A DNA stretch of 64,000 nt from Bryopsis sp. KO-2023. Its lineage: Eukaryota; Chlorophyta; Ulvophyceae; Bryopsidales; Bryopsidaceae. The notes beneath the pieces are model-generated. The model had not been told where the DNA came from, made no database searches, and saw only the letters and a program-made list of their open reading frames with translations. The stretch lies in assembly GCA_030272585.1 (NCBI GenBank), contig BSYQ01000009.1, positions 62,001 to 126,000 on the forward strand, in the 5' to 3' direction. Shown piece by piece: positions 1 to 64,000 of this stretch. The translations under genes and the position numbers were made by a program. Each line of letters starts with the position of its first letter. The stretch's first letter is position 1.

Positions 1-3000
1 AACCACTATTACAGGGCGTGTGATAGTTGGTGATCTCGAAGTCCTGAGAAACCGTGGCGAAAATATAGGAGACTCCATAGAATCACACATTAGTCGGGAT
101 AAGAATCCTTGCAGGGAACTCGAGGAGCTGAAACTCAATACCTCATTAGAGTATGAGTTAAAGGATTCGTCAGCTTCAAGACGGCCTTGGTGATGGTCGC
201 CTAGTGTGAAGTCCACCTTAGTTTCGGTAGTACTAAGGGGGAGGAGACGTGATTCTACCCTAAGTGTTCAAAGAGAGGAACACAGGAGCGAAAAGAGACG
301 TAGCAGCTGGAACCCTGTGCGCCAGCTACCGCGTACGCGCGTGTGAAGACTTCCTAAGGGAAATGTGGCTACGTTAATATGATGGCGAAACAGTTTACTT
401 AATCCAATACTCGAAGTGGATGGTGCTCTGTGTATCATTTTATTAAGAAGAGAGCGCAACACTTGGAGTTCGTTTGTTATCGACGAGTGTGAAGACAATT
501 CCAGCGACACATGTCAACGCGACTAAGGTGTTAAGGTGATGCATGGCGTGGAATATGTCTATTTCTGAGGGTGTAGCATATGGACCGACCAAAATACAAG
601 TCTGTCGTTCTGAAAAGGAGAAGGCAAATATTAGCCTCGCGACAGAGGTTCCATGAAGGATAAAGCGAGAGTAACTTCGTGGAAGGGATTGAGCAGTAGC
701 TTGATCAATTGACGTCGAGGATCGGTGTGTGCTATCACATGAAGAGCTTAGCTCTGGAGGAGATGAAGTTCACAAGAGTTTAATGGACTCTGGCGCAAGT
801 ATTTGACAATCCGCCAAGTGCTATGAGTAGTGACTGAACCAGAGCAGCAATCGGCGAAAGATGAACGAGCAGTGGAGAAAACTCTTGAACGACAAGAGGT
901 GTGATATCTTCAACGACAACAAGTGCGTTTAACCAACGTGTTGGTTGGAGAAAGAGAGAGACTATCGAGTGCCACAACCAGATTGAGAAACACCACTCTG
1001 TTTAAGGTTGATGGTAAAAGGAACTGCATTGGATTACACTTGAGAGTTGAAGAAACACAAGTGGAGAAAGAAGAAGCAATAGCAACAGTGGACGTCGACT
1101 ATAAAGGAACCGTGGTGAGCATCTCGGAAGATTTGCAGACGGAGGAGGAGAAGACGAGCAGAATACGCGATAAATCCTTGTACAGCGGTTGTAAGTCGCC
1201 AAAGAGCGCAGTAAAGACTATTCCCATCAAGGTAATAAGTCGGAATGCCGAGCATGGTTCATAGCCGATCCATCAAAGGCAAGAGGAGTCGCAGATATTA
1301 CTTCTGTTGGCGAAGAACACGAGAATGCCTAACGCATCCTTGTTTATCTTTGTGAGAAAATACTTGAAGAATGAGGAGATTATCCACACTACCTTCGGGA
1401 CTTGCATGATGTATGGGTGCAAACACATGTGAGTGTGGGATACGTTCTAAGTCTTCAACGTGGAGCTTGCATATGGTGACTGCCTACAATGGGTAGTGCA
1501 GAAAGGAGTTGCATCTTCAAACGTCAGTGAACTGAAAGGAGGAGAAGCGTTAGCTGGATAGGCAACCGGTAACGCAAGGATCAACAAGTGGAAGAATTTA
1601 TCGAGGAAATAAGAAGAGAAGCACGAGGAAGAACAAGCAAGAGATGAATGGCGGTCAGAGGCATAGGTTCCTTAAAGTGGAATACAAACTCAATAGGTCT
1701 TTTTGGGGATGGCAATGGTGGAAGATCCTAGTGTGGGATCACGTGTTGGTACCATTGACCCAAAGCCAGCCTATGTAACTCGTCTTCATATGCTACTCTG
1801 ACTTAGCTGATTTGATTGAGGATTCGATAATGTTGGAGGTGGAGCACTTGGTTGATCACAACAGTAACAAAGAATACAAGCGGATGTATTCTGACTTGCC
1901 TCCCGACGTGGTAGCCTACCCTCAGGTCAAGGTCAATAGACTATGAGAGGATGGTGCGTTTATATCAAACAAGAGAAAGAGAACCCAAAGCGGAAGAGGA
2001 AGAGCAAGAGTCAAGGACTACTAAGGAGAGCGAGAGAGCGAAACCTGAGACAGAGAGGTCTAAGGTAGAGAGAAGTGCGGCAAAGAGCGACTACAGGACG
2101 GAGAAATGGCTGGAGGTGCTAAAAGGGAGAGCACCGAGTGAGTTCGCTGAAAAGCTGGAGCTCCACCTGTCAATGTGCGGCCCACATGAGTTGGTGTGCA
2201 TGTGTATTGGCCACGCACAAGGGTGAAAGTGCGTTATGCTAAGGCCATGGGACAACTGGTAAGAGCATAGCCTTGGCAGTGGTTGGAACGTCAAGCAAGG
2301 CTACGTTTCCCAAGCTATTTGTTCTAAGGAGCTCAGAGTTGTTGCCAAATGACGCTCACAGCTGAAGGTTGTAAAGGAAGTGCGCCAACCTTGAGTGTTC
2401 AAGACTTTGCCGCAGGAGAGCTGACCAAGACACGAGCAAGAGATGTCCAAGATGTCCAAGATGTCCAAGACAGTGGTGGTTCGTGGGTCAGAAGAAAAAG
2501 GTTGAGTTGAGCTGAGTTGAATTGAGTTCAGTTGAGTAATGTGCTTGAGAATCTTTGCATGGTATGGGACGTGCATTGTACCTAGAGGATTAAGTGTGTT
2601 AGCTTATGGGTTATGAAGTATTTGTTTGATCGTGGCAGAGAGAAAGAATGTTAGTGTCGCGGACGCCACTTATTATGGGGCGGGGCAAGTTGATAGTGAT
2701 TTGAGACGAAATGACTGGTCTGGGAGCGTTGAGGTGACTTGTATCATTAGTGTGACTCGTGATAGCCCTAGAGTACTATTTAAGGGACACGTAGTTAGAC
2801 ACTGGTTGGGTTGTTGTTTTGGTTGGATTCGCTGTTGTAGGGGAACGCTCCCAGGGGGAGTATGTAGAAAATTTATTTCCACCACACACCCCACTATCAT
2901 CAACTGTGAACGTGCCCCTATTCCACGAGAACTCACACGTCCAATTGACAACTCGACTTTGATGGCTGCCACATCATCATCCATCAAACTCCATCGAGCT

Positions 3001-3033
3001 TGGTTGTAGTCGTGACTCCAAGGGTGTCGCACT

Positions 3034-3145
3034 ACTGCACCTCTGCACCTCTGCACCTCTGCACCTCTGCACCTCTGCACCTCTGCACCTTTGCACCTCT
3101 GCACCTCTGCACCTCTACACCGCTGCACCGCTGCACCGCTGCACG
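3034..3145. repeat. TGCACCTC minisatellite
   Basis: About a dozen tandem copies of an 8-bp unit TGCACCTC grade into CTGCACCG copies. The array is open in several frames on both strands, so the ORFs crossing it (2673..3305 minus, 3000..3404 plus) are repeat artefacts. Confidence 0.85.
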
Positions 3146-4037
3146 CTGCACTCCTACACGCCGCACTCTCGCACGCTGCTCCTACACGTTGCACTCTTGC
3201 AACCTTCCCTTTTTCAGCTGCAGGAAGCATGGCAACTACTCTTGTAGTTCCAGCTCGAGTGCTGCGATAACCAACCGTTACAGATATGGTTTTGCATGGT
3301 TGCATGGTTGCTTGAGGACAAGCTCCATTTCAGATGGGGAGGGGGCCTCGGTTCAACCGATGCGTTTTATTTTTGTTTTTTCAACATTGCATTTGTTTCA
3401 GTAGGTGTTGCAAAGATACACACATCTTTGTCAAGGTTTCTAAGGAAAGAAAGAGGTTCTTAGTTGTACTCTTTCAGAGCTGATGGGAATTCATGGATAG
3501 TGTTTGCAATATCTTGGAGGTCAGTAAATATGTGTTTTCAGTTCTACTATTCTTGCAGAGTGGATTAAGGAACTCAGTATAGTTCACAACTTTGGGACGA
3601 TGCAGAATTAAAACATTTGCAGTCTAGCAAGGGTGTTTCTGGTGGAGTGGAATATTCTGGTACATGGCACATATTTTGCTGTGGATTTAGTTGGTTTGGA
3701 ATTTACAGAAGTTTGCATGACCATTGATTGAATCAGTTAGATTGGTGCTTACTTGAGGTTATTGAATTTCAGAGAGTACATTGATATGAATTCTTTCAGC
3801 ACTCAGTTGTTGGATAAAAAGAACAAGGGAATAGCACTGAGTGAAGTCTTGTTGGTTGAAAGAAAGGGTTGATTTCATTAAGGCGAGATAGGCCAAGTGG
3901 AATTTCTGGGTTTTCATATATTCTGATCTGTATAGATTCATATATGGGAAAACCGGAGAAGACATAGAAGAACTCGGGAACAATTAATGCAATCAATCTG
4001 TAGGTACTCTGAACATTCATGACTCAGGAGAGAGAAA

Positions 4038-4149
4038 GCAGCAAGGAGCTTCAACTCTGAGGAGCTGTTGGAGTGATTGCTGGAGACATGCTGCAGATCA
4101 CTAGGCAGCAAGGAGCTTCAACTCTGAGGAGCTGCTGGAGTGATTGCTG
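4038..4149. repeat. 45-bp direct duplication
   Basis: A 45-bp segment beginning GCAGCAAGGAGCTTC occurs at 4038..4082 and again at 4105..4149 with one visible difference. The copies are 67 bp apart start to start. No coding function is seen. Confidence 0.8.
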
Positions 4150-5246
4150 ACCTCTTGGTTTTCGAAAGGTTGGAATCTTATCCCTTTGTTTAAAAGGAAA
4201 AGGTTGATTGACGGAAGTTCTTTCTACCATAAAGAAATTTCCAAGACAGCTTGCATATCGAGAGAGTGATATTTTGCTAAGTTGCAAATTTTGGCAGCAC
4301 CAGTTTGCAGGGTTGCAGACTGTGGCAGTAGTTGCGGAGAGAATTTGCAGACTGTGGTAGTGGCAGTTTGCAGGTTTTCAATATGCAAATGTTGGGTTGG
4401 AAATTATCGGACAACATGAAGTTTCAGAAGTTTTGGTAGTTGCAAAATATTTGGTGGCTTTCTTTCATCATTGGCAAATGATTTCTGAATAGCAACATTC
4501 AGGTCTTAAAGAAGGCAGAAAGGTGAATTGCTGAGATCCTAAAAGCTGCAGCAGATTTTTGCTATTTTTCTGTTGGATTCTCTAATAGTCAAGATAAAAA
4601 ATATATATTTCGAGTTCACAGGTTGCAAAAAGGAATTGAATTTTGTTAAGTAACACCTTACAATTCCGAAAGAGAAGTTCGTTTGGTTCTCCTATTTGTG
4701 CTATTGGAATTTATCTAAGCAGTTTTCTAGGCAATTCAAAGGTATGCATCAGGATGATGAGAAAGAAGCATATACTTTATTTTGCAATTTTTCAAAAGGA
4801 TATTTTCAGTTGGTCAGTCCTTCCAGAAGGTGTTTGGTAGTTGACAAGATGGGATAGCAACTTTTCAAATTAAACTTTGAGGCTTTATATTTGCAAGGGT
4901 TGTGACCTTGGGCGAAACACTATTTCTTAGTTGTGTTTTATATGCCAAGGAAGTGAGAAGCTGCAGAAACATAAGTTCAAGTGTGCAGCAGGGTTCTTTG
5001 GTTGTTAGTGTTCTATTAGACCTACAAGGGAGTAGGGTTTTATTTGATGATGAGAGATGGGTTTCAGATCTTTATTGAGCTATGGAGTTTCCCTAAAAGA
5101 TTGGTTTATTTCAGTCAAAGTGCAGTAAGGGGCTACTGCAGTTCAGATGGGGAGGAATGTAGCGAATCAGGGTTTCTGCCAGCCCTGCAGTACGTCAGCA
5201 GGCTTGCTGACAGTGCTGCAGTACTTTAAGTAGGAGTCTGGTTGCC

Positions 5247-5623
5247 AGTCATGGGCTGCACAGGACAGACCCCTGTCCTGTGCACCCTGTGCTGTCCTGT
5301 CCTGTGCAGCGGAATTGCACAGGCCAGAACAGCACAGACTGTCTGTGCTGTGCACAGGGTCAGACCTGTGCTGCACAGGTGAGCAGACCTGCACAGCACA
5401 GCACGGATCTGCACAGAATCTGCACAGAACTGCACAGAATCTGCACAGATTTGGCACAGAATCTGCACAGATTTGGCACAGAAACTGCACAGATGTTGCA
5501 CAGACCCTGTCTGTGCTGTGCTGTACAGGTCTGTGCACCTGTGCAGCACAGGTCTGACCCTGTGCACAGCACAGACAGTCTGTTCTGTCCTGTCCTGTGC
5601 ACAGGGGTCTCAGCCCATGTCTG
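5247..5623 (+). mobile_element. TGCACAG-rich MITE, 9-bp target duplication (copy 1)
   Basis: This is a 377-bp non-autonomous element. It starts AGTCATGGGCTG and ends CAGCCCATGTCTG, giving a short terminal inverted repeat around CATGGGCTG. CTGGTTGCC is duplicated at both edges (5238..5246 and 5624..5632). A 9-bp duplication points to the Mutator (MULE) superfamily. The interior is almost entirely TGCACAG/CTGTGCA repeats in both orientations, so it folds on itself and has few stops in any frame. It has no transposase. Confidence 0.85.
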
Positions 5624-5669
5624 CTGGTTGCCCTGAGGCAGCGTACAGTCAGTCAGGGTGTGCTGTCAG

Positions 5670-6010
5670 CATACTATGGATCCGATCACGATCAGATCGG
5701 TCTCCGATCAACCGGGAGACCGATCATGATCGTGATCGGCCGATCACCGATCTGATCGGTCGCCGATCAGGTCTGGCAGGGCCGATCATCGATCACGATC
5801 GGCCGATCACCGATCTGATCGGTCGCCCAACCTGATCGGCAGTTTTTGATCGGCCTGATCGTGATCGGCCGATCAAAAACTGCCGATCAGGTGCCGACAG
5901 GGTGCGACGCTTGATCGAGATCGTGATCGGGATCGGCGCGATCGACTATAATCGGCTTGCGCCGATCATGATCGGCGCAACACCGATCATGATCGGTGGG
6001 TCGTCTACGT
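5670..6010. repeat. Left subterminal GATCGG array of the hAT element
   Basis: This is a dense run of GATCGG, CGATC and CCGATCA words in both orientations, many forming short palindromes such as GGCCGATC and GATCGTGATCGG. Subterminal arrays of short repeats are the usual transposase-binding regions of hAT elements, as in Ac and Tam3. Their position just inside the terminal repeat fits that role. This is inferred from position. Confidence 0.8.
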
Positions 6011-6129
6011 CAAGAATCGATCATTGATCGCGGGTGAGATGCAGGTGAGTCACGCGGGCACATCGCATGTTCGGTTGCTGTTAATCTGGTGAGCGTTTAA
6101 CTCCACGTCTTATCAGCGCCCCGTTCGAA

Positions 6130-6440
6130 ATGGGCCGGCATGGAAAAAGAAAAGCGCTCGTCACCCCTGCGAGGTCAGGGCAACGCCCACACACGTCCCA
6201 GAGGAGACCAGTTCCGACCGGATCTGGAAGCGGGGGGTTGGAACCTCGTCGCCAGGGCAGCGTTCCATCCGTGGGGCCGCAGGGGTCGGGGCAAGCATCT
6301 GACCTGACCAACAGTGCGTTACTCCCTGATCTGTTCCGCCTTGTTGTACTCTTATGGTTTTGTGGGGGGGTGAGGTGTTCCCTTGTTGGATTGTGTGAGG
6401 TGCTTGTGCTTTCTCCAGTTGTTCTGGTTCTGCTTTTATG
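6130..6440 (+). other. Possible 5' exon or leader of the transposase gene
   Basis: An ATG-started frame of about 100 codons precedes the main transposase frame. It is basic at its start (MGRHGKRKAL) and loses protein-like character after about residue 65. A pyrimidine-rich tract ending in CAG sits at about 6450..6472, just before the transposase frame, and looks like a splice acceptor. I could not find a donor that keeps the frame, so the true start of the transposase is unresolved. Confidence 0.3.
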
Positions 6441-6471
6441 AGGTGTTTGTCCTGTCCTGCCCTGCCCTGCA

Positions 6472-9229
6472 GTGAACAGAAATGGAAAGGAAGCTGATCT
6501 GCTGGAACTGGGTGCAAGCCCTCCTGTGATTCCTGTTCGGAGAAGTAACACATGGGTTGACAAGATGTATGTCAGCAGTCCAGAAGGCAAGATCCTGGTG
6601 TATAAGGATGATCGGGGCAGAAAGGTGGTGTCGTGCAGAATCTGTCATGAACAATTGTCATGGGTGAAGGGAGGCAGGATCCCCCTTTTGAATCATGCGG
6701 CCAAACACGGTATCCGGATCAGTTCCGAAATGGAAATCGCTGTCGCGGAAGGCTTTGAGGGCTGCCATTTGAAAAGGCAAAAGGATCAGGACATGAAAAC
6801 AGGCACACAAGGGGGTCGGATCAGTTCTTTTGGGACCCAGAAAACACTCCCGTTTGTGTCTAAATGGGGACCTACTACCCGGGAGTTCCAGTCGTACCGG
6901 CACAAGGTTATGTGCTATCTGGTCAGCGTCGGGGCCCCCTTCAGGACAGTGGAAGATCAGCACTTCCGAGACATGTGCACTCAACTGAACGCATCTGCTC
7001 CGCCTCTATCAGCGAAATCCATGTCTCACCAGGTCGGATTGTCCTCCAACAGGCTTAAAAAAAAGATGAAGGATATGGATCTGAGCAGATTCCGACCATG
7101 CTTTGTTGCTGATGGTTGGTCTCAGCAGCCCAAGCATTGGTTCGCGATGGGGGCTGTCTACATACACCGGGACCCGGAACAGGATCTGTTCGAACTCAAG
7201 CGGATCAGTCTCGGGACCTGGGAAATGGAGGGTACCGCAACTGCTTTGGACATTTGCACAAAAATGAACGAGATCAGGGAGGACTTTGATCTGACCGGAT
7301 ATCAGGCCAGCATCGTTACCGATCACGAGTCCAGAATGGGGGCAGCATGTGAAATGAACTACAGTTACGATTGGCACGGGTGCGGGACACACAGAATAAA
7401 TTTGGGGGTAAAGAAGGGTCTGAAAAATGCCCCCCAAAGCGTGAACGACCTTGTGGCCAAAGTACACGATCTGTGCAGAACAGTGATGGGTGCATCCACT
7501 CATTGGGAAAAGCTGAAACAGATTCAGATCGATCGAGCCAAAAGAAAAGAAGCTGATCTGGAACGGCAACAAGCGGAGGCTGATCCCCAAGAGTTAATTT
7601 ATGTGGTCCGGTCCTCGACAGCCACGGGTGCCTCTGGGATTGGCAACGGTGGGCTTGGTGAGAGCCCCGGTCCATCTCAAGTTGATGAGGATGAACTTCT
7701 GGAGGATGCACAAGAGGAATCTAATCAAAACGACCATCAGAGCCAGGAACAGGACGACCCCACATCACAGGAAATATATTCAAGTGATGAAGACGCATGT
7801 CCCGATGATGGAGACGACGTGGAGGAGGCAGAAGACTGCCCAGGACCAGTCATGGGCTGCACAGGACAGACCCCTGTCCTGTGCACCGCACAGGACAGGG
7901 TTCTGTGCAAGTTCTGTGCACCCTGTGCTGTCCTGTCCTGTGCAGCGGAATTGCACAGGCCAGAACAGCACAAACTGTCTGTGCTGTGCACAGGGTCAGA
8001 CCTGTGCTGCACAGGTGAGCAGACCTGCACAGCACAGCACAGATCTGCACAGAATCTGCACAGAACTGCACAGAATCTGCACAGATTTGGCACAGAATCT
8101 GCACAGATTTGGCACAGAAACTGCACAGATGTTGCACAGACCCTGTCTGTGCTGTGCTGTACAGGTCTGTGCACCTGTGCAGCACAGGTCTGACCCTGTG
8201 CACAGCACAGACAGTCTGTTCTGTCCTGTCCTGTGCACAGGGGTCTCAGCCCATGTCTGCCCAGGACCTGTCCGCAGATCTGACAAGGTTCTCAGACTGA
8301 CCTTGGCGGTGGAGACTAGGTGGAACAGCATCTGGTACATGTTGCATCGATTGTTGATTTTGAAACCCGATCTGATCCAGCTCTTTCCCCTCCTTCCCCC
8401 CCAATACAATATCAACCCCCAAGAATGGAAAGTGCTGCTGGAACTGTACCTGGTTCTGAGGCCATACAAGGAAGCAACCAAGGTACTGGAGGCAGAAAAG
8501 AAGGTGACGGGGAGTGCCGTCCTGATGCTCATGGCTCGGATCAGCGCTGCGGTAGATGCCATGAACATCGAGGAACCGGATGTGATAGACTTCAGAGATG
8601 TGCTCCGCACAGTCATGGACCATGAATTTGACGATCCCGCATGGCTCCTGGCCGTCGGGTGCATGCAGCATCTGGATCCGACCAAACTATCACTCGAAGA
8701 CGCTGAGGTGAATCGGTATTTGTGGGGCACCCCAGGGCGCTTTCCTTGCTTGAGGAAGCAATTCAGCAGACCTGATCTGTGGGTTTCAGATGTGCTGCAA
8801 GAGTGCGTGACTCTGCTGAAGGAGATCCGGCTGCGATCAGATTACAGAGGTGTTGACAATCCGGGGGAAGGCAGAGAGGGAAAAAAAAAGAAAAAGGAAA
8901 ATCTCGAACGGGACTGGCTCAGTGTGTGCCCTCCTCCATCTGCTACGGGCGGTTCTAATTCTGATGAGTGGGAGCGATATTGTGGGGTCAGGAGGGTTAT
9001 TCAGAGCACTTCATCTGTTCTGGACTGGTGGAGGGTACACCAGGCGGCATACCCAACAGTTTCGATCCTGGCTGCCGAGTATCTCTGCATCCCAGCCTCC
9101 AGCGCCTCGGTTGAGCGGATGTTCAGTGTCAATGGCCACCAGCTGAACAAGCGCAGGAGGGCGATGGAGGAGAGCAAGGTCAACCAACTGACCGTGCTCC
9201 GGGACAATCTGCATCTGTTCAGGGCATGA
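6472..9229 (+). pseudogene. hAT-family transposase with BED zinc finger, split by an insertion
   Basis: The encoded enzyme would cut and join the hAT element ends. From the N-terminus there is a BED-type zinc finger (CRIC, then HAAKHG, about residues 57-80). An RNase-H-like core follows, with Asp in VADGWS (about 216) and in TDHESRM (about 284), then the hAT-typical CGTHRINL. An acidic linker comes next. The C-terminal dimerisation region follows the insertion and contains SASVERMFS with the conserved Glu, then RRRAMEE. The frame opens at a non-ATG codon after a likely acceptor, so an upstream exon is probable. A 412-bp TGCACAG element (7848..8259) and its 9-bp duplication sit in the acidic linker. 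The added 421 bp shift the frame, so the copy is inactive unless the insert is removed. The flanking parts look undamaged, implying a recent hit. Confidence 0.85.
7848..8259 (+). mobile_element. TGCACAG-rich MITE inside the transposase (copy 2)
   Basis: It has the same ends as copy 1 (AGTCATGGGCTG and CAGCCCATGTCTG). CCCAGGACC is duplicated at both edges (7839..7847 and 8260..8268). It is 412 bp, about 35 bp longer than copy 1, because of an extra CAGGACAGGGTTCTGTGC-like stretch near the left end. Being low in stops, it yields long artefactual frames on both strands, including the Cys/Thr/Gln-rich tail fused to the first half of the transposase. Confidence 0.88.
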
Positions 9230-9520
9230 CCTGAACTGCTTCTGTTTGATTGTGTGGGACAATCTGTATTCTGATTCAGAACCCTCCTGTTACGGAGGAA
9301 CTCTCCTTTTTTTGGTTTGGGGTGCCGGGTATGTTCTCTGTTTGGGGTGCTGGGTATGGATCAGACAATCTGCATCTTGACCTGGTGTGATTTGCCCCGA
9401 GTTCTGTTTGTTTTGGTATGGGTATGTAATCCAAACTCTTTTGAATGCTTGGTAAAAAGTTTCAGAGGTTTCCACAGATTCCAGCACTGATTCAGCCCAC
9501 ACAAATAACCCTCTGTTTAT

Positions 9521-9820
9521 GGTTCATGGTTCATTACGTGAATCAAAAAACAGATAAGAGATACCAGACTGGTTCATGGTTCATTACGTGAATCAAAAAA
9601 CAGATAAGAGATACCAGACTGGTTCATGGTTCATTACATGAATCAAAAAACAGATAACAGATACCAGACTGGTTCATGGTTCATTACGTGAATCAAAAAA
9701 CAGATAACAGATACCAGACTGGTTCATGGTTCATTACGTGAATCAAAAAACAGATAACAGATACCAGACTGGTTCATGGTTCATTACGTGAATCAAAAAA
9801 CAGATAACAGATAACAGATA
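9521..9820. repeat. 50-bp tandem repeat between convergent hAT genes
   Basis: Six near-identical copies of a 50-bp unit (GGTTCATGGTTCATTACGTG, then AATCAAAAAACAGATAAGAG, then ATACCAGACT) start at 9521, 9571, 9621, 9671, 9721 and 9771. They lie between the 3' ends of the two genes of the transposon. A 3'-processing or insulating role is possible but unproven. Confidence 0.9.
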
Positions 9821-10297
9821 ACCCTCTGTATATGGTGACTCAAAACAGGTTCTTTAATTTGGCTCCTCCTCCTCCACCAACCTCCCATCCGGTCCAACCC
9901 TGACCCGATACACACGTGTGCGGTCTTCAGGGATAGGTGCAAAGTCGACCGAGCCAGTATCCAGGTCCCTCATTACATTTCGGTCCTCCAAACGGGTCTG
10001 ATGGTGGAAGAGGCCTTCACGGACTCTGTGGAGAGCGTAACAGTTCTGCAGATACACGTTTTGCACGAACTGATTCAGATGGGGCATGGAGGCGAAGGTT
10101 ATCGGGAATTGGATGGTGAAGTCGGGGAAGAAGGCGTACTCCGTCTGCATGTTGGCTCTCTCTCGCTGGGCAGTTCTGCGCTGTTCCCTGCTCCGTTCAG
10201 ACATGATCCTTCGCAAGGGGGCCTGCCTGCGCCGAGGGTACCCCTCACTGTCGTTGATGCAAGGTTGTCCATCAAAATCCATTGGCCACCTGTCCAT

Positions 10298-10637
10298 CAG
10301 AGATAGGACTTTACGGTTACGGTCACCGTACCGGACCGTAACCACCGTAACCGGACCGTAACCGGAGTACAAATTTACTCTGACCGTAATTGACCGTAAA
10401 ATTCCGTAAAATTCCGTAAAATTCCGTAAAATTCCGTAAATTTCCGTAAAAATCCGTAAATGACCGTAAATTTCCGTAAATGACCGTAAATTTCCGTAAA
10501 TGACCGTAAATGACCGTAAATTAGTAAAAATTTACGGTTACGGGACCTTTTTACGGCCGTATTACGGTGACCGTAACCCGACCGTAACCGGACCGGACCG
10601 GAGGCGGACCAAAAAATCGGCCCAAGTCCTATCTCTG
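10298..10637. mobile_element. CCGTAA-rich hAT MITE (short copy)
   Basis: It has perfect 14-bp terminal inverted repeats (CAGAGATAGGACTT and AAGTCCTATCTCTG) and an 8-bp duplication CTGTCCAT on both sides (10290..10297 and 10638..10645). The CAGAG start and 8-bp duplication are hAT hallmarks. The 340-bp interior is mostly CCGTAA and AAATTCCGT repeats, with no coding capacity. It interrupts the C-terminal part of the second hAT gene. Confidence 0.92.
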
Positions 10638-10801
10638 CTGTCCATCAATGGGGGTCTGGGGTTTGCCTGCCTCTGACCACCATGACCACCCTGGCCACCC
10701 TGACCACCCTGACCACCCTGACCTGCTCTGTTCCTGTTCCTGCCGCCTCCCCCGAATTCCCATCCACCAACATTCCCCCTTCCACTAGCTCCAGCAGCTC
10801 T

Positions 10802-11000
10802 GAACATGTTTGGGGGTGGCCCTCTTCCACCAGCTTCAGCAGCTCTGAACATGTTTGGGGGTGGCCCTCTTCCACCAGCTTCAGCAGCTCTGAACAGATT
10901 GGGGGGTGGCCCTCTTCCACCAGCTTCAGCGGCTCTGAACAGATTGGGGGGTGGCCCTCTTCCACCAGCTTCAGCGGCTCTGAACAGATTGGGGGGTGGC
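10802..11000 (-). repeat. 45-bp coding minisatellite in the second hAT gene
   Basis: Four to five tandem 45-bp units (starts near 10802, 10847, 10892, 10937 and 10982) encode a 15-residue Gly/Arg/Pro repeat on the minus strand. A further related unit lies beyond the solo LTR at about 11356..11400, so the LTR landed inside the array. Confidence 0.85.
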
Positions 11001-11350
11001 TGTAGTGAATCGCCTGATTCAGAGCCTGCTGGGCCCTGAATCAGGAGATCTGACTGTAGGTTGGCGAGCTGGCAGCTCAGCAGGTGTCCCTGCTGAACTG
11101 GCAGCTCAGAACATTCTGTGATCTGACCTGATACAGTGATGGGTTCACTGTGTCAGCTCAGTAGTTGTCTGATCAGGGGATCAGGTCTTGTCAGAGGTGC
11201 TGCAGCAGGGTATTTGGGCAGCGCCTCTAGGGTATTGGTACACTTGGTTTTAACCTAGCTTTTAACCTTGTTTGGAGTGCATTGCACCTTGGTCTTCCTT
11301 TGTTTCACCTTCAGCTTGGCTGGCAGACTTGCAGAGTCGCAGCCGTTGCA
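11001..11350. mobile_element. Solo LTR
   Basis: This is a 350-bp sequence starting TGTAGTGAATC and ending GTTGCA. GTGGC is duplicated on both sides (10996..11000 and 11351..11355). TG...CA ends, a 5-bp duplication and no internal region define a solo LTR left by recombination. Its start resembles the probable LTR at 5158, so both may belong to one family. Confidence 0.8.
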
Positions 11351-11459
11351 GTGGCCCTCTTCCACCAGCTCCAGCAGGTCTGAACATGTTTGGGGGGGAG
11401 CCTCTTCCACCAGGGTGAAGCACAGGTTCAGGTTCATAAACAGACTCCTCGTCCGTCAT

Positions 11460-11842
11460 CAGACATGGGCTGAGACCCCTGTGCACAGGACAGGACAGAA
11501 CAGACTGTCTGTGCTGTGCACAGGGTCAGACCTGTGCTGCACAGGTGCACAGACCTGTACAGCACAGCACAGACAGGGTCTGTGCAACATCTGTGCAGTT
11601 TCTGTGCCAAATCTGTGCAGATTCTGTGCCAAATCTGTGCAGATTCTGTGCAGTTCTGTGCAGATTCTGTGCAGATCTGTGCTGTGCTGTGCAGGTCTGC
11701 TCACCTGTGCAGCACAGGTCTGACCCTGTGCACAGCACAAACAGTCTGTGCTGTTCTGGCCTGTGCAATTCCGCTGCACAGGACAGGACAGCACAGGGTG
11801 CACAGAACCTGCACAGAACCCTGTCCTGTGCAGCCCATGACT
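11460..11842 (-). mobile_element. TGCACAG-rich MITE (copy 3, inverted)
   Basis: This is the same family as 5247..5623 but in reverse orientation. It starts CAGACATGGGCTG and ends CAGCCCATGACT. GTCCGTCAT is duplicated at 11451..11459 and 11843..11851. It is 383 bp and inserted in the acidic region of the second hAT gene. Three copies with three different perfect 9-bp duplications settle the element's exact ends. Confidence 0.9.
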
Positions 11843-12744
11843 GTCCGTCATACTCCACGGGTTTTCCGGCAGCTGCTCAGAGGGTCCCTCAGGTTCAGGT
11901 TCAGATTCAGGTTCATCTGCGGTTGGAAGTGTAGCTTCAGGCAAAATCTCTTGTGCAGGATCAGGTGCTGGAAGACTTGCAGCTTCGATGCTCCAGTCGA
12001 ACGTTCTGCTCAGATCTAGATCAACCTCGTGCATGGTTGCAACCTCCTCTCTGAGCTGGTCCAGATGAGGCAATAGCTGGCGATCACGAAGGAGTTCTGC
12101 AAAAGACAGAATGTGAATGAGAGGGCAGAGAGAAAAACAACCTAATTTGAACCTGATGCTGGACTGCTCACCTGTAGGCACCATGTAGGGGTATTCCATG
12201 TCCCCCAGGTTGGTGCTCCCCTTCCTGGTCAGTCCTGGAGGTGTCACCTGAATGGAATCGAGTATGGGGTCGATGCGCCTTTCAGGGGGGTTGCCCGCTC
12301 GGTACGCTCGCAAGAAAAGTTCGTCTTCGCTTCCCGCAGCGCTGTCCAGGGCGGATGCAGCTTTCCAGAACAGAGCCTAGGAAGACAAGTAACAGTAACC
12401 CTGAGTCAAAACATTCGAAACAGAAACAGTGCAGCAGATAGCAGGCAGCATACACTTACATTTTCCAGACCAAAATACGTGTTATGCGACGTCAAATGCC
12501 GGAACACCACCTCGGCGGCATCCCGATCTACCACCGTCCCGGGCTGGAACAGGTCTGTTCGGTTTTGGAGCCTGTTCCGGAGCCTCACGACATACTGCCG
12601 TGCTTTGAGTTCCACGTACATCGCAATCGATCAGCACTGCAGGCGAGACAACAACAAGATACCACGATACAAAGGCGCACGGTGCGGTGAAGTCGAACAG
12701 GGAGCGAAGTCGATATATTCGGGACAGTACGGCAGAACTGACTA

Positions 12745-12932
12745 ACTTTGGATTTGATCGGAAGTGATGATCGGTGCAAAAGTCGGTTTTTGATTTCTTG
12801 GACCGATCATAATCGGAATTTGAAACCAAATCCCGATCAACCGACCATGATCGGAGCTGATCGGATCAACGGCCGATTAATCGGCGTTTCACCGATCTTG
12901 ATCGGCCGATTAGGCGTTTGCATGTCGCAACG
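12745..12932. repeat. Right subterminal GATCGG array, first part
   Basis: GATCGG, CCGATCA and ATTAATCGG words lie between the 5' end of the second hAT gene and the LTR element at 12933. The array continues at 23584 on the far side of that element. CAACG, the target duplication of the LTR element, joins the two parts. Confidence 0.75.
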
Positions 12933-12966
12933 TGATAAGGGGGTCTAGGACCCCGAGACACAAGCA

Positions 12967-13001
<35 letters not shown>

Positions 13002-13105
13002 TCACTGGGAAGATTAATTTTTACAGGAGGGCCCCCTGCCCTATAAACCCTGTCGTACATCCCATTGTACTACACAATACCCCTAAACCCGAGTTACTAC
13101 TATCA
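12933..13105 (-). repeat. 3' LTR of the chromovirus
   Basis: This 173-bp repeat runs TGATAAGG...CTATCA in window orientation and includes a CA/GA dinucleotide run. It matches 23406..23578 base for base as far as I can read. Confidence 0.92.
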
Positions 13106-13388
13106 ATTTGTCCCCCCCCCCACGAGAGGGTGTCCACACCCGTCACAACCCTGGAAAGAAAGAAAGAAAAAGGTCGAACTAGAATAAAAGAAACCCCAAA
13201 CAAACCCACAACAAAAACCCCAACTAAAGGTCAGACTAAACCCCAAACAAACCGATGAAAAATCCCAAACCAAACCCATGCTCAACCCCACAGAAAAACC
13301 CCGTTCTGTCTTGAGGCTTGGTCTCTGGCTTGGACGGTAGCTTGGTCTCCGGCTTGGTCTGCTTTTCGTTGTCACGCCAGAACCCATC

Positions 13389-15137
13389 TCAGCCGCCAGC
13401 TGGTTGTTCAGCTGGTTCATCGACTGGCTCTGCCACTAAGTCGATCGGAGGCTCGTCCTCTTCCACATCCAAAGGAGGGAAATCCTCATCCAAAGGTGGA
13501 GGAAGAGGTCCCAAAGACGAGGGCTCCGAGGATGGACTCCTGCTGGACACGGAAGGACTTTTTCCTTCGTCCTGTTCTGGATCCTGTTCTCCTTTTGTTT
13601 CTGGTTCGGGTGTTCTCTCTTTTTCCTGCTTCTCATACTCCTCCGCCCACTTTTTCACCAACGGACCCAAGCGCTTCAGGGCAAGGCCTTTCGGAAAGCC
13701 CATGTCCCTTCTCAAGCACTGATAGCACTCGGTGAGAGTCTGGGTCGTGGGTGGAGCCTGAAGGAGTGGCTGGAAGTCTGGCTCCCGCATGTCCAAATGT
13801 AGGTCCTTCAGCTGAACCTGTGGCGGGTCGATTCGCTGCTCCTGCCACACCCCGTATAAGCGCACGAGGATAATCATGAGGTTCCAGTGGGTTCGGCACA
13901 CCGTGTGGCTCGTGCATGTGGTGATCACGTAGCTATCCGCCAGCGCCGGCGGCGAATAGCACCACAAGCAGATCGGTGGCTTTTCCCCACGCCTGTCCTT
14001 GAACCTCTTGGACATGTCGGCGAGCGCCTCCTCTTCCTCTCTCTCCTTCCTTTTCTTGGGCGCCGACTTTTCGTCGGTCTTTCCACCGGTCTGTCCCCCG
14101 GTCAGATCGCGGATTCTCCTTGGTTGTGGCTCTGAGATCATATCGTCGGCGACGTCGGGAATTTCAAAGTGCCCCGGTGCACGACTTCTGATTCTCTCCA
14201 GCGTTCTGTCCACCTGCGTATAGTCATACCCGGCTAGCCGGTGGTTAACCGGAACGTTCCCTTTGCCGTAGTAGACAGGCTCCTCTCCGTCTCTGATCGC
14301 AGCAGCAGCTCCAGCACCCTGCGTGATGATGTCGTCCATCGTCGCCCGACAAAGGTTTTCCACATAGTCCCCAAGGCGTGCGGGAACGCTGTGGAGTAAC
14401 CGGCTCATCAACCCGGACTGTGCCTCAGACGAGTACACAGCCGTTTGCCAGGCCGACCTTTCGTCTGTGGACGTCAGGTGCGGCTGCTGTTTCGTCAACT
14501 GCGACTGCAGCTTTTTCTGCGTCTGGTTCGCAGTGTCGAGTTCCTTTTGAAGCTGCCTCAGCTCCTGTTCGGCTGTTCCCCTCGCTTGTTGAGCGATTTT
14601 TAGATCGTGTTCAAGTTGGCTAACTTGATTGCAGAGTCGTTGAGCTGCACCCTCAAACTTTTTCAAGTGCTTCTCTGCCTGATCCGCCCGCGCGCGTTGT
14701 GCGTCGCGTTCTGCACGGAGTTCCAACACATCGTCTTGTAACCGTTGACACCTAGCTTGGAGAGTAGCTGGGTCGGCGTCCCGGTCGAGTGTTTTTCCTG
14801 TTCTGGAACTAGGTTTTTCCGGCAGTTCTGTCGGTGGACGGATCACGATCTTTGAGGTGCCTTTCAGCAACGATGTTTCGAAGTTCCGAAGTTTCGAAAG
14901 CACCGAAGGAGCTGGGAGAGTTTTCATGAGTTTCGCCTTAGGAGGTGGTGTGATAAGTGGTTTGGGTTCCCCTCTGGGTGGGCAAGCGTCGGCGAGAGTT
15001 CCACTTTTTCCTTTTCCGCCTTTCTCGCCGCCACTGCCTTTCGTTTTTCCGCTGCCACCCAATTGTTTTCCACTCGACTCCTTTCCCTCAACCGCCTTAT
15101 CACCACTGCGCCACATGATCGGGCTGTGCTTTGGCAT
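13389..15137 (-). CDS. Third frame of the chromovirus, coiled-coil protein of unknown role
   Basis: This is a 582-residue open frame between pol and the 3' LTR, where some LTR elements carry an env or accessory frame. I see no signal peptide or membrane segment, so it is not a typical envelope. It has a basic Gly/Lys/Ser-rich start and a long heptad-like coiled coil (about residues 125-230). A Cys/His cluster follows (CLWC, then CTSH and CRTHW, about 400-425), then an acidic Pro/Glu-rich tail. Its role in the element is unknown. Candidates are a second structural protein or a captured host segment. Confidence 0.6.
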   Translation of the reverse strand: MPKHSPIMWRSGDKAVEGKESSGKQLGGSGKTKGSGGEKGGKGKSGTLADACPPRGEPKPLITPPPKAKLMKTLPAPSVLSKLRNFETSLLKGTSKIVIRPPTELPEKPSSRTGKTLDRDADPATLQARCQRLQDDVLELRAERDAQRARADQAEKHLKKFEGAAQRLCNQVSQLEHDLKIAQQARGTAEQELRQLQKELDTANQTQKKLQSQLTKQQPHLTSTDERSAWQTAVYSSEAQSGLMSRLLHSVPARLGDYVENLCRATMDDIITQGAGAAAAIRDGEEPVYYGKGNVPVNHRLAGYDYTQVDRTLERIRSRAPGHFEIPDVADDMISEPQPRRIRDLTGGQTGGKTDEKSAPKKRKEREEEEALADMSKRFKDRRGEKPPICLWCYSPPALADSYVITTCTSHTVCRTHWNLMIILVRLYGVWQEQRIDPPQVQLKDLHLDMREPDFQPLLQAPPTTQTLTECYQCLRRDMGFPKGLALKRLGPLVKKWAEEYEKQEKERTPEPETKGEQDPEQDEGKSPSVSSRSPSSEPSSLGPLPPPLDEDFPPLDVEEDEPPIDLVAEPVDEPAEQPAGG

Positions 15138-15757
15138 TCTCTTTTGTTGGCTGCGCTTTGTTCTCCGTCTAGTCTCCGACTTTTCTGTATGCGCGCCGAG
15201 AATAACCAGGACAAAATGATCGCAAGTCCGCTTTAAGATACGCTAGGCGTATTAGCTAACGTACCTCGGTAACGTGACACTCTATGGAGGTCACCGTCAC
15301 CACACGGGTTCGTGCCTATTTGATTTTACCCTAACTTGCTTATGTCAACTCAGTTCCACCTGCGGCGCAATCACGTGACCTCCAGGTCGGACATTAACCC
15401 ATCACTTGATCCAATGTCCCCATCACCTGTTGTCAGTCGCTATGAGCGTGTGAGTTGTGCGTTAGGTAAACCTCCCCGGAAAGAAAACTGACCCCTAGCC
15501 CGTCCTGCGAACCGTCCACAGTTCTGTCACGGGAAAAGATAGCAACCCGTTCGCCGGAAAAGATGGAAACTTTCCCTAGGAAAAGATGGAAACTTTCCCT
15601 AGGCTTTTCCGGGAGTTCTACTTGGTGTTCTTTTCCTAAGTCTTTTTGGTATCCCATCTGGATAGCGTTCCAAATCGACTTTCTCGGCTTAATATTTTTC
15701 CCCCAGCTGGAAGGATAGTATTAAGTCGAGCGTGAACAGAGTGGTAATGATCCCTGT

Positions 15758-18700
15758 TTAGGTTCGAGTTCTGCGTTGGGCCCTAGTCTTTTTCTTAGAC
15801 TGGGTCACTTGTTTATTCTCCGGTTTGTTGGCTAAGTACTCCTTAAGCAAGTCCTGGGCATTGGCCAGGTGGCTTTCTGGCTCCCAGGTGGATTCCATCA
15901 AATCGTAGCCTTTCCAAAGGATCAGGTACTCCTTGCGAGTAGTGCCCCGATCTCTGAGGATGCGCTCGACCTCGAATTCGATGGTTCCATCCACTAGCTC
16001 CCCCTCTGGAGCGTCTATCTCTCGCTGATCGTCATCAAGTCGAGAGTAAGCCTTCAGTTTCGACACATGGAAAGTTGGGTGGATTTTCCAGTGGTCGGGA
16101 AGGTCAAGACGGTAGGCGACAGCCCCAATTCGGCTAGCCACCCGGAAAGGTCCAACAAATCGCCGGCGGATTTTCGGTGGGATTTTCTGAAGTGAAGCAA
16201 GGGGAATATACTTGCTTTGCACCAGCACTTCATCGCCAACCTGAAAATCCACTTTCCTTCGACGTTTGTTTGCTGAGGTGCACATGCGGTTCTGTGCCTC
16301 TGCGTATTTCGCCTTCGCGTTTCGCATTTGGTCGTCCATTCGACGTACCATCTCAGCCGCCATTTCCGATTCATCGCCCGTCCGAACTCCCTTCCTGGCA
16401 ACAACTATCTGCCCCATGTTCTGGCCATACAGAAGATGGGCTGGCGCGTAGCCTGTGGAGACATTTCGTGAATTATTTGCGGCAAATTCCGCGGTCGGCA
16501 AATAATCCACCCAACGGTCTGGGTACCGTTCCACATACGGACGCAGGAAATCCTCCAGCACCCGGATGGTGACTTCCGACTGCCCATCCGTTTGAGGATG
16601 GTATGCAGTGCTCATCCGGAGCTGAGTACCTAAAAGTTTGAAAAGGGAGGTCCAGAACAAACTTGTGAACCTTGGATCCCGATCCGAAACTATGATTTTA
16701 GGCAGCCCGTAGTGTTTGTATATGTTCTCCACGAACAGCTTTGCGTATTCTGGCGCCGTGATAGTTTTGTTACAGGGTACGAACCTCGCATACTTCGTCA
16801 ATCGGTCTACAAAGACAGCGATTGCTGTGAAGCCATGGGAAGACGGTAGGTCGGTAACCAAGTCCGTCGTGATCTGTTCCCATTTCTGGCCTGGGATAGG
16901 CAACGGCTGCAAAAGACCTTTCTGTCTTTGCAAGTCCGATTTGTTTAGTTGACAAGTTGGGCACGTTTTCACGTATGCCTTTACGGCTAACCCAACGCCT
17001 TTCCACCAGTAACTGCGGGTAAGTACTTCGGTCATGCGGTCTGCTCCAACATGACCGGCACTGGGAACGTCGTGATGCTCTTCCAGAATCCGTTTCTGGA
17101 AAGAAGCAGGGACCACAAGCAAACTAGGACCTGGGTCTGTCTTGGTATAATACAAGAACCCGTTGTCCAGCTTGTATTGCGGAGAAACCCCTCGTTCCAT
17201 CCTTTCAAAGATAGGCTTGAGTTGTTCATCACTTCTCAAAGCCTCTTTCCATGCCTCCTTCTCTGCCACTTCCCAAGTGGAGAGGTTATTGAGCTGGTCT
17301 GGCGGACCAGGAAGGCTCCGGGATAACGCATCAGCCAAGACATTGGCTTTCCCCTGGATATAGACGATTTTTGGACCTATGGATTGGAAAAACCCTGAGT
17401 TTAACCACCGGGTTTGGGTCCGCGACAACGTGCTTTGGTTCATGAAGTGGGTGATCGGTTTGTGGTCCGTCAACACCTTCACACCCCCATCGCATCCCTC
17501 AAGGTAGTGTCGCCACTGGGCTAAAGCATATGCTATTGCCCCCAGCTCCCGCTCATATGCGGAGTATCGCGTTTCAGCTGGTTTTAATCGTCTGGAAAGG
17601 TATGCAATTGGTTGCAAACCTTTCTCATGATCCTGGGTAAGAACCGCTCCATATGCAGTTCCAGATGCATCCGTTATTACGGTGTACTCCTTAGCCGGAT
17701 CAGGAAGGAGTAAGATCGGTGCGCGGCTAATCCGATCCTTAAGTTCGTTGTAGGCATTGCGTTGGTTCAGCCCCCATTCCCAGACAGTATCCTTCTTGGT
17801 TAGATCTGTCAAGGGACTCGCAATCCTAGCGAACTCAGGAATGAACTTACGATAGTAAGATACCATTCCCAGGAAACTTCGCACATCAGTGACCGAAGTT
17901 AACTCCTTCCATTGTTGAATAGCCTTAACCTTATCCTGCATCGGTTGAAGGCCTTTTTCCGACAAATGATACCCCAGGTAGTCCGTCTCTGCTACCCCTA
18001 CTTCGCACTTACTGGCTTTTGCGTACAACTTATGTTTCCGCAACCGTTCAAAGACCAGTTTTAGGTGCTCGACGTGCTCTTCCACCGAGTTGGAAAAGAC
18101 CAAGATGTCGTCGATAAACACCACTACAAACTCGTCAAGGAACTCCCCCAGCAAATCCTGAACCATGGTCTGGAACTGGGCTGGGCAGTTGGTCATTCCG
18201 AACGGACACACGAGAAATTCGAAATGTCCGTATCTCGTCCGGAATGCCGTCTTGGGAGTATCCTTGGGTCGAACGGGAAACTGCCAGTAGCCTGAGCGGA
18301 GGTCGATCTTCGTATAGATCTTCGCTCTGGCGAGACGGTCCATTAACTCCTCAGGAAGAGGGAGTGGATACCTATTCTTTACCGTGAATTTGTTTATCCA
18401 ACGGTAATCCACACACATTCTCAACCCTCCGTCTTTCTTGGGAACAAAGAGTATGGGTGCGCCCCAGGGACTCTCGGAGGGTCGGATCTTCCTTTGTTCG
18501 AGGAGGTAATCCACCTGTGTCCTAACTTCGTCCAGCTCGGCTGGAGAGAGTTTGTACAAGGGACGGTGGATTGGGGTCATTTGTTCGTCCTCCAGGTCCA
18601 CCTTAAATTCGTGGCCTTTTCTGACTGGAGGAACGCCGGGTGGTAAGTCTTTCGGGAACACATCCTTGAAACTTGTGAGGACAGCCTTGATCCTTGGGTC

Positions 18701-19876
18701 GAGACCCGAATGCATTACCTTTTCCACATCCGGCTGGAGATAAGCTGGTGTGGTTCCAGTAGCGTTTAAACGCTCTTCTGGAATTCCCGGATATGGATAC
18801 TGCATGAGATGTGCCATATCTTCCGGGGTGGTTGGTCGCACAACCACAAGGTATGCCTGATCAACTTCTGGACTGTTCTTCACGAGCGAGAATAACTTCT
18901 TCGCTGAGACTGTATCAATAGCCGGTGCTAGGTGCTGTAAGTAATCTGATGGTCGTTCCTTCATAGGAACAGTTGTCCATCCAGCACCCACTGGAACTTT
19001 GAGCGTGCCTGTTGCAAAGTCCAGTTTGGGATTGGTCTGCATCAACCAAGGAAGCCCTAGTATCATGTCATATGAAAGGTTTGGGAAGACGTCTGCGGAA
19101 AGGGTTGTGGTATAAGTACCCATCCTGAGCTGCAAGTCTTCGCATCGCCGATCAAGTGAACATAGGGTTCCGTCCGCCAAAGTGACTCCCTTTTTGCACT
19201 CGGTTGTTTCGAGTTTCAGTCTCGTGACTAGTTTCTTGGTAATGTAGTTCTCCGTTGCACCACAATCAACATAGGCGGAGATCGGTACTCCTCCTAATCT
19301 GGCTCGGATCTCATATCCCATAAATTTCAAATGGTTAGGACCTCCTAGTGGTAACATACGCTCAGAAGGTGAATACTGACCTTCATCCACTTTTTGTCCT
19401 CTACCTGTTCCCTGAACAGGGGCTGCTGACTCGTCAGTTGGTGGTGAACGAGTGGCAGGCTTATTTGATTCCCTTGCGGGTTCCCTTCCTTCCGGACTTC
19501 GTTTCGTTCCTTGAGGCGGGAACGATACCGAATTCTCAGTTCCTTCAGGACTACCAAGGTCTCCATGAACAGAGTCGACAGGTTCCGAACTTGATTCTGA
19601 ACTTGTCCTAGTAAGCGTGCTGCACTTACTGGATCGCGTTTCCAACTTAGCACTCATGATCGATCCCTCTGCACCTTGGGTAGCATTCTTTTCTATTTCC
19701 CCTTGTGCTCTTTTATTCACTTCTGCATTTCGAGCTAACCTTTCTTTTCTAAGAAGTTTCTGGCGCTGCTTATATCTGTGACGGCGTGCCCTTCTGCGTT
19801 TCGCCGAACGAGTCTGGGCTCTGTTCATCCGGCTTTTTCGTTTAACCATTTCTTGAACTTTTCGCCCTCTGGACAC
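15758..19876 (-). CDS. pol polyprotein of the chromovirus
   Basis: This is a 1,372-residue frame. The N-terminal part is basic. A retropepsin-like protease with VDCGATENY follows, then reverse transcriptase with the FIDDILVFS catalytic box and RNase H. Next is an integrase with an HHCC-type zinc region and core motifs, including TDGQSEV. A C-terminal chromodomain (VERILRDRG, then LILWKGYD and STWEP) places it among the chromoviruses, whose chromodomain steers integration to marked chromatin. It overlaps the end of gag in another frame, the arrangement expected of read-through or frameshift expression in this family. Confidence 0.92.
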   Translation of the reverse strand: MSRGRKVQEMVKRKSRMNRAQTRSAKRRRARRHRYKQRQKLLRKERLARNAEVNKRAQGEIEKNATQGAEGSIMSAKLETRSSKCSTLTRTSSESSSEPVDSVHGDLGSPEGTENSVSFPPQGTKRSPEGREPARESNKPATRSPPTDESAAPVQGTGRGQKVDEGQYSPSERMLPLGGPNHLKFMGYEIRARLGGVPISAYVDCGATENYITKKLVTRLKLETTECKKGVTLADGTLCSLDRRCEDLQLRMGTYTTTLSADVFPNLSYDMILGLPWLMQTNPKLDFATGTLKVPVGAGWTTVPMKERPSDYLQHLAPAIDTVSAKKLFSLVKNSPEVDQAYLVVVRPTTPEDMAHLMQYPYPGIPEERLNATGTTPAYLQPDVEKVMHSGLDPRIKAVLTSFKDVFPKDLPPGVPPVRKGHEFKVDLEDEQMTPIHRPLYKLSPAELDEVRTQVDYLLEQRKIRPSESPWGAPILFVPKKDGGLRMCVDYRWINKFTVKNRYPLPLPEELMDRLARAKIYTKIDLRSGYWQFPVRPKDTPKTAFRTRYGHFEFLVCPFGMTNCPAQFQTMVQDLLGEFLDEFVVVFIDDILVFSNSVEEHVEHLKLVFERLRKHKLYAKASKCEVGVAETDYLGYHLSEKGLQPMQDKVKAIQQWKELTSVTDVRSFLGMVSYYRKFIPEFARIASPLTDLTKKDTVWEWGLNQRNAYNELKDRISRAPILLLPDPAKEYTVITDASGTAYGAVLTQDHEKGLQPIAYLSRRLKPAETRYSAYERELGAIAYALAQWRHYLEGCDGGVKVLTDHKPITHFMNQSTLSRTQTRWLNSGFFQSIGPKIVYIQGKANVLADALSRSLPGPPDQLNNLSTWEVAEKEAWKEALRSDEQLKPIFERMERGVSPQYKLDNGFLYYTKTDPGPSLLVVPASFQKRILEEHHDVPSAGHVGADRMTEVLTRSYWWKGVGLAVKAYVKTCPTCQLNKSDLQRQKGLLQPLPIPGQKWEQITTDLVTDLPSSHGFTAIAVFVDRLTKYARFVPCNKTITAPEYAKLFVENIYKHYGLPKIIVSDRDPRFTSLFWTSLFKLLGTQLRMSTAYHPQTDGQSEVTIRVLEDFLRPYVERYPDRWVDYLPTAEFAANNSRNVSTGYAPAHLLYGQNMGQIVVARKGVRTGDESEMAAEMVRRMDDQMRNAKAKYAEAQNRMCTSANKRRRKVDFQVGDEVLVQSKYIPLASLQKIPPKIRRRFVGPFRVASRIGAVAYRLDLPDHWKIHPTFHVSKLKAYSRLDDDQREIDAPEGELVDGTIEFEVERILRDRGTTRKEYLILWKGYDLMESTWEPESHLANAQDLLKEYLANKPENKQVTQSKKKTRAQRRTRT

Positions 19877-22722
19877 TTACTTTGAATATGTCCAGTTTTT
19901 CCACACATATAGCATTTGGGATTTACGCCTCCACCTCCACGTCCTTGATTCCTGCCACCACCTCGTCCGCGACCTCGGCCACCACCCCTTCCCCGACCTC
20001 GACCTTGGCCAATGTTTTGTGCCTGGTCTGGCTGAGGTTGCTGTTGGCCACCCATCTGGTTTGCCTTATCAGTCTGGGGTTGGTTTTGCTTTTTATTTTG
20101 GCCTCGGCCTTTACCTCCGCGCCACCGTCCGCGGCCACGAAAGTTTCCTCCTCCGGATGAGGCAATAGCATCAAGACGAGCCGCCGTCTGGATCGCCAAC
20201 TCAATGCCGTGCGGCACTTGAGCCACAGTTTGTTGTTTGATATGGAACTTTAACCCGTCCACGAAGAAGAAGTATTGTTCTTCATCTGTCATGTTGGGAA
20301 TCCTCAGCACCTGTTCTCGGAAAGCAACAATGTACTGATGCACTGACCCAGTCTGTTTCAGGTTCCGTAAGGAGCGCCTGGCTACATCAGACATTCTGGT
20401 AGGTTCAAATGCTTGGACCAGTTCCTCAACAAACTCAATCCAATTTGTGATTGGATGTTTTTTTCCTTCCCTTGTACGCAGATCCTGGACGTTTCGCCAC
20501 TGAGCAGCAGCTCCGGTCAGGTTACTGCGGAAGAGCCTGAACCATACGCTCTCATCGATGTCCAAAGTCTGGCAATAGACCGTCATTTCTAGTTGCCAAT
20601 CTCTGATCCATCGCTGACCATCACCTGAGAAGGCCTTTGGGAAAGGAATACGAACGGATGACGGAATCCGTCCGTGGCGATCTTGCGGAGCAGCAAAGCC
20701 TTGGTTAGGGTCTGGAGGACCCCCACCTCCACCTCCGCCACCTCCACCGCCACCTGGGTGGTACGGCCATCCACCACCCCCACCTCCACTTGGTCCGGAA
20801 AGGAAAGATCCCCCTCCACTTCCAGGTGGTCCTCCTCCGCCTCCGCCTCCACCCCCAGGTCCACCTCCGGGTCCCCCTCCACCACCACCAGATCGATTTC
20901 CACCCTGTGGCTGGCTTGATGGAGTTGAGGGATAAGAACCCCACCCGTAATACGGGTTACTCGCGGAAGGTGCTCCGTATTGGTTTACGGATTGTCCCAA
21001 ACTTGGTTGGGTGCCTGGTTGGTTTCCTGGTTGCATACCAGGTTGGGTGTTAAGAGCCGGGATTGGATAGAAGACAGACAGCGGAACTGTCGTCAGTGGT
21101 TGTGTTAACATGGATGTCGTTGGTGGTAACACACTCGTTACAGGGGCACTAAGTATGGGTCTGGCTGTGCCAAGTTGACCCGCTTGGCCGAATGGTGCGC
21201 CCATTGCCATAGTTTGTGGCGGCGCAAGACTCCATGCCGTCCGTGTTCTTGGGGATGTAAATAAACCCCAGGAAGATGGAGAACCTCCACCCACGGAGTC
21301 TGCGACAGTTGTCGATGGGCTGCGACCACCCAATCCTCCTAACGTGGTTAGACCAGTAAAAGTACTCAGATCCGGAACAGGTGGTACCGGAAATGGGATA
21401 CTGGTAAGAGGAGTGGATGACACAAAAGGAACGCTTGTGGCTGCAGCTGTCGTGGCCGGCAAAGTGACCGTGCCAGTTCCTGCTCCCATCATACCCACTA
21501 CAACTGGGTCCTGAGCCGGGACTCGAACTTTCTCCCGTTTTTTCCACGCACTCAGTGTTTCTTTGAACTTCGAATCAACATACTTGGAGAGATTACTTTC
21601 CAAAGTCTGCTGTTTCTCTGTCGCGTCTGATAGAAATTTCTCCATCAGTTGCATCGACCTGTGTCCTCCTGCAGTGTCATCAGAACTCACACTGCCTCGT
21701 TCCGCTCTTCTTTGTTTGCGTTGTTCTTCGGCTTGGTGTAAGTCCCGCAACACTTTTGGGCTCTGGCTTACCAAGCCTGAGAGTGTGTCTAGCTGGCCTT
21801 GGTGGTCGACTTGCTCGCACCGAGACTCATCAGTAGTCCGAGCTAGGTTATCCAGCGTTGTCTGCTGGAGGCGCATACCTTCAGCAACTTTTGTCAGAGA
21901 GGCTTGCAGAGACAGAATTTGTTTCTCCCTGAGCGCATTGGTCTGATCAACAGCTTCAGCTTGGGTACGGGCTGATTCCTGCAGTCGATCGAGTCGCTCT
22001 TGCAGAATAGCCTCGTTATCGTATTTACCCAACAGATTCCTGTCGATCCGCTCTGTGGACCTTATATTCTGTTCCAGCAATTTGTGCTGGTGGTCTAACA
22101 ATTTCTGTTGTCTTTCTATAGACTCAGTATTTTGATTGACCAGCTTCTGGGCCTCCTTCCTGACATAGAGCACGAACTGCTCATATTCCTCTTTCAGGTC
22201 GCCTTTTAAGGTCGACTCTGCACGCTGAACCTGCTCGTGAACTTGTCCTTCCAGGTTTTGTGCGACCTCTTGCACATTCGAGGAGACAGCGGCATACACA
22301 TGCTCAGCTGTGTCCCTAAGTTGTCCCTCGTCCACACCATGAACGTGCACCTCCTGCTGGTGGACGTTTATATGCTGATGTTCATGGTGAAGGATGTTGG
22401 TGACTTCTATTGTCGGGACGTCCTCCATATCCTCATCATACTCCTCGTCCCCGGACTCTTCCGACTCTTGTTCCGAGTCTAAGTCTTCGTCCGGTTCCTC
22501 AACCTGGTCGGGTACATGTCTGTCCCACTGCAAATCATGTATTTGCTGCGCTGGTGGGTGCACCACATCTGGATAAACCACGGGAATTAGTTGGTTATCC
22601 ACCACCTCTTCCTCCTCAGGAGGTGGAATAGGTGGTAGCTGTGGCGGCGTCTGGCCGGACATGTTTTTGTTTGAATTTCCTGGAATTTTGACGTAATAGG
22701 AGTGTGTCCGGAAAGTTTCCAA
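19825..22722 (-). CDS. gag protein of the chromovirus
   Basis: This is a 965-residue frame. It has an acidic start, a long Gln/Glu-rich coiled coil (about residues 140-400), a Pro/Gly-rich low-complexity middle, a retrotransposon gag domain (about 700-830), an Arg/Gly-rich segment and a single CCHC zinc knuckle (CYMCGKTGHIQSKC) near the end. It would form the particle and bind RNA. The long N-terminal extension makes it larger than most Ty3 gag proteins. Confidence 0.88.
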   Translation of the reverse strand: METFRTHSYYVKIPGNSNKNMSGQTPPQLPPIPPPEEEEVVDNQLIPVVYPDVVHPPAQQIHDLQWDRHVPDQVEEPDEDLDSEQESEESGDEEYDEDMEDVPTIEVTNILHHEHQHINVHQQEVHVHGVDEGQLRDTAEHVYAAVSSNVQEVAQNLEGQVHEQVQRAESTLKGDLKEEYEQFVLYVRKEAQKLVNQNTESIERQQKLLDHQHKLLEQNIRSTERIDRNLLGKYDNEAILQERLDRLQESARTQAEAVDQTNALREKQILSLQASLTKVAEGMRLQQTTLDNLARTTDESRCEQVDHQGQLDTLSGLVSQSPKVLRDLHQAEEQRKQRRAERGSVSSDDTAGGHRSMQLMEKFLSDATEKQQTLESNLSKYVDSKFKETLSAWKKREKVRVPAQDPVVVGMMGAGTGTVTLPATTAAATSVPFVSSTPLTSIPFPVPPVPDLSTFTGLTTLGGLGGRSPSTTVADSVGGGSPSSWGLFTSPRTRTAWSLAPPQTMAMGAPFGQAGQLGTARPILSAPVTSVLPPTTSMLTQPLTTVPLSVFYPIPALNTQPGMQPGNQPGTQPSLGQSVNQYGAPSASNPYYGWGSYPSTPSSQPQGGNRSGGGGGGPGGGPGGGGGGGGGPPGSGGGSFLSGPSGGGGGGWPYHPGGGGGGGGGGGGPPDPNQGFAAPQDRHGRIPSSVRIPFPKAFSGDGQRWIRDWQLEMTVYCQTLDIDESVWFRLFRSNLTGAAAQWRNVQDLRTREGKKHPITNWIEFVEELVQAFEPTRMSDVARRSLRNLKQTGSVHQYIVAFREQVLRIPNMTDEEQYFFFVDGLKFHIKQQTVAQVPHGIELAIQTAARLDAIASSGGGNFRGRGRWRGGKGRGQNKKQNQPQTDKANQMGGQQQPQPDQAQNIGQGRGRGRGGGRGRGRGGGRNQGRGGGGVNPKCYMCGKTGHIQSKCPEGEKFKKWLNEKAG

Positions 22723-23405
22723 ACTTTCTGGTGACTTGGATGCGAACTTGTTTCAGTTCTGGTTGCAATCCTAGTCGCTATCTTTTCTTGAACCTTACTA
22801 GGTCAGAAATAGATAGGAGTTTTACACTTGACAACGTCGGGTGTTACGTTCCCGTTCGCGTTCTGTCAGCCGACGAGGTTAGTACCTTGGCCGGTGATTC
22901 AGTCTACGACTAACTGTAGAGCCAGTCGTGACTCAGGCGGTGCGGTAACCGATTGCGCGCTGGAAAGAGTGACAATGAGTCACCTGCCAGAACGACTATT
23001 TTTCGTGTTACTGGCAGAAGCGTCAGTCGACGGAAGTTGGTCGTTCCGGACGACGTTCTTTCCTACGCCGGTTCGCACTTTCAGTTGTTCGCCTGCGCGT
23101 TTCGGGTTTACTCCGATCGTTGCTCTCCTTGCACTGTTGTAGTGCTTTCGCCTTGTTTTCCTTTAGATCTACAGATCTGTAGGTTTCCAGAAATTCGTTC
23201 ACTGGACTCCGATTCTTTTGCGACTTCGCCTGACGTTTTCGAACGACGACGCGAGCACGTCGTTCGAAGGATAGCTCTCCTCGCGACCCCTGGAACACAG
23301 AGTTCCAGATCTGTGGGATTTAGTAATCCCTAAGGTCAGATCTTTGGGGGGGGTTCGCGAGTTCTCCTGTGGGGTGCGCCTGGCCTCGCCAGCTCCGAAA
23401 CCAAA

Positions 23406-23439
23406 TGATAAGGGGGTCTAGGACCCCGAGACACAAGCA

Positions 23440-23474
<35 letters not shown>

Positions 23475-23578
23475 TCACTGGGAAGATTAATTTTTACAGG
23501 AGGGCCCCCTGCCCTATAAACCCTGTCGTACATCCCATTGTACTACACAATACCCCTAAACCCGAGTTACTACTATCA
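23406..23578 (-). repeat. 5' LTR of the chromovirus
   Basis: This is the partner of 12933..13105. It is followed at 23579..23583 by CAACG, matching 12928..12932. Confidence 0.92.
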
Positions 23579-23583
23579 CAACG

Positions 23584-23870
23584 CTTGATCGTGATCGGGA
23601 TCGTGATCGGAGCAACCGATTAGATCGACAATCGGAAGCCCGATCCCGATTACGATCAAGCTTTGATCGGCCGACCACGATCATCGATCAGGTTTTGATC
23701 GGCCGATCACGATCACGATCATCGATCATGATCGGTAAAAAAAAAAGAAAAAAAGACCGATCATTTTCAGAATCATGTGGAACGAGATCGTATCAGGTCA
23801 GATCAATGAAACGACCTGTCCTGACATCGAAAATGGACGGCCGATCATTTCCGATCACGTCCATAGTATG
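23584..23870. repeat. Right subterminal array and right end of the hAT element
   Basis: GATCGG words, an A-rich run near 23738 and the terminal CCATAGTATG. The last 200 bp match the reverse complement of 53451..53650, so the two are ends of the same family. GCTGTCAG follows at 23871, the same 8 bases as before the left end at 5670. Confidence 0.85.
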
Positions 23871-24254
23871 GCTGTCAGTGAAGTAGTACGTGGACTACTG
23901 AGCTGTCAGCTAGAATGTTCGAGAAGGTCGCTCAGCACCACAGGAATGGCCGTGGGGCTGAGCTGGGCTCTGATTGACAGGACTGCAAGATCTGATAGCT
24001 TGCAGTACTGATGCAGACTGATGTTACAGCCTATGATCAGTTGGGATCAAGGCAGATAGGGTATTCTATAAGTTCTTGGGGTTTGAACGTTCTTGTAACT
24101 TAACCTAACCTTGGTTTGGAACTTGTCTCGCCCTTGAACCTTGCTAGGTTCAAGTGTCTCTCTCATGACCGTTCAATAGAACAGGCGGTTCGGACTGGCA
24201 GACTTACAGGGTCGCAGTCTTCGGTGGACAGAAGCGGAAAAAGCGATCTGCAGG

Positions 24255-25185
24255 CATACTGTGGATCCGATCACGATTTAATCGGTCGCCGATTAATCGG
24301 CAAGACCGATTAAATCGATCAGCCGATCAACTCGGTCCGACCGATCATCGATCATGATCGGCCGATCACCAATCTGATCGGATGACCGATTTAATCGGCC
24401 AACTTTGATCGGCCGATCACGATCAGACCGATCAACGTCAGCCGATCAAGTGCCGACAGATCGCAGCGCTTGATCGGGGTCGGGATCGGGATCGGAGATG
24501 CCGATTAGATCGGATCATGATCGGTCAATTGATCGGTCTCGCGAAAATGCCGACAAGTCACCACCCACAGGTGTTTCTGGGATGTAGGGATTCGAACTTG
24601 GGACCTAACAGACTAGAGACGAACACATTAATGCTTGGACCACTCGGAGCCACGGTCACTAGGTCATCCGTGTCATTATATACCTCAGTTTGTCGGACTG
24701 ACAGATCACGTATATAATGACACGGATGACCTACAAACCGCGGCTCTGAGTGGTCCAAGCGTTAGTGAGTTTGCTTCTAATCCGTTAGATACTCGGTTCG
24801 AACCCTTCCACCTCAGAAAAACCTGCGGGTGGTGACTTGTCGGCATTTTCGCGAGACCGATCAATTCATCGATCAAATGATCAATACCGATCATGATCGG
24901 ATGCAGGTCCGATCACGATCACACCGATCAAGGTCAGCCGATGAAGTGCCGACAGGTCGCGGCGCTTGATCGTGATCGGGATCGTGATCGGAACAACCGA
25001 TCAGATCGGTGATCGGTATACCGATCACGATCACGATCACGATCACCGATCAGCCAAAAATGAAAAAAAAAAAAAAAAAAACCGATCATTGTTAAAATCG
25101 GTTCTAAGACGCAGTTATGATGTCGGATTACTGCTGTGACCTAATATTACCTTAGTTTTGGAAGATCGATCAGATCCATAGTATG
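24255..25185. mobile_element. Short GATCGG hAT relative with tRNA-like pair
   Basis: The ends are CATACTGTGGATC and GATCCATAGTATG. TCTGCAGG is duplicated on both sides (24247..24254 and 25186..25193). The 931 bp carry GATCGG arrays like the large hAT element and no transposase. The centre is an inverted pair of tRNA-like sequences (24549..24844). It is a non-autonomous partner that could be moved by the transposase family at 6472..9229. It is the same subfamily as 59378..60402. Confidence 0.9.
24549..24844. repeat. Head-to-head tRNA-like inverted repeat
   Basis: Two arms of about 135 bp face away from a short centre (near 24690..24715). Each arm begins GTATATAATGACACGGATGACC at the centre. 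It then has a box-A-like stretch (GGCTC(C/T)GAGTGGTCCAAGC) and, about 45 bp later, a box-B-like stretch (GGTTCGAAYCC). This is the internal promoter layout of RNA polymerase III, as in tRNA-derived SINEs. The acceptor and T stems pair poorly, so functional tRNAs are unlikely. Confidence 0.75.
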
Positions 25186-25218
25186 TCTGCAGGGCAGAAT
25201 CGTTACAACAGCCCCTAA

Positions 25219-25660
25219 GGGCCTGTTCAGATTGAACGAACGAACGCGCAAAACCGCCCACGTGCGGCGACACGTCGGAAATTTTACGTGTTTTCGAACG
25301 AACGCGCAAACGAATCTGCATCCCGTTCGTTCGTGTTTTTTGAACGAACGAACGCGCAATTCTTACGTAATTTGGAACGAACGTGCAAACTCGCAGCCAA
25401 ACCAAAACAGGGCCCCGTTCGCGCCGCCGCAGACGTTCGTCGCGTATGAAAGAGCGTCAAGCGGCGGCAATACCCATCCCGCGCGACCATCGCGAACTTT
25501 CGAGTTGACTCACTTGCTCGTTAATCACGAAAATTATCACACAGTACCAAAATTAGCGTCATCACCCGTTCGTTCGTGTGGTGTCGTTATTCGATCTGAA
25601 CACGAACGCGCGTTCGTTCGTTCGTTAGTAAGCGCGCGTTCGTTCAATCTGAACAGCCCC
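25219..25660. mobile_element. Tourist/Harbinger-like MITE 1
   Basis: It has terminal inverted repeats GGGCCTGTTCAGATTGAACG and (reading inward from the right) GGGGCTGTTCAGATTGAACG. TAA is duplicated at 25216..25218 and 25661..25663. A TAA/TTA duplication and GGGCCTGTT-like ends are typical of PIF/Harbinger MITEs. The interior is rich in GAACGAACGCGC and has no coding capacity. Confidence 0.88.
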
Positions 25661-25663
25661 TAA

Positions 25664-25917
25664 GAGCATCCCCACCGCGGAACTCATCCTCATCTCAACT
25701 CGCGCACGTGCGAGCGAATCGCGACTATCGTTACGAATTTACGTGATTTCGAGCTGAGGAAATGAGGCCGGCCTAATTTCGAGTTACCGAAATGAGGTCG
25801 GCCTCACTTTCTCAGCTCGAAAATCACGTAACTTCGCTACGAATTCGTAACGATAGTCGCGATTCGCTCGCACGTGGGCGAGTTGAGATGAGGATGAGTT
25901 CCGCGGTGGGGATGCTC
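25664..25917. mobile_element. Tourist/Harbinger-like MITE 2, near-palindromic
   Basis: This 254-bp element starts GAGCATCCCCACCGCGG and ends in the exact inverse, with about 80 bp of each half pairing. TAA flanks both ends (25661..25663 and 25918..25920). The left TAA is also the right duplication of MITE 1, so one element inserted at the edge of the other. The RNA would form one long hairpin. Confidence 0.88.
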
Positions 25918-25947
25918 TAATGCAGACACTCGCGAATGACTAACCTA

Positions 25948-26285
25948 AACCCCCCCCCCGAATACAGTACCCCGGGGTACAATAATTATAACTTTGGAAA
26001 AAAAATTCAAGGGGGTACACTATTTGGGGGTGTTCTATTTTTAGAGAGGGGGTTGGATCCTCCAGGGGGTATTTGGGAGGTAGGAAGGGGGCTAATGCTC
26101 CATCCATCACTATAAGAAGATTCTTAACATTGCATAAAAACCAAGTTTGGGGTGGTAGGCCCGGGGGGAGGGGTCACTTTTTGGGGGGTACACTATTCCG
26201 CGTTTGCTTCCAGGGGCGGCGGGGGGTACTATATTGGGGGGGGGTACTCTATTTGGGGGGGGTACTGTATTCGGGGGGGGGGGTT
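25948..26285. mobile_element. MITE 3 with C/G-run ends
   Basis: The left end AACCCCCCCCCCGAATACAG and the right end CTGTATTCGGGGGGGGGGGTT form an inverted pair. The interior repeats GGGGTAC..TATT units on the right half, spaced about 16-20 bp. I could not fix a clean target duplication (TAA versus TAG at the edges), so the family is open. The G runs could form quadruplexes. Confidence 0.65.
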
Positions 26286-26302
26286 AGCAGCGTCGGAATC
26301 GT

Positions 26303-27133
26303 CAGGCCACTTTAAATGAGGACAGTGTCCTCATTGTCCTCATTCTGGTATTTGAGGACAGATTGTGCGGCTTATTTGAGGACTGGGTGAGGACAGTGGG
26401 AGAAAATAGCACAAAAATGACAAAAAAAAACAAGATGCGTCTCTGGACGCAAGGCGACTAACCCCGCACATTTTCATAGCAGGGCGAAAGGAGAGGCTCT
26501 CAAAATGCCCGTCGTGCTGGCTGTAACGCTTGCTATCACGTGAAAACTCATCGCGATAATACCCAAGCAACCCAAAAGCGGCCTTGCACATAACAAGACG
26601 AGAAAAGCTCGAGGCAAACTACACAAGCAATTCGAGAAGAGCTCGACACGTCGCCTTGGGACACGCAACTATACTCCGTTGCACTCCCAAGGAGGTGACG
26701 TTTTTCCTTGACGATCGTCAGTCGACAAAGTATCCACTTAAATCCCAGCCTCAAAACAGACAACAAACAGCCAACTCCACCAGCACCTAACATCAAGGTC
26801 GTTTTGGCGATCGTTGTTCCCTGACGTTCAATCCCGAACGTCAGGGACGTAGAAACTCAAATGAGTCGGACTCACTTGTTACAACGCGCGATATGGACAG
26901 AAAACGCTGCTGGGACCATCGAAATCAAAGGTATAGTCGCGAAATCAGGCGAAACACCTTTCCTTTCCTTTCTGGTGCTCAGAGATAGCAACGATCTGAG
27001 TGGGCAGGGTCGGTTTCCCGCAAAACGGCTGTGTTTGTCCGCGGTTGACTGGATTTAACTTTGTAAAATGAGGACAGGTTGAAGACCTTAAATGAGGACA
27101 ATGTCCTCACGTGTCCTCAAATAAAGTGGCCTG
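26303..27133. mobile_element. hAT-type MITE 4 (TGAGGACA family)
   Basis: The ends are CAGGCCACTTTAAATGAGGA and the inverse of CAGGCCACTTTATTTGAGGA. GGAATCGT is duplicated exactly at 26295..26302 and 27134..27141, the 8-bp hAT signature. Short TGAGGACA repeats sit inside both ends. The 831-bp interior has no recognisable transposase. It lies 180 bp upstream of a possible gene at 27313. Confidence 0.9.
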
Positions 27134-27312
27134 GGAATCGTTTGTTTGTTTGTTTGCAAGCGATTGTACGAGTGAAACAAAGAGAATTTCACCAAGGGCT
27201 AAAAAAACGATTATGCCCTTCGTGGCTTGGTTGTGGCCAAAAGGTCGTCACACAATTTTGTCCGCCAAATCGAAACAACAGCTCTCGACGATAGCGCGCT
27301 GCAGGGGAAAGG

Positions 27313-28298
27313 ATGAATTTTGAGTTCACGCAAGAACCAGAAGCTCTGCTGAGAAGGATAAAACTGAGAAAAAAGTTTCCTTTGGCGAGCCCCTTCGAAC
27401 TCGTCGTAGGGCTAGATTGCGACCGTCTCGACCCCAAGCCAGAGCCAAGGTGCTACATTCAGGTACCCCAGGAAGGCCGGTTTTATGGATGCGTGGGCAT
27501 CGGATAGAGCTTCTTGCGGAACGATAGAATTCGACCAGGAGAGCGCGAAGCGACGAACTGTGCCTTCAAAGAACAGTGCGACTTGTTGGAATATTGTCGA
27601 CGAGTTGATCAAGAGGGCCAAGATACCACCTGTTCGCGGACGAACTTTTTGACGGTTTTGACGACTATGGACGGCGGTGTCTATAAAAGTGAACTTGGCA
27701 ATGCTTCCAATGCTGTCACAGTCTGTTCAGGTTTCAGCCTGACTGCTGAGGTGTTGTTGAAAACATAATCTGACATCCTTACAATGTGGTTTCATCATTG
27801 ACAGGACACCATCATCAATGGGAAGATAGGGTACAGCATTTCCCAGAAACAACTTTCATATGAAGGATCATACCCCATTCCGTTCCTAGGAAACTTCGAA
27901 GTTTATGCAAACTATGATTTCAGCCCAGAGCCTCGGAGAAGGTATAATGTTGGATTTCGATTAGGGACGAGTGGCGTGGTATCCCTGATGCACAAAGGGG
28001 AAATGGACGTAAGCTTCAAGGCACCGTTCAACCGTCGACTTGGATTTGAGGCAAGTTTTTTATCCTTTAGCTTTTGGACTCGCAGGGAATGAATGCCACT
28101 TTGGAACTGTCGCGATGTTGCCTGATTTCAACAGTTGGAAGTTGAGATAGTTGTCCGGAATGTAGGTGAATGGATCAGTGACGAGGCCAGGGTTGGGGGC
28201 CGAAGCTGGTGGAGGACAATTCAATGTTGGGAGCGGTGCTTTGAAAATTCACCTGTCAGAAGCCAATGCTGTTGTTTATATCTAGCATTCAGAGAACC
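27313..28298 (+). CDS. Possible multi-exon gene, unrecognised beta-rich protein
   Basis: Three stretches read like real protein. The first starts at the ATG at 27313 (MNFEFTQEPEALLRRIKLRK) and runs to a possible donor at about 27460. The second follows an acceptor at about 27804 (DTIINGKIGYSISQKQ, later NFEVYANYDFSPEPRRRYN and FKAPFNRRLGFE). The third ends at a stop at about 28298 (GGGQFNVGSGALKIHLSEA). Alternating hydrophobic segments and the terminal beta-like strand recall membrane-barrel or plastid-envelope proteins, but I do not recognise the family. I could not build one clean splice chain between 27460 and 27800 or around 28140..28190, so the gene model is provisional. Confidence 0.35.
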
Positions 28299-28954
28299 CT
28301 GGCAAGAGGCGGGGGCATGCTCTTTCCTTTTGTCTGATATCAAGAAAATACTTCAGAAGATCGGACTGCACTGTATCGGTCGGCAATCATAATATTTTTT
28401 CTCCAAAATATTTATGTATTGGGTTGAAACTTTCATGAATTTGATTCCCAATGATTCATTTTCACCTGCGGTATCTGTGGATAGTGTGGGGCTCTTGTCG
28501 TTCCTGACTACTGGAGAGGTCAAGGGTCCAAGGCTAAGAGAGCTGTGCATTTTCGTTGGTGGAAATAAATCCTATTGAGCTTTTTTTTCTGGGGTGGAGG
28601 GAGTGGAGATTGAATTCAATTCGATTTTTTTTTAGGGGGGGTGGGGGGGGGGGGTAATTGTGAGAGAGGGAGGATTGCTTCAGGAAAACAGAGAAAGCAC
28701 GTAGACTGACTTTTATATAAAGATGTTTCAAGGTATTGTAAGATTACTTTTCTGTGCCTGGTTTGAAGATTCGATTCACTATTAAATAACAGTGAATTCA
28801 CTACTCAGTTTCCATTCACAGATCAAAATCCAGCCAAACCATTTTGAAACCCTCTTTACAGAAGAAAAAAAAACACAAAAATGTGGTGAAAACAAAAATG
28901 ACAAAACTTACTCATCTCACTTCCAAAACGGGGGGGGGGGAGGAGAAAGTAATC
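28299..28954. other. Intergenic, convergent 3' ends
   Basis: This stretch separates the possible + gene from CYP37 on -. It contains A/T-rich sequence and G runs near 28636..28655 and 28931..28941, with no recognisable gene. Confidence 0.5.
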
Positions 28955-30883
28955 CTACTTTCCCCCAGCAGTTTTTGGATCAGTCAACCTTTCGCTCCCA
29001 GAAATCAATTTTGCAGCAACTATTGTATCCCCACTTGTGAGGCTTTCGATGGCATCCAGCCCTCCAACCACATAACCAAACACCCCAAACCTTCCTTCGT
29101 CAAAAGACATCCCTGCAAGCCCAGCTTGTGCTCGGTTGAATTTATAAATGAAAAACTCATCACTTGCCAAAGCGTAATCCTGATTCTTAGACCTTGCCAT
29201 CGACACTGCCCCGTTAATAGACAAAGGCAACACTGGCCTTTCCCCAGACTGCACATCGATTGGTATTCCATACAGCGGGTCAAAATCCCCCACAGGGAGT
29301 ATCTCCAGTGGGATCGACTTGTTGGGTGCAAGACCAGCCCCTCCTGCTACGGCGTTTCGGTCAGCCAAAATTTGCTTGCCATTGTAGAGTCCATTGGCGA
29401 TGTTTGCAGCAAAATTTCCTGCTGATATTGGTGCAGAATACCCATCCAGTACAATTCGCAATGTGGTCACATCGCTGGCTGTCCCCTGTTTGTTGTTGTA
29501 AAACGGAGTAGATCCATCACCTTTTTTTATAGTGAATTCTGCAGTCGCTCTACCTACGAGGAAACACAACAGGACCATTTCCAACCAACTTCATATGCCA
29601 AAATATAATTTAAACAAAAGATAAGATTCGATATAAGCGTGTTAGGTTGCGTTTCTTTCGCTTTACGTAAATATAGTGAGAAACAGGGGCTTGATGTAGG
29701 CCAGAATGATAGTGGATGAGATTAACCTGTTAGCCGTGGGAATGTCGCATAGTCTCTTGGGATGATGAATGATAATCCTGGTGCTTGCAGGAGCTCCAAA
29801 TCAGCAACGCTCTTGAGAGTGTCGGCCACCCTCTGCCCAGTTTTTTCCTGATCTCTGGCCCCCACTGCAGACTCCACCCTAGTCAGACACACCATTATTG
29901 TCCATGTTCAGAACACCATATCGTCTGCCTTCATTGACAAAGTGTTACAGGGACTGGAGATATCTCTGCAACATCAGATGGCTGTGTCAGACTAACCTGA
30001 ATAGACCCTTTGCGATGTCTGCCACAAGAAGCTCCGCATCACCCACTTTGTCTTTTGGAACACCGATGAGCATTCTTGGAACATCCGCCACAAGCTCTTC
30101 AGCAGATTTCACGTTCTTTTGGATCGTCGCCCAAGGCTTTCGCTGGGGAATTCGCAGCGAAAATTGGATATCTTCCATATAAGACTGGGGAACCCAAAGA
30201 AAAGATATGAAAACTCTTTCTTGGCATGCATCAATATTATGTTTTTTATATAATATTACATTTGTATTTACCATCTACAATACCTTGACATGGGTTTCCT
30301 TGCTGAAAGGAGAAAGACAGGGAGCAACTCCAACAGAACCGTTCCAAGGCACACCTGGAAATGCCAGCGTCTTGAATTTTTCTTCCTAAAATAACCGAAT
30401 CTGCCTTTACCAGGACATTCAAAAGTTACTCTACCTCACCTGGATTTGACCCACATCCGTGTTGAAAGTAGGAATCGATCTTCTCAGAGCAGCCTCAGCT
30501 GTTCTAGGCAACAGAGCTCGAGGAGCATTCAAAAGCGCCAAAGCATCTTGGGGCATCAGCCACGAAATCATCAAAAATTGCATTCCCACGAACATCCCCA
30601 CAACCAAATCCTTCCCAAAACCTTCCAAAAAGTCAATGCCTTTTTGAAACGAATTGTGATCTTTGGAACGACTGGTGGGATTGGGCAGCCCAACTGGAGC
30701 TCTCTTAAATGAAGATTGAGCACAATCAGATTGATGCAAGGCTTTGGGGAAAGTCTCAGAAGCCCTTCGTGGTTTAAACCTGTGGCTCCTGGCGATGTTT
30801 GGAGAGTGGATGGGACAGTAGCCCCACATCAAAATTTGCTGCTGAGCCAACATCACTAAAGCTCTTTGAAAATATGTCAACAA
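28955..30883 (-). CDS. CYP37: Thylakoid-lumen peptidyl-prolyl isomerase, CYP37 type
   Basis: This is a cyclophilin-like protein of the plastid lumen in the CYP37 family. Four exons give about 460 residues: about 30883..30440, 30184..29997, 29878..29727 and 29553..28955, all GT-AG. The N-terminus looks like a bipartite targeting signal: a Ser/Arg-rich stretch, then a hydrophobic transfer segment (GMFVGMQFLMISWL) ending in DALA. Next come family landmarks PRALLPRTAE, LRIPQRKPW and VADLELLQAPGLSF. The cyclophilin-like fold follows in exon 4 (LDGYSAPISAGNF, SFDEGRFGVFGYV). Classic isomerase catalytic residues are not obvious, as is usual for lumen CYP37/38 proteins, so a chaperone or regulatory role is likely. 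A second in-frame ATG at about 30853 is an alternative start. The stop of the small gene upstream lies only about 75 bp away. Confidence 0.9.
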
Positions 30884-30956
30884 ATATCAAGGCTGGTGAC
30901 AATCCTTCCCCAAGTTCGCCACTTTCTATATTTTCCCCATAAATTAAGCTCCTATT

Positions 30957-31251
30957 TCATTGGTCTGGCCCGACGTCTCTCGAGCCAGAGTTGTTGTAGG
31001 GGCCACGTCGAATGGCAGCGTTCGAAAGGGGCCTGTTGACGTCGACCTGAGGGGAAAGATAGTTAATGAAGGCGTCAAATCGCGGGGTTTGGGTTGCGAA
31101 CAGGTTTCTTTCCACTTTTCCCTTGTGCTCAACGTGTGCGTCCGACCTTGGGAGCTTGGTTAACCAGCCACAAAGGGAACGAAGCCGCGAGCCCTGCGCC
31201 AGCAGCCAGTGATATTCCTACGATCCAGTTCGGAAGAGTGCGCCTCCCCAT
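30957..31251 (-). CDS. Small single-membrane-span plant protein
   Basis: Two exons (31251..31147 and 31046..30957, GT-AG) give about 64 residues. After MGRRTLPNW there is one hydrophobic span (IVGISLAAGAGLAASFPLWL). A soluble tail follows with PLSNAAIRRG and ends GSRDVGPDQ. The combination of one short span and a GS(R/K)D(V/I)GPD tail looks like a short conserved plant protein of unknown function, probably in an organelle membrane. That family link is from memory and unverified. It lies on the same strand as CYP37, about 75 bp upstream of that start, so the two could be co-transcribed or share regulation. Confidence 0.6.
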
Positions 31252-32182
31252 CCTCTCACGATTGATGCGAAGATGTGGACAAAATTGTGAAGCGAGCGTT
31301 GGGACTCGGTGCGTGTTCATTAGTCAAGCACCCTCGATGATCACTGGTAGATGTGAATTTTTAGTCCGACATGGAGAGGATCTCATTCACTCTGTTTTCC
31401 CCCCCCCACACACACTTATGGGCCACAGCCCTGAGCTTGTGATAATTGACAACAGAATCTATGGATTGGTGAGCCAGGGTTGTGGTATGGGGAGAAGCAC
31501 GACTGGTGGACAAACAATGGAAACACAAATCCAACAAATTGATAGTATCGATACATTACAAAGTCACTCTACACATCCCATATACCCCCTGAAACCGCTT
31601 CATCCCAGAAGGCTCGCGGGCAGAACGATCACTCCCTGCAAACAAAACCGGTCCATTAGCCAAATAGCTCCACTTCACTAGAGAGACTTCCATATTTCGG
31701 AATCTAATAAAAATATTCCCAGTGGCAACTATCATGACGTCACAGCAGAGGATGGCAGGAGATTGTTCAGGGTGAAGAAGTTTCCTCAGTGTAGAACTCA
31801 GATCTGTTGAGCTTTGTATATTCATCATAACAAGCCACCATCCACAAGCTGGACACCAGGATGATTGCACCAGGAATACAAAACTGATTCACCGGTTACA
31901 TTAGAATGTACTGCAAATCGAAACACCCATGAGCAAGTCCATGAAGAACCACCCCACAAAACTATCAACTCAAAAAGATCAGTTGGACTCAGATACGAAA
32001 AATGAAGCCAGGGAACATCTGTGTGCCAAGAAGACTTTGGAAGGGCTGCTTGGGCTCAGAAATAAAGTTATCATCATCAATCAGACAGGGATAACTGAAA
32101 AAAAAAGGTTTCATCAACGCCACAAGGAAAGCCCTTCAAAGTAGATAAAACTTATTTGAAAAAAAACTCTATATCTGTCCGC
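31252..32182. other. Gene-poor stretch between two minus-strand genes
   Basis: It contains a C run followed by CA repeats at about 31402..31420. The ORFs on either strand show no protein-like signature. A downstream exon of the bS6m gene could lie here, because its apparent last codons overlap a good donor (AAAG|GTGAGC), but I could not identify one. Confidence 0.4.
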
Positions 32183-32727
32183 TCACCTTTCCATCATAGA
32201 TGGGGGAGGGTAAAGCGGGCTTCTCCTCTTTCTATTGGGGTTGTCCAGTTCGGGGATGTAAAATAGCTGGGTGGGTTTGGGTAAGTTGGGGTATGCCTTC
32301 TGCTTGAGTATGGCCCAGCGAAGCACACCCTCTTCCACTCTCAGATCATGTTCCACCTCTGGTAAAACCGAGGGGCCCGCCATAAAGTTCATACCCCACA
32401 TGGCGGCCTACGGCAGAACGTCAGCTCAGAACAAGGCGATGAAACGAACAAGGTGTCCAGATTATTCAAAGGACAAGAAAAACGAAAACCCTGAACGAGT
32501 CGGGAGGCTGGGCTAACGTCCAGGGGGCCTTAGGATCTCACCTGCTTGTAGGCTTCATCATTTGGCTTCCGGATGGGATACCCCAGCTCCTGCACGCCAT
32601 AGCTTTTGATGTCGCAGAGGACCCCGCCCTTATCCAGAATCAGGACAGCAGCTTTTTTCACGATATCCTTCAAGACGGGCTCCGTGAGCGTGGGCCGAGC
32701 GAGGCAAAACAGCTCGTACAACGGCAT
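32183..32727 (-). CDS. Mitochondrial small ribosomal subunit protein bS6m
   Basis: This is a bacterial-type ribosomal protein S6, which binds 16S-like rRNA with bS18. Exon 1 (about 32727..32542) starts MPLYELFCLARPTLTEPVL, the usual S6 start, and has KGGVLCDIKSYGVQELGYPI. Exon 2 (about 32407..32183) has MWGMNFMAGPSV, the S6 beta strand, and RVEEGVLRWAILKQKAYP. Length is about 136 residues, normal for S6. No presequence is visible, as in mitochondrial S6 of many eukaryotes. A mitochondrial rather than plastid form is inferred from the resemblance to mitochondrial S6. The open frame extends upstream to 33054, but that part overlaps RRP8 and is not S6-like, so I chose the Met at 32727. The last codons coincide with a good donor, so a further exon is possible. 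Confidence 0.85.
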
Positions 32728-33027
32728 GACCGAGTGCCAGAATTCCAGACACAAACCATCGTTCTCAGGCCGCCACTGTAGGCGAAATGGGCAATTTTCT
32801 TCAAAAAATACCCAGCCCGTCCTCTCAATTACCGAAATCCAATGTGTGCCGCAATTACACAGCCACCTGTATGTCGGGCTTGTGTGGAGAATGACACCTC
32901 CACAGTAATTTCTGTCGTCCAAAAATTCCTGTACAGAGAGACGGGAGTGAGCAAAGATATCCGCAGAGGGATCGGTGGCAATACTGGACAGGAGAATTTT
33001 ATGCACAGCCGGTAATTTCCAGAGACA
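32728..33027. promoter_or_regulatory. Bidirectional promoter region, bS6m and RRP8
   Basis: About 300 bp separate the two divergent start codons. No clear TATA box is seen. Any promoter for either gene must lie here or inside the 5' ends. Both products serve ribosome supply, one mitochondrial and one nucleolar, so shared control is plausible. Confidence 0.5.
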
Positions 33028-35296
33028 ATGAGCGACGTTTTTATCCGAGGGCACGAGTGGGGGGACGCTGACGGCGCCGCCAGCTACCCCTCGTTCCAGC
33101 CCTCAACTCGCTCTGGAAAGAGGAAGAGAGACACCTTACGGTGTAAAATAGGGAACTTGAGCGATATGGCGAAGTATGACGGACCTGGGGAAAAGTATGA
33201 TGGAGCTGGTGAGGGAAAAAAACAGGGCCCAGCTAAAACCTCCAAAAAGAAAAAGAAAAACAACAAGGAGTTGGAGAGGGAGCCTTCTGGTGTGGTTACC
33301 TTAGGAAAAGAGAAGTCTGAGACTGAGGGTATCCTGGTTGACAAGTTAGCATCCAAAAAGCAAGCTGGGAAGAGGGGAAAAAGAGTGAGATTCGATCTAG
33401 GAGAGGAGATTGAAGTCGAACCCTCCAAAATCACACTTCTGCCGGAAGGAAAAGGCGATTTAATGGAATCAGATGATGTACCTGGCTTGGAAATTGTGGA
33501 TGATTTGGTTGTGGAGCCTGAGGCTGTCGATTTTGTGAAACCTGATCGAAAACTTTCCAAGAAATCAGGAAAGAAACCTAAAGGCAATGTTGGGAAGAGA
33601 TTGGTAGAAATGGTGATGGATACGGGGGAAGAAAGTGAAGAATTGGAGGAGATTTTTGATTCCGAGGAAGAGTTTGTACGGGAGCCTGAGCAAAGAGAGG
33701 AAACTCCACCAAAAAAAGCAAAAAAACAAAAGAAAGAAAAGAAAAAGGAACGGCAGAAAAAAGAAAAAAAGGGCTTGGGTGGAATAGAGGGAAGTGAACC
33801 TGTCATCATTGAGTTTGATGATGCTTTGAAATCCAATGCAGTTGCGGAGGGGAGTAGAAAGGGAAAGGCCAGTGGGAAACAGCTGATTGAGAAAGGGGAA
33901 AAAACTGCCAAGAAAAGTGCAATATCGGAAACTAAGGCAAATGAGCCACCTCATTTGGCCGATTCCAAGCGCTCCAAGGGAGGAGATCGTATGGAGGAAG
34001 AAGTAAAAACGTCTGGAAGGGCTTCCGACAACAGTAACCTGGTGGAGGAGAGAGGCAATCGATTGGGACTAGCTCCTGGAAAGAGTATTTTTGATGTGAG
34101 AGAGGAGGTGTCTCCAATGGAAGCTAGTCATAATCCAAAAAAAGGATCGAGGATGTCGAAGCTGTTGACGAAATTTCACGATCGCCTGCTTAGTGGGCAT
34201 TTTCGGTACTTGAACGAAAAGCTTTACAATGGGACTGGAGAGGAAAATTTTGCAATGATGCACAAGGATAGGAGCCTTTTTGAGCAGTACCACAGGGATT
34301 ACACCCAGCAAATGAAGTCTTGGCCTCAATTGCCCGTGGATGTCGCAATAGACTGGCTGCAAAAGAAACCCGAAGAATGGAAAGTTGCTGATTTTGGGTG
34401 TGGAGAGGCTCTTTTGCAAAGGGCAGTGTCCCAGGTAATTTCAAGTTGTTATCACCTTCTCGCATGTTTTCTTAAGTTTCTTTTCAATACATTCTCCTGC
34501 CTTGGAGTTGGAACAGTACGTGATGGGCTGTGTGTAAAGCAGGAGGTTTCTTCTTTGGACCTGGTTGCCTTGGTTCCTGAAGTGATCGAGTGCAACATGG
34601 CTAAAACTCCGTTGGAGAGTGCCTCCCACGATTGTGCTGTATTCTGCTTGGCACTCATGGGACAGGACTACCCTAGCTATCTTAAGGAAGCTGCCCGGAT
34701 TTTGAAGCCGGATGGTGTCCTCTGGATTGCTGAGGTATTTTTCCACAGTAAAAAAATTCTTTTTTTTTTTGGGGGGGGGACTGGATTTTGTGTATGTTTC
34801 TTGAAAGGTTTGTTTTGTATGTCACACATATAAAACAAGCCATCTGAGGGTCCCTTCTGATTGGACCTTGTCCCAGTTTGTGAGTGGGGTCATATCCAGG
34901 GAGGGTAAAGGCAATCCAGGCATCCTTTTTGTCGGCAAGGCAGTCAGGAAGCATATCTTCGTGCATTGGAAAGTTTGTGTGAGGTCCAGGACCTGAATTT
35001 CATGGTGTCTTACAAATTTGAGGACCGGGGAAAGAGCCAGAGACAGGATGCAATGATGCTTTTGCTAATCACACTTTTGGTGTGTTTGGCAGGTTTGCAG
35101 TAGATTTGTCAGCAAAGAGGGAACAGAGGAGTACGAGGCGTTCAATTCTGCGATGAAAGCTATTGGATTTACAAGCACCAGACAATATTGGCCAAACAAA
35201 GTTTTCGTCATCATGATTTTCAAAAAGGATGGGGCAGTGAAGAAAGGCAAACAAAGTTGGCCAAAGCTGAAAAATTGTGCCTACAAGAAAAGATAG
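33028..35296 (+). CDS. RRP8: Ribosomal RNA-processing protein 8 (rRNA methyltransferase)
   Basis: This is a nucleolar SAM-dependent methyltransferase. In yeast and human, RRP8 methylates N1 of an adenine in large-subunit rRNA. Three exons (33028..34434, 34543..34734 and 35093..35296) give about 600 residues, all phase 0. The first 370 residues are Lys/Glu-rich with nuclear-localisation clusters (KKAKKQKKEKKKER). The catalytic part follows: RYLNEKLYNGTGE, QYHRDYTQQMKSWPQ, then motif I ADFGCGEA. In exon 2 are CNMAKTPLES and FCLALMGQDYPSYLKEA with ARILKPDG. Exon 3 has IGFTSTRQYWPNKVFV and the family's Cys-Tyr-Lys-type ending. The acceptor before exon 2 (AAAGCAG) has a weak pyrimidine tract but is the one that keeps the frame. 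It diverges from bS6m. Confidence 0.92.
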
Positions 35297-35815
35297 CATG
35301 GTTCAGTTGAACGGGCAATTTTCTTCTGGTGTTTGGGTATTTTCTCTTGTTGCAGCACTATTATGGGTCTTGAGGGAATTGTAATCGTGATGGCCCTGAC
35401 TCCAAGAACTCCAAGAACTTAAAACGCACAGCCCAACACAAGAACGCTGCGTCGAGATTAAGTGCTCCTGCGTGCTCGCACTGTCTCGTCTTTGATAAAT
35501 GGCACGGAGCCATCCATGTCATACTGCCCCATTCAGCCATCATACTTTGGACGGCGATTCTGGGACGAGCACGGAAATGTGCCAATATTCCTTCTCATTG
35601 CTTCACACAAGATATTCACTTCCCATTCATAATGTACAGAATGTATCTCTTCCATTGATGTGCCAGTGTGCGTTCTTTTCTCATCAGGATGCCCGTCGCC
35701 GATGGAAAGGGGCACAATGCCCCTGTTTAAATGAGCTCCACCTCGACTTCATTGTCGACTGCACGGCTCTGGCACAGTTCACCCTATGATGGTGTGCGTT
35801 AGTGAGGGGTTGGCG
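35297..35815. other. Intergenic between RRP8 and the F-box gene
   Basis: No recognisable gene. It must hold the RRP8 polyadenylation signal and the promoter of the downstream + gene. An in-frame ATG at 35786 is an alternative start for that gene, ten codons upstream. Confidence 0.45.
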
Positions 35816-37771
35816 ATGGACGATCAGCCAAACACGGTGGCGTCCTTGGGCGACTGGTTTTGGGAAACTACCTTCGCATCGTTGAGCTTATCCGAAAGAG
35901 CGCACGCGGAGCTGGTTTGTAAACGGTGGTATTTCACGCTTCGCTCGCCGCATTTGTGGATCAAATTGAGCGTTGCGGGGGATAGCGTGATCTCACAAAA
36001 GGTGCTGCTCCTAGTCTGCGTTCAAGGGCGCATATCCTAAGTATTCTATTTTCCGCCGAGGCCTCCTTGGATAGTGTATTTTTGGTCGGATATGTTCTGA
36101 AACCAGCTTTCTGAAAGCACTTTCATAGCGCCCATGTAGACAAGTTTAAAATAGCCAAGCGTTTAGAAGTCGCCTACGTTTCTTATCTCTTGTTTTACCT
36201 CGCGTGTTTGCACAGTGTGATACGTCCATGCTTGGGCACCTTGTCGCCAGCAGCATTGGGGCTACGCTTCGTTCAGACGGCGATGCTGGCCATTCCTTCA
36301 CACTGCCACACCTCTTTCGATCGTTGGAGTGGATTCCGCCGCCATCGCCCATTAAAGAGATCGATCTGGCCGATTGCACGTTCAGAGGACTTTCCTTGCT
36401 CGGAATTCTCGACACGTTGGCGGCCTGCCCGAGCTTGGAAATTTTGAAGGTCAGTCAGATATGCTTTTCTCTTCTGCTCAAGAATTAAAAGGAAGACCTA
36501 TCCTCCGGACGGTCTTTCCATTTCATCGATTTGAAGGGGCTGCCCTGAAATTTATCGAGCAGGAGTGAAAATGCCTCAGTATGATTGGTAAAAATTATCT
36601 AAGACAATTGGTGGATTGGGGACAAAGCATCCAGAAGGAGGGAAAAAAATGAAGGAGCAACAACTTATGGCCCTTTGACACTGTTCAGATGACAGGAATC
36701 AAATCGAGCCTAACAAGCACAGACCTGGCCTTCCACAGCAAGGACTTTGAGCACATCCAAGAGATGGTTTCTGAATTCGGCACAAACTTGAAGGTACGGA
36801 ATTGTAACCGCCTTCTTAAATTCATCCCAATGTTGCTTGCAATTTCACAAGACATGTAGAGTCTGTGCAAAGGTACAAAACAAACAAACAAACAAAAAAG
36901 ATGTGGGGAGCGTGTCGAGGATGGATTTCATGCTAGGGTGGCGTTGTTATTCTGATATTTTCAAGGGAAAAGTGGGTCTATGGAATGGAATTGTGGATTG
37001 TGTTGATTTGTGCTTCGAAAAATAGCTGATAGTGTTGCATATGGTGCAGATTTTGGAGATCGATGTGTGTATCCAGAGTGCATGGACATCATACGTTCAA
37101 GCAAAGTTCCTTGATCCTTGTTGCTGGGACTGCTTCCTGGAGTGGATGTCATCCACTGGATCCCCAGTGCAAGTTAAATCAGTGATCGTTGCCGATTTAC
37201 TGGAGTATAACTGGGCAGAAGTACAAGATGACGGCCAGATTCTTGTGGAAGTGTTAGACCCAGTGGGCGAGTGCATCAGGGATTTGGGAAATGCATTGAG
37301 TGTGAATGGAACCGTGAACACTATTTGTTTCGGGCCAGATTGCCAGCTGGGAGATGAGGGGGCCGCTCTATTTTTGGAAAGCATTAAGGGGAATACTCAC
37401 TTGAGGGAATTATCCATCGTTGGAAATGGGATAACAACAGATGGAGCCAGGAACATTGCAAGCATTCTGCTGAGGTATGCGCAGGGAGCTCATTTGATTT
37501 TAAACATCTTGTTTTGCAGATCTAAAATCAACCACGCAAAGGATTGTCTCATTCTAATTTGCTTTTTTTCAGATTTTTTTCTGTTGGTATACTTTGTTGG
37601 ATGGTTGTTTCCCCCTGAATCTGAATTGGGGGCATGGAAATACTCGTTCATAGGTATGGGCCGTCCATTGCTGCTTTGGACCTCTGCAGCAATCTAATTG
37701 ATCCAGTGGACTCAGCCCTTCTCCAGCACATAAATGAGCTCAAGCACGGTCAAAATTTTCACATACACTAG
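35816..37771 (+). CDS. F-box protein with LRR-like repeats
   Basis: Probably a substrate receptor of an SCF ubiquitin ligase. Five GT-AG exons (about 35816..36001, 36216..36449, 36689..36793, 37050..37474 and 37654..37771) give about 355 residues. The N-terminus has an F-box-like segment (residues 8-50: LSLSERAHAELVCKRWYFTL, then SPHLW). Leucine-rich repeats follow: IKEIDLADCTFRG, LAACPSLEILK, NTHLRELSIVGNGITTDGAR and SIAALDLCSNLIDP. The third and fourth are close to RNI-type repeats. The Met at 35816 gives the shortest N-terminus before the F-box, and 35786 is also possible. The substrate cannot be read from the sequence. Confidence 0.75.
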
Positions 37772-38532
37772 GACAAAAAAAAAAACATCTTTTAGCCAAC
37801 GAAAAAAATCATACTAAAATGCTGATCGTAACGTTGGCAAAGAAACGTTCATCTTTAGGTCTCCATTGATTGGAAAAGTAAACTCAACTAGGTCATTTTC
37901 ATAAAACCAAGGTCTTTTTCATCTTTCAGTTTTTGTTGGGGTCTTTTTTTTTAAGAGAATGGGAGTAGGGGAAAACAGAGCTCTATTTGCTCCTCCTTTT
38001 TCTGGGTTTTGGGAAAAGGGGATAGGGGGCTCTTTTAGGTCAATCATTTTTCCCAGCATAATAAACGAAGAGTGCAAGGTCATACGTTGTGCAAACCCAA
38101 TATCATAAGCTAGGGGAAGGAAGAACCCATTGTATTCTAGTTTTTAAGGGCTGGGCAGAAACAACATGGCACTCAATTTTTGTTTGGTTTTTTGCCTCTA
38201 ATGGGTAGCGCCAACACAGTTGACTGTGTGGACTTTTTCCTATTTTGGGGGGCCTGATTAAGTCTATCATGCCCAAAGAACTGAATAATAAGGTTGGAAT
38301 AGAAAATTCCTCAAAGAGTGGGATGGGATGGGATGGGTTGGGGTTCATACACTATATGCAACATTGCTCTTTTGCGGGATAAGAAAGGGATGTTGTGGTT
38401 GCAAGACTTTCTTCTTTGTAACACTGCTGTGCATCGTTGACTGGTTGCTCGACTTTCTGGTCATCTTCTGCTGGAAGAGACCTTCACTGTCTTTCTAGCT
38501 CGTTCTTCCTTTCTGTAACATTTTCTGTAATG

Positions 38533-38585
38533 ATAAACATCATTGGGCTCTGTCTAGTTCACACTCCGAGCCCAATGATGTTTAT
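38533..38585. repeat. 18-bp perfect inverted repeat, 17-nt loop
   Basis: ATAAACATCATTGGGCTC is followed after 17 nt by its exact reverse complement. There is no T run after the stem and this is a eukaryote, so it is not a bacterial-type terminator. It could be a small-RNA hairpin or a MITE remnant. Confidence 0.7.
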
Positions 38586-38960
38586 TGTTTGGCAGGTGAT
38601 ATAGCATTGGCTTTGTCCAGTGATAACCTGTGAATTTCACAACTGTGTCCCCTTCTTTGTTGTTCCTGAGTTTACCAGAAACGCCATGACGCCATTCAGT
38701 CGGTTCAGGCTTCGAAATAGCTCGAATTCTTCATCCCAACTGCCTGTTCTGCTCATCCTTCCCCACTAGATGGGGACGCATGGTTGGGACCAGGATTGTC
38801 CATTGATGATTGGGTCAAGATTGTCCATTGATGATTGGGGTTCACTCTTTTGAACAATTCTTCAAATTGGAATGCCTGATTGTAGTGTTCAACAATTGGA
38901 TTGTGAGTTATTTGGACATTCATTGGGAATTTCTTGTATGGGAGCCCTGTTTATTGGTTG

Positions 38961-38994
38961 TTTCTTACAAGCATTACAACTTGCTTGTAAGAAA
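38961..38994. repeat. 12-bp inverted repeat, 10-nt loop
   Basis: TTTCTTACAAGC and GCTTGTAAGAAA are separated by 10 nt. Function unknown. Confidence 0.65.
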
Positions 38995-39593
38995 TGACTC
39001 TTGGTTTGAGAGTGCTGATGGGCCCCAACACCACAAGCTTGCAAGTTTGGCTCGAAACCAGAGGTTTCAGGATCAGCACAGTATCGCCACAGCAGGAACC
39101 GATCATATCCACATAATCAACAAATTACAGCACAAGCTGCTCAAGGCATTTAGCCTGAACAGTGAAGTCGACCAGCCGAACCGTATTCCTCCAACAAAAC
39201 CCTCCCCATGGTCAAAGGACAGTCCCAAGGGACCATCCTGTCTGGGTTGGAATCTGCGTGTTGCTCTTTTCTTTTTTTGGGGGTAATTACACCGAAGAAG
39301 AATTAATCACTCAAATGCCCTGGACCCCCATCCCACCCCCAAAATGAAACAAAGAAAAAAAAATATAAATTTCTTCCTCAGACACAATCTATATTCCAAC
39401 ACCTCTGTGAAATTTTGTGCCTACATGTGCTTTTTTTTTTTTTGCTTTTTTCAGCGTTGCGCCCCCCATTTTGTTAGTAGACCCATCCCAATCAAAACAT
39501 GAGTGGTATCTTTGTTTTGTTTTCCCCTCCACCTCCTCCCTCACTTAATTCGTGTGTCACAAAGGCAAAAGCAAAACCAACTTTTACCTGACC

Positions 39594-42500
39594 CTACTTT
39601 TGAAAATCCCCATCAAAGCCCACAAATCCAGCCACCTTGAAAATGTGATAGTAAGGTTTCTTCTCAATCTTACTGCACCAGTTCCAGGCAGACGTCAACC
39701 TGCAAGAATTCAAACAAAGTTCTAAATAATAAAATAATAATAACAAAAAATAAATATCCCCAAACCCACTCATTTGCACAGTGTGAGGCTTTCAGCTGTG
39801 AAAGAAATCCCTCAAGAGATCGAAATTTTTCTTTTGCTGTTGAGTACATGAATCATCTATCCATTTGGATGTGGCGCTTTCTTTTCAACTGTGCATGCGT
39901 TCAGTGGAATCGACAAATGTTATGTAATAATATAACATATAATAATGCCTGGGTGTTGGAGTGCTCACCGGCCATCAATGCAAGATCCTGCATCGAAGAA
40001 ATTGTCTGCCCCACTCCCATCAAAAGCATGACGGAAAAAATCCAATAAAATTCCTTGAAGGGCACCATCAACCCCACCTGCAAAAGCAACATTATACCCC
40101 CACTACTCAGAATTTACCAGAACACAAGAACCAGTTTACTCTTCCCCCAAATGAAAAACAGAGGGATAGTCAAAGAAGGTGACTGACACAGACGGAAATT
40201 TGTGTCGATATTGTTTTTGATTTTTTGGACTCACCGAATGCTTTGTCAATGTAGACTTGCATCTTAGGGTCTTGATACAGTTTTGGAATTTCTTCCAGAA
40301 CCAACACTACAGGATTCAGAATTCTTGGAACCTGAAATAGACATACATTTTATCATTCAAGTCACCGCATTGCAAAAATTTGCACAGCCAGATATTGAAA
40401 CAAATTTCAGTGTCATGCCTCCAATGTTTTCCTACCACACCAACACATTTCCCAAGTATTTTGTGTTTTGCTCTTTTTTTTGCAGGCACGTTTATGTTTG
40501 TTCTACGTCTTTCATAGTGACTTGAGATTTCCAAGGAAACATGTTGTATTGGGGGCTGATAGGAAAACTGAGGGCGTAACTTGCCTGTGTATACTTATCG
40601 ATGAACATCAATGCATTTGGAACATTGTGGTCGCCCAAATGAACGACAGAGGATCCAACCCAATGACCAATCTTTGTCTGGCACCGACTGATGATGTCGT
40701 ATACCGCCTTTCGGACCTGAATTGCACCAGGCAAAAAAAGAAAGTAGGGTAAGAATAGTCAAACTAATCCTAAAAAAAAAACAGAACATTATGCTCTCCC
40801 CCTTAAAAAAAAACACAACATGGATCAATAAGGGAACCGACGAACATTTTGCCATTTATTGGCAGAGAAAAAAAAAATGTACAGCTTATCGTACCAAGGG
40901 CGCCTGCTGAACTCTGTTGAGGCCTTGGCCTGTATCCGTGAGCCTGTAATAATTTCTTTCATTCAACAAATCATTTTCGGCCAAGCACCACAGCTTGAAC
41001 ATATCGTTACTGATCTCCCTCCACAAAGTCAATGTCTGGAGCACATACTGGAATTGCCTGCAAACACACCACATCCAAAAGTTCAGCAAAGAATTATTCA
41101 CTACAAAACATTCCCTCACCCAAATATGGTATTCATAACACAGCACATGCCGTGTCGTAATCCTTACTTAAAAAATGCATTTTCAGTATGTTTCGAAGCG
41201 CCTCGGCCCCAACAGCTGGGGATTTCATCTGGAAAGGAAACTACATTGCAAAACATACCCGCCTAGTGCAATTTTAACATTTAATACAATGTGTTTGTTT
41301 CTGACCTTTCATGATTGTGCGTCAGTCTGGCTCCTTGAGAGCCCATAGAAATAGCCAAAGAGCATCCAGGATTGTTGACAGTTGGTCCGAAATACTTCTT
41401 CAAGTAATCAATCATTCGATCGATAGGATCGCGGTTATACAGCAAGAAAGAATTGTTATCCCCGATCGAATACAGGCAAGTCAAAATGGATTCCTGTCAG
41501 AAACAAACAAAACCAGTAAAACAATTGATTTGATTTTGAATTTTCAAATATCCCCTTTCGCAGAACAATGGCAATGATAGCCCAGACCAATATCCCTATC
41601 GGACAGGGTTCTCTAAAACTCGATTCCACTTCATAGGAATCATTCATAGGGTCAACTCCACAACAACAAAAATGGGTTTTATGTTGAGCAAATATACAAT
41701 CAAATGAAATTCGTAGATTGGAGAACGTCATAGATTTGAAATCACGTGGATATGGCACTGTGCAATGGGGGGAAAAGGGTATCTCCCAAATATCAGTTGG
41801 AATATCTTCCCACCTGAGACAGGTTTCTGTTGGAGTATCTTTGTGCGAGAGTGTCCCTAGCTTTCTCCTTCAATTTAATCTCACGCTGGATCTGAAAAAG
41901 AAAAATTGCAGAATCGATCAATCCACAATAAAATTCCATCACAAGCTGACCTTGACTGCCACACAGCAACCCTTCCACAAAATTTCCTTGTCCCAAAATG
42001 CAATCAGGGAAAAACATACGCGCACCAATGGACTGGTGAAAACGTGCAGGGGTGCATAAAAGCTGTGTTTCATTGGGGAAAAGGTCTCCCTCCTACCCAT
42101 CAGAATAAAAGAAACCACCAAAAAAAAAAATAATAATAATAGTTGTTTGAAATCCACCGCTTCACCTGAGGTCGAGACTTGTCTGCGACCACAATTTCAG
42201 CAGTGGCAAGATTGATCAATGGATCCGAGAGCATCTTTAGACCGTCGTTCTCTTCCAGAGTGCAATGCACCGATTTCAAGGGCCGGACGCATTTAAACTC
42301 CAACAACTCCTGAATGTGTTCATCTGCAGAATCCTATCCATCCCAAAATAGAATAAACTGTTTTTGAGAATCTCTGCACCCAATTTTTCTCACCCAACCA
42401 GCATAAAAATTGCACCATTCAATCTCATTACGGAGAAGAAAAACTGTCAGTTTGATTTTTTGGACCAACCCACCATCAACATGTAGACGAGCTTCCCATA

Positions 42501-44532
42501 CTCAGCCCTCATTTTATCGGGATTCATAATCTTATATCGCCTCCCAATCTCAAATATGTCCTGAAAGAAAGCTTCGTTGTCTCCAAAGCTTCGACTTTGA
42601 ACCAGCTGCTGGCCCTTCCTATAATCTTGAGCCACCACCAATCCCGACAAAATCGCACAGATCCTTTTGATCTGTGTCTGAATTCGTTGCGACTTGCTCC
42701 GCCAAGATAGAATATCAACCTGCCAAAAAACTACGGGAGTTAATTTAAGGAGCACCAAAAAATTGTGTGCTAAATATGTTGAGGGAATGTGAAAACTGAC
42801 CTTGTCCGTATACTCGCTAACATTCAGTGCGGCCTCCAAGAGGCGCAAGTAGTTTCTTTCATCATAGGACAAACGTAGAGGAATGTATCTGCATCTATCC
42901 AACATTTCTGAGCTATTGCTGGTGGAAGCTTCCTCCTCATCTGTCTCGTCGTCGCTGTCTGACATGTGATCATCCTCTTCCAATTGCTGCAAAACCAAGA
43001 TCCCATGATTAGATCAACTATAAGGTCACCTTATGTTTTTTCCTACAAAAAAAAGTAACCCTCATCTTATCATTATCATGGACCTGTGTTGCATGACCAT
43101 TCCTCCACTATCCTCGGATTCAAATCAAAAATCTAAAAACAGCAGGTCCCCTGTTTCTTTCAATTGTACCTCCGATTCCAACTCCTCATCCCCTGTCGCT
43201 TCTCTGGGCTTTTTCATCTCAGCATCACCATCCAACGGCAGCTCTGCCTGTGAATCCAAGACCTGACGGTGAATGCCACCCCACCAGCATCACAGAAACC
43301 TGTTACCAACCCTTCCCTCCTCTTATCATAAGCAAAGAAAAAGATGGACTGCCACCTTGTAGATCCAGTCACCAGCCTTGGTGAGTTCTTTTCGTCTTTT
43401 GTTTTCGAAAACAGTCCCTTTTATTGATATCCAGCAAATCGCTCCTTGCGAACAGCATCGATGCTTCATCGACACTTGCCAAATTATTCTATCTATTTTC
43501 ACAATGGCCAGAAAGCCTTCGGGCAAGGATTCATAACAAAGGTCTTCAACAAGGGAGTTGGGGGAAACTGCTCCCCACCCAACTCGCCCCCCCCTTCTGA
43601 CCAGAGGATTGGGAGGTCCCTTCTTTCGACTTCAAAAAGCTAGTGCCCTGCAAAATGTTAGAAGGTCCCTTCTGGGTAGTGGAGAAAACAGCTCCCTTTT
43701 CAAGTGAATGGAGCACACCCTGCTTTTCCATTTAACAGGAAGAGGTTGCCTTCACCCACACCTGTTCAGGTGAGCGCTTTCCCCGCTCGAGGTCCGCTTT
43801 TTGCTGAGCAGAGAACGCCCTGGCCTCGTCCGCAGCACCCGAAACCTTTTCGCGGAAGCGTCCCAAAGACTCTTTCAGCTTGTCGATCAGCTCAGCGTCC
43901 GTGATCTGGGTAAGGGTGCTTTCAACGAGCTTTTCGAGAGACAACGCCTCGTTTTCCAAACCGGTAGCATCTTCCTCCTTTTGGGCGGCATATTCCGCCA
44001 GTTGCTGTTGCGCCACAGTCAAACGCCGTGATTTATCTTGCGCCTGGGCTTCGGCCTGGATCCTGGCGAGGTGTTCCTCTGTGCAGGTACCCGAACACAA
44101 AACTTGGCACGGAGAGCACGTGGAAAAGTTGCGGAAACACTTTGGCCTCGATGTTCGCGAGTTCAAATGCAACTGAGCAAGACGTCGGGAAAGACGTGTG
44201 CGGAATTCGCGCGCTCGCACGTTTCGCGCCAAGCGAACAACGGAACTGGGTTCGACTATCTTCAGCCAGCAAACGCAGGGGCAAGCTCAAAACACGAGCG
44301 AAACGCGATTTGTCGAGAGGGGAGGACCAAAAGCATGGTCGAGTTTGTAGAACAGCAGAAACGGGTCGAACGGACGCATTCTCGTACCATAGAGGAGCCT
44401 GGCTGCCCCTTCGTCGAGGTTCTCTCCGTTGCAGTTGCCGTTCTCCACGGCGCTACCGTTGGCATCATCACGCGGTTCGTCGTCCACTTTGTCCAGCAAA
44501 TTTGACAGGCTTTCGCTCTTCAACCCCGTCAT
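39594..44532 (-). CDS. DUF2009 family protein
   Basis: Homologues occur widely in plants and some protists, with unknown function. Well-supported exons, in gene order, lie at about 43265..43171, 42988..42802, 42721..42473, 42334..42168, 41891..41813, 41494..41307, 41050..40896, 40719..40585, 40331..40236, 40077..39969 and 39699..39594. Family landmarks appear in sequence: RYIPLRLSYDERNYLRLLEA, FEIGRRYKIMNPDKMR, CLYSIGDNNSFL, RLTDTGQGLNRVQ, HWVGSSVVHLGDHNVPNAL, FDAGSCIDGRLTSAWNWC and the C-terminal GFVGFDGDFQK. Upstream exons are less certain: a coiled-coil exon near 44090..43770 (DAELIDKLKESLGRFREK), a short one near 43385 (ELTKAGDWIYK) and a first exon near 44532..44387. The intron after the DNVPNA-type exon has a GC donor (CAG|GCAAGT at 40584). 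The start may be further upstream, up to 44739. Confidence 0.85.
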
Positions 44533-44739
44533 CGGAGGACCCGTCTGCAAGCACTTCGAAACCACTTCCAACAGGCCTGACAATCCACTCGCTTCCAACC
44601 ACCCACTGCACGACAACCGGTACTCCCTTCCTCGCGACCGAGTCCCGCCACTCGTGACCTGCGCCTTGGACTCCGTCGTGGTAGTGCCGCGTTCGAAGCG
44701 AGTCTTTTGGTAAAGAGAAAACAACACAAAAACTCGCAA

Positions 44740-45217
44740 GAAATAGATCCACTCAGCAATGAACTCTTTTCTCCCAGCTCTGATTTGGGAGGGGAGCTGC
44801 TCGGATTTCTGTTTCAGTTACGGATCCACCCTTCTGCATGCTTTGATTTCGAAAATCTGGGCGGGTTCCAGAATGTTGATTCCCGATTATGACGTGATGG
44901 AACTACATGTATTTTCGTCTCGGATGATGCGTTGATTGACAAAACCTCTCATTCTGTCAGACTTAGACCCTCCTCTTGATTTCCTCTGCCCACCCACCAA
45001 GGCCACCACTGTCAGACAAAATTATACAAATTACCGGCGCACACATGCAAATGAATTGTTTCTCCTCAAAACTTAAAAATAAAAACCTGTTCTAGCACTC
45101 CAATGGCCCCTTATATACACGAACCCCTGCACCCATCTACAAATGCCCTTGCTTTGCTTTCCCCCCTGCTCTAAAAGCCCCCCAAATACCAATCAACCCC
45201 CCCCCCAAACCACCCAC
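44740..45217. other. Intergenic between DUF2009 gene and HAC gene
   Basis: A 480-bp gap between two minus-strand genes, C- and A-rich near 45170..45220. It should carry the promoter of the DUF2009 gene and the 3' end of the HAC gene. No specific site is recognised. Confidence 0.5.
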
Positions 45218-48200
45218 TCACTCCGCCCTCGCCCTTTTTGCAACTCTTTGCTCCAAAGGAGCCTCACCCACCCTCTTTTTCTTGAACGCAGCACACCATT
45301 TCAGGGGGCAATTCCCGTCTCTGCACAATTTCGCATGCTGGTTCATGAACTGGCCGAATCGGATGCAGTGTTGACACTCGTCCTCACTGCAGCCGGCTTC
45401 GACGTGGGCAATGAGAGATTTAGCCCTTGCGCAGCCAGGTCTACGACAAGGATCAGCCCTGCAGTCTTGAGCATGGAGCAGCAGCTTCAAGTTCTTGTGA
45501 AAGAGTGCAGAGGTGGTGGTGGTGGTGGGTTTGGGGGGGTCGGCCTGAGCACTAGGTCCAGGCACCGGAGCAGCCACCTCCTGAATCAAACATCGCACAT
45601 GAAGTTAGAAAAGAGCCAAAGTAATTATTCTAATCTAGAACATATGAACATTTCATTGTAGGGCTCTTTTTCCATCGTCTTAAACCAGCATCAGTCAAAT
45701 CGACGGATGATTGAATATCACGGAGCTGAAAAATTGGTAAAAAAAAACAAGGGTTCATAACGACGGCAGATAGTGGATTTCTTGCCCACCTGTGGAGTAG
45801 AAGAGACCTTTGTATGACTGGACTTCTCGATTTGCTCCCCCTTCACACTCTCATTCTTTTTGCCTGCTACTCCCTTTCCCTTGACACTAGATCCAAAGTG
45901 CAAGGGTCCCACATGCTCCAGAGTGTGAACGTGTCTCAGCCCACTTGAATAGCAGTTCTCGCAGAAACGGAACTCCAGGCACACAGGGCATTTCCAACTG
46001 TAGTCATCATCCAGACGCTCTTGGCAAACATGACACGTCGCTGGCAGGACAGCCACCCCTGGATGCCTCAGGTGGTACAGGATCATCAGGCTGCTGTGCT
46101 TGGCCTTCCTCAACGAATCGAATTCGTAGTGGTTCCATTGACAGACCCGTAGAAATAGATCCCGAGTTTCCAGGAAACTGCAGGGCAGCTCGACATCGCT
46201 CGGAATGGTCCTCAGCGTGGCCGGTTTGCACAGCTCCTTGGTGAACTGCCTCGGGAGCAAACCTGCCGGGAGCTTCAATGCATCCATTCTGCCCGCTCCT
46301 TGATGGCAGCTGGGACATGCAAGAAATGCCCCATCGTTTCGACATGACAGGCCATCAGTCGATCTCCTCAGGAATGGGGATCCATCGGAGGATGGCACAG
46401 GGGCATGGAACGCCCACATGGGCCCAGGCTCGATCACATCCCGGCAGACCCCACAGCGCTCCTTGAATCGAGCCACCAGGAAGTTCTGCCACGCACTGGC
46501 CGATTGGCACGCCCTGAGCGAGTCCATCAGCTCCTGGTCAGTGCTCTTCCGCTCCGCTCGACCCCTGCCACAAGTCCCCATTGGCATCCCTGCTGACACT
46601 CTTCCTCTGGTGCCTTTGTTCAGCAATCCTCCCAGAAGCTTCTCAGCTTCCTCCGGCCAATAGTCCCCGTCGAAGTAGGGGATGTCGAGCGCTGAGACGA
46701 AAGCCCCTTGCTTGCGCTGCAGGACTTCCGTCATGTTGGTGAATTCGGTCACCAAGCCTTCTCCCCGGGCCTGCTGGAGCAACTCCAGGTACCACCGTCT
46801 GAGCCTGCCCTGGGTCGGGATTTTCTGACTGGGAGGGTGGCAATTCATGATGTAATCATTGTCCTTCCCCCCCGGAGGACATGCCCAGATGAACATCGAA
46901 TGATAGCCGAAGTGCCTGACAAACGCCATGTATCCCAGCAGCAGCTCGTGATACACCAATGTCCTTAGCGGCACCTCTGAATTCCCGGCCAGGATATTCG
47001 GCTGGAAATACTTGATCGAGTCCACATATGCCAGGTACACCCAACCTGTGTTGGGCGCAGGAGCATCAGGACCATACTCCTGGGCATACATGCAGAAGAT
47101 CAGCACATCCACACCATCGATCTTCTGAAAGAGCATGATCACTCGCTGCCGATAAGGAAATGACATTGCCCCCTCCTTCTGGAACGCTAGTCTGAAATTC
47201 TTCCCAACCCGACATGTCCGACCCTTGCTGTACACCACTCTGACCGTCAGGCTGTCAGCTTTCGGGACATCTTTTGTTCCTGCCGCTCGGGCTCGAGCCT
47301 CCCATTCCTTGACCAAGGCTACTTTCAATCTTTCCTCCAAATGCCGGCTCAGTGGACAATTGGGCAGACTGCCAGCATCCATGTCTGGCGGTTTCTGAGG
47401 GCGCTCCAACTGCGGCCGCACCTTCAGTGCCTCCAATTGGCAAATCGGACACAAGTACTGAACCCCAGTGCTGTTCAGACGGCTGTTGAACAAGCTGCAC
47501 ACCTGATGAACCCAACCCTTGCACACATCGCACTGAACCCATGGCTCCTCTGGGCATCTGACATTCTTCGCTCTGGGGGTGTACTTCAAGGACTGGTGCT
47601 TGCACACAACACAGGTTTCCTCACCGACCCTCAGCTTCCCTGAAGGATCGACCTTTTTTACGGGTTCGCCCATCTCCTTACGACAAGCATATATGTGAGC
47701 TTTCAGCTGACCTCGAGTAAAGCAATCACATAGAGATAATGCTGTCTGGTCCCCACAATGATCCTCACATGCCAGCGATGGCTGATCCACATCCTTCAAC
47801 GTTGGAGCCTCCATTTCATGTAATAAAGACTTTTTCACCTCAGGTGATGCCTGGGGTGGGGCCGATGGTTTGGGCTTTGTTTTCACCTTGAGCTTCAATT
47901 TTGAACCAGTGATGCTTGGGGTGGCCTCCGTCGGTGGTGCCTTTGCATGTGGTTCATTGCCAGAATTTGGTCTACCAGAAAACCTCAATTTCACTCTCAT
48001 ATTCGGGGCAGCGCCCCTCCGAGCAACAGTCATATTGTCAGATGGTCTCACATTTCCCATGTCTGTCCCAGTGGCCTCTTTTGATGCATCCTTGACTTTG
48101 ATCGGTCTCAATCCAGGGCCAGACGGAGTGATTTTTCTCCGATCCGCCACATTTCTGAATTTCCTACTATTGGCATCAGCGCTTGCAAACAAGCTCCTAA

Positions 48201-51200
48201 CTCTTTTAACCTCAGGAACAGCAGCATCCTGGGAAATCTTTATTCGCTCTACAGGTCTTGATTGCAATCCAGCCTTTTTTGTTGTCGGACGATGATATAA
48301 TGGGGGCCGGGTCAACACTGACTCTTTGAGCCCCAGACTCTGCTGATCAGTCCTATCCAATTTTGCCTTCTTCACTTGGCGGGACGCTGGTTCCCCCACT
48401 CCTGTGTTTCCTGGTGCTGATCCTGGCATTGGACTCCTCACTGCAGTCGACACAACCCTCCCACCAGATTGGGGCCGTTTCATCTGCTGTTTAGTAATGA
48501 CTGGCTTTGGTCTCAGCAGAACCCTCGCCTTTGCAACCCCAGCATCCAGGCCTTGCACATTGTTGGTTGGCTGTTTGGGCTTTCGTGCGCCAGCAGACAG
48601 GGGCCGTTTGCCATTATCAACCAGTCTCCTCACTGGGCCCTTTTCACTGGTCGCCTGTGGACTGGGTGATTCCTTTTCGAAAGCCTTCCGTTTCTTTCGT
48701 CTAGCATCCCCAGTCGGTGTCAGCCCAGCTTGCATCTCAGCTTTCAGCAACGGATTCTTTGGCCTTTTCAGTGGGGAGTCCTTCACAGCAGCACCACCCA
48801 GAGGGGGTTGCTTAACAGGTCTGGCACTAGGAATTTTTGGCTCCAACAGTTCCCCACGCACTTCCATCATCTCAACATCCGTATCGATCTTGTCTCTAAG
48901 TTTTTCTGAGCCAGATGGTATTTTCTCCGGCCTCGTCATATCAACTGGCAACCTTTGCCTTTCTGTAAGAGGAGGATCACACTCCCACACATTCATAACA
49001 GTCTTTGGTCCACGCGGTGTAACACTCTCATCTCCCCTGCTTCCGGTTGGTGAACACCGCCCAGATACAGATCGAATGCTCTTTGTATCTTTACACACTT
49101 TTCCCCCCTGGACATCACTGGTCCCAGCGCTCTCACACGCCGCCCCAGGATGCCTTGACCAATTCGTCGTTAGGGTTCGACTGATATTCAACTGGGATTC
49201 CCTGCTACCAAACAGGCTGGGGCTCTTGGGCGCATCGATGTCAGTCTGCACTTGAACCGACACCCTCAGCGGGGCCAATTCGGCACCCCCAATCGGTTCT
49301 TCTCGTTCTGGCTCGTCAACTGAATTCCCCCCCCCAGGAATACCCTTCTCCAACTGTGAAATATCATTTCTTGGCGTCCCTTCAACACGGGACGGATCTG
49401 GAATAGGATCACGGCTTACATCTGAACCTATGGGATTTGCTCGCGTATCATCTTTTGCCCCCAGCTGGCATTTCGCCCTATCCATCGAGTCCTTCCAGAA
49501 CTCATTTCCCTTTTTGCAACCAACACCAACATCATTGGCCCCAGCTGCTTGTCCACCGGCGTCCTGCACATCCAATTCTTCAGCCTGGATTCCCATGTCC
49601 CTGCAGTTTACGTGTTTTGCCCTCGGTGGGACTACCACAGGGTTCGTCCGCACAAACGGAGCTTCAGCCAAGCTAGGCTTCGTAGAAGGATCCGTGTGGG
49701 AACTCCCCACCATGCCAGTACCAGTTCCAACAGATGCTTGAGTGACCTGCTCCCAAGAAGAATACAAACAAGATCAGGAATACCCATGTATCGAATGCAA
49801 GTCAATATGGATCTATCACCTACAGGTGTAGGTCCAAACACCCCCCCAGAATTAAAAAAAAAAGAAAAAAAGGACAAAACAAAATTGAAAAATGTTCCAA
49901 CAGATACTGCTCTAGGTATATGCAAAGGAAATCCAGCGTTGGCATCCATCAGAAGAAGCAAAAAGTAACATTTGCTCCAACCTGCGGTTTTGTCCTGGTG
50001 TTGATGTGATGAGAAGCTTCATTTCCCATCCCTCCACTCCCTGCTTTACTGTCGTGCGTACTGGGATCACGGGACTCACATGCCGCAAACGCAGAATCAA
50101 TATCGCGTTTGCTGGGTTGGCGCCTGACCTCCTTGGCACCTTTGGCTTCCAAGATGATGGACTCCCTACCTATATCGTCCTTCATTGACGTCTGCCTTTT
50201 CTGGATACAGAACCAACATAATATGCAATTGCGTCAAATCACAGCTTGAATCAGGTACATTGACACTGTTCTAAGGGGGTTCTCCGGTGCACCAAAAGTA
50301 AAATGATTAGGTGCCCTAAAAATCGCCCTAAGAATAGGTATGGAGAAGTTGTGTAATTATTCCCCCGAAGATTGGCCCTCCTTAGAAACATAAATTCAGC
50401 TTGCTAAACACTTGATCATTAGAAACATAAATTCAGCTTGCTAAACACTTGATCATCTGCTTGTGTTCAACACGGCTAGTATTTACCTGCAATGATGCAG
50501 ACTTTTGCTTAGATTTTCTCGATGGACTGATACTGTTATCCCTCCTATCAATATTCCCTCTCGAACCAATTTGGTCCTTAAATTTCCCTGTATCAGACAA
50601 TTTCCTCCCTTCATTCGGGTGGCTTCTTTGGTGCCAGCCCTTGTGCTTGTCTTCCCCACCCCTTTCCAACATATCAACATCAACTTTGGGTCTCCTTTTT
50701 TGCTTGGGGGTCCCATCTTTCTTCCGACCTCCCTTTTTCGACCTGGTACCCTCCACCGGAGCTCGGTGCGCCGTGGTTCCGGGGTCACTGGTTCTCCGCG
50801 CGGCGAACTTTTGGTCCCAGCGATTGGGCCGTCGAGGGACCCTGAGATCAGCGACATTTCCTTGCCCTGCGCTCGCCCGTCCCCCCACCCGTTCGTCAAC
50901 TCGATCGTTTCCTTCCACGCACTGCCCCGGCGCACAATCGTGGGCTTTCTCTTTCGGTGCAATCGGTTCCGACTGGCTTCGCTCCCCCAAGCTTCCTGTC
51001 ATTTTGTATTGCTCGTCTGCAGGTCGGGCGTTGCCGCTCCCCCTCTCAGCTGGCGGTTGCATGCTCCCCACCAGTTCTGGGACATGGGCAACCGTTTGGA
51101 GCTCTCGTCCCCCACCCTTCGGACGCTCCTCGTCCTCGCTCTCATCGCAACACTCCATTTCCACGTCGTGCACGATGGCGGAGGGGGGTCTGTTTCCCGT

Positions 51201-52664
51201 GAAACGCGGGTCCCGGTCCAATCCCCCCCTCAGCACCTTCTCCGGCGTATCGGGAATGCCAGGAATCCGCACCGAAGACAGCGATGTCCTTGCGGACTCG
51301 TTGGACGACGGGCAGCGCGATTGCGCAGGCGTCACCTGGTCGAGGCCTCCCATCGAGTTCATCACCAAAAACCCGCCCAGCCCAGTCCGTTGTGCGCGAA
51401 AGCTCTGGAGGTGCTTCCGTGCGCCGGCGTCACCGCTGTATCCCGCAGGACAAGTCACTCCTCCTCCCGTCAAGACGACTTTGGAGGTGGAGTCGTCAGG
51501 TTTATCCCGCGAAAATAACTGCTTGCCAAACTCATAGTCCACTCTATCCCCCTCTTTCGTAAGCGTCCTCAGTGGCACACACAACTTACAAAGGGGGCTC
51601 TCGCAGCTGCTCTGGTGCACCCAAACTTCGCGAGTTCTCAAACAGCTCTGTACGTCGCACTCCCTATCGCGACAGGTGAGCATATGACCCCACAGCTCCT
51701 TGCCAGCACGGCACTCGTCCCCGACCCAGCAACTCGTCGAACCCGTCCTCGGGCACGTCGCGCAATGGCGCAGGAACAGCAGCCAAGTTCGCCACTTTTT
51801 CAGTGAGAAGTGTAACTCTTCGGAGGACATCTGGTCCATCGCCTTCGCGTCCCAAGGCCGATTCGCGGGAGGAACCAAACTCGTCAGGAAATCCCCCGCG
51901 ACCTCGGATGTCGCAACGACAGTTTTTTCCGCGGCCGTGCCAGGGGCGGTGTCAGCTTCCGCGCCAACATCCGTGGGCTCGTGATGATTCCCAACCTGCT
52001 GCTCCTCCTCCTTGGACGTATCCCCACGTCCCGACAGGGTTTTACCCGGTCCCCCCGAGCACATTGTTTGAGCCTTCGCGGACTCGCCGTTTGGAGCGCA
52101 AGTCAAAGCCCCGTCTTCCCCCCAAGGTTGCGAGATCCAAGGGGGGGTCGTCCTCCCCGGCAACTCGGAAACAAGTTTTCTTGCATTTTCATCACTGCAC
52201 GTGGGCATGGAGGGCGCGGGCCAACCGCTGGCATGTTCGTTGGGCCTGTAATACCTCCACACTTCAGCATCCGTGGAGTGACCCCCACCAGACGCAGCCC
52301 AATAACCCCCGCACTGGAGCCCGTATGCATACTTTTGCGGTGAGCCGTATGGCGCGTGGTACCCGTGGTAGCCAGGCCATGCATACTGTTGCGGAAAGCA
52401 TGCGTCAGTCTTGATAAGACTTTCGACTGATTCCGACTCGAGAAGGGATTCCGACGCTCCTGCTGCGCCAGGCGCAACGTCCAGATCCTGTCGCTCCCCT
52501 CCATCGTAGTCGACATTTCCAGCGCCGGGAGGAGCCTCAACCTCGGCGTCGGGCTCGGGTCTTGACATCAGGTCAGCGCTGGCAGTCGGTTTGGTACCAT
52601 CGTTCATTCTGGCTCTTATTTTTCGTAAAGTCAAAGTTTCCCCTCCCGACGAAATAAACGGCAA
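45218..52664 (-). CDS. HAC-type histone acetyltransferase (p300/CBP family)
   Basis: This is a nuclear co-activator that acetylates histone lysines. Four exons (about 52664..50487, 50201..49982, 49746..45790 and 45580..45218) give about 2,240 residues, all in phase 0. Domain order matches plant HAC proteins. TAZ1 is at about 285-370 (FLRHCATC, then HMLTCRDRECDVQSC and CESPLCKLC). A long Lys/Pro-rich linker follows. A PHD-type finger lies near 1500 (CVVCKH, CDVCKGWVH, CPIC), and the KAT11 catalytic domain at about 1635-1830 (FPYRQRVIMLFQKIDGVDV, RTLVYHELLLGYM, FIWACPPGGKDNDYI). A ZZ finger lies near 2040-2085 (CHVCQ, CPVC, FCENCY), and TAZ2 at about 2150-2215 (DCRADPCRRPGC, CSEDECQHC, NCPLKWC). 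It is longer than typical plant HACs (about 1,400-1,700) because of the N-terminal and linker regions. Confidence 0.93.
50384..50457. repeat. 37-bp tandem duplication in HAC intron 1
   Basis: A 37-bp unit beginning AGAAACATAAATTCAGC occurs twice in tandem (starts 50384 and 50421), just before the donor-side exon. It looks like a simple recent duplication. Confidence 0.85.
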
Positions 52665-53450
52665 CGGACTATTCTCTCACTAAACCACCACCCCACCCAA
52701 CTGGTGCGCAGCGCAACCGAAGTGGGGAAAGACAATGAAAGCTCGATATGATATCGCGGAAAAAGTAGGAGGGATGTGACATAGCGTCATCTACCGCTTT
52801 TCCGTACCTCGGAAACGAATCCCCCAACGGATGATAAACAGAACACCACCCTGAAGCCCCATGATCACTTCTCACCCTTCATCGTTCACTTCAAGGGGAG
52901 GGGCCTCCGCTGCAAGGGCGGCTCCACATGTAAGTGCTCGGCGGTTGGGACGGTTAAGTCCGAATTTTTTTCATACGACCCGAAGTGCGTGCCTTAGTGC
53001 TGGGCTTGATAAGCCCAGCTGCGCTGTTGTCTGGATTCTTTTTGATCGCAAGGCAACTGGGGTGTCTGGAGTGGGTTGATTGGAATTCTGACTCAACAAA
53101 CGAGTGCATAAAAATTGGCTATTGTTGAATTCTCTCCACAAAGAATGAGGTTGCAATTCATAGGAGCCATGAATTCAACTCATCAGATTTTCATAATGCT
53201 TGCTTGGAGAGGAAGACAAATATGTATCCAAAATCTAAGAATGTTCCCTCCTTTCCTGGATCTTAGTCTTTTGGCTAAACTGATCGACAGCAAGATGAAG
53301 TTTCTTCATTCATGCATCGACTGATAAAAGGGCTTCCTGCAGCATGACACCAACAAAACCAGGCTACATCTGGAGCAAAATTTATGCTGTGACGAAAAGA
53401 AAAGCAAAGTCTGTGTTGTTAAACCAGGTTGATAAAGGGGGAGTTGTGAG
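52665..53450. other. Region upstream of the HAC gene
   Basis: Contains the presumed HAC promoter. The ORFs on either strand show no known protein signature, and no transposon end is seen before 53451. Confidence 0.45.
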
Positions 53451-53689
53451 CATACTATGGACGTGATCGGAAATGATCGGCCGTCCATTTTCGATGTCAG
53501 GACAGGTCGTTTCACTGATCTGACCTGACACGATCTCGTTCCACATGATTCTAAAAATGATCGGTTTTTTTTTTTTTTTTTTTTACCGATCATGATCGAT
53601 GATCGTGATCGTGATCGGCCGATTAAAACCTGATCGATGATCGTGGTCGGCCGATCAAAGCTTGATCGTAATCGGGATCGGGCTTCCGA
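53451..53689. mobile_element. End of a GATCGG hAT element, interrupted
   Basis: It begins CATACTATGGACGTGATCGG and matches the inverse of the large hAT element's right end (23640..23870). It stops at 53689, where an LTR begins, so the remainder should lie beyond element A to the right, outside the window. GTTGTGAG precedes it and would be its 8-bp duplication. Confidence 0.75.
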
Positions 53690-53933
53690 TGTTGTGCTGC
53701 TTGACTTTCAGTGGCAGTGAAAGTCTTTCTCAAACCAAAACCTGGAAAGAGAGTGTACCAACGCCTTTTATGAGCGTTGCTAGTACACATGGTAGCAATC
53801 ACCATACTTGGTGATTGGACCCTGCTACCACCGTGTGGGGACAGATGCAAATGTGTCACGACAGGTGACACACGTGGCGACACACATGTACACGTGGCGA
53901 CACACCGTGACACACGCGTGTGACGTCATAACA

Positions 53934-54354
53934 TTCCTCCCCCCCAAAGTGTCAGACCTCCTGGTCCTGACTCCACTTGGATAAACACTTATATGCTACA
54001 GGGTGCAGAACCTTAGCAATGGTTTACACACGGTACTTTGACCAAGTGTTGAAATCTCTAGGTGCCTTTCAGCGAGCCACTACACCAAAAGTTTCATATC
54101 CGGTCAAGATTGAGATTGGAGAAACATCTCAAAGTTTGTGATCCCTTTCACAAAACCAAACCATCTTAAGGGTCAAGACACCTTCTCAAACCCGAGATAA
54201 AACCCCTTTTCATGGTGAACGCTTTTCCACATTGGCTACCTTGCCTTAGGAAAACAATATCTCACCCGTCGGCATTCACACATATGTGCGGAGATATTCA
54301 AATCAAATTTTGCCCATTCAATTTATTTCCCTTCTCTTGAGATCTCCTACTCTG
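53934..54354. other. Non-coding 3' part of element A
   Basis: This stretch, between the pol stop and the 3' LTR, shows no further frame. Such untranslated stretches before the polypurine tract are normal in Gypsy elements. Confidence 0.55.
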
Positions 54355-57300
54355 TCAATTGCGCTCTTTCGACCGAAGGCGTTCACTTCGACGGATAACA
54401 ATTGGCGGAGACAAGTCCGTCGACTTGATTTTGTTTTGGTATTCTTCTACCAATTCCCTAGCATTCTCCATATGCTCTTCGGGTTCCCAAGTATTATGCT
54501 CATGTCCATAACCCATCCATTTGCACAAATACTCAGTTTTACGCTTTCGACCTATTCGCCGTACACGATGATCTAAAAGCATCTCAACCTCATATTCCAA
54601 CTCATCATCGAGTTCCACCGGCGGAGGAGGCTGAACTTTTCCATGCGCCCAATAAGGCTTCAACAAGCTCGCATGAAAAACCGGATGAATTTTAAGATAG
54701 TTCGGTAAATCCAACCGAAAAGCTACCTTACCGATTTGATCCGAAATAGTAAAGGGTCCGATCCACTTCGGCATCAGTTTTCGGGATCCTGGATGTTTTA
54801 GGCGGATATGCCGTGCATCCAACAACACCTTATCGCCTACTTTCACATCCACAGGACGTCTATGTCGATCAGCATACGCCTTCATCCTTTGACGTGCTGC
54901 CTCTAAACACCTTTTCGCCTTCACAATGCTATCTCTTATCGTTGTCGTCATTCTTTGTACAGCTGGCACCGCCATCTGCAGTGACGAGCTCTTTCTACTA
55001 GATGCACCTGGCCCGAATCCAGGCATCTGTGCCGTCGTAGCTGTCCAAGGATCACGACCGTAATTAAGGAAAAATGGTGTCTCACCAGTCGCTTCCGACT
55101 TGGAGTTATTCATAGCAAACTCGACAACTGGCAACAGTTCAGACCAATCACTGTGGCGTATCCCAACAAAATGTCTTAGGGTGTCTTCTAAGACTTTGTT
55201 CATTGCCTCAGTCTGCCCATCAGTGGTGGGATGAAAAGCAGTTGACATAGCCTGACTGATCTTCCAAGTATTACACAATTCCGCAAAGAATCGTGATCTC
55301 CACCTGGGATCTCTGTCACTCACCAATGTCCTAGGAAGACCGTGTGAACGGAAGACATGTGATACAAAGAGTCTCGCTGTTTCTGCAGCATCACACTTCG
55401 TGTATGTTGCAACGCATCTCACCATTTTCGTGAGTCGGTCCACGAAAACTAGGATCGCATCATAATGCTCAGCACCTGACTTGGGAAGCTCGACTATCAA
55501 ATCCATCGAAACACTCTCCCAACGAGCATCTGGTATCGGTAGAGGTTGCAACGAACCAGGAGGTTTGCCACGTCTCCACTTGTTCCGTTGACAACTATCA
55601 CAACCTTTGATAAAGGACAATATATCCTTCTCTACCCCTGGCCACCAAAACCACTTCAACAAATTGTGTTTCGTCTTTTTGACACCAAAGTGTCCCGAAT
55701 ACACCGTTGAATGAAAATCTTTTATAATATCCAACCTGAGGCCATTAAAGTTTGGGACAACCACCCGCGTTCCATTCCACCAAAAACCCGAGTCGAAACG
55801 ACACATTGAAGCAGCGGATTCCAATGTATTGAACCACTCGTCTTTAGCGTACCCCTCAGATAATCGTCGCTGAAGATCGATATTAGGCAAAGGAGAGAGA
55901 GCTGGGCCCTCCTCACCAAGGTGACTGAGTCGGCCACGCTTGCTCACCGACTCCAACAAGACACTGATCTGCTGAGAATACCGTACAGGATAGCGCGACA
56001 AGGGGTCTGCTACATTCGTCCTGCCTGGCTGGTATTCCCACTTGAATCGGTATCCCTGAAGACACTCAAGCCACCGCACCGCTCTTCGAGACAACGTTAC
56101 CTGGGAATGGAAAAATGTGTTGGGTTTGTGATCCACGATCACCTTAAACTCCATCACATCCAGATAGCACCTCCACAATTTCAAAGCATGGACAACAGCA
56201 AACATTTCTTTGTCTGATATTGACCATCTCAATTGTGCACCATGTAGCATTTTACTTTCAAATGCTATTGGTCGACCTTCTTGAAGTAATATTGCACCAA
56301 TAGCCCAATCCGAGGCATCGGCAATAACTTCAAAAGGCTTACTGAAATCTGGCATTGCCAAGCAAGGTGCATGGGTCAGGGCTTCCTTAACTGCAACCAT
56401 TGCTTTGCGACAATCATCATTCCAGTCCCACTCCTTACTCTTCCTAAGTAAGTTCGTAAGTGGTCCGACCAATTTACTGTATCCTTGAATGAACCGACGG
56501 AAGTAATTTGAAAGACCTAAGAAGGATCTCAACTCAGATATATTTTGTGGCTCTGGCCAATCAATGACCTTCTGAGTCTTGCGAGTATCTACCGCAATCC
56601 CTTCTTTGCTTATCACGAAGCCAAGATAATGCAATGCATCCTTAAAGAAATCACACTTTGATCTCTTCAAGAAGAGCTTGTGCTCTCTCAAACGATCCAT
56701 GACCTTTTTGAGATGCATGATGTGGTCTTTCTCATTCCTCGAATACACAAGTATATCATCAAGATAGATAAGGACGTACTTCCCTATCATCCCATGAAAT
56801 ACACGGTTCATCCATGTTTGGAATATCGCTGGTGCGTTCGTCAAACCCATCGGTAAGACACGATATTCAAACAATCCAAAGGGCGTTTTGAAAGCCGTTT
56901 TAGCCTGGTCCTCAGCTTTGACACGAAGCTGCCAGTAACCAGCTTTCAAATCAAGGGCGGAAAAGTACCTCGCACCTTGTAACTGATCCAACAGATCATC
57001 GATACGTGGGATAGGGTATTGATTTTTGACTGTTAACTTATTCAAACCTCTATAGTCCACACACATTCTTTTTGTCCCATCCGGTTTGGGTACAAACAAG
57101 ACTGGTGCTCCCCATGGACTACACGACGGTTGAATAAGTCCCTTAGCCAACATATCCGATATCTGATCCTCAATTTCCTTGCGCTCTCCAGGCGTATAGC
57201 GAAATATAGGACGACTCACAGGATTTGCTCCTGGTATCAGATCTATAGAAGCATCGAACTCTCTAGAGGGTGGACACGAGGCCAATTCATTCGCAAACCG

Positions 57301-58377
57301 ATCCTCGTATTGGTCCAATATAGGAGCCAACATGTTCTCCAACGTTTCTTTCTCAACATGATCACCGTGTGCGGATTTTACCACATCCTCTAGTGATCCA
57401 CGTTCACGAAACAACGCATTAGGAGACCCATGTTCCTCCCCCTCAAGAGGTGGCGTGACCTCACGCACCAAGACAAGGAATGGAGTGATCCGATCATCAC
57501 GAAGACATCGTTTCACTTGTTTAATGGAAAGAAATGGAGTAACCGTATGAACACAACGATCACTACGATTTCGAGCCGAAATAGTATGATGGATCGTAAC
57601 TCGACGTCCACGAGTTGACAACAACGAACAACTGTTATGAAGGAAATCCATATGAGCACAATGGTCCTTCAACCAAACATCTCCAAGATAAAGGTCAAAG
57701 TGAGGAGCACTGATCACCAAGCACTCTAACTTTTCACGAAGACCTTGTATCCGAAGAGGAACTGTGGTTTTACCAGAACAAGTCAATGGTGTACCATCAG
57801 CCATTTGAACAGTTGTATCACTTTGAGCTTGGTATGAGATACCATAAGCCTCACAAAATTGTTGGGAAATATAGGCTGAACCAGCCGCACCCGAATCCAA
57901 CAATATATGTGCAGGAGTATCAAAGATACGTCCCTCGAAAACCATAGACATAGTCATGATCTCCTTGTCAATTGTGGGTTCCACAATTCGAGGCACAGGA
58001 GCATCATAATACACATCAAATGGTTGGGAAAATGGTATCTTACGAGCTCTCTCAAATAAGAATGCCCCTTTCCGATATTGTGCTATCAAGCGCATGCTAT
58101 CAAACACACGAAAAGCTTTGCGCATCTTATGAGGTACCAAGACACAAGCACTTGTTGTCATTGGTGCTCTTTTCTTACACTCGAAATAGTGCTTCAGGAA
58201 AGCATCCATTTGTGCCTTTCCTGGGTTGAGCCACACATGCTCGCCCGACACATCACATGTAAGAAAATCTTCACAAGATCTTTTACAAGCATCAACCGGA
58301 AAACAACCTCCAGAAGAATCGAACGTAAACTTCCGTCCCGTTCTCTCTTCGAGTCTTTCAAGTTCTCGCTTGATCAT
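54355..58377 (-). CDS. pol polyprotein of Gypsy element A
   Basis: This is a 1,340-residue open frame. A retropepsin-like motif (LLDSGAAGSAY, about residue 160) comes first, then reverse transcriptase with IYLDDILVYS and RNase H. Integrase follows with zinc-binding and core regions (FHPTTDGQTEAMN). A C-terminal chromodomain (LCKWMGYGHEHNTWEPEEH) and a basic tail end it. The protease fused to the front suggests the frame continues from a gag region lying beyond the next element. Confidence 0.88.
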   Translation of the reverse strand: MIKRELERLEERTGRKFTFDSSGGCFPVDACKRSCEDFLTCDVSGEHVWLNPGKAQMDAFLKHYFECKKRAPMTTSACVLVPHKMRKAFRVFDSMRLIAQYRKGAFLFERARKIPFSQPFDVYYDAPVPRIVEPTIDKEIMTMSMVFEGRIFDTPAHILLDSGAAGSAYISQQFCEAYGISYQAQSDTTVQMADGTPLTCSGKTTVPLRIQGLREKLECLVISAPHFDLYLGDVWLKDHCAHMDFLHNSCSLLSTRGRRVTIHHTISARNRSDRCVHTVTPFLSIKQVKRCLRDDRITPFLVLVREVTPPLEGEEHGSPNALFRERGSLEDVVKSAHGDHVEKETLENMLAPILDQYEDRFANELASCPPSREFDASIDLIPGANPVSRPIFRYTPGERKEIEDQISDMLAKGLIQPSCSPWGAPVLFVPKPDGTKRMCVDYRGLNKLTVKNQYPIPRIDDLLDQLQGARYFSALDLKAGYWQLRVKAEDQAKTAFKTPFGLFEYRVLPMGLTNAPAIFQTWMNRVFHGMIGKYVLIYLDDILVYSRNEKDHIMHLKKVMDRLREHKLFLKRSKCDFFKDALHYLGFVISKEGIAVDTRKTQKVIDWPEPQNISELRSFLGLSNYFRRFIQGYSKLVGPLTNLLRKSKEWDWNDDCRKAMVAVKEALTHAPCLAMPDFSKPFEVIADASDWAIGAILLQEGRPIAFESKMLHGAQLRWSISDKEMFAVVHALKLWRCYLDVMEFKVIVDHKPNTFFHSQVTLSRRAVRWLECLQGYRFKWEYQPGRTNVADPLSRYPVRYSQQISVLLESVSKRGRLSHLGEEGPALSPLPNIDLQRRLSEGYAKDEWFNTLESAASMCRFDSGFWWNGTRVVVPNFNGLRLDIIKDFHSTVYSGHFGVKKTKHNLLKWFWWPGVEKDILSFIKGCDSCQRNKWRRGKPPGSLQPLPIPDARWESVSMDLIVELPKSGAEHYDAILVFVDRLTKMVRCVATYTKCDAAETARLFVSHVFRSHGLPRTLVSDRDPRWRSRFFAELCNTWKISQAMSTAFHPTTDGQTEAMNKVLEDTLRHFVGIRHSDWSELLPVVEFAMNNSKSEATGETPFFLNYGRDPWTATTAQMPGFGPGASSRKSSSLQMAVPAVQRMTTTIRDSIVKAKRCLEAARQRMKAYADRHRRPVDVKVGDKVLLDARHIRLKHPGSRKLMPKWIGPFTISDQIGKVAFRLDLPNYLKIHPVFHASLLKPYWAHGKVQPPPPVELDDELEYEVEMLLDHRVRRIGRKRKTEYLCKWMGYGHEHNTWEPEEHMENARELVEEYQNKIKSTDLSPPIVIRRSERLRSKERN

Positions 58378-58393
58378 CTTGCGATGAACACGT

Positions 58394-58660
58394 TGTTAGA
58401 CTTGGGGGTGCAAGTCTAAGAAGAGCTAAAAACTAAAACTTATGAGTCCATGACCTTGAAGCCCATTAATACCATGACCCCCAAGGATCCTAGCGTCCCC
58501 GCATGGTACCTAGGACAACCATCCTAGGTGGGCACCCGACATAGGTCTAGTCATCATGACTAGACCTGACTCACATGTCCACGCCAGCATGACTATGCAT
58601 GACTGTACATGATTGTACATGACTGGACCTGACTGGATGTAGCTCTTAACATCCCTAACA
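58394..58660 (-). repeat. 3' LTR of Gypsy element B
   Basis: TG...CA ends and the adjacent purine tract define it. It is not similar to the LTR of element A at 53690, so the two are distinct families despite related pol genes. Confidence 0.7.
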
Positions 58661-59377
58661 TACCTCCCCCCCTAATCAGTCTCCTCCTGGAGACTCCTTT
58701 CCTCACTTCTATATAGCCCATAGAATGATACAGAGTCCCACAACGAACCCCAATTCTTATCATTCAACTATATAAAGTGTTTCGATAACTTGGAGATGTT
58801 ATCATAAGTGTATTCGTCAGAATAAGCCCCTACTCTGATATAGGTCATCCGAGTCCTTCTCATACACGGAGTGCTTCTCGGATCTACCAAGACCATACAC
58901 TTCTCTACACTGGTGGCGAACCAATGTACATCAACTGAAGTCTCGCAACTTCATCTACTTCCATTTATATTCTCATTTTGAATGGATCCCATCTAGAGTT
59001 CAAAATAGAATATAGCGAGAAATTCAATTTAGTTCACTAGTTCATTGAAAATGAGATATGTTCTTAAACATGTCCTCACTTAACAAGAACTTGATCTCGT
59101 TCACAAGATCTGGAACTCTTTTCATATCGACACTCGATTATGAAGAAACATTACCCCACACAAGTCACGAACGAAGTCGCCTACTTCGACGTACCGGAAT
59201 AGGGGGAATCAACGTTGATTTCTTTCTCTTCTGCAGAGATAGGACTTTACGGTTACGGTCACCGTAACCGGACCGTAACCACCGTAACCGGACCGTAACC
59301 GGAGTACAATTTTCGTCAGAAAATCGTACTTTTACGGCCGTAACCGTAGCACCGTACCACTCCGTACCGCTCCGTAC

Positions 59378-60402
59378 CATACTATGGATCTGATCGATCT
59401 TCCAAAACTAAGGTAATATTAGGTCACAGCAGTAATCCGACATCATAACTGCGTCCTAGAACCGATTTTAGCAATGATCGGTTTTTTTTTTTTTTTTTTT
59501 CATTTTTGGCTGATCGGTGATCGTGATCGTGATCGGCCGATCAAATGTTGATCGTGCTCTTGATCGTCCGATCACATGTTGATCGTGATCGTGATCGGTT
59601 CGCCGATCACCGATCTGATCGGTTGTTCCGATCACGATCCCGATCACGATCAAGCGCCGCGACCTGTCGGCACTTCATCGGCTGACCTTGATCGGTGTGA
59701 TCGTGATCGGCCGATCGTGATCGGACCTGCATCCGATCATGATCGGTACTGATCATTTGATCGACGAATTGATCGGTCTCGCGAAAATGCCGACAAGTCA
59801 CCACCCGCAGGTGTTTCTGAGGTGGAAGGATTCGAACCGGGTACCTAACGGATTAGAAGCATACTCACTAACGCTTGGACCACTCGGAGCCACGGTTTGT
59901 AGGTCATCCGTGTCATTATATACGTGATCTGTCAGTCCGACAAACTGAGGTATATAATGACACGGATGACCTAGTGACCGTGGCTCCGAGTGGTCCAAGC
60001 GTTAATGCGTCTGTCTCTAGTCTGTTAGGTCCCAGGTTCGAATCCCTGCACCCCAGAAACACCTGCGGGTGGTGATTTCTCGGCATTTGTGATGGACCGA
60101 TCAATTGACCGATCATGATCCGATCTAATCGGCATCTCCGATCACGATCACGATCACGATCAAGCGCCTCGCCCTGTCGGCGCTTGATCGGCCGATGTTG
60201 GACGGTGTGATCGTGATCGGCCGATCAAAGTTGGCCGATTAAATCGGTCAGCCGATCAGATTGGTGATCGGTTGATCTCCATCGATGATCGGCCAAACCG
60301 ATTTGATCGGCGATCGATCTGATCGGAAAAACCCGATCACGATTTAATCGGTCGGACCGATCAATCCACGACCGATTAGATCGTGATCGGATCCACAGTA
60401 TG
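59378..60402. mobile_element. GATCGG hAT relative nested in the CCGTAA element
   Basis: The ends are CATACTATGGATC and GATCCACAGTATG. CTCCGTAC is duplicated at 59370..59377 and 60403..60410, a target inside the CCGTAA repeats. It is 1,025 bp and the same subfamily as 24255..25185, in opposite orientation. It carries GATCGG arrays around a central tRNA-like inverted pair. Confidence 0.93.
59789..60084. repeat. Head-to-head tRNA-like inverted repeat (second copy)
   Basis: Same layout as 24549..24844 with box-A-like and box-B-like stretches in each arm and GTATATAATGACACGGATGA facing the centre. The order of the two arms is swapped relative to the first copy because the host element is inverted. 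Confidence 0.75.
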
Positions 60403-60487
60403 CTCCGTACCGGACCGTAACGACCGTAACGGCCGTAACAACCGTAAACCGTAGAAAGTGACCCCCGCAGGGTCCCGCGATTCCAAA

Positions 60488-60565
60488 GGAACCCAGGGGG
60501 ATTCGAACCCGCGACCCTACTGACTGCAGCCTAACGCTTTAGCACTGAACCACGCTACTTCACGG
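60488..60565 (-). other. tRNA-like sequence in the CCGTAA element
   Basis: On the minus strand a box-A-like AGCGTGGTTCAGTGC is followed, about 40 bp later, by a box-B GGGTTCGAATCCC. This is a likely RNA polymerase III promoter relic of tRNA origin. Stem pairing looks incomplete, so I do not call a working tRNA gene. Confidence 0.55.
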
Positions 60566-63500
60566 TGATTTAGGGCCTACCGTAGTTATACCGTACCTGT
60601 TCCGTACCGTAAAAACAACATATTACTCCGGTTACGGTACGGAGTTACGGCCGTAGTACGGTGACCGTAACCCGACCGTAACCGGACCGGACCGGAGTCG
60701 GACCAAAAATTTGGCCCAAGTCCTATCTCTGCTCTTCTGGTACTGCTCTACCAGCTCCCGAGCGTTCTCCAAATTCGCTTCAGGCTCCCAAGAGTTGTGC
60801 TCATGTGAGTATCCCGTCCACTTTACCAAGTACTGCGGAACTACTCGTCGACCGACCTTTACTTCACGGTAGTCGAGGAGGTCTTCTACCTCATACTCTA
60901 GTTCTTCCTGTATATCCACAGGTGGCGGAGGAGGTTGTGTCTTTCCATGCGACCAATACCTCTTAAGTAAAGAAGCATGAAAGACGGGATGAATAGGAAG
61001 CGAATCAGGCAATTCCAATCGGAACGCGACCTGTTCTGCCATCGGTTTTCGTTTTTGGACACCTTCCAAAACACGAAAAGGACCCAACCAACGTGGCAAT
61101 AACTTCCTTGATCCAGGGTGTTTCAATTTGATATGTCGTGCATCCAGCAAGACCATATCGCCTACTTGAACATCAACTGGACACCTACGCACATCGGCAT
61201 AAGTCTTCATCCTTTGCTGAGCACTTTCTAAACACCGCTTTGCTTTGACAATCGCCTCACGAATGTCCTCGGTCATCTTCTTCACCGCCGGTACTCCAAT
61301 CTGTGTCCTTCGTCTACTTAGACCTCCAGGACCCATGACATTAGATGTCTTGGATGGAAGTTGTACCGTTAATGGTGTCCACGGATCTCTACCGTAGTTC
61401 AAGAAGAACGGTGTTTCACCAGTAGCCATCGACTTAGAGTTGTTCAAGGCAAACTCTACCACTGGCAACAAGTCACTCCAATCTCTTTGACGAGGTCCTA
61501 CGAAATGCCGTAAGGTATCTTCGAGGATCCTATTCATTGCTTCAGTCTGTCCATCACTCTGTGGATGAAAAGCTGTCGACAATGCTTGAGTGACCCCTAA
61601 GGTCTTACAAAGCTCTCTAAAGAACTTTGAAGTCCACCTAGGATCTCTATCGCTTACGAGGTGCTTAGGAAGACCGTGCAAACGGAAGACCTCAGTAACG
61701 AAGAGTTTCGCCGTTTGTACCGCATCACACGTAGTGTGCGTTGGTACGCATCGCACCATCTTTGTGAGTCGATCCACAAAAACTAAGATGGCATCAAATG
61801 CTTCTGCTCCTGATTTAGGCAAATCAGTAATCAAATCCATTGAAGCTGATTCCCATCGACCATCAGGTATACGTAAAGGTTGCAAAGGACCAGGCACCTT
61901 GCCGCGACGGTGTTTGTTCCTTTGACATGCATCGCATCCCTTTTACGAAGTTTGCGATATCTCCCTCTACGCCAGGCCACCAAAAGTATTTTAAGACTGT
62001 TCTTTGGGTCTTGCGGATCCCAAAATGTCCTGCATATACACTTGCATGGCTATCATGTAGGATATCTTCTCTAAGATTATCCCAATTTGGTACTACTACT
62101 CGTGCACCATTCCACCACAGGCCTGAGTGCTTTTGACAACCTGAAGCGGCGACATCTTCGGTTTCAAACCACTCATCCCTAGTGATCCCCTCAGTCAATC
62201 TCTCCTTTAGCATCGACGTACCGGGCCGGGGCGAGGACGGATCCCCATTCCAAGTTGGTCGTTTCTGGCCACCTCCCAGCTCCGAGAGTATTCCGATCTG
62301 CTGAGAATACGACGGATATCGTGACAAGGGGTCTGCCACGTTCGTCCGTCCCGGCCTGTATTCCCACTCGAACCGGAACCCCTGGAGGACTTCGAGCCAA
62401 CGTGCCGACCTTCGAGAGAGAGTTTCCTGGGAATGGAAATATGTGTTAGGCTGGTGATCACACACCACCTTAAACACACGCACATCCAGGTAGCATCGCC
62501 ACAACTTAAGAGCATGCACTACGGCGAACATTTCCTTGTCACCTATGCTCCAGTTAAGTTGGGCTCCTGATAACTTTCGACTTTCAAAAGCTATAGGATG
62601 TCCCTCTTGCAACAAGATTGCACCGATCGCGTAATCCGAAGCATCCGCGACAACTTCAAAATCTTTTTCGAAGTTAGGCATTGCCAAACAAGGTGCATGT
62701 GTTAAATTCTCTTTAACACCATCAAATCCTCTTTGACAATCCTCGGTCCAACTCCACTCTTTACCCTTCCTAAGTAAATTTGTGAGTGGGGCTACAAGCT
62801 TGCTGTAACCTTGCACAAATCTCCGGAAATAGTTAGAGAGCCCTAAAAATGAACGCAATTCCGCAACGTTCTTTGGGACTGGCCACTCTACTACTTTCTC
62901 CGTTTTCCTTTTATCAGCGGAAATACCATCTTGATTTATAACAAATCCAAGATAGTGAAGCTCTTTCTTAAAGAAATCACATTTTGATCTCTTCAAGAAC
63001 ACTTTGTGCTCACGCAAGCGTTTCATCACCGCTCGCAAATGTTGCACATGTTCCTCCGGAGTTCTGCTGAATACAAGTATGTCATCGAGGTATATTAGGA
63101 CCGACTTCCCAATCATACCCGAGAATACTTGATTCATCCAAGTCTGGAATATTGCAGGTGCATTCGTCAAGCCCATTGGAAGCACTTTATATTCAAACAG
63201 ACCGAATGGGGTTTTGAAAGCAGTCTTCGGTTGGTCTGACTCCTTCAATACCCTGCTTTCAAATCTAAGGCCGAAAAGAACTTCGAACCTTGCAGTTGAT
63301 CAAGGAGATCATCTATCCTTGGTAGTGGATACTGATTCCTGATCGTCAACTTATTTAAGCCTCTGTAGTCGATACACATTCGTCGAGTACCATCTGGTTT
63401 GGGAACAAACAAGATTGGTGCACCCCACGGACTACAACTAGGCTTAATCAAACCCTTCTGCAGCATATCAGAGACTTGATCTTCAATCTCTTTTCTTTCA

Positions 63501-64000
63501 CCCGGTGTGTAACGAAACATTGGTCTATGTACCGGTTTCGCTCCAGGGACAAGATCAATTGCTGCATCCTCTTCTCGAGATGGAGGGCATTCCGCCAACT
63601 CATCTGAGAATCTGTCTTTATACTCATCTAACAGACTTTCCAGCTCTGTTTGATATGAAGACACTCGAGGATTTTTGGGCAATTCGGGTACCCCAGATTC
63701 CTCCCCCTCAAAAGGGTTCGGGACCTCCCGAACTATAACTAGAAAAGGACAAATCTCCTTATTACGGAGTTGTCTTCGAGCTTGGGCTATGCTCAACAAG
63801 GGATTGATCCACGCATTAGGCGGACTAGGGGCACGCACAACCAAATTAGGTCGTATCGTGAGTCGGTTTCCCCGTGTAGCTAGAACCGAAGCACTACCAG
63901 TAGAAAAATTCATCAGTACTCGGTGATTGCATAACCACACATCCCCGAGGTACAAATCAAAATGCTTTGTAGTGATAACTTGACACTCGATTTTCATCCG

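Follow-up and report, generated by a model that had tools for sequence, protein, structure and literature searches.

A two-gene hAT transposon lineage with long subterminal GATCGG arrays and a candidate accessory protein in the green alga Bryopsis

In the genome of Bryopsis sp. KO-2023, hAT transposons of subfamilies A–F carry two genes, a transposase gene and a second gene (gene 2) that are convergent and linked. The reading that we favor, with a probability of roughly 60%, is that these elements form a two-gene hAT lineage in which gene 2 encodes an accessory protein that probably acts at the CCGATC/GATCGG arrays of the element ends. Accounts of hAT elements usually present them as cut-and-paste transposons with one gene, which is all that most of them (Ac, Tam3, hobo) carry, and Tol2 and similar tools depend on this. 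No two-gene hAT appeared in the titles or abstract starts of the open-licence papers listed.

Results

The window (the whole stretch analyzed, 64,000 nucleotides of contig BSYQ01000009.1) contains a plus-strand subfamily A copy extending, with its nested insertions, from 5670 to 23870, as defined by its ends, its duplication and the other copies. Its 11-bp inverted ends, CATACTATGGA at 5670 and TCCATAGTATG at 23870, lie between identical 8-bp target-site duplications (GCTGTCAG) at 5662–5669 and 23871–23878; the original prediction had named matching ends and an identical duplication 18 kb apart, and both were re-found exactly. A whole-window scan for end pairs (inverted ends of 9 bp that begin with CA or TA, an 8-bp flanking repeat, at most 20 kb apart) returned five, this element being the longest. 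The left end and its array (5670–6030) have 25 GATCGG/CCGATC motifs in 5671–6030; first-order Markov resampling of this stretch gives a mean of 3.0 (maximum 10 in 1000), and the composition of the element body predicts 0.12. The right-hand array is split in two by a retrotransposon, with 8 motifs at 12740–12935 around its inner part (12740–12932; 0.5 in resamples of that stretch, maximum 5) and 10 at 23580–23871 in its outer part, which includes the right end (23579–23870; 1.3 in resamples, maximum 6). The predicted subterminal arrays are borne out at both ends.

The nested retrotransposon is of Ty3 type, lies on the minus strand at 12933–23578, and has identical LTRs of 173 bp each (12933–13105 and 23406–23578) and a 5-bp duplication, CAACG. 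Both genes of the window copy are broken by other nested insertions, namely three MITEs and a solo-LTR-like insert. Transposase exon 2 is interrupted by a 413-bp MITE at 7847–8259 (duplication CCCAGGAC), and gene 2 exon 3 by a 340-bp MITE of another kind at 10298–10637 (ends CAGAGATAGGACTT, duplication CTGTCCAT), by the solo-LTR-like insert at 11001–11350 (TG...CA ends, 5-bp duplication GTGGC), and by a 384-bp MITE at 11460–11843 (duplication TCCGTCAT) of the same kind as that at 7847–8259, a kind scored at at least 40 places across the genome. Two parts of the original prediction have to be corrected: the 18 kb given as the element size was inflated by the 10.6-kb retrotransposon and the four smaller inserts, copies measured elsewhere being 6.0–6.6 kb, and the supposed charophyte source is in fact an ulvophyte.

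We fetched 20 subfamily A copies from the same genome, taking 10 kb for each. Both exact ends were present in 12, all 12 with a perfect 8-bp duplication; because two of the copies (L027 and L028) have identical duplications, 11 of these insertions look independent. In seven of the 20, the right end was absent within the 10 kb taken, and one copy (L033) had no exact left end. The 13 copies that could be measured were 6044–6617 bp long, and a subfamily D copy, with the 8-bp target-site duplication CTTTTGAG, was 6965 bp. Viewed by eye, the duplications had no obvious common consensus. The transposase frame and all three gene 2 exons were open in 9 of the 20 fetched copies. CCGATC/GATCGG arrays were found at every end read in subfamilies A–E, where CCGATC was 19- to 44-fold denser at the ends than in the bodies.

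Derivatives that lack the genes but keep these ends and arrays have spread as well, with at least 42 matching places among the matches listed, including those in the window. The window has one of 931 bp at 24255–25185 (duplication TCTGCAGG) with the same end type and arrays, and one of 1025 bp at 59378–60402 (duplication CTCCGTAC), one end of which matches the left end of subfamily B at 94% identity over 265 bp. By eye, the inverted repeat inside these ∼1-kb derivatives resembles a tRNA; neither ARAGORN (bacterial code, window) nor Rfam found a tRNA in it.

The transposase gene, on the plus strand, has a predicted exon 1 at 6130–6313 (GTGCGT donor at 6314; N-terminal frame and donor are alike in A and B) and an exon 2 at 6473–9229 (stop at 9227–9229), recognized by its open reading frames and its hAT dimerization domain. 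The only Pfam match of the protein was Dimer_Tnp_hAT (PF05699, E = 3.1e-18, 65.8 bits against a cut-off of 21.4), which agrees with the predicted hAT transposase and places the protein outside the MULE transposases. A C-x2-C-x16-H-x3-H finger is kept in all six aligned transposases, although Pfam zf-BED gave no match, and D-G-W, V-T-D-H-E, R-W-N, and A-S-S..E-R are invariant in the six. Alignment with Hermes was good at A-S-S..E-R, weak at TRWN, and worth only 0.5 bits around the second D; the first D of the DDE set is a tentative assignment. A search of viral contigs with the transposase query confirmed no match. Two transposases, P0001 and P0002, are 39% identical over 98–99% of the element transposase, and their contigs (2.6 and 2.9 kb) are too short to judge the presence of gene 2.

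The second spliced gene was correctly predicted to face the transposase: gene 2 lies convergently on the minus strand in three exons. Exon 1 (12460–12621) starts MYVELKAR and has counterparts in B, D, and E; exon 2 (12172–12376) is delimited by splice sites and found across the genome; and exon 3 (9854–12096), which encodes the linker and the C-domain (9857–10297), has a homologous exon at L030 and L037–L040. The three-exon layout was read in A, B, D, and E. The product has conserved end domains on either side of a repeat linker, which in the window (subfamily A) copy is made of 15-aa RGPPPNM-type repeats, and an RGPPP(N/G)(M/L/F)-like core has been amplified with a distinct unit length in each of A–D.

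The two genes are linked in A–F. Among the best 150 of 175 candidate transposase matches, 97 were counted as A–F transposase ends, and a convergent gene 2 match lay within 2 kb of 89 of them and within 20 kb of 95, leaving two without (the 53 matches dropped were 7 short pieces, taken to be parts of counted copies, and otherwise other or weaker hATs; the counts are lower bounds). Copies with only a transposase are thus not the rule. Conversely, 101 of 111 gene 2 matches had, among the transposase matches listed, a convergent transposase end no more than 20 kb away. Ten matches were unpaired, six of them fragments on contig C2 spanning 46–69 residues of the 116-residue query and the other four longer; no clear case of a stand-alone host gene was seen in this genome. 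For other hATs, 4 of 56 lay within 10 kb of gene 2 (lower bounds, from the best 150 of 185 candidates after 94 of the 150 were removed as A–F members). A search with the subfamily D query gave more weak or partial gene 2 matches (e.g., C1:7735213 and C2:2948435).

Sequence comparison indicates that gene 2 is under constraint. Its C-domain is 34–64% identical among subfamilies A–E, with pN below pS in 10 of 10 subfamily pairs; a dN/dS ratio between subfamilies was not obtainable because silent sites are saturated. Within subfamily A, the coding parts of gene 2 outside the repeats differ by only a few changes: 4 at ∼820 replacement sites, 6 at ∼245 silent sites, and 2 to stop codons. The gene 2 C-domain tree and the transposase tree both place D and E together and separate from A, B, and C, and the two as reconstructed are compatible. 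The original prediction had proposed checking for both genes and for purifying selection, and in this genome the outcome is linkage in A–F and an indication of constraint on gene 2.

No Pfam family came near the cut-off for gene 2 of A, B, D, or E; the best PHROGs value for the C-domain was 0.0085, with one of five members; and the D C-domain had no match in phage records. A large protein set gave none among 450 candidates, and of 7981 proteins scored in it only P0003, from the same genome, matched. A structural model of the C-domain, built from two sequences, had a mean pLDDT of 47, too poor for use.

Discussion

The Bryopsis elements resemble the hAT superfamily (Ac, Tam3, hobo, Hermes, Tip100) in their hAT dimerization domain, putatively BED-like finger, subterminal repeats, short inverted ends (11 bp, in a class where 10–25 bp is typical), and 8-bp duplications, the last found in the window copy, in every exact-end copy, and in the D copy. 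They differ in having a second linked gene and arrays of 200–500 bp per end, and, at 6.0–7.0 kb, they exceed the 2.5–5 kb stated in part of one account (PMC3942097), which is a usual size rather than a strict criterion. The idea that this algal hAT family has its own accessory protein is supported as far as the conserved presence of gene 2 goes, its accessory function being what we infer. In the mechanism that we propose, the transposase would use ordinary hAT DDE chemistry to cut and join the ends, and the gene 2 protein, presumably co-inherited with it since before the A–E split, would most likely sit in many copies at the CCGATC/GATCGG arrays, alone or with the transposase, where it may help end pairing, protect the element from silencing, or both. 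The need for gene 2, its action at the arrays, and the choice between these two roles we infer as well.

The arrays may be bound by something other than the gene 2 protein, because the BED domains of the Hermes transposase themselves bind subterminal repeats, according to passages of PMC10368747. The Bryopsis protein could instead serve the element elsewhere (nuclear entry, RNA handling, or transposase regulation) and leave the arrays to the transposase alone, whose finger is kept in every aligned sequence; a proline/RG-rich linker would be equally suited to protein or RNA contacts. We consider this unlikely; an analogy with VANC, which in the relevant passages of PMC5735166 combines arrayed targets with variable tandem peptide repeats, weakly favors the arrays. 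It is more doubtful that gene 2 is a passenger, captured by an ancestral element and inherited since with no part in its spread. The function of gene 2 is a prediction, its C-domain diverges faster than the transposase (38% vs 54% identity between A and D), and the extra open reading frames of MULEs are often attributed to captured host genes (part of PMC6446971); however, the frames and exon layout have been kept despite the divergence of the C-domains and with pN consistently below pS, the gene is linked to the transposase in A–F, and a clear host copy was not found in this genome. That the 18-kb stretch is a single element with the retrotransposon gag-pol as its second gene, which sits between the matching ends, is refuted by the identical LTRs and CAACG duplication, by the 5′ part of the retrotransposon lying at 39 other places among 40 scored, and by the 13 measured copies, which are too short to hold it.

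The accessory protein reading has parallels outside hATs. VANDAL/Hiun elements of Arabidopsis carry motif arrays and encode an extra protein, VANC, in which conserved domains occur together with variable tandem peptide repeats, as here, although their transposase belongs to another superfamily; as described in part of PMC5735166, VANC targets vary among related elements, whereas the Bryopsis arrays are terminal with a core common to the subfamilies. MuDR, also of a different superfamily, likewise pairs a transposase (mudrA) with a second protein (mudrB) that has no assigned domain role in the portion of PMC6446971 concerned. Gene 2 is likened to VANC and mudrB by description, and anti-silencing here is a proposal. 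A more specific version, which we hold only tentatively and at somewhat less than even odds, is a two-component hAT in which the transposase is joined by an orphan protein, perhaps with a new fold, whose RGPPP(N/G)(M/L/F)-like motif was re-amplified at a distinct unit length in each of four subfamilies and which would serve end pairing or anti-silencing on the long GATCGG arrays, in convergence with VANC or mudrB.

A second, fast-evolving gene kept across several old subfamilies is unusual for hATs and suggests a helper protein. Its retention for so long would show that hATs, too, can become helper-dependent, and the very young, partly intact copies, together with five aligned helper-transposase pairs, make end pairing versus anti-silencing testable.

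Results

Both ends of the hAT element (5670–23870) and its 8-bp duplication lie where the original prediction placed them, but the 18-kb span is that of a small element enlarged by later insertions. The largest of these is a Ty3-type retrotransposon on the minus strand (12933–23578), bounded by identical 173-bp LTRs and CAACG duplications, in which a domain search matched gag, protease, reverse transcriptase, RNase H, integrase, and a chromodomain; its gag frame is 975 aa, and an additional 617-aa frame downstream of pol (13389–15242, minus) gave weak coiled-coil matches only. Two MITEs of a first kind (7847–8259 and 11460–11843) and one of a second kind (10298–10637), each with its own 8-bp duplication, and an insert with TG...CA ends and a 5-bp duplication (11001–11350) are also nested in the element, and the transposase gene (gene 1) and the facing gene (gene 2) are therefore both interrupted in this copy. 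The first kind of MITE also occurs at 5246–5623; the family has 8-bp duplications, ends of the CAG(A/T)CATGGGCTG type, and repeats of the CTGCACAGAAT type, and occupies at least 40 genome places (40 scored of 323 candidates). Elsewhere in the window lie a further hAT-like end pair, CAGGCCACTTTA, with 8-bp repeat GGAATCGT (26303–27133, 831 bp), and the C/D-box snoRNA snoR38 (32049–32125, minus). The source, previously taken for a charophyte, is by taxonomy an ulvophyte, Bryopsis sp. KO-2023.

In the 91-Mb genome harboring the window, the full 1531-bp left part of the element was listed at 22 further places, of which 20 were fetched, each listed at 99% identity. These copies of subfamily A are 6044–6617 bp long where measurable (13 of 20). 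Twelve of the 20 have exact ends at both sides, each with a perfect 8-bp duplication, and two of these share the same one. The transposase frame and all three gene 2 exons are open in nine copies; in the other 11, at least one of these is broken or incompletely read. Because two copies differ from a third (L030) by only one (L034) and two (L035) of 6208 bases, the family has moved recently.

By its dimerisation domain (E = 3.1e-18), gene 1 encodes a transposase of the hAT type; the solved relatives found were Hermes entries, two labelled just "transposase". A C-x2-C-x16-H-x3-H finger and the motifs VADGW, VTDHE, RWN, and ASS..ER are common to six aligned transposases, two of which were included at 39% identity. 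Exon 1 was inferred from the likeness of A and B.

Gene 2 lies on the minus strand in three exons (12621–12460, 12376–12172, and 12096–9854), a layout read in A, B, D, and E, the opening codons of B falling outside the sequence piece examined; exon 2 is interrupted in C. In L030 its product (546 aa) has a conserved N-terminal region joined by a low-complexity linker to a C-terminal domain of ∼145 aa. There was no Pfam match close to cut-off, and word-based searches gave no relatives beyond this genome among the matches listed. An alignment search matched BSKO_12668, annotated as hypothetical in Bryopsis sp. KO-2023, which corresponds to gene 2 of subfamily C read from a start codon further downstream. 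The linker core RG(P/S)(P/Q)P occurs eight times in A (15-residue spacing), six in B (spacing 21, then 13), four in C (19), three in D (16), and once in E, and by sequence the core is retained while the surrounding repeat is rebuilt among subfamilies. Between the convergent genes, the window has six 50-bp tandem copies (9520–9818), and loci of subfamilies C and D (L038/L039) have tandem repeats of other units.

The transposase searches recovered subfamilies A–F (F is known from search tables alone), and the gene 2 C-terminal query from A gave 111 genome matches (100% down to 34% identity). Among the matches listed, a convergent gene 2 match lay within 2 kb of 89 of 97 counted transposase C-terminal matches (A 43/44, B 14/18, C 1/1, D 10/10, E 20/23, F 1/1) and within 20 kb of 95. 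Conversely, a convergent transposase end lay within 2 kb of 93 of the 111 gene 2 matches and within 20 kb of 101. Against linkage count the two transposase ends without a partner (one B, one E) and the ten gene 2 matches with no transposase end within 20 kb, six of them fragments, all on contig C2 of the source genome. These six short fragments lie at 1.40, 2.56, 3.00, 4.02, 4.42, and 5.05 Mb, and one more weak gene 2-like fragment lies at 2.95 Mb. Because 52 of 56 matches to other hATs, among those listed, had no gene 2 match within 10 kb, gene 2 is not general to hATs of this genome.

In the gene 2 C-terminal domain, pN was lower than pS for every one of the ten subfamily pairs (A–B, 0.26 vs 0.80), and no ratio is given because silent sites are saturated; the transposase A–B ratio was 0.245. 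Within A, gene 2 coding parts outside the repeats have four replacement, six synonymous, and two stop changes, and the transposase has 16, 11, and none, respectively; these changes, though few, point toward constraint. In both trees D and E cluster together and away from A, B, and C; the grouping of A with B is resolved in the transposase tree only, in which the E sequence is fragmentary and covers 22% of the alignment columns.

CCGATC/GATCGG motifs are 19- to 44-fold denser at the ends than in element bodies (measured at both ends of A and D, the left end of B, and the right ends of C and E), the left array of C is visible in the density table, and CCGAC-type variants are common in D. Two gene-less elements (24255–25185 and 59378–60402) are flanked by perfect 8-bp duplications and carry ends of the same type together with the same arrays. 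At one of its ends, the latter matches the B left end at 94% identity over 265 bp, and the former has at least 42 genome places at ≥85% identity, itself counted, 39 near full length (40 of 312 candidates scored). Both are ∼1 kb and present in many copies, their ends and arrays enclosing a long inverted repeat (aligned over 366 and 485 bp, respectively); the latter is inserted in a CAGAGATAGGACTT-kind MITE (59234–60731, duplication CTCTTCTG).

Discussion

Because the gene-less elements have spread with both ends and arrays, our results suggest that these suffice in cis. The hAT superfamily is described with lengths of 2.5–5 kb and 8-bp duplications (PMC3942097), and extra genes are documented in MULEs (PMC6446971); judged by titles and abstract openings, we found no two-gene hAT in the open-licence literature. 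VANC proteins are described as combining conserved domains with variable parts that carry tandem peptide repeats, and their target motifs as occurring in arrays (PMC5735166). In Hermes, transposase BED domains can reportedly bind subterminal repeats themselves (PMC10368747), and the array binder therefore need not be gene 2. Most likely, gene 1 would carry out ordinary hAT cut-and-paste, and gene 2 would act as a helper at the arrays, in end pairing or in countering silencing.
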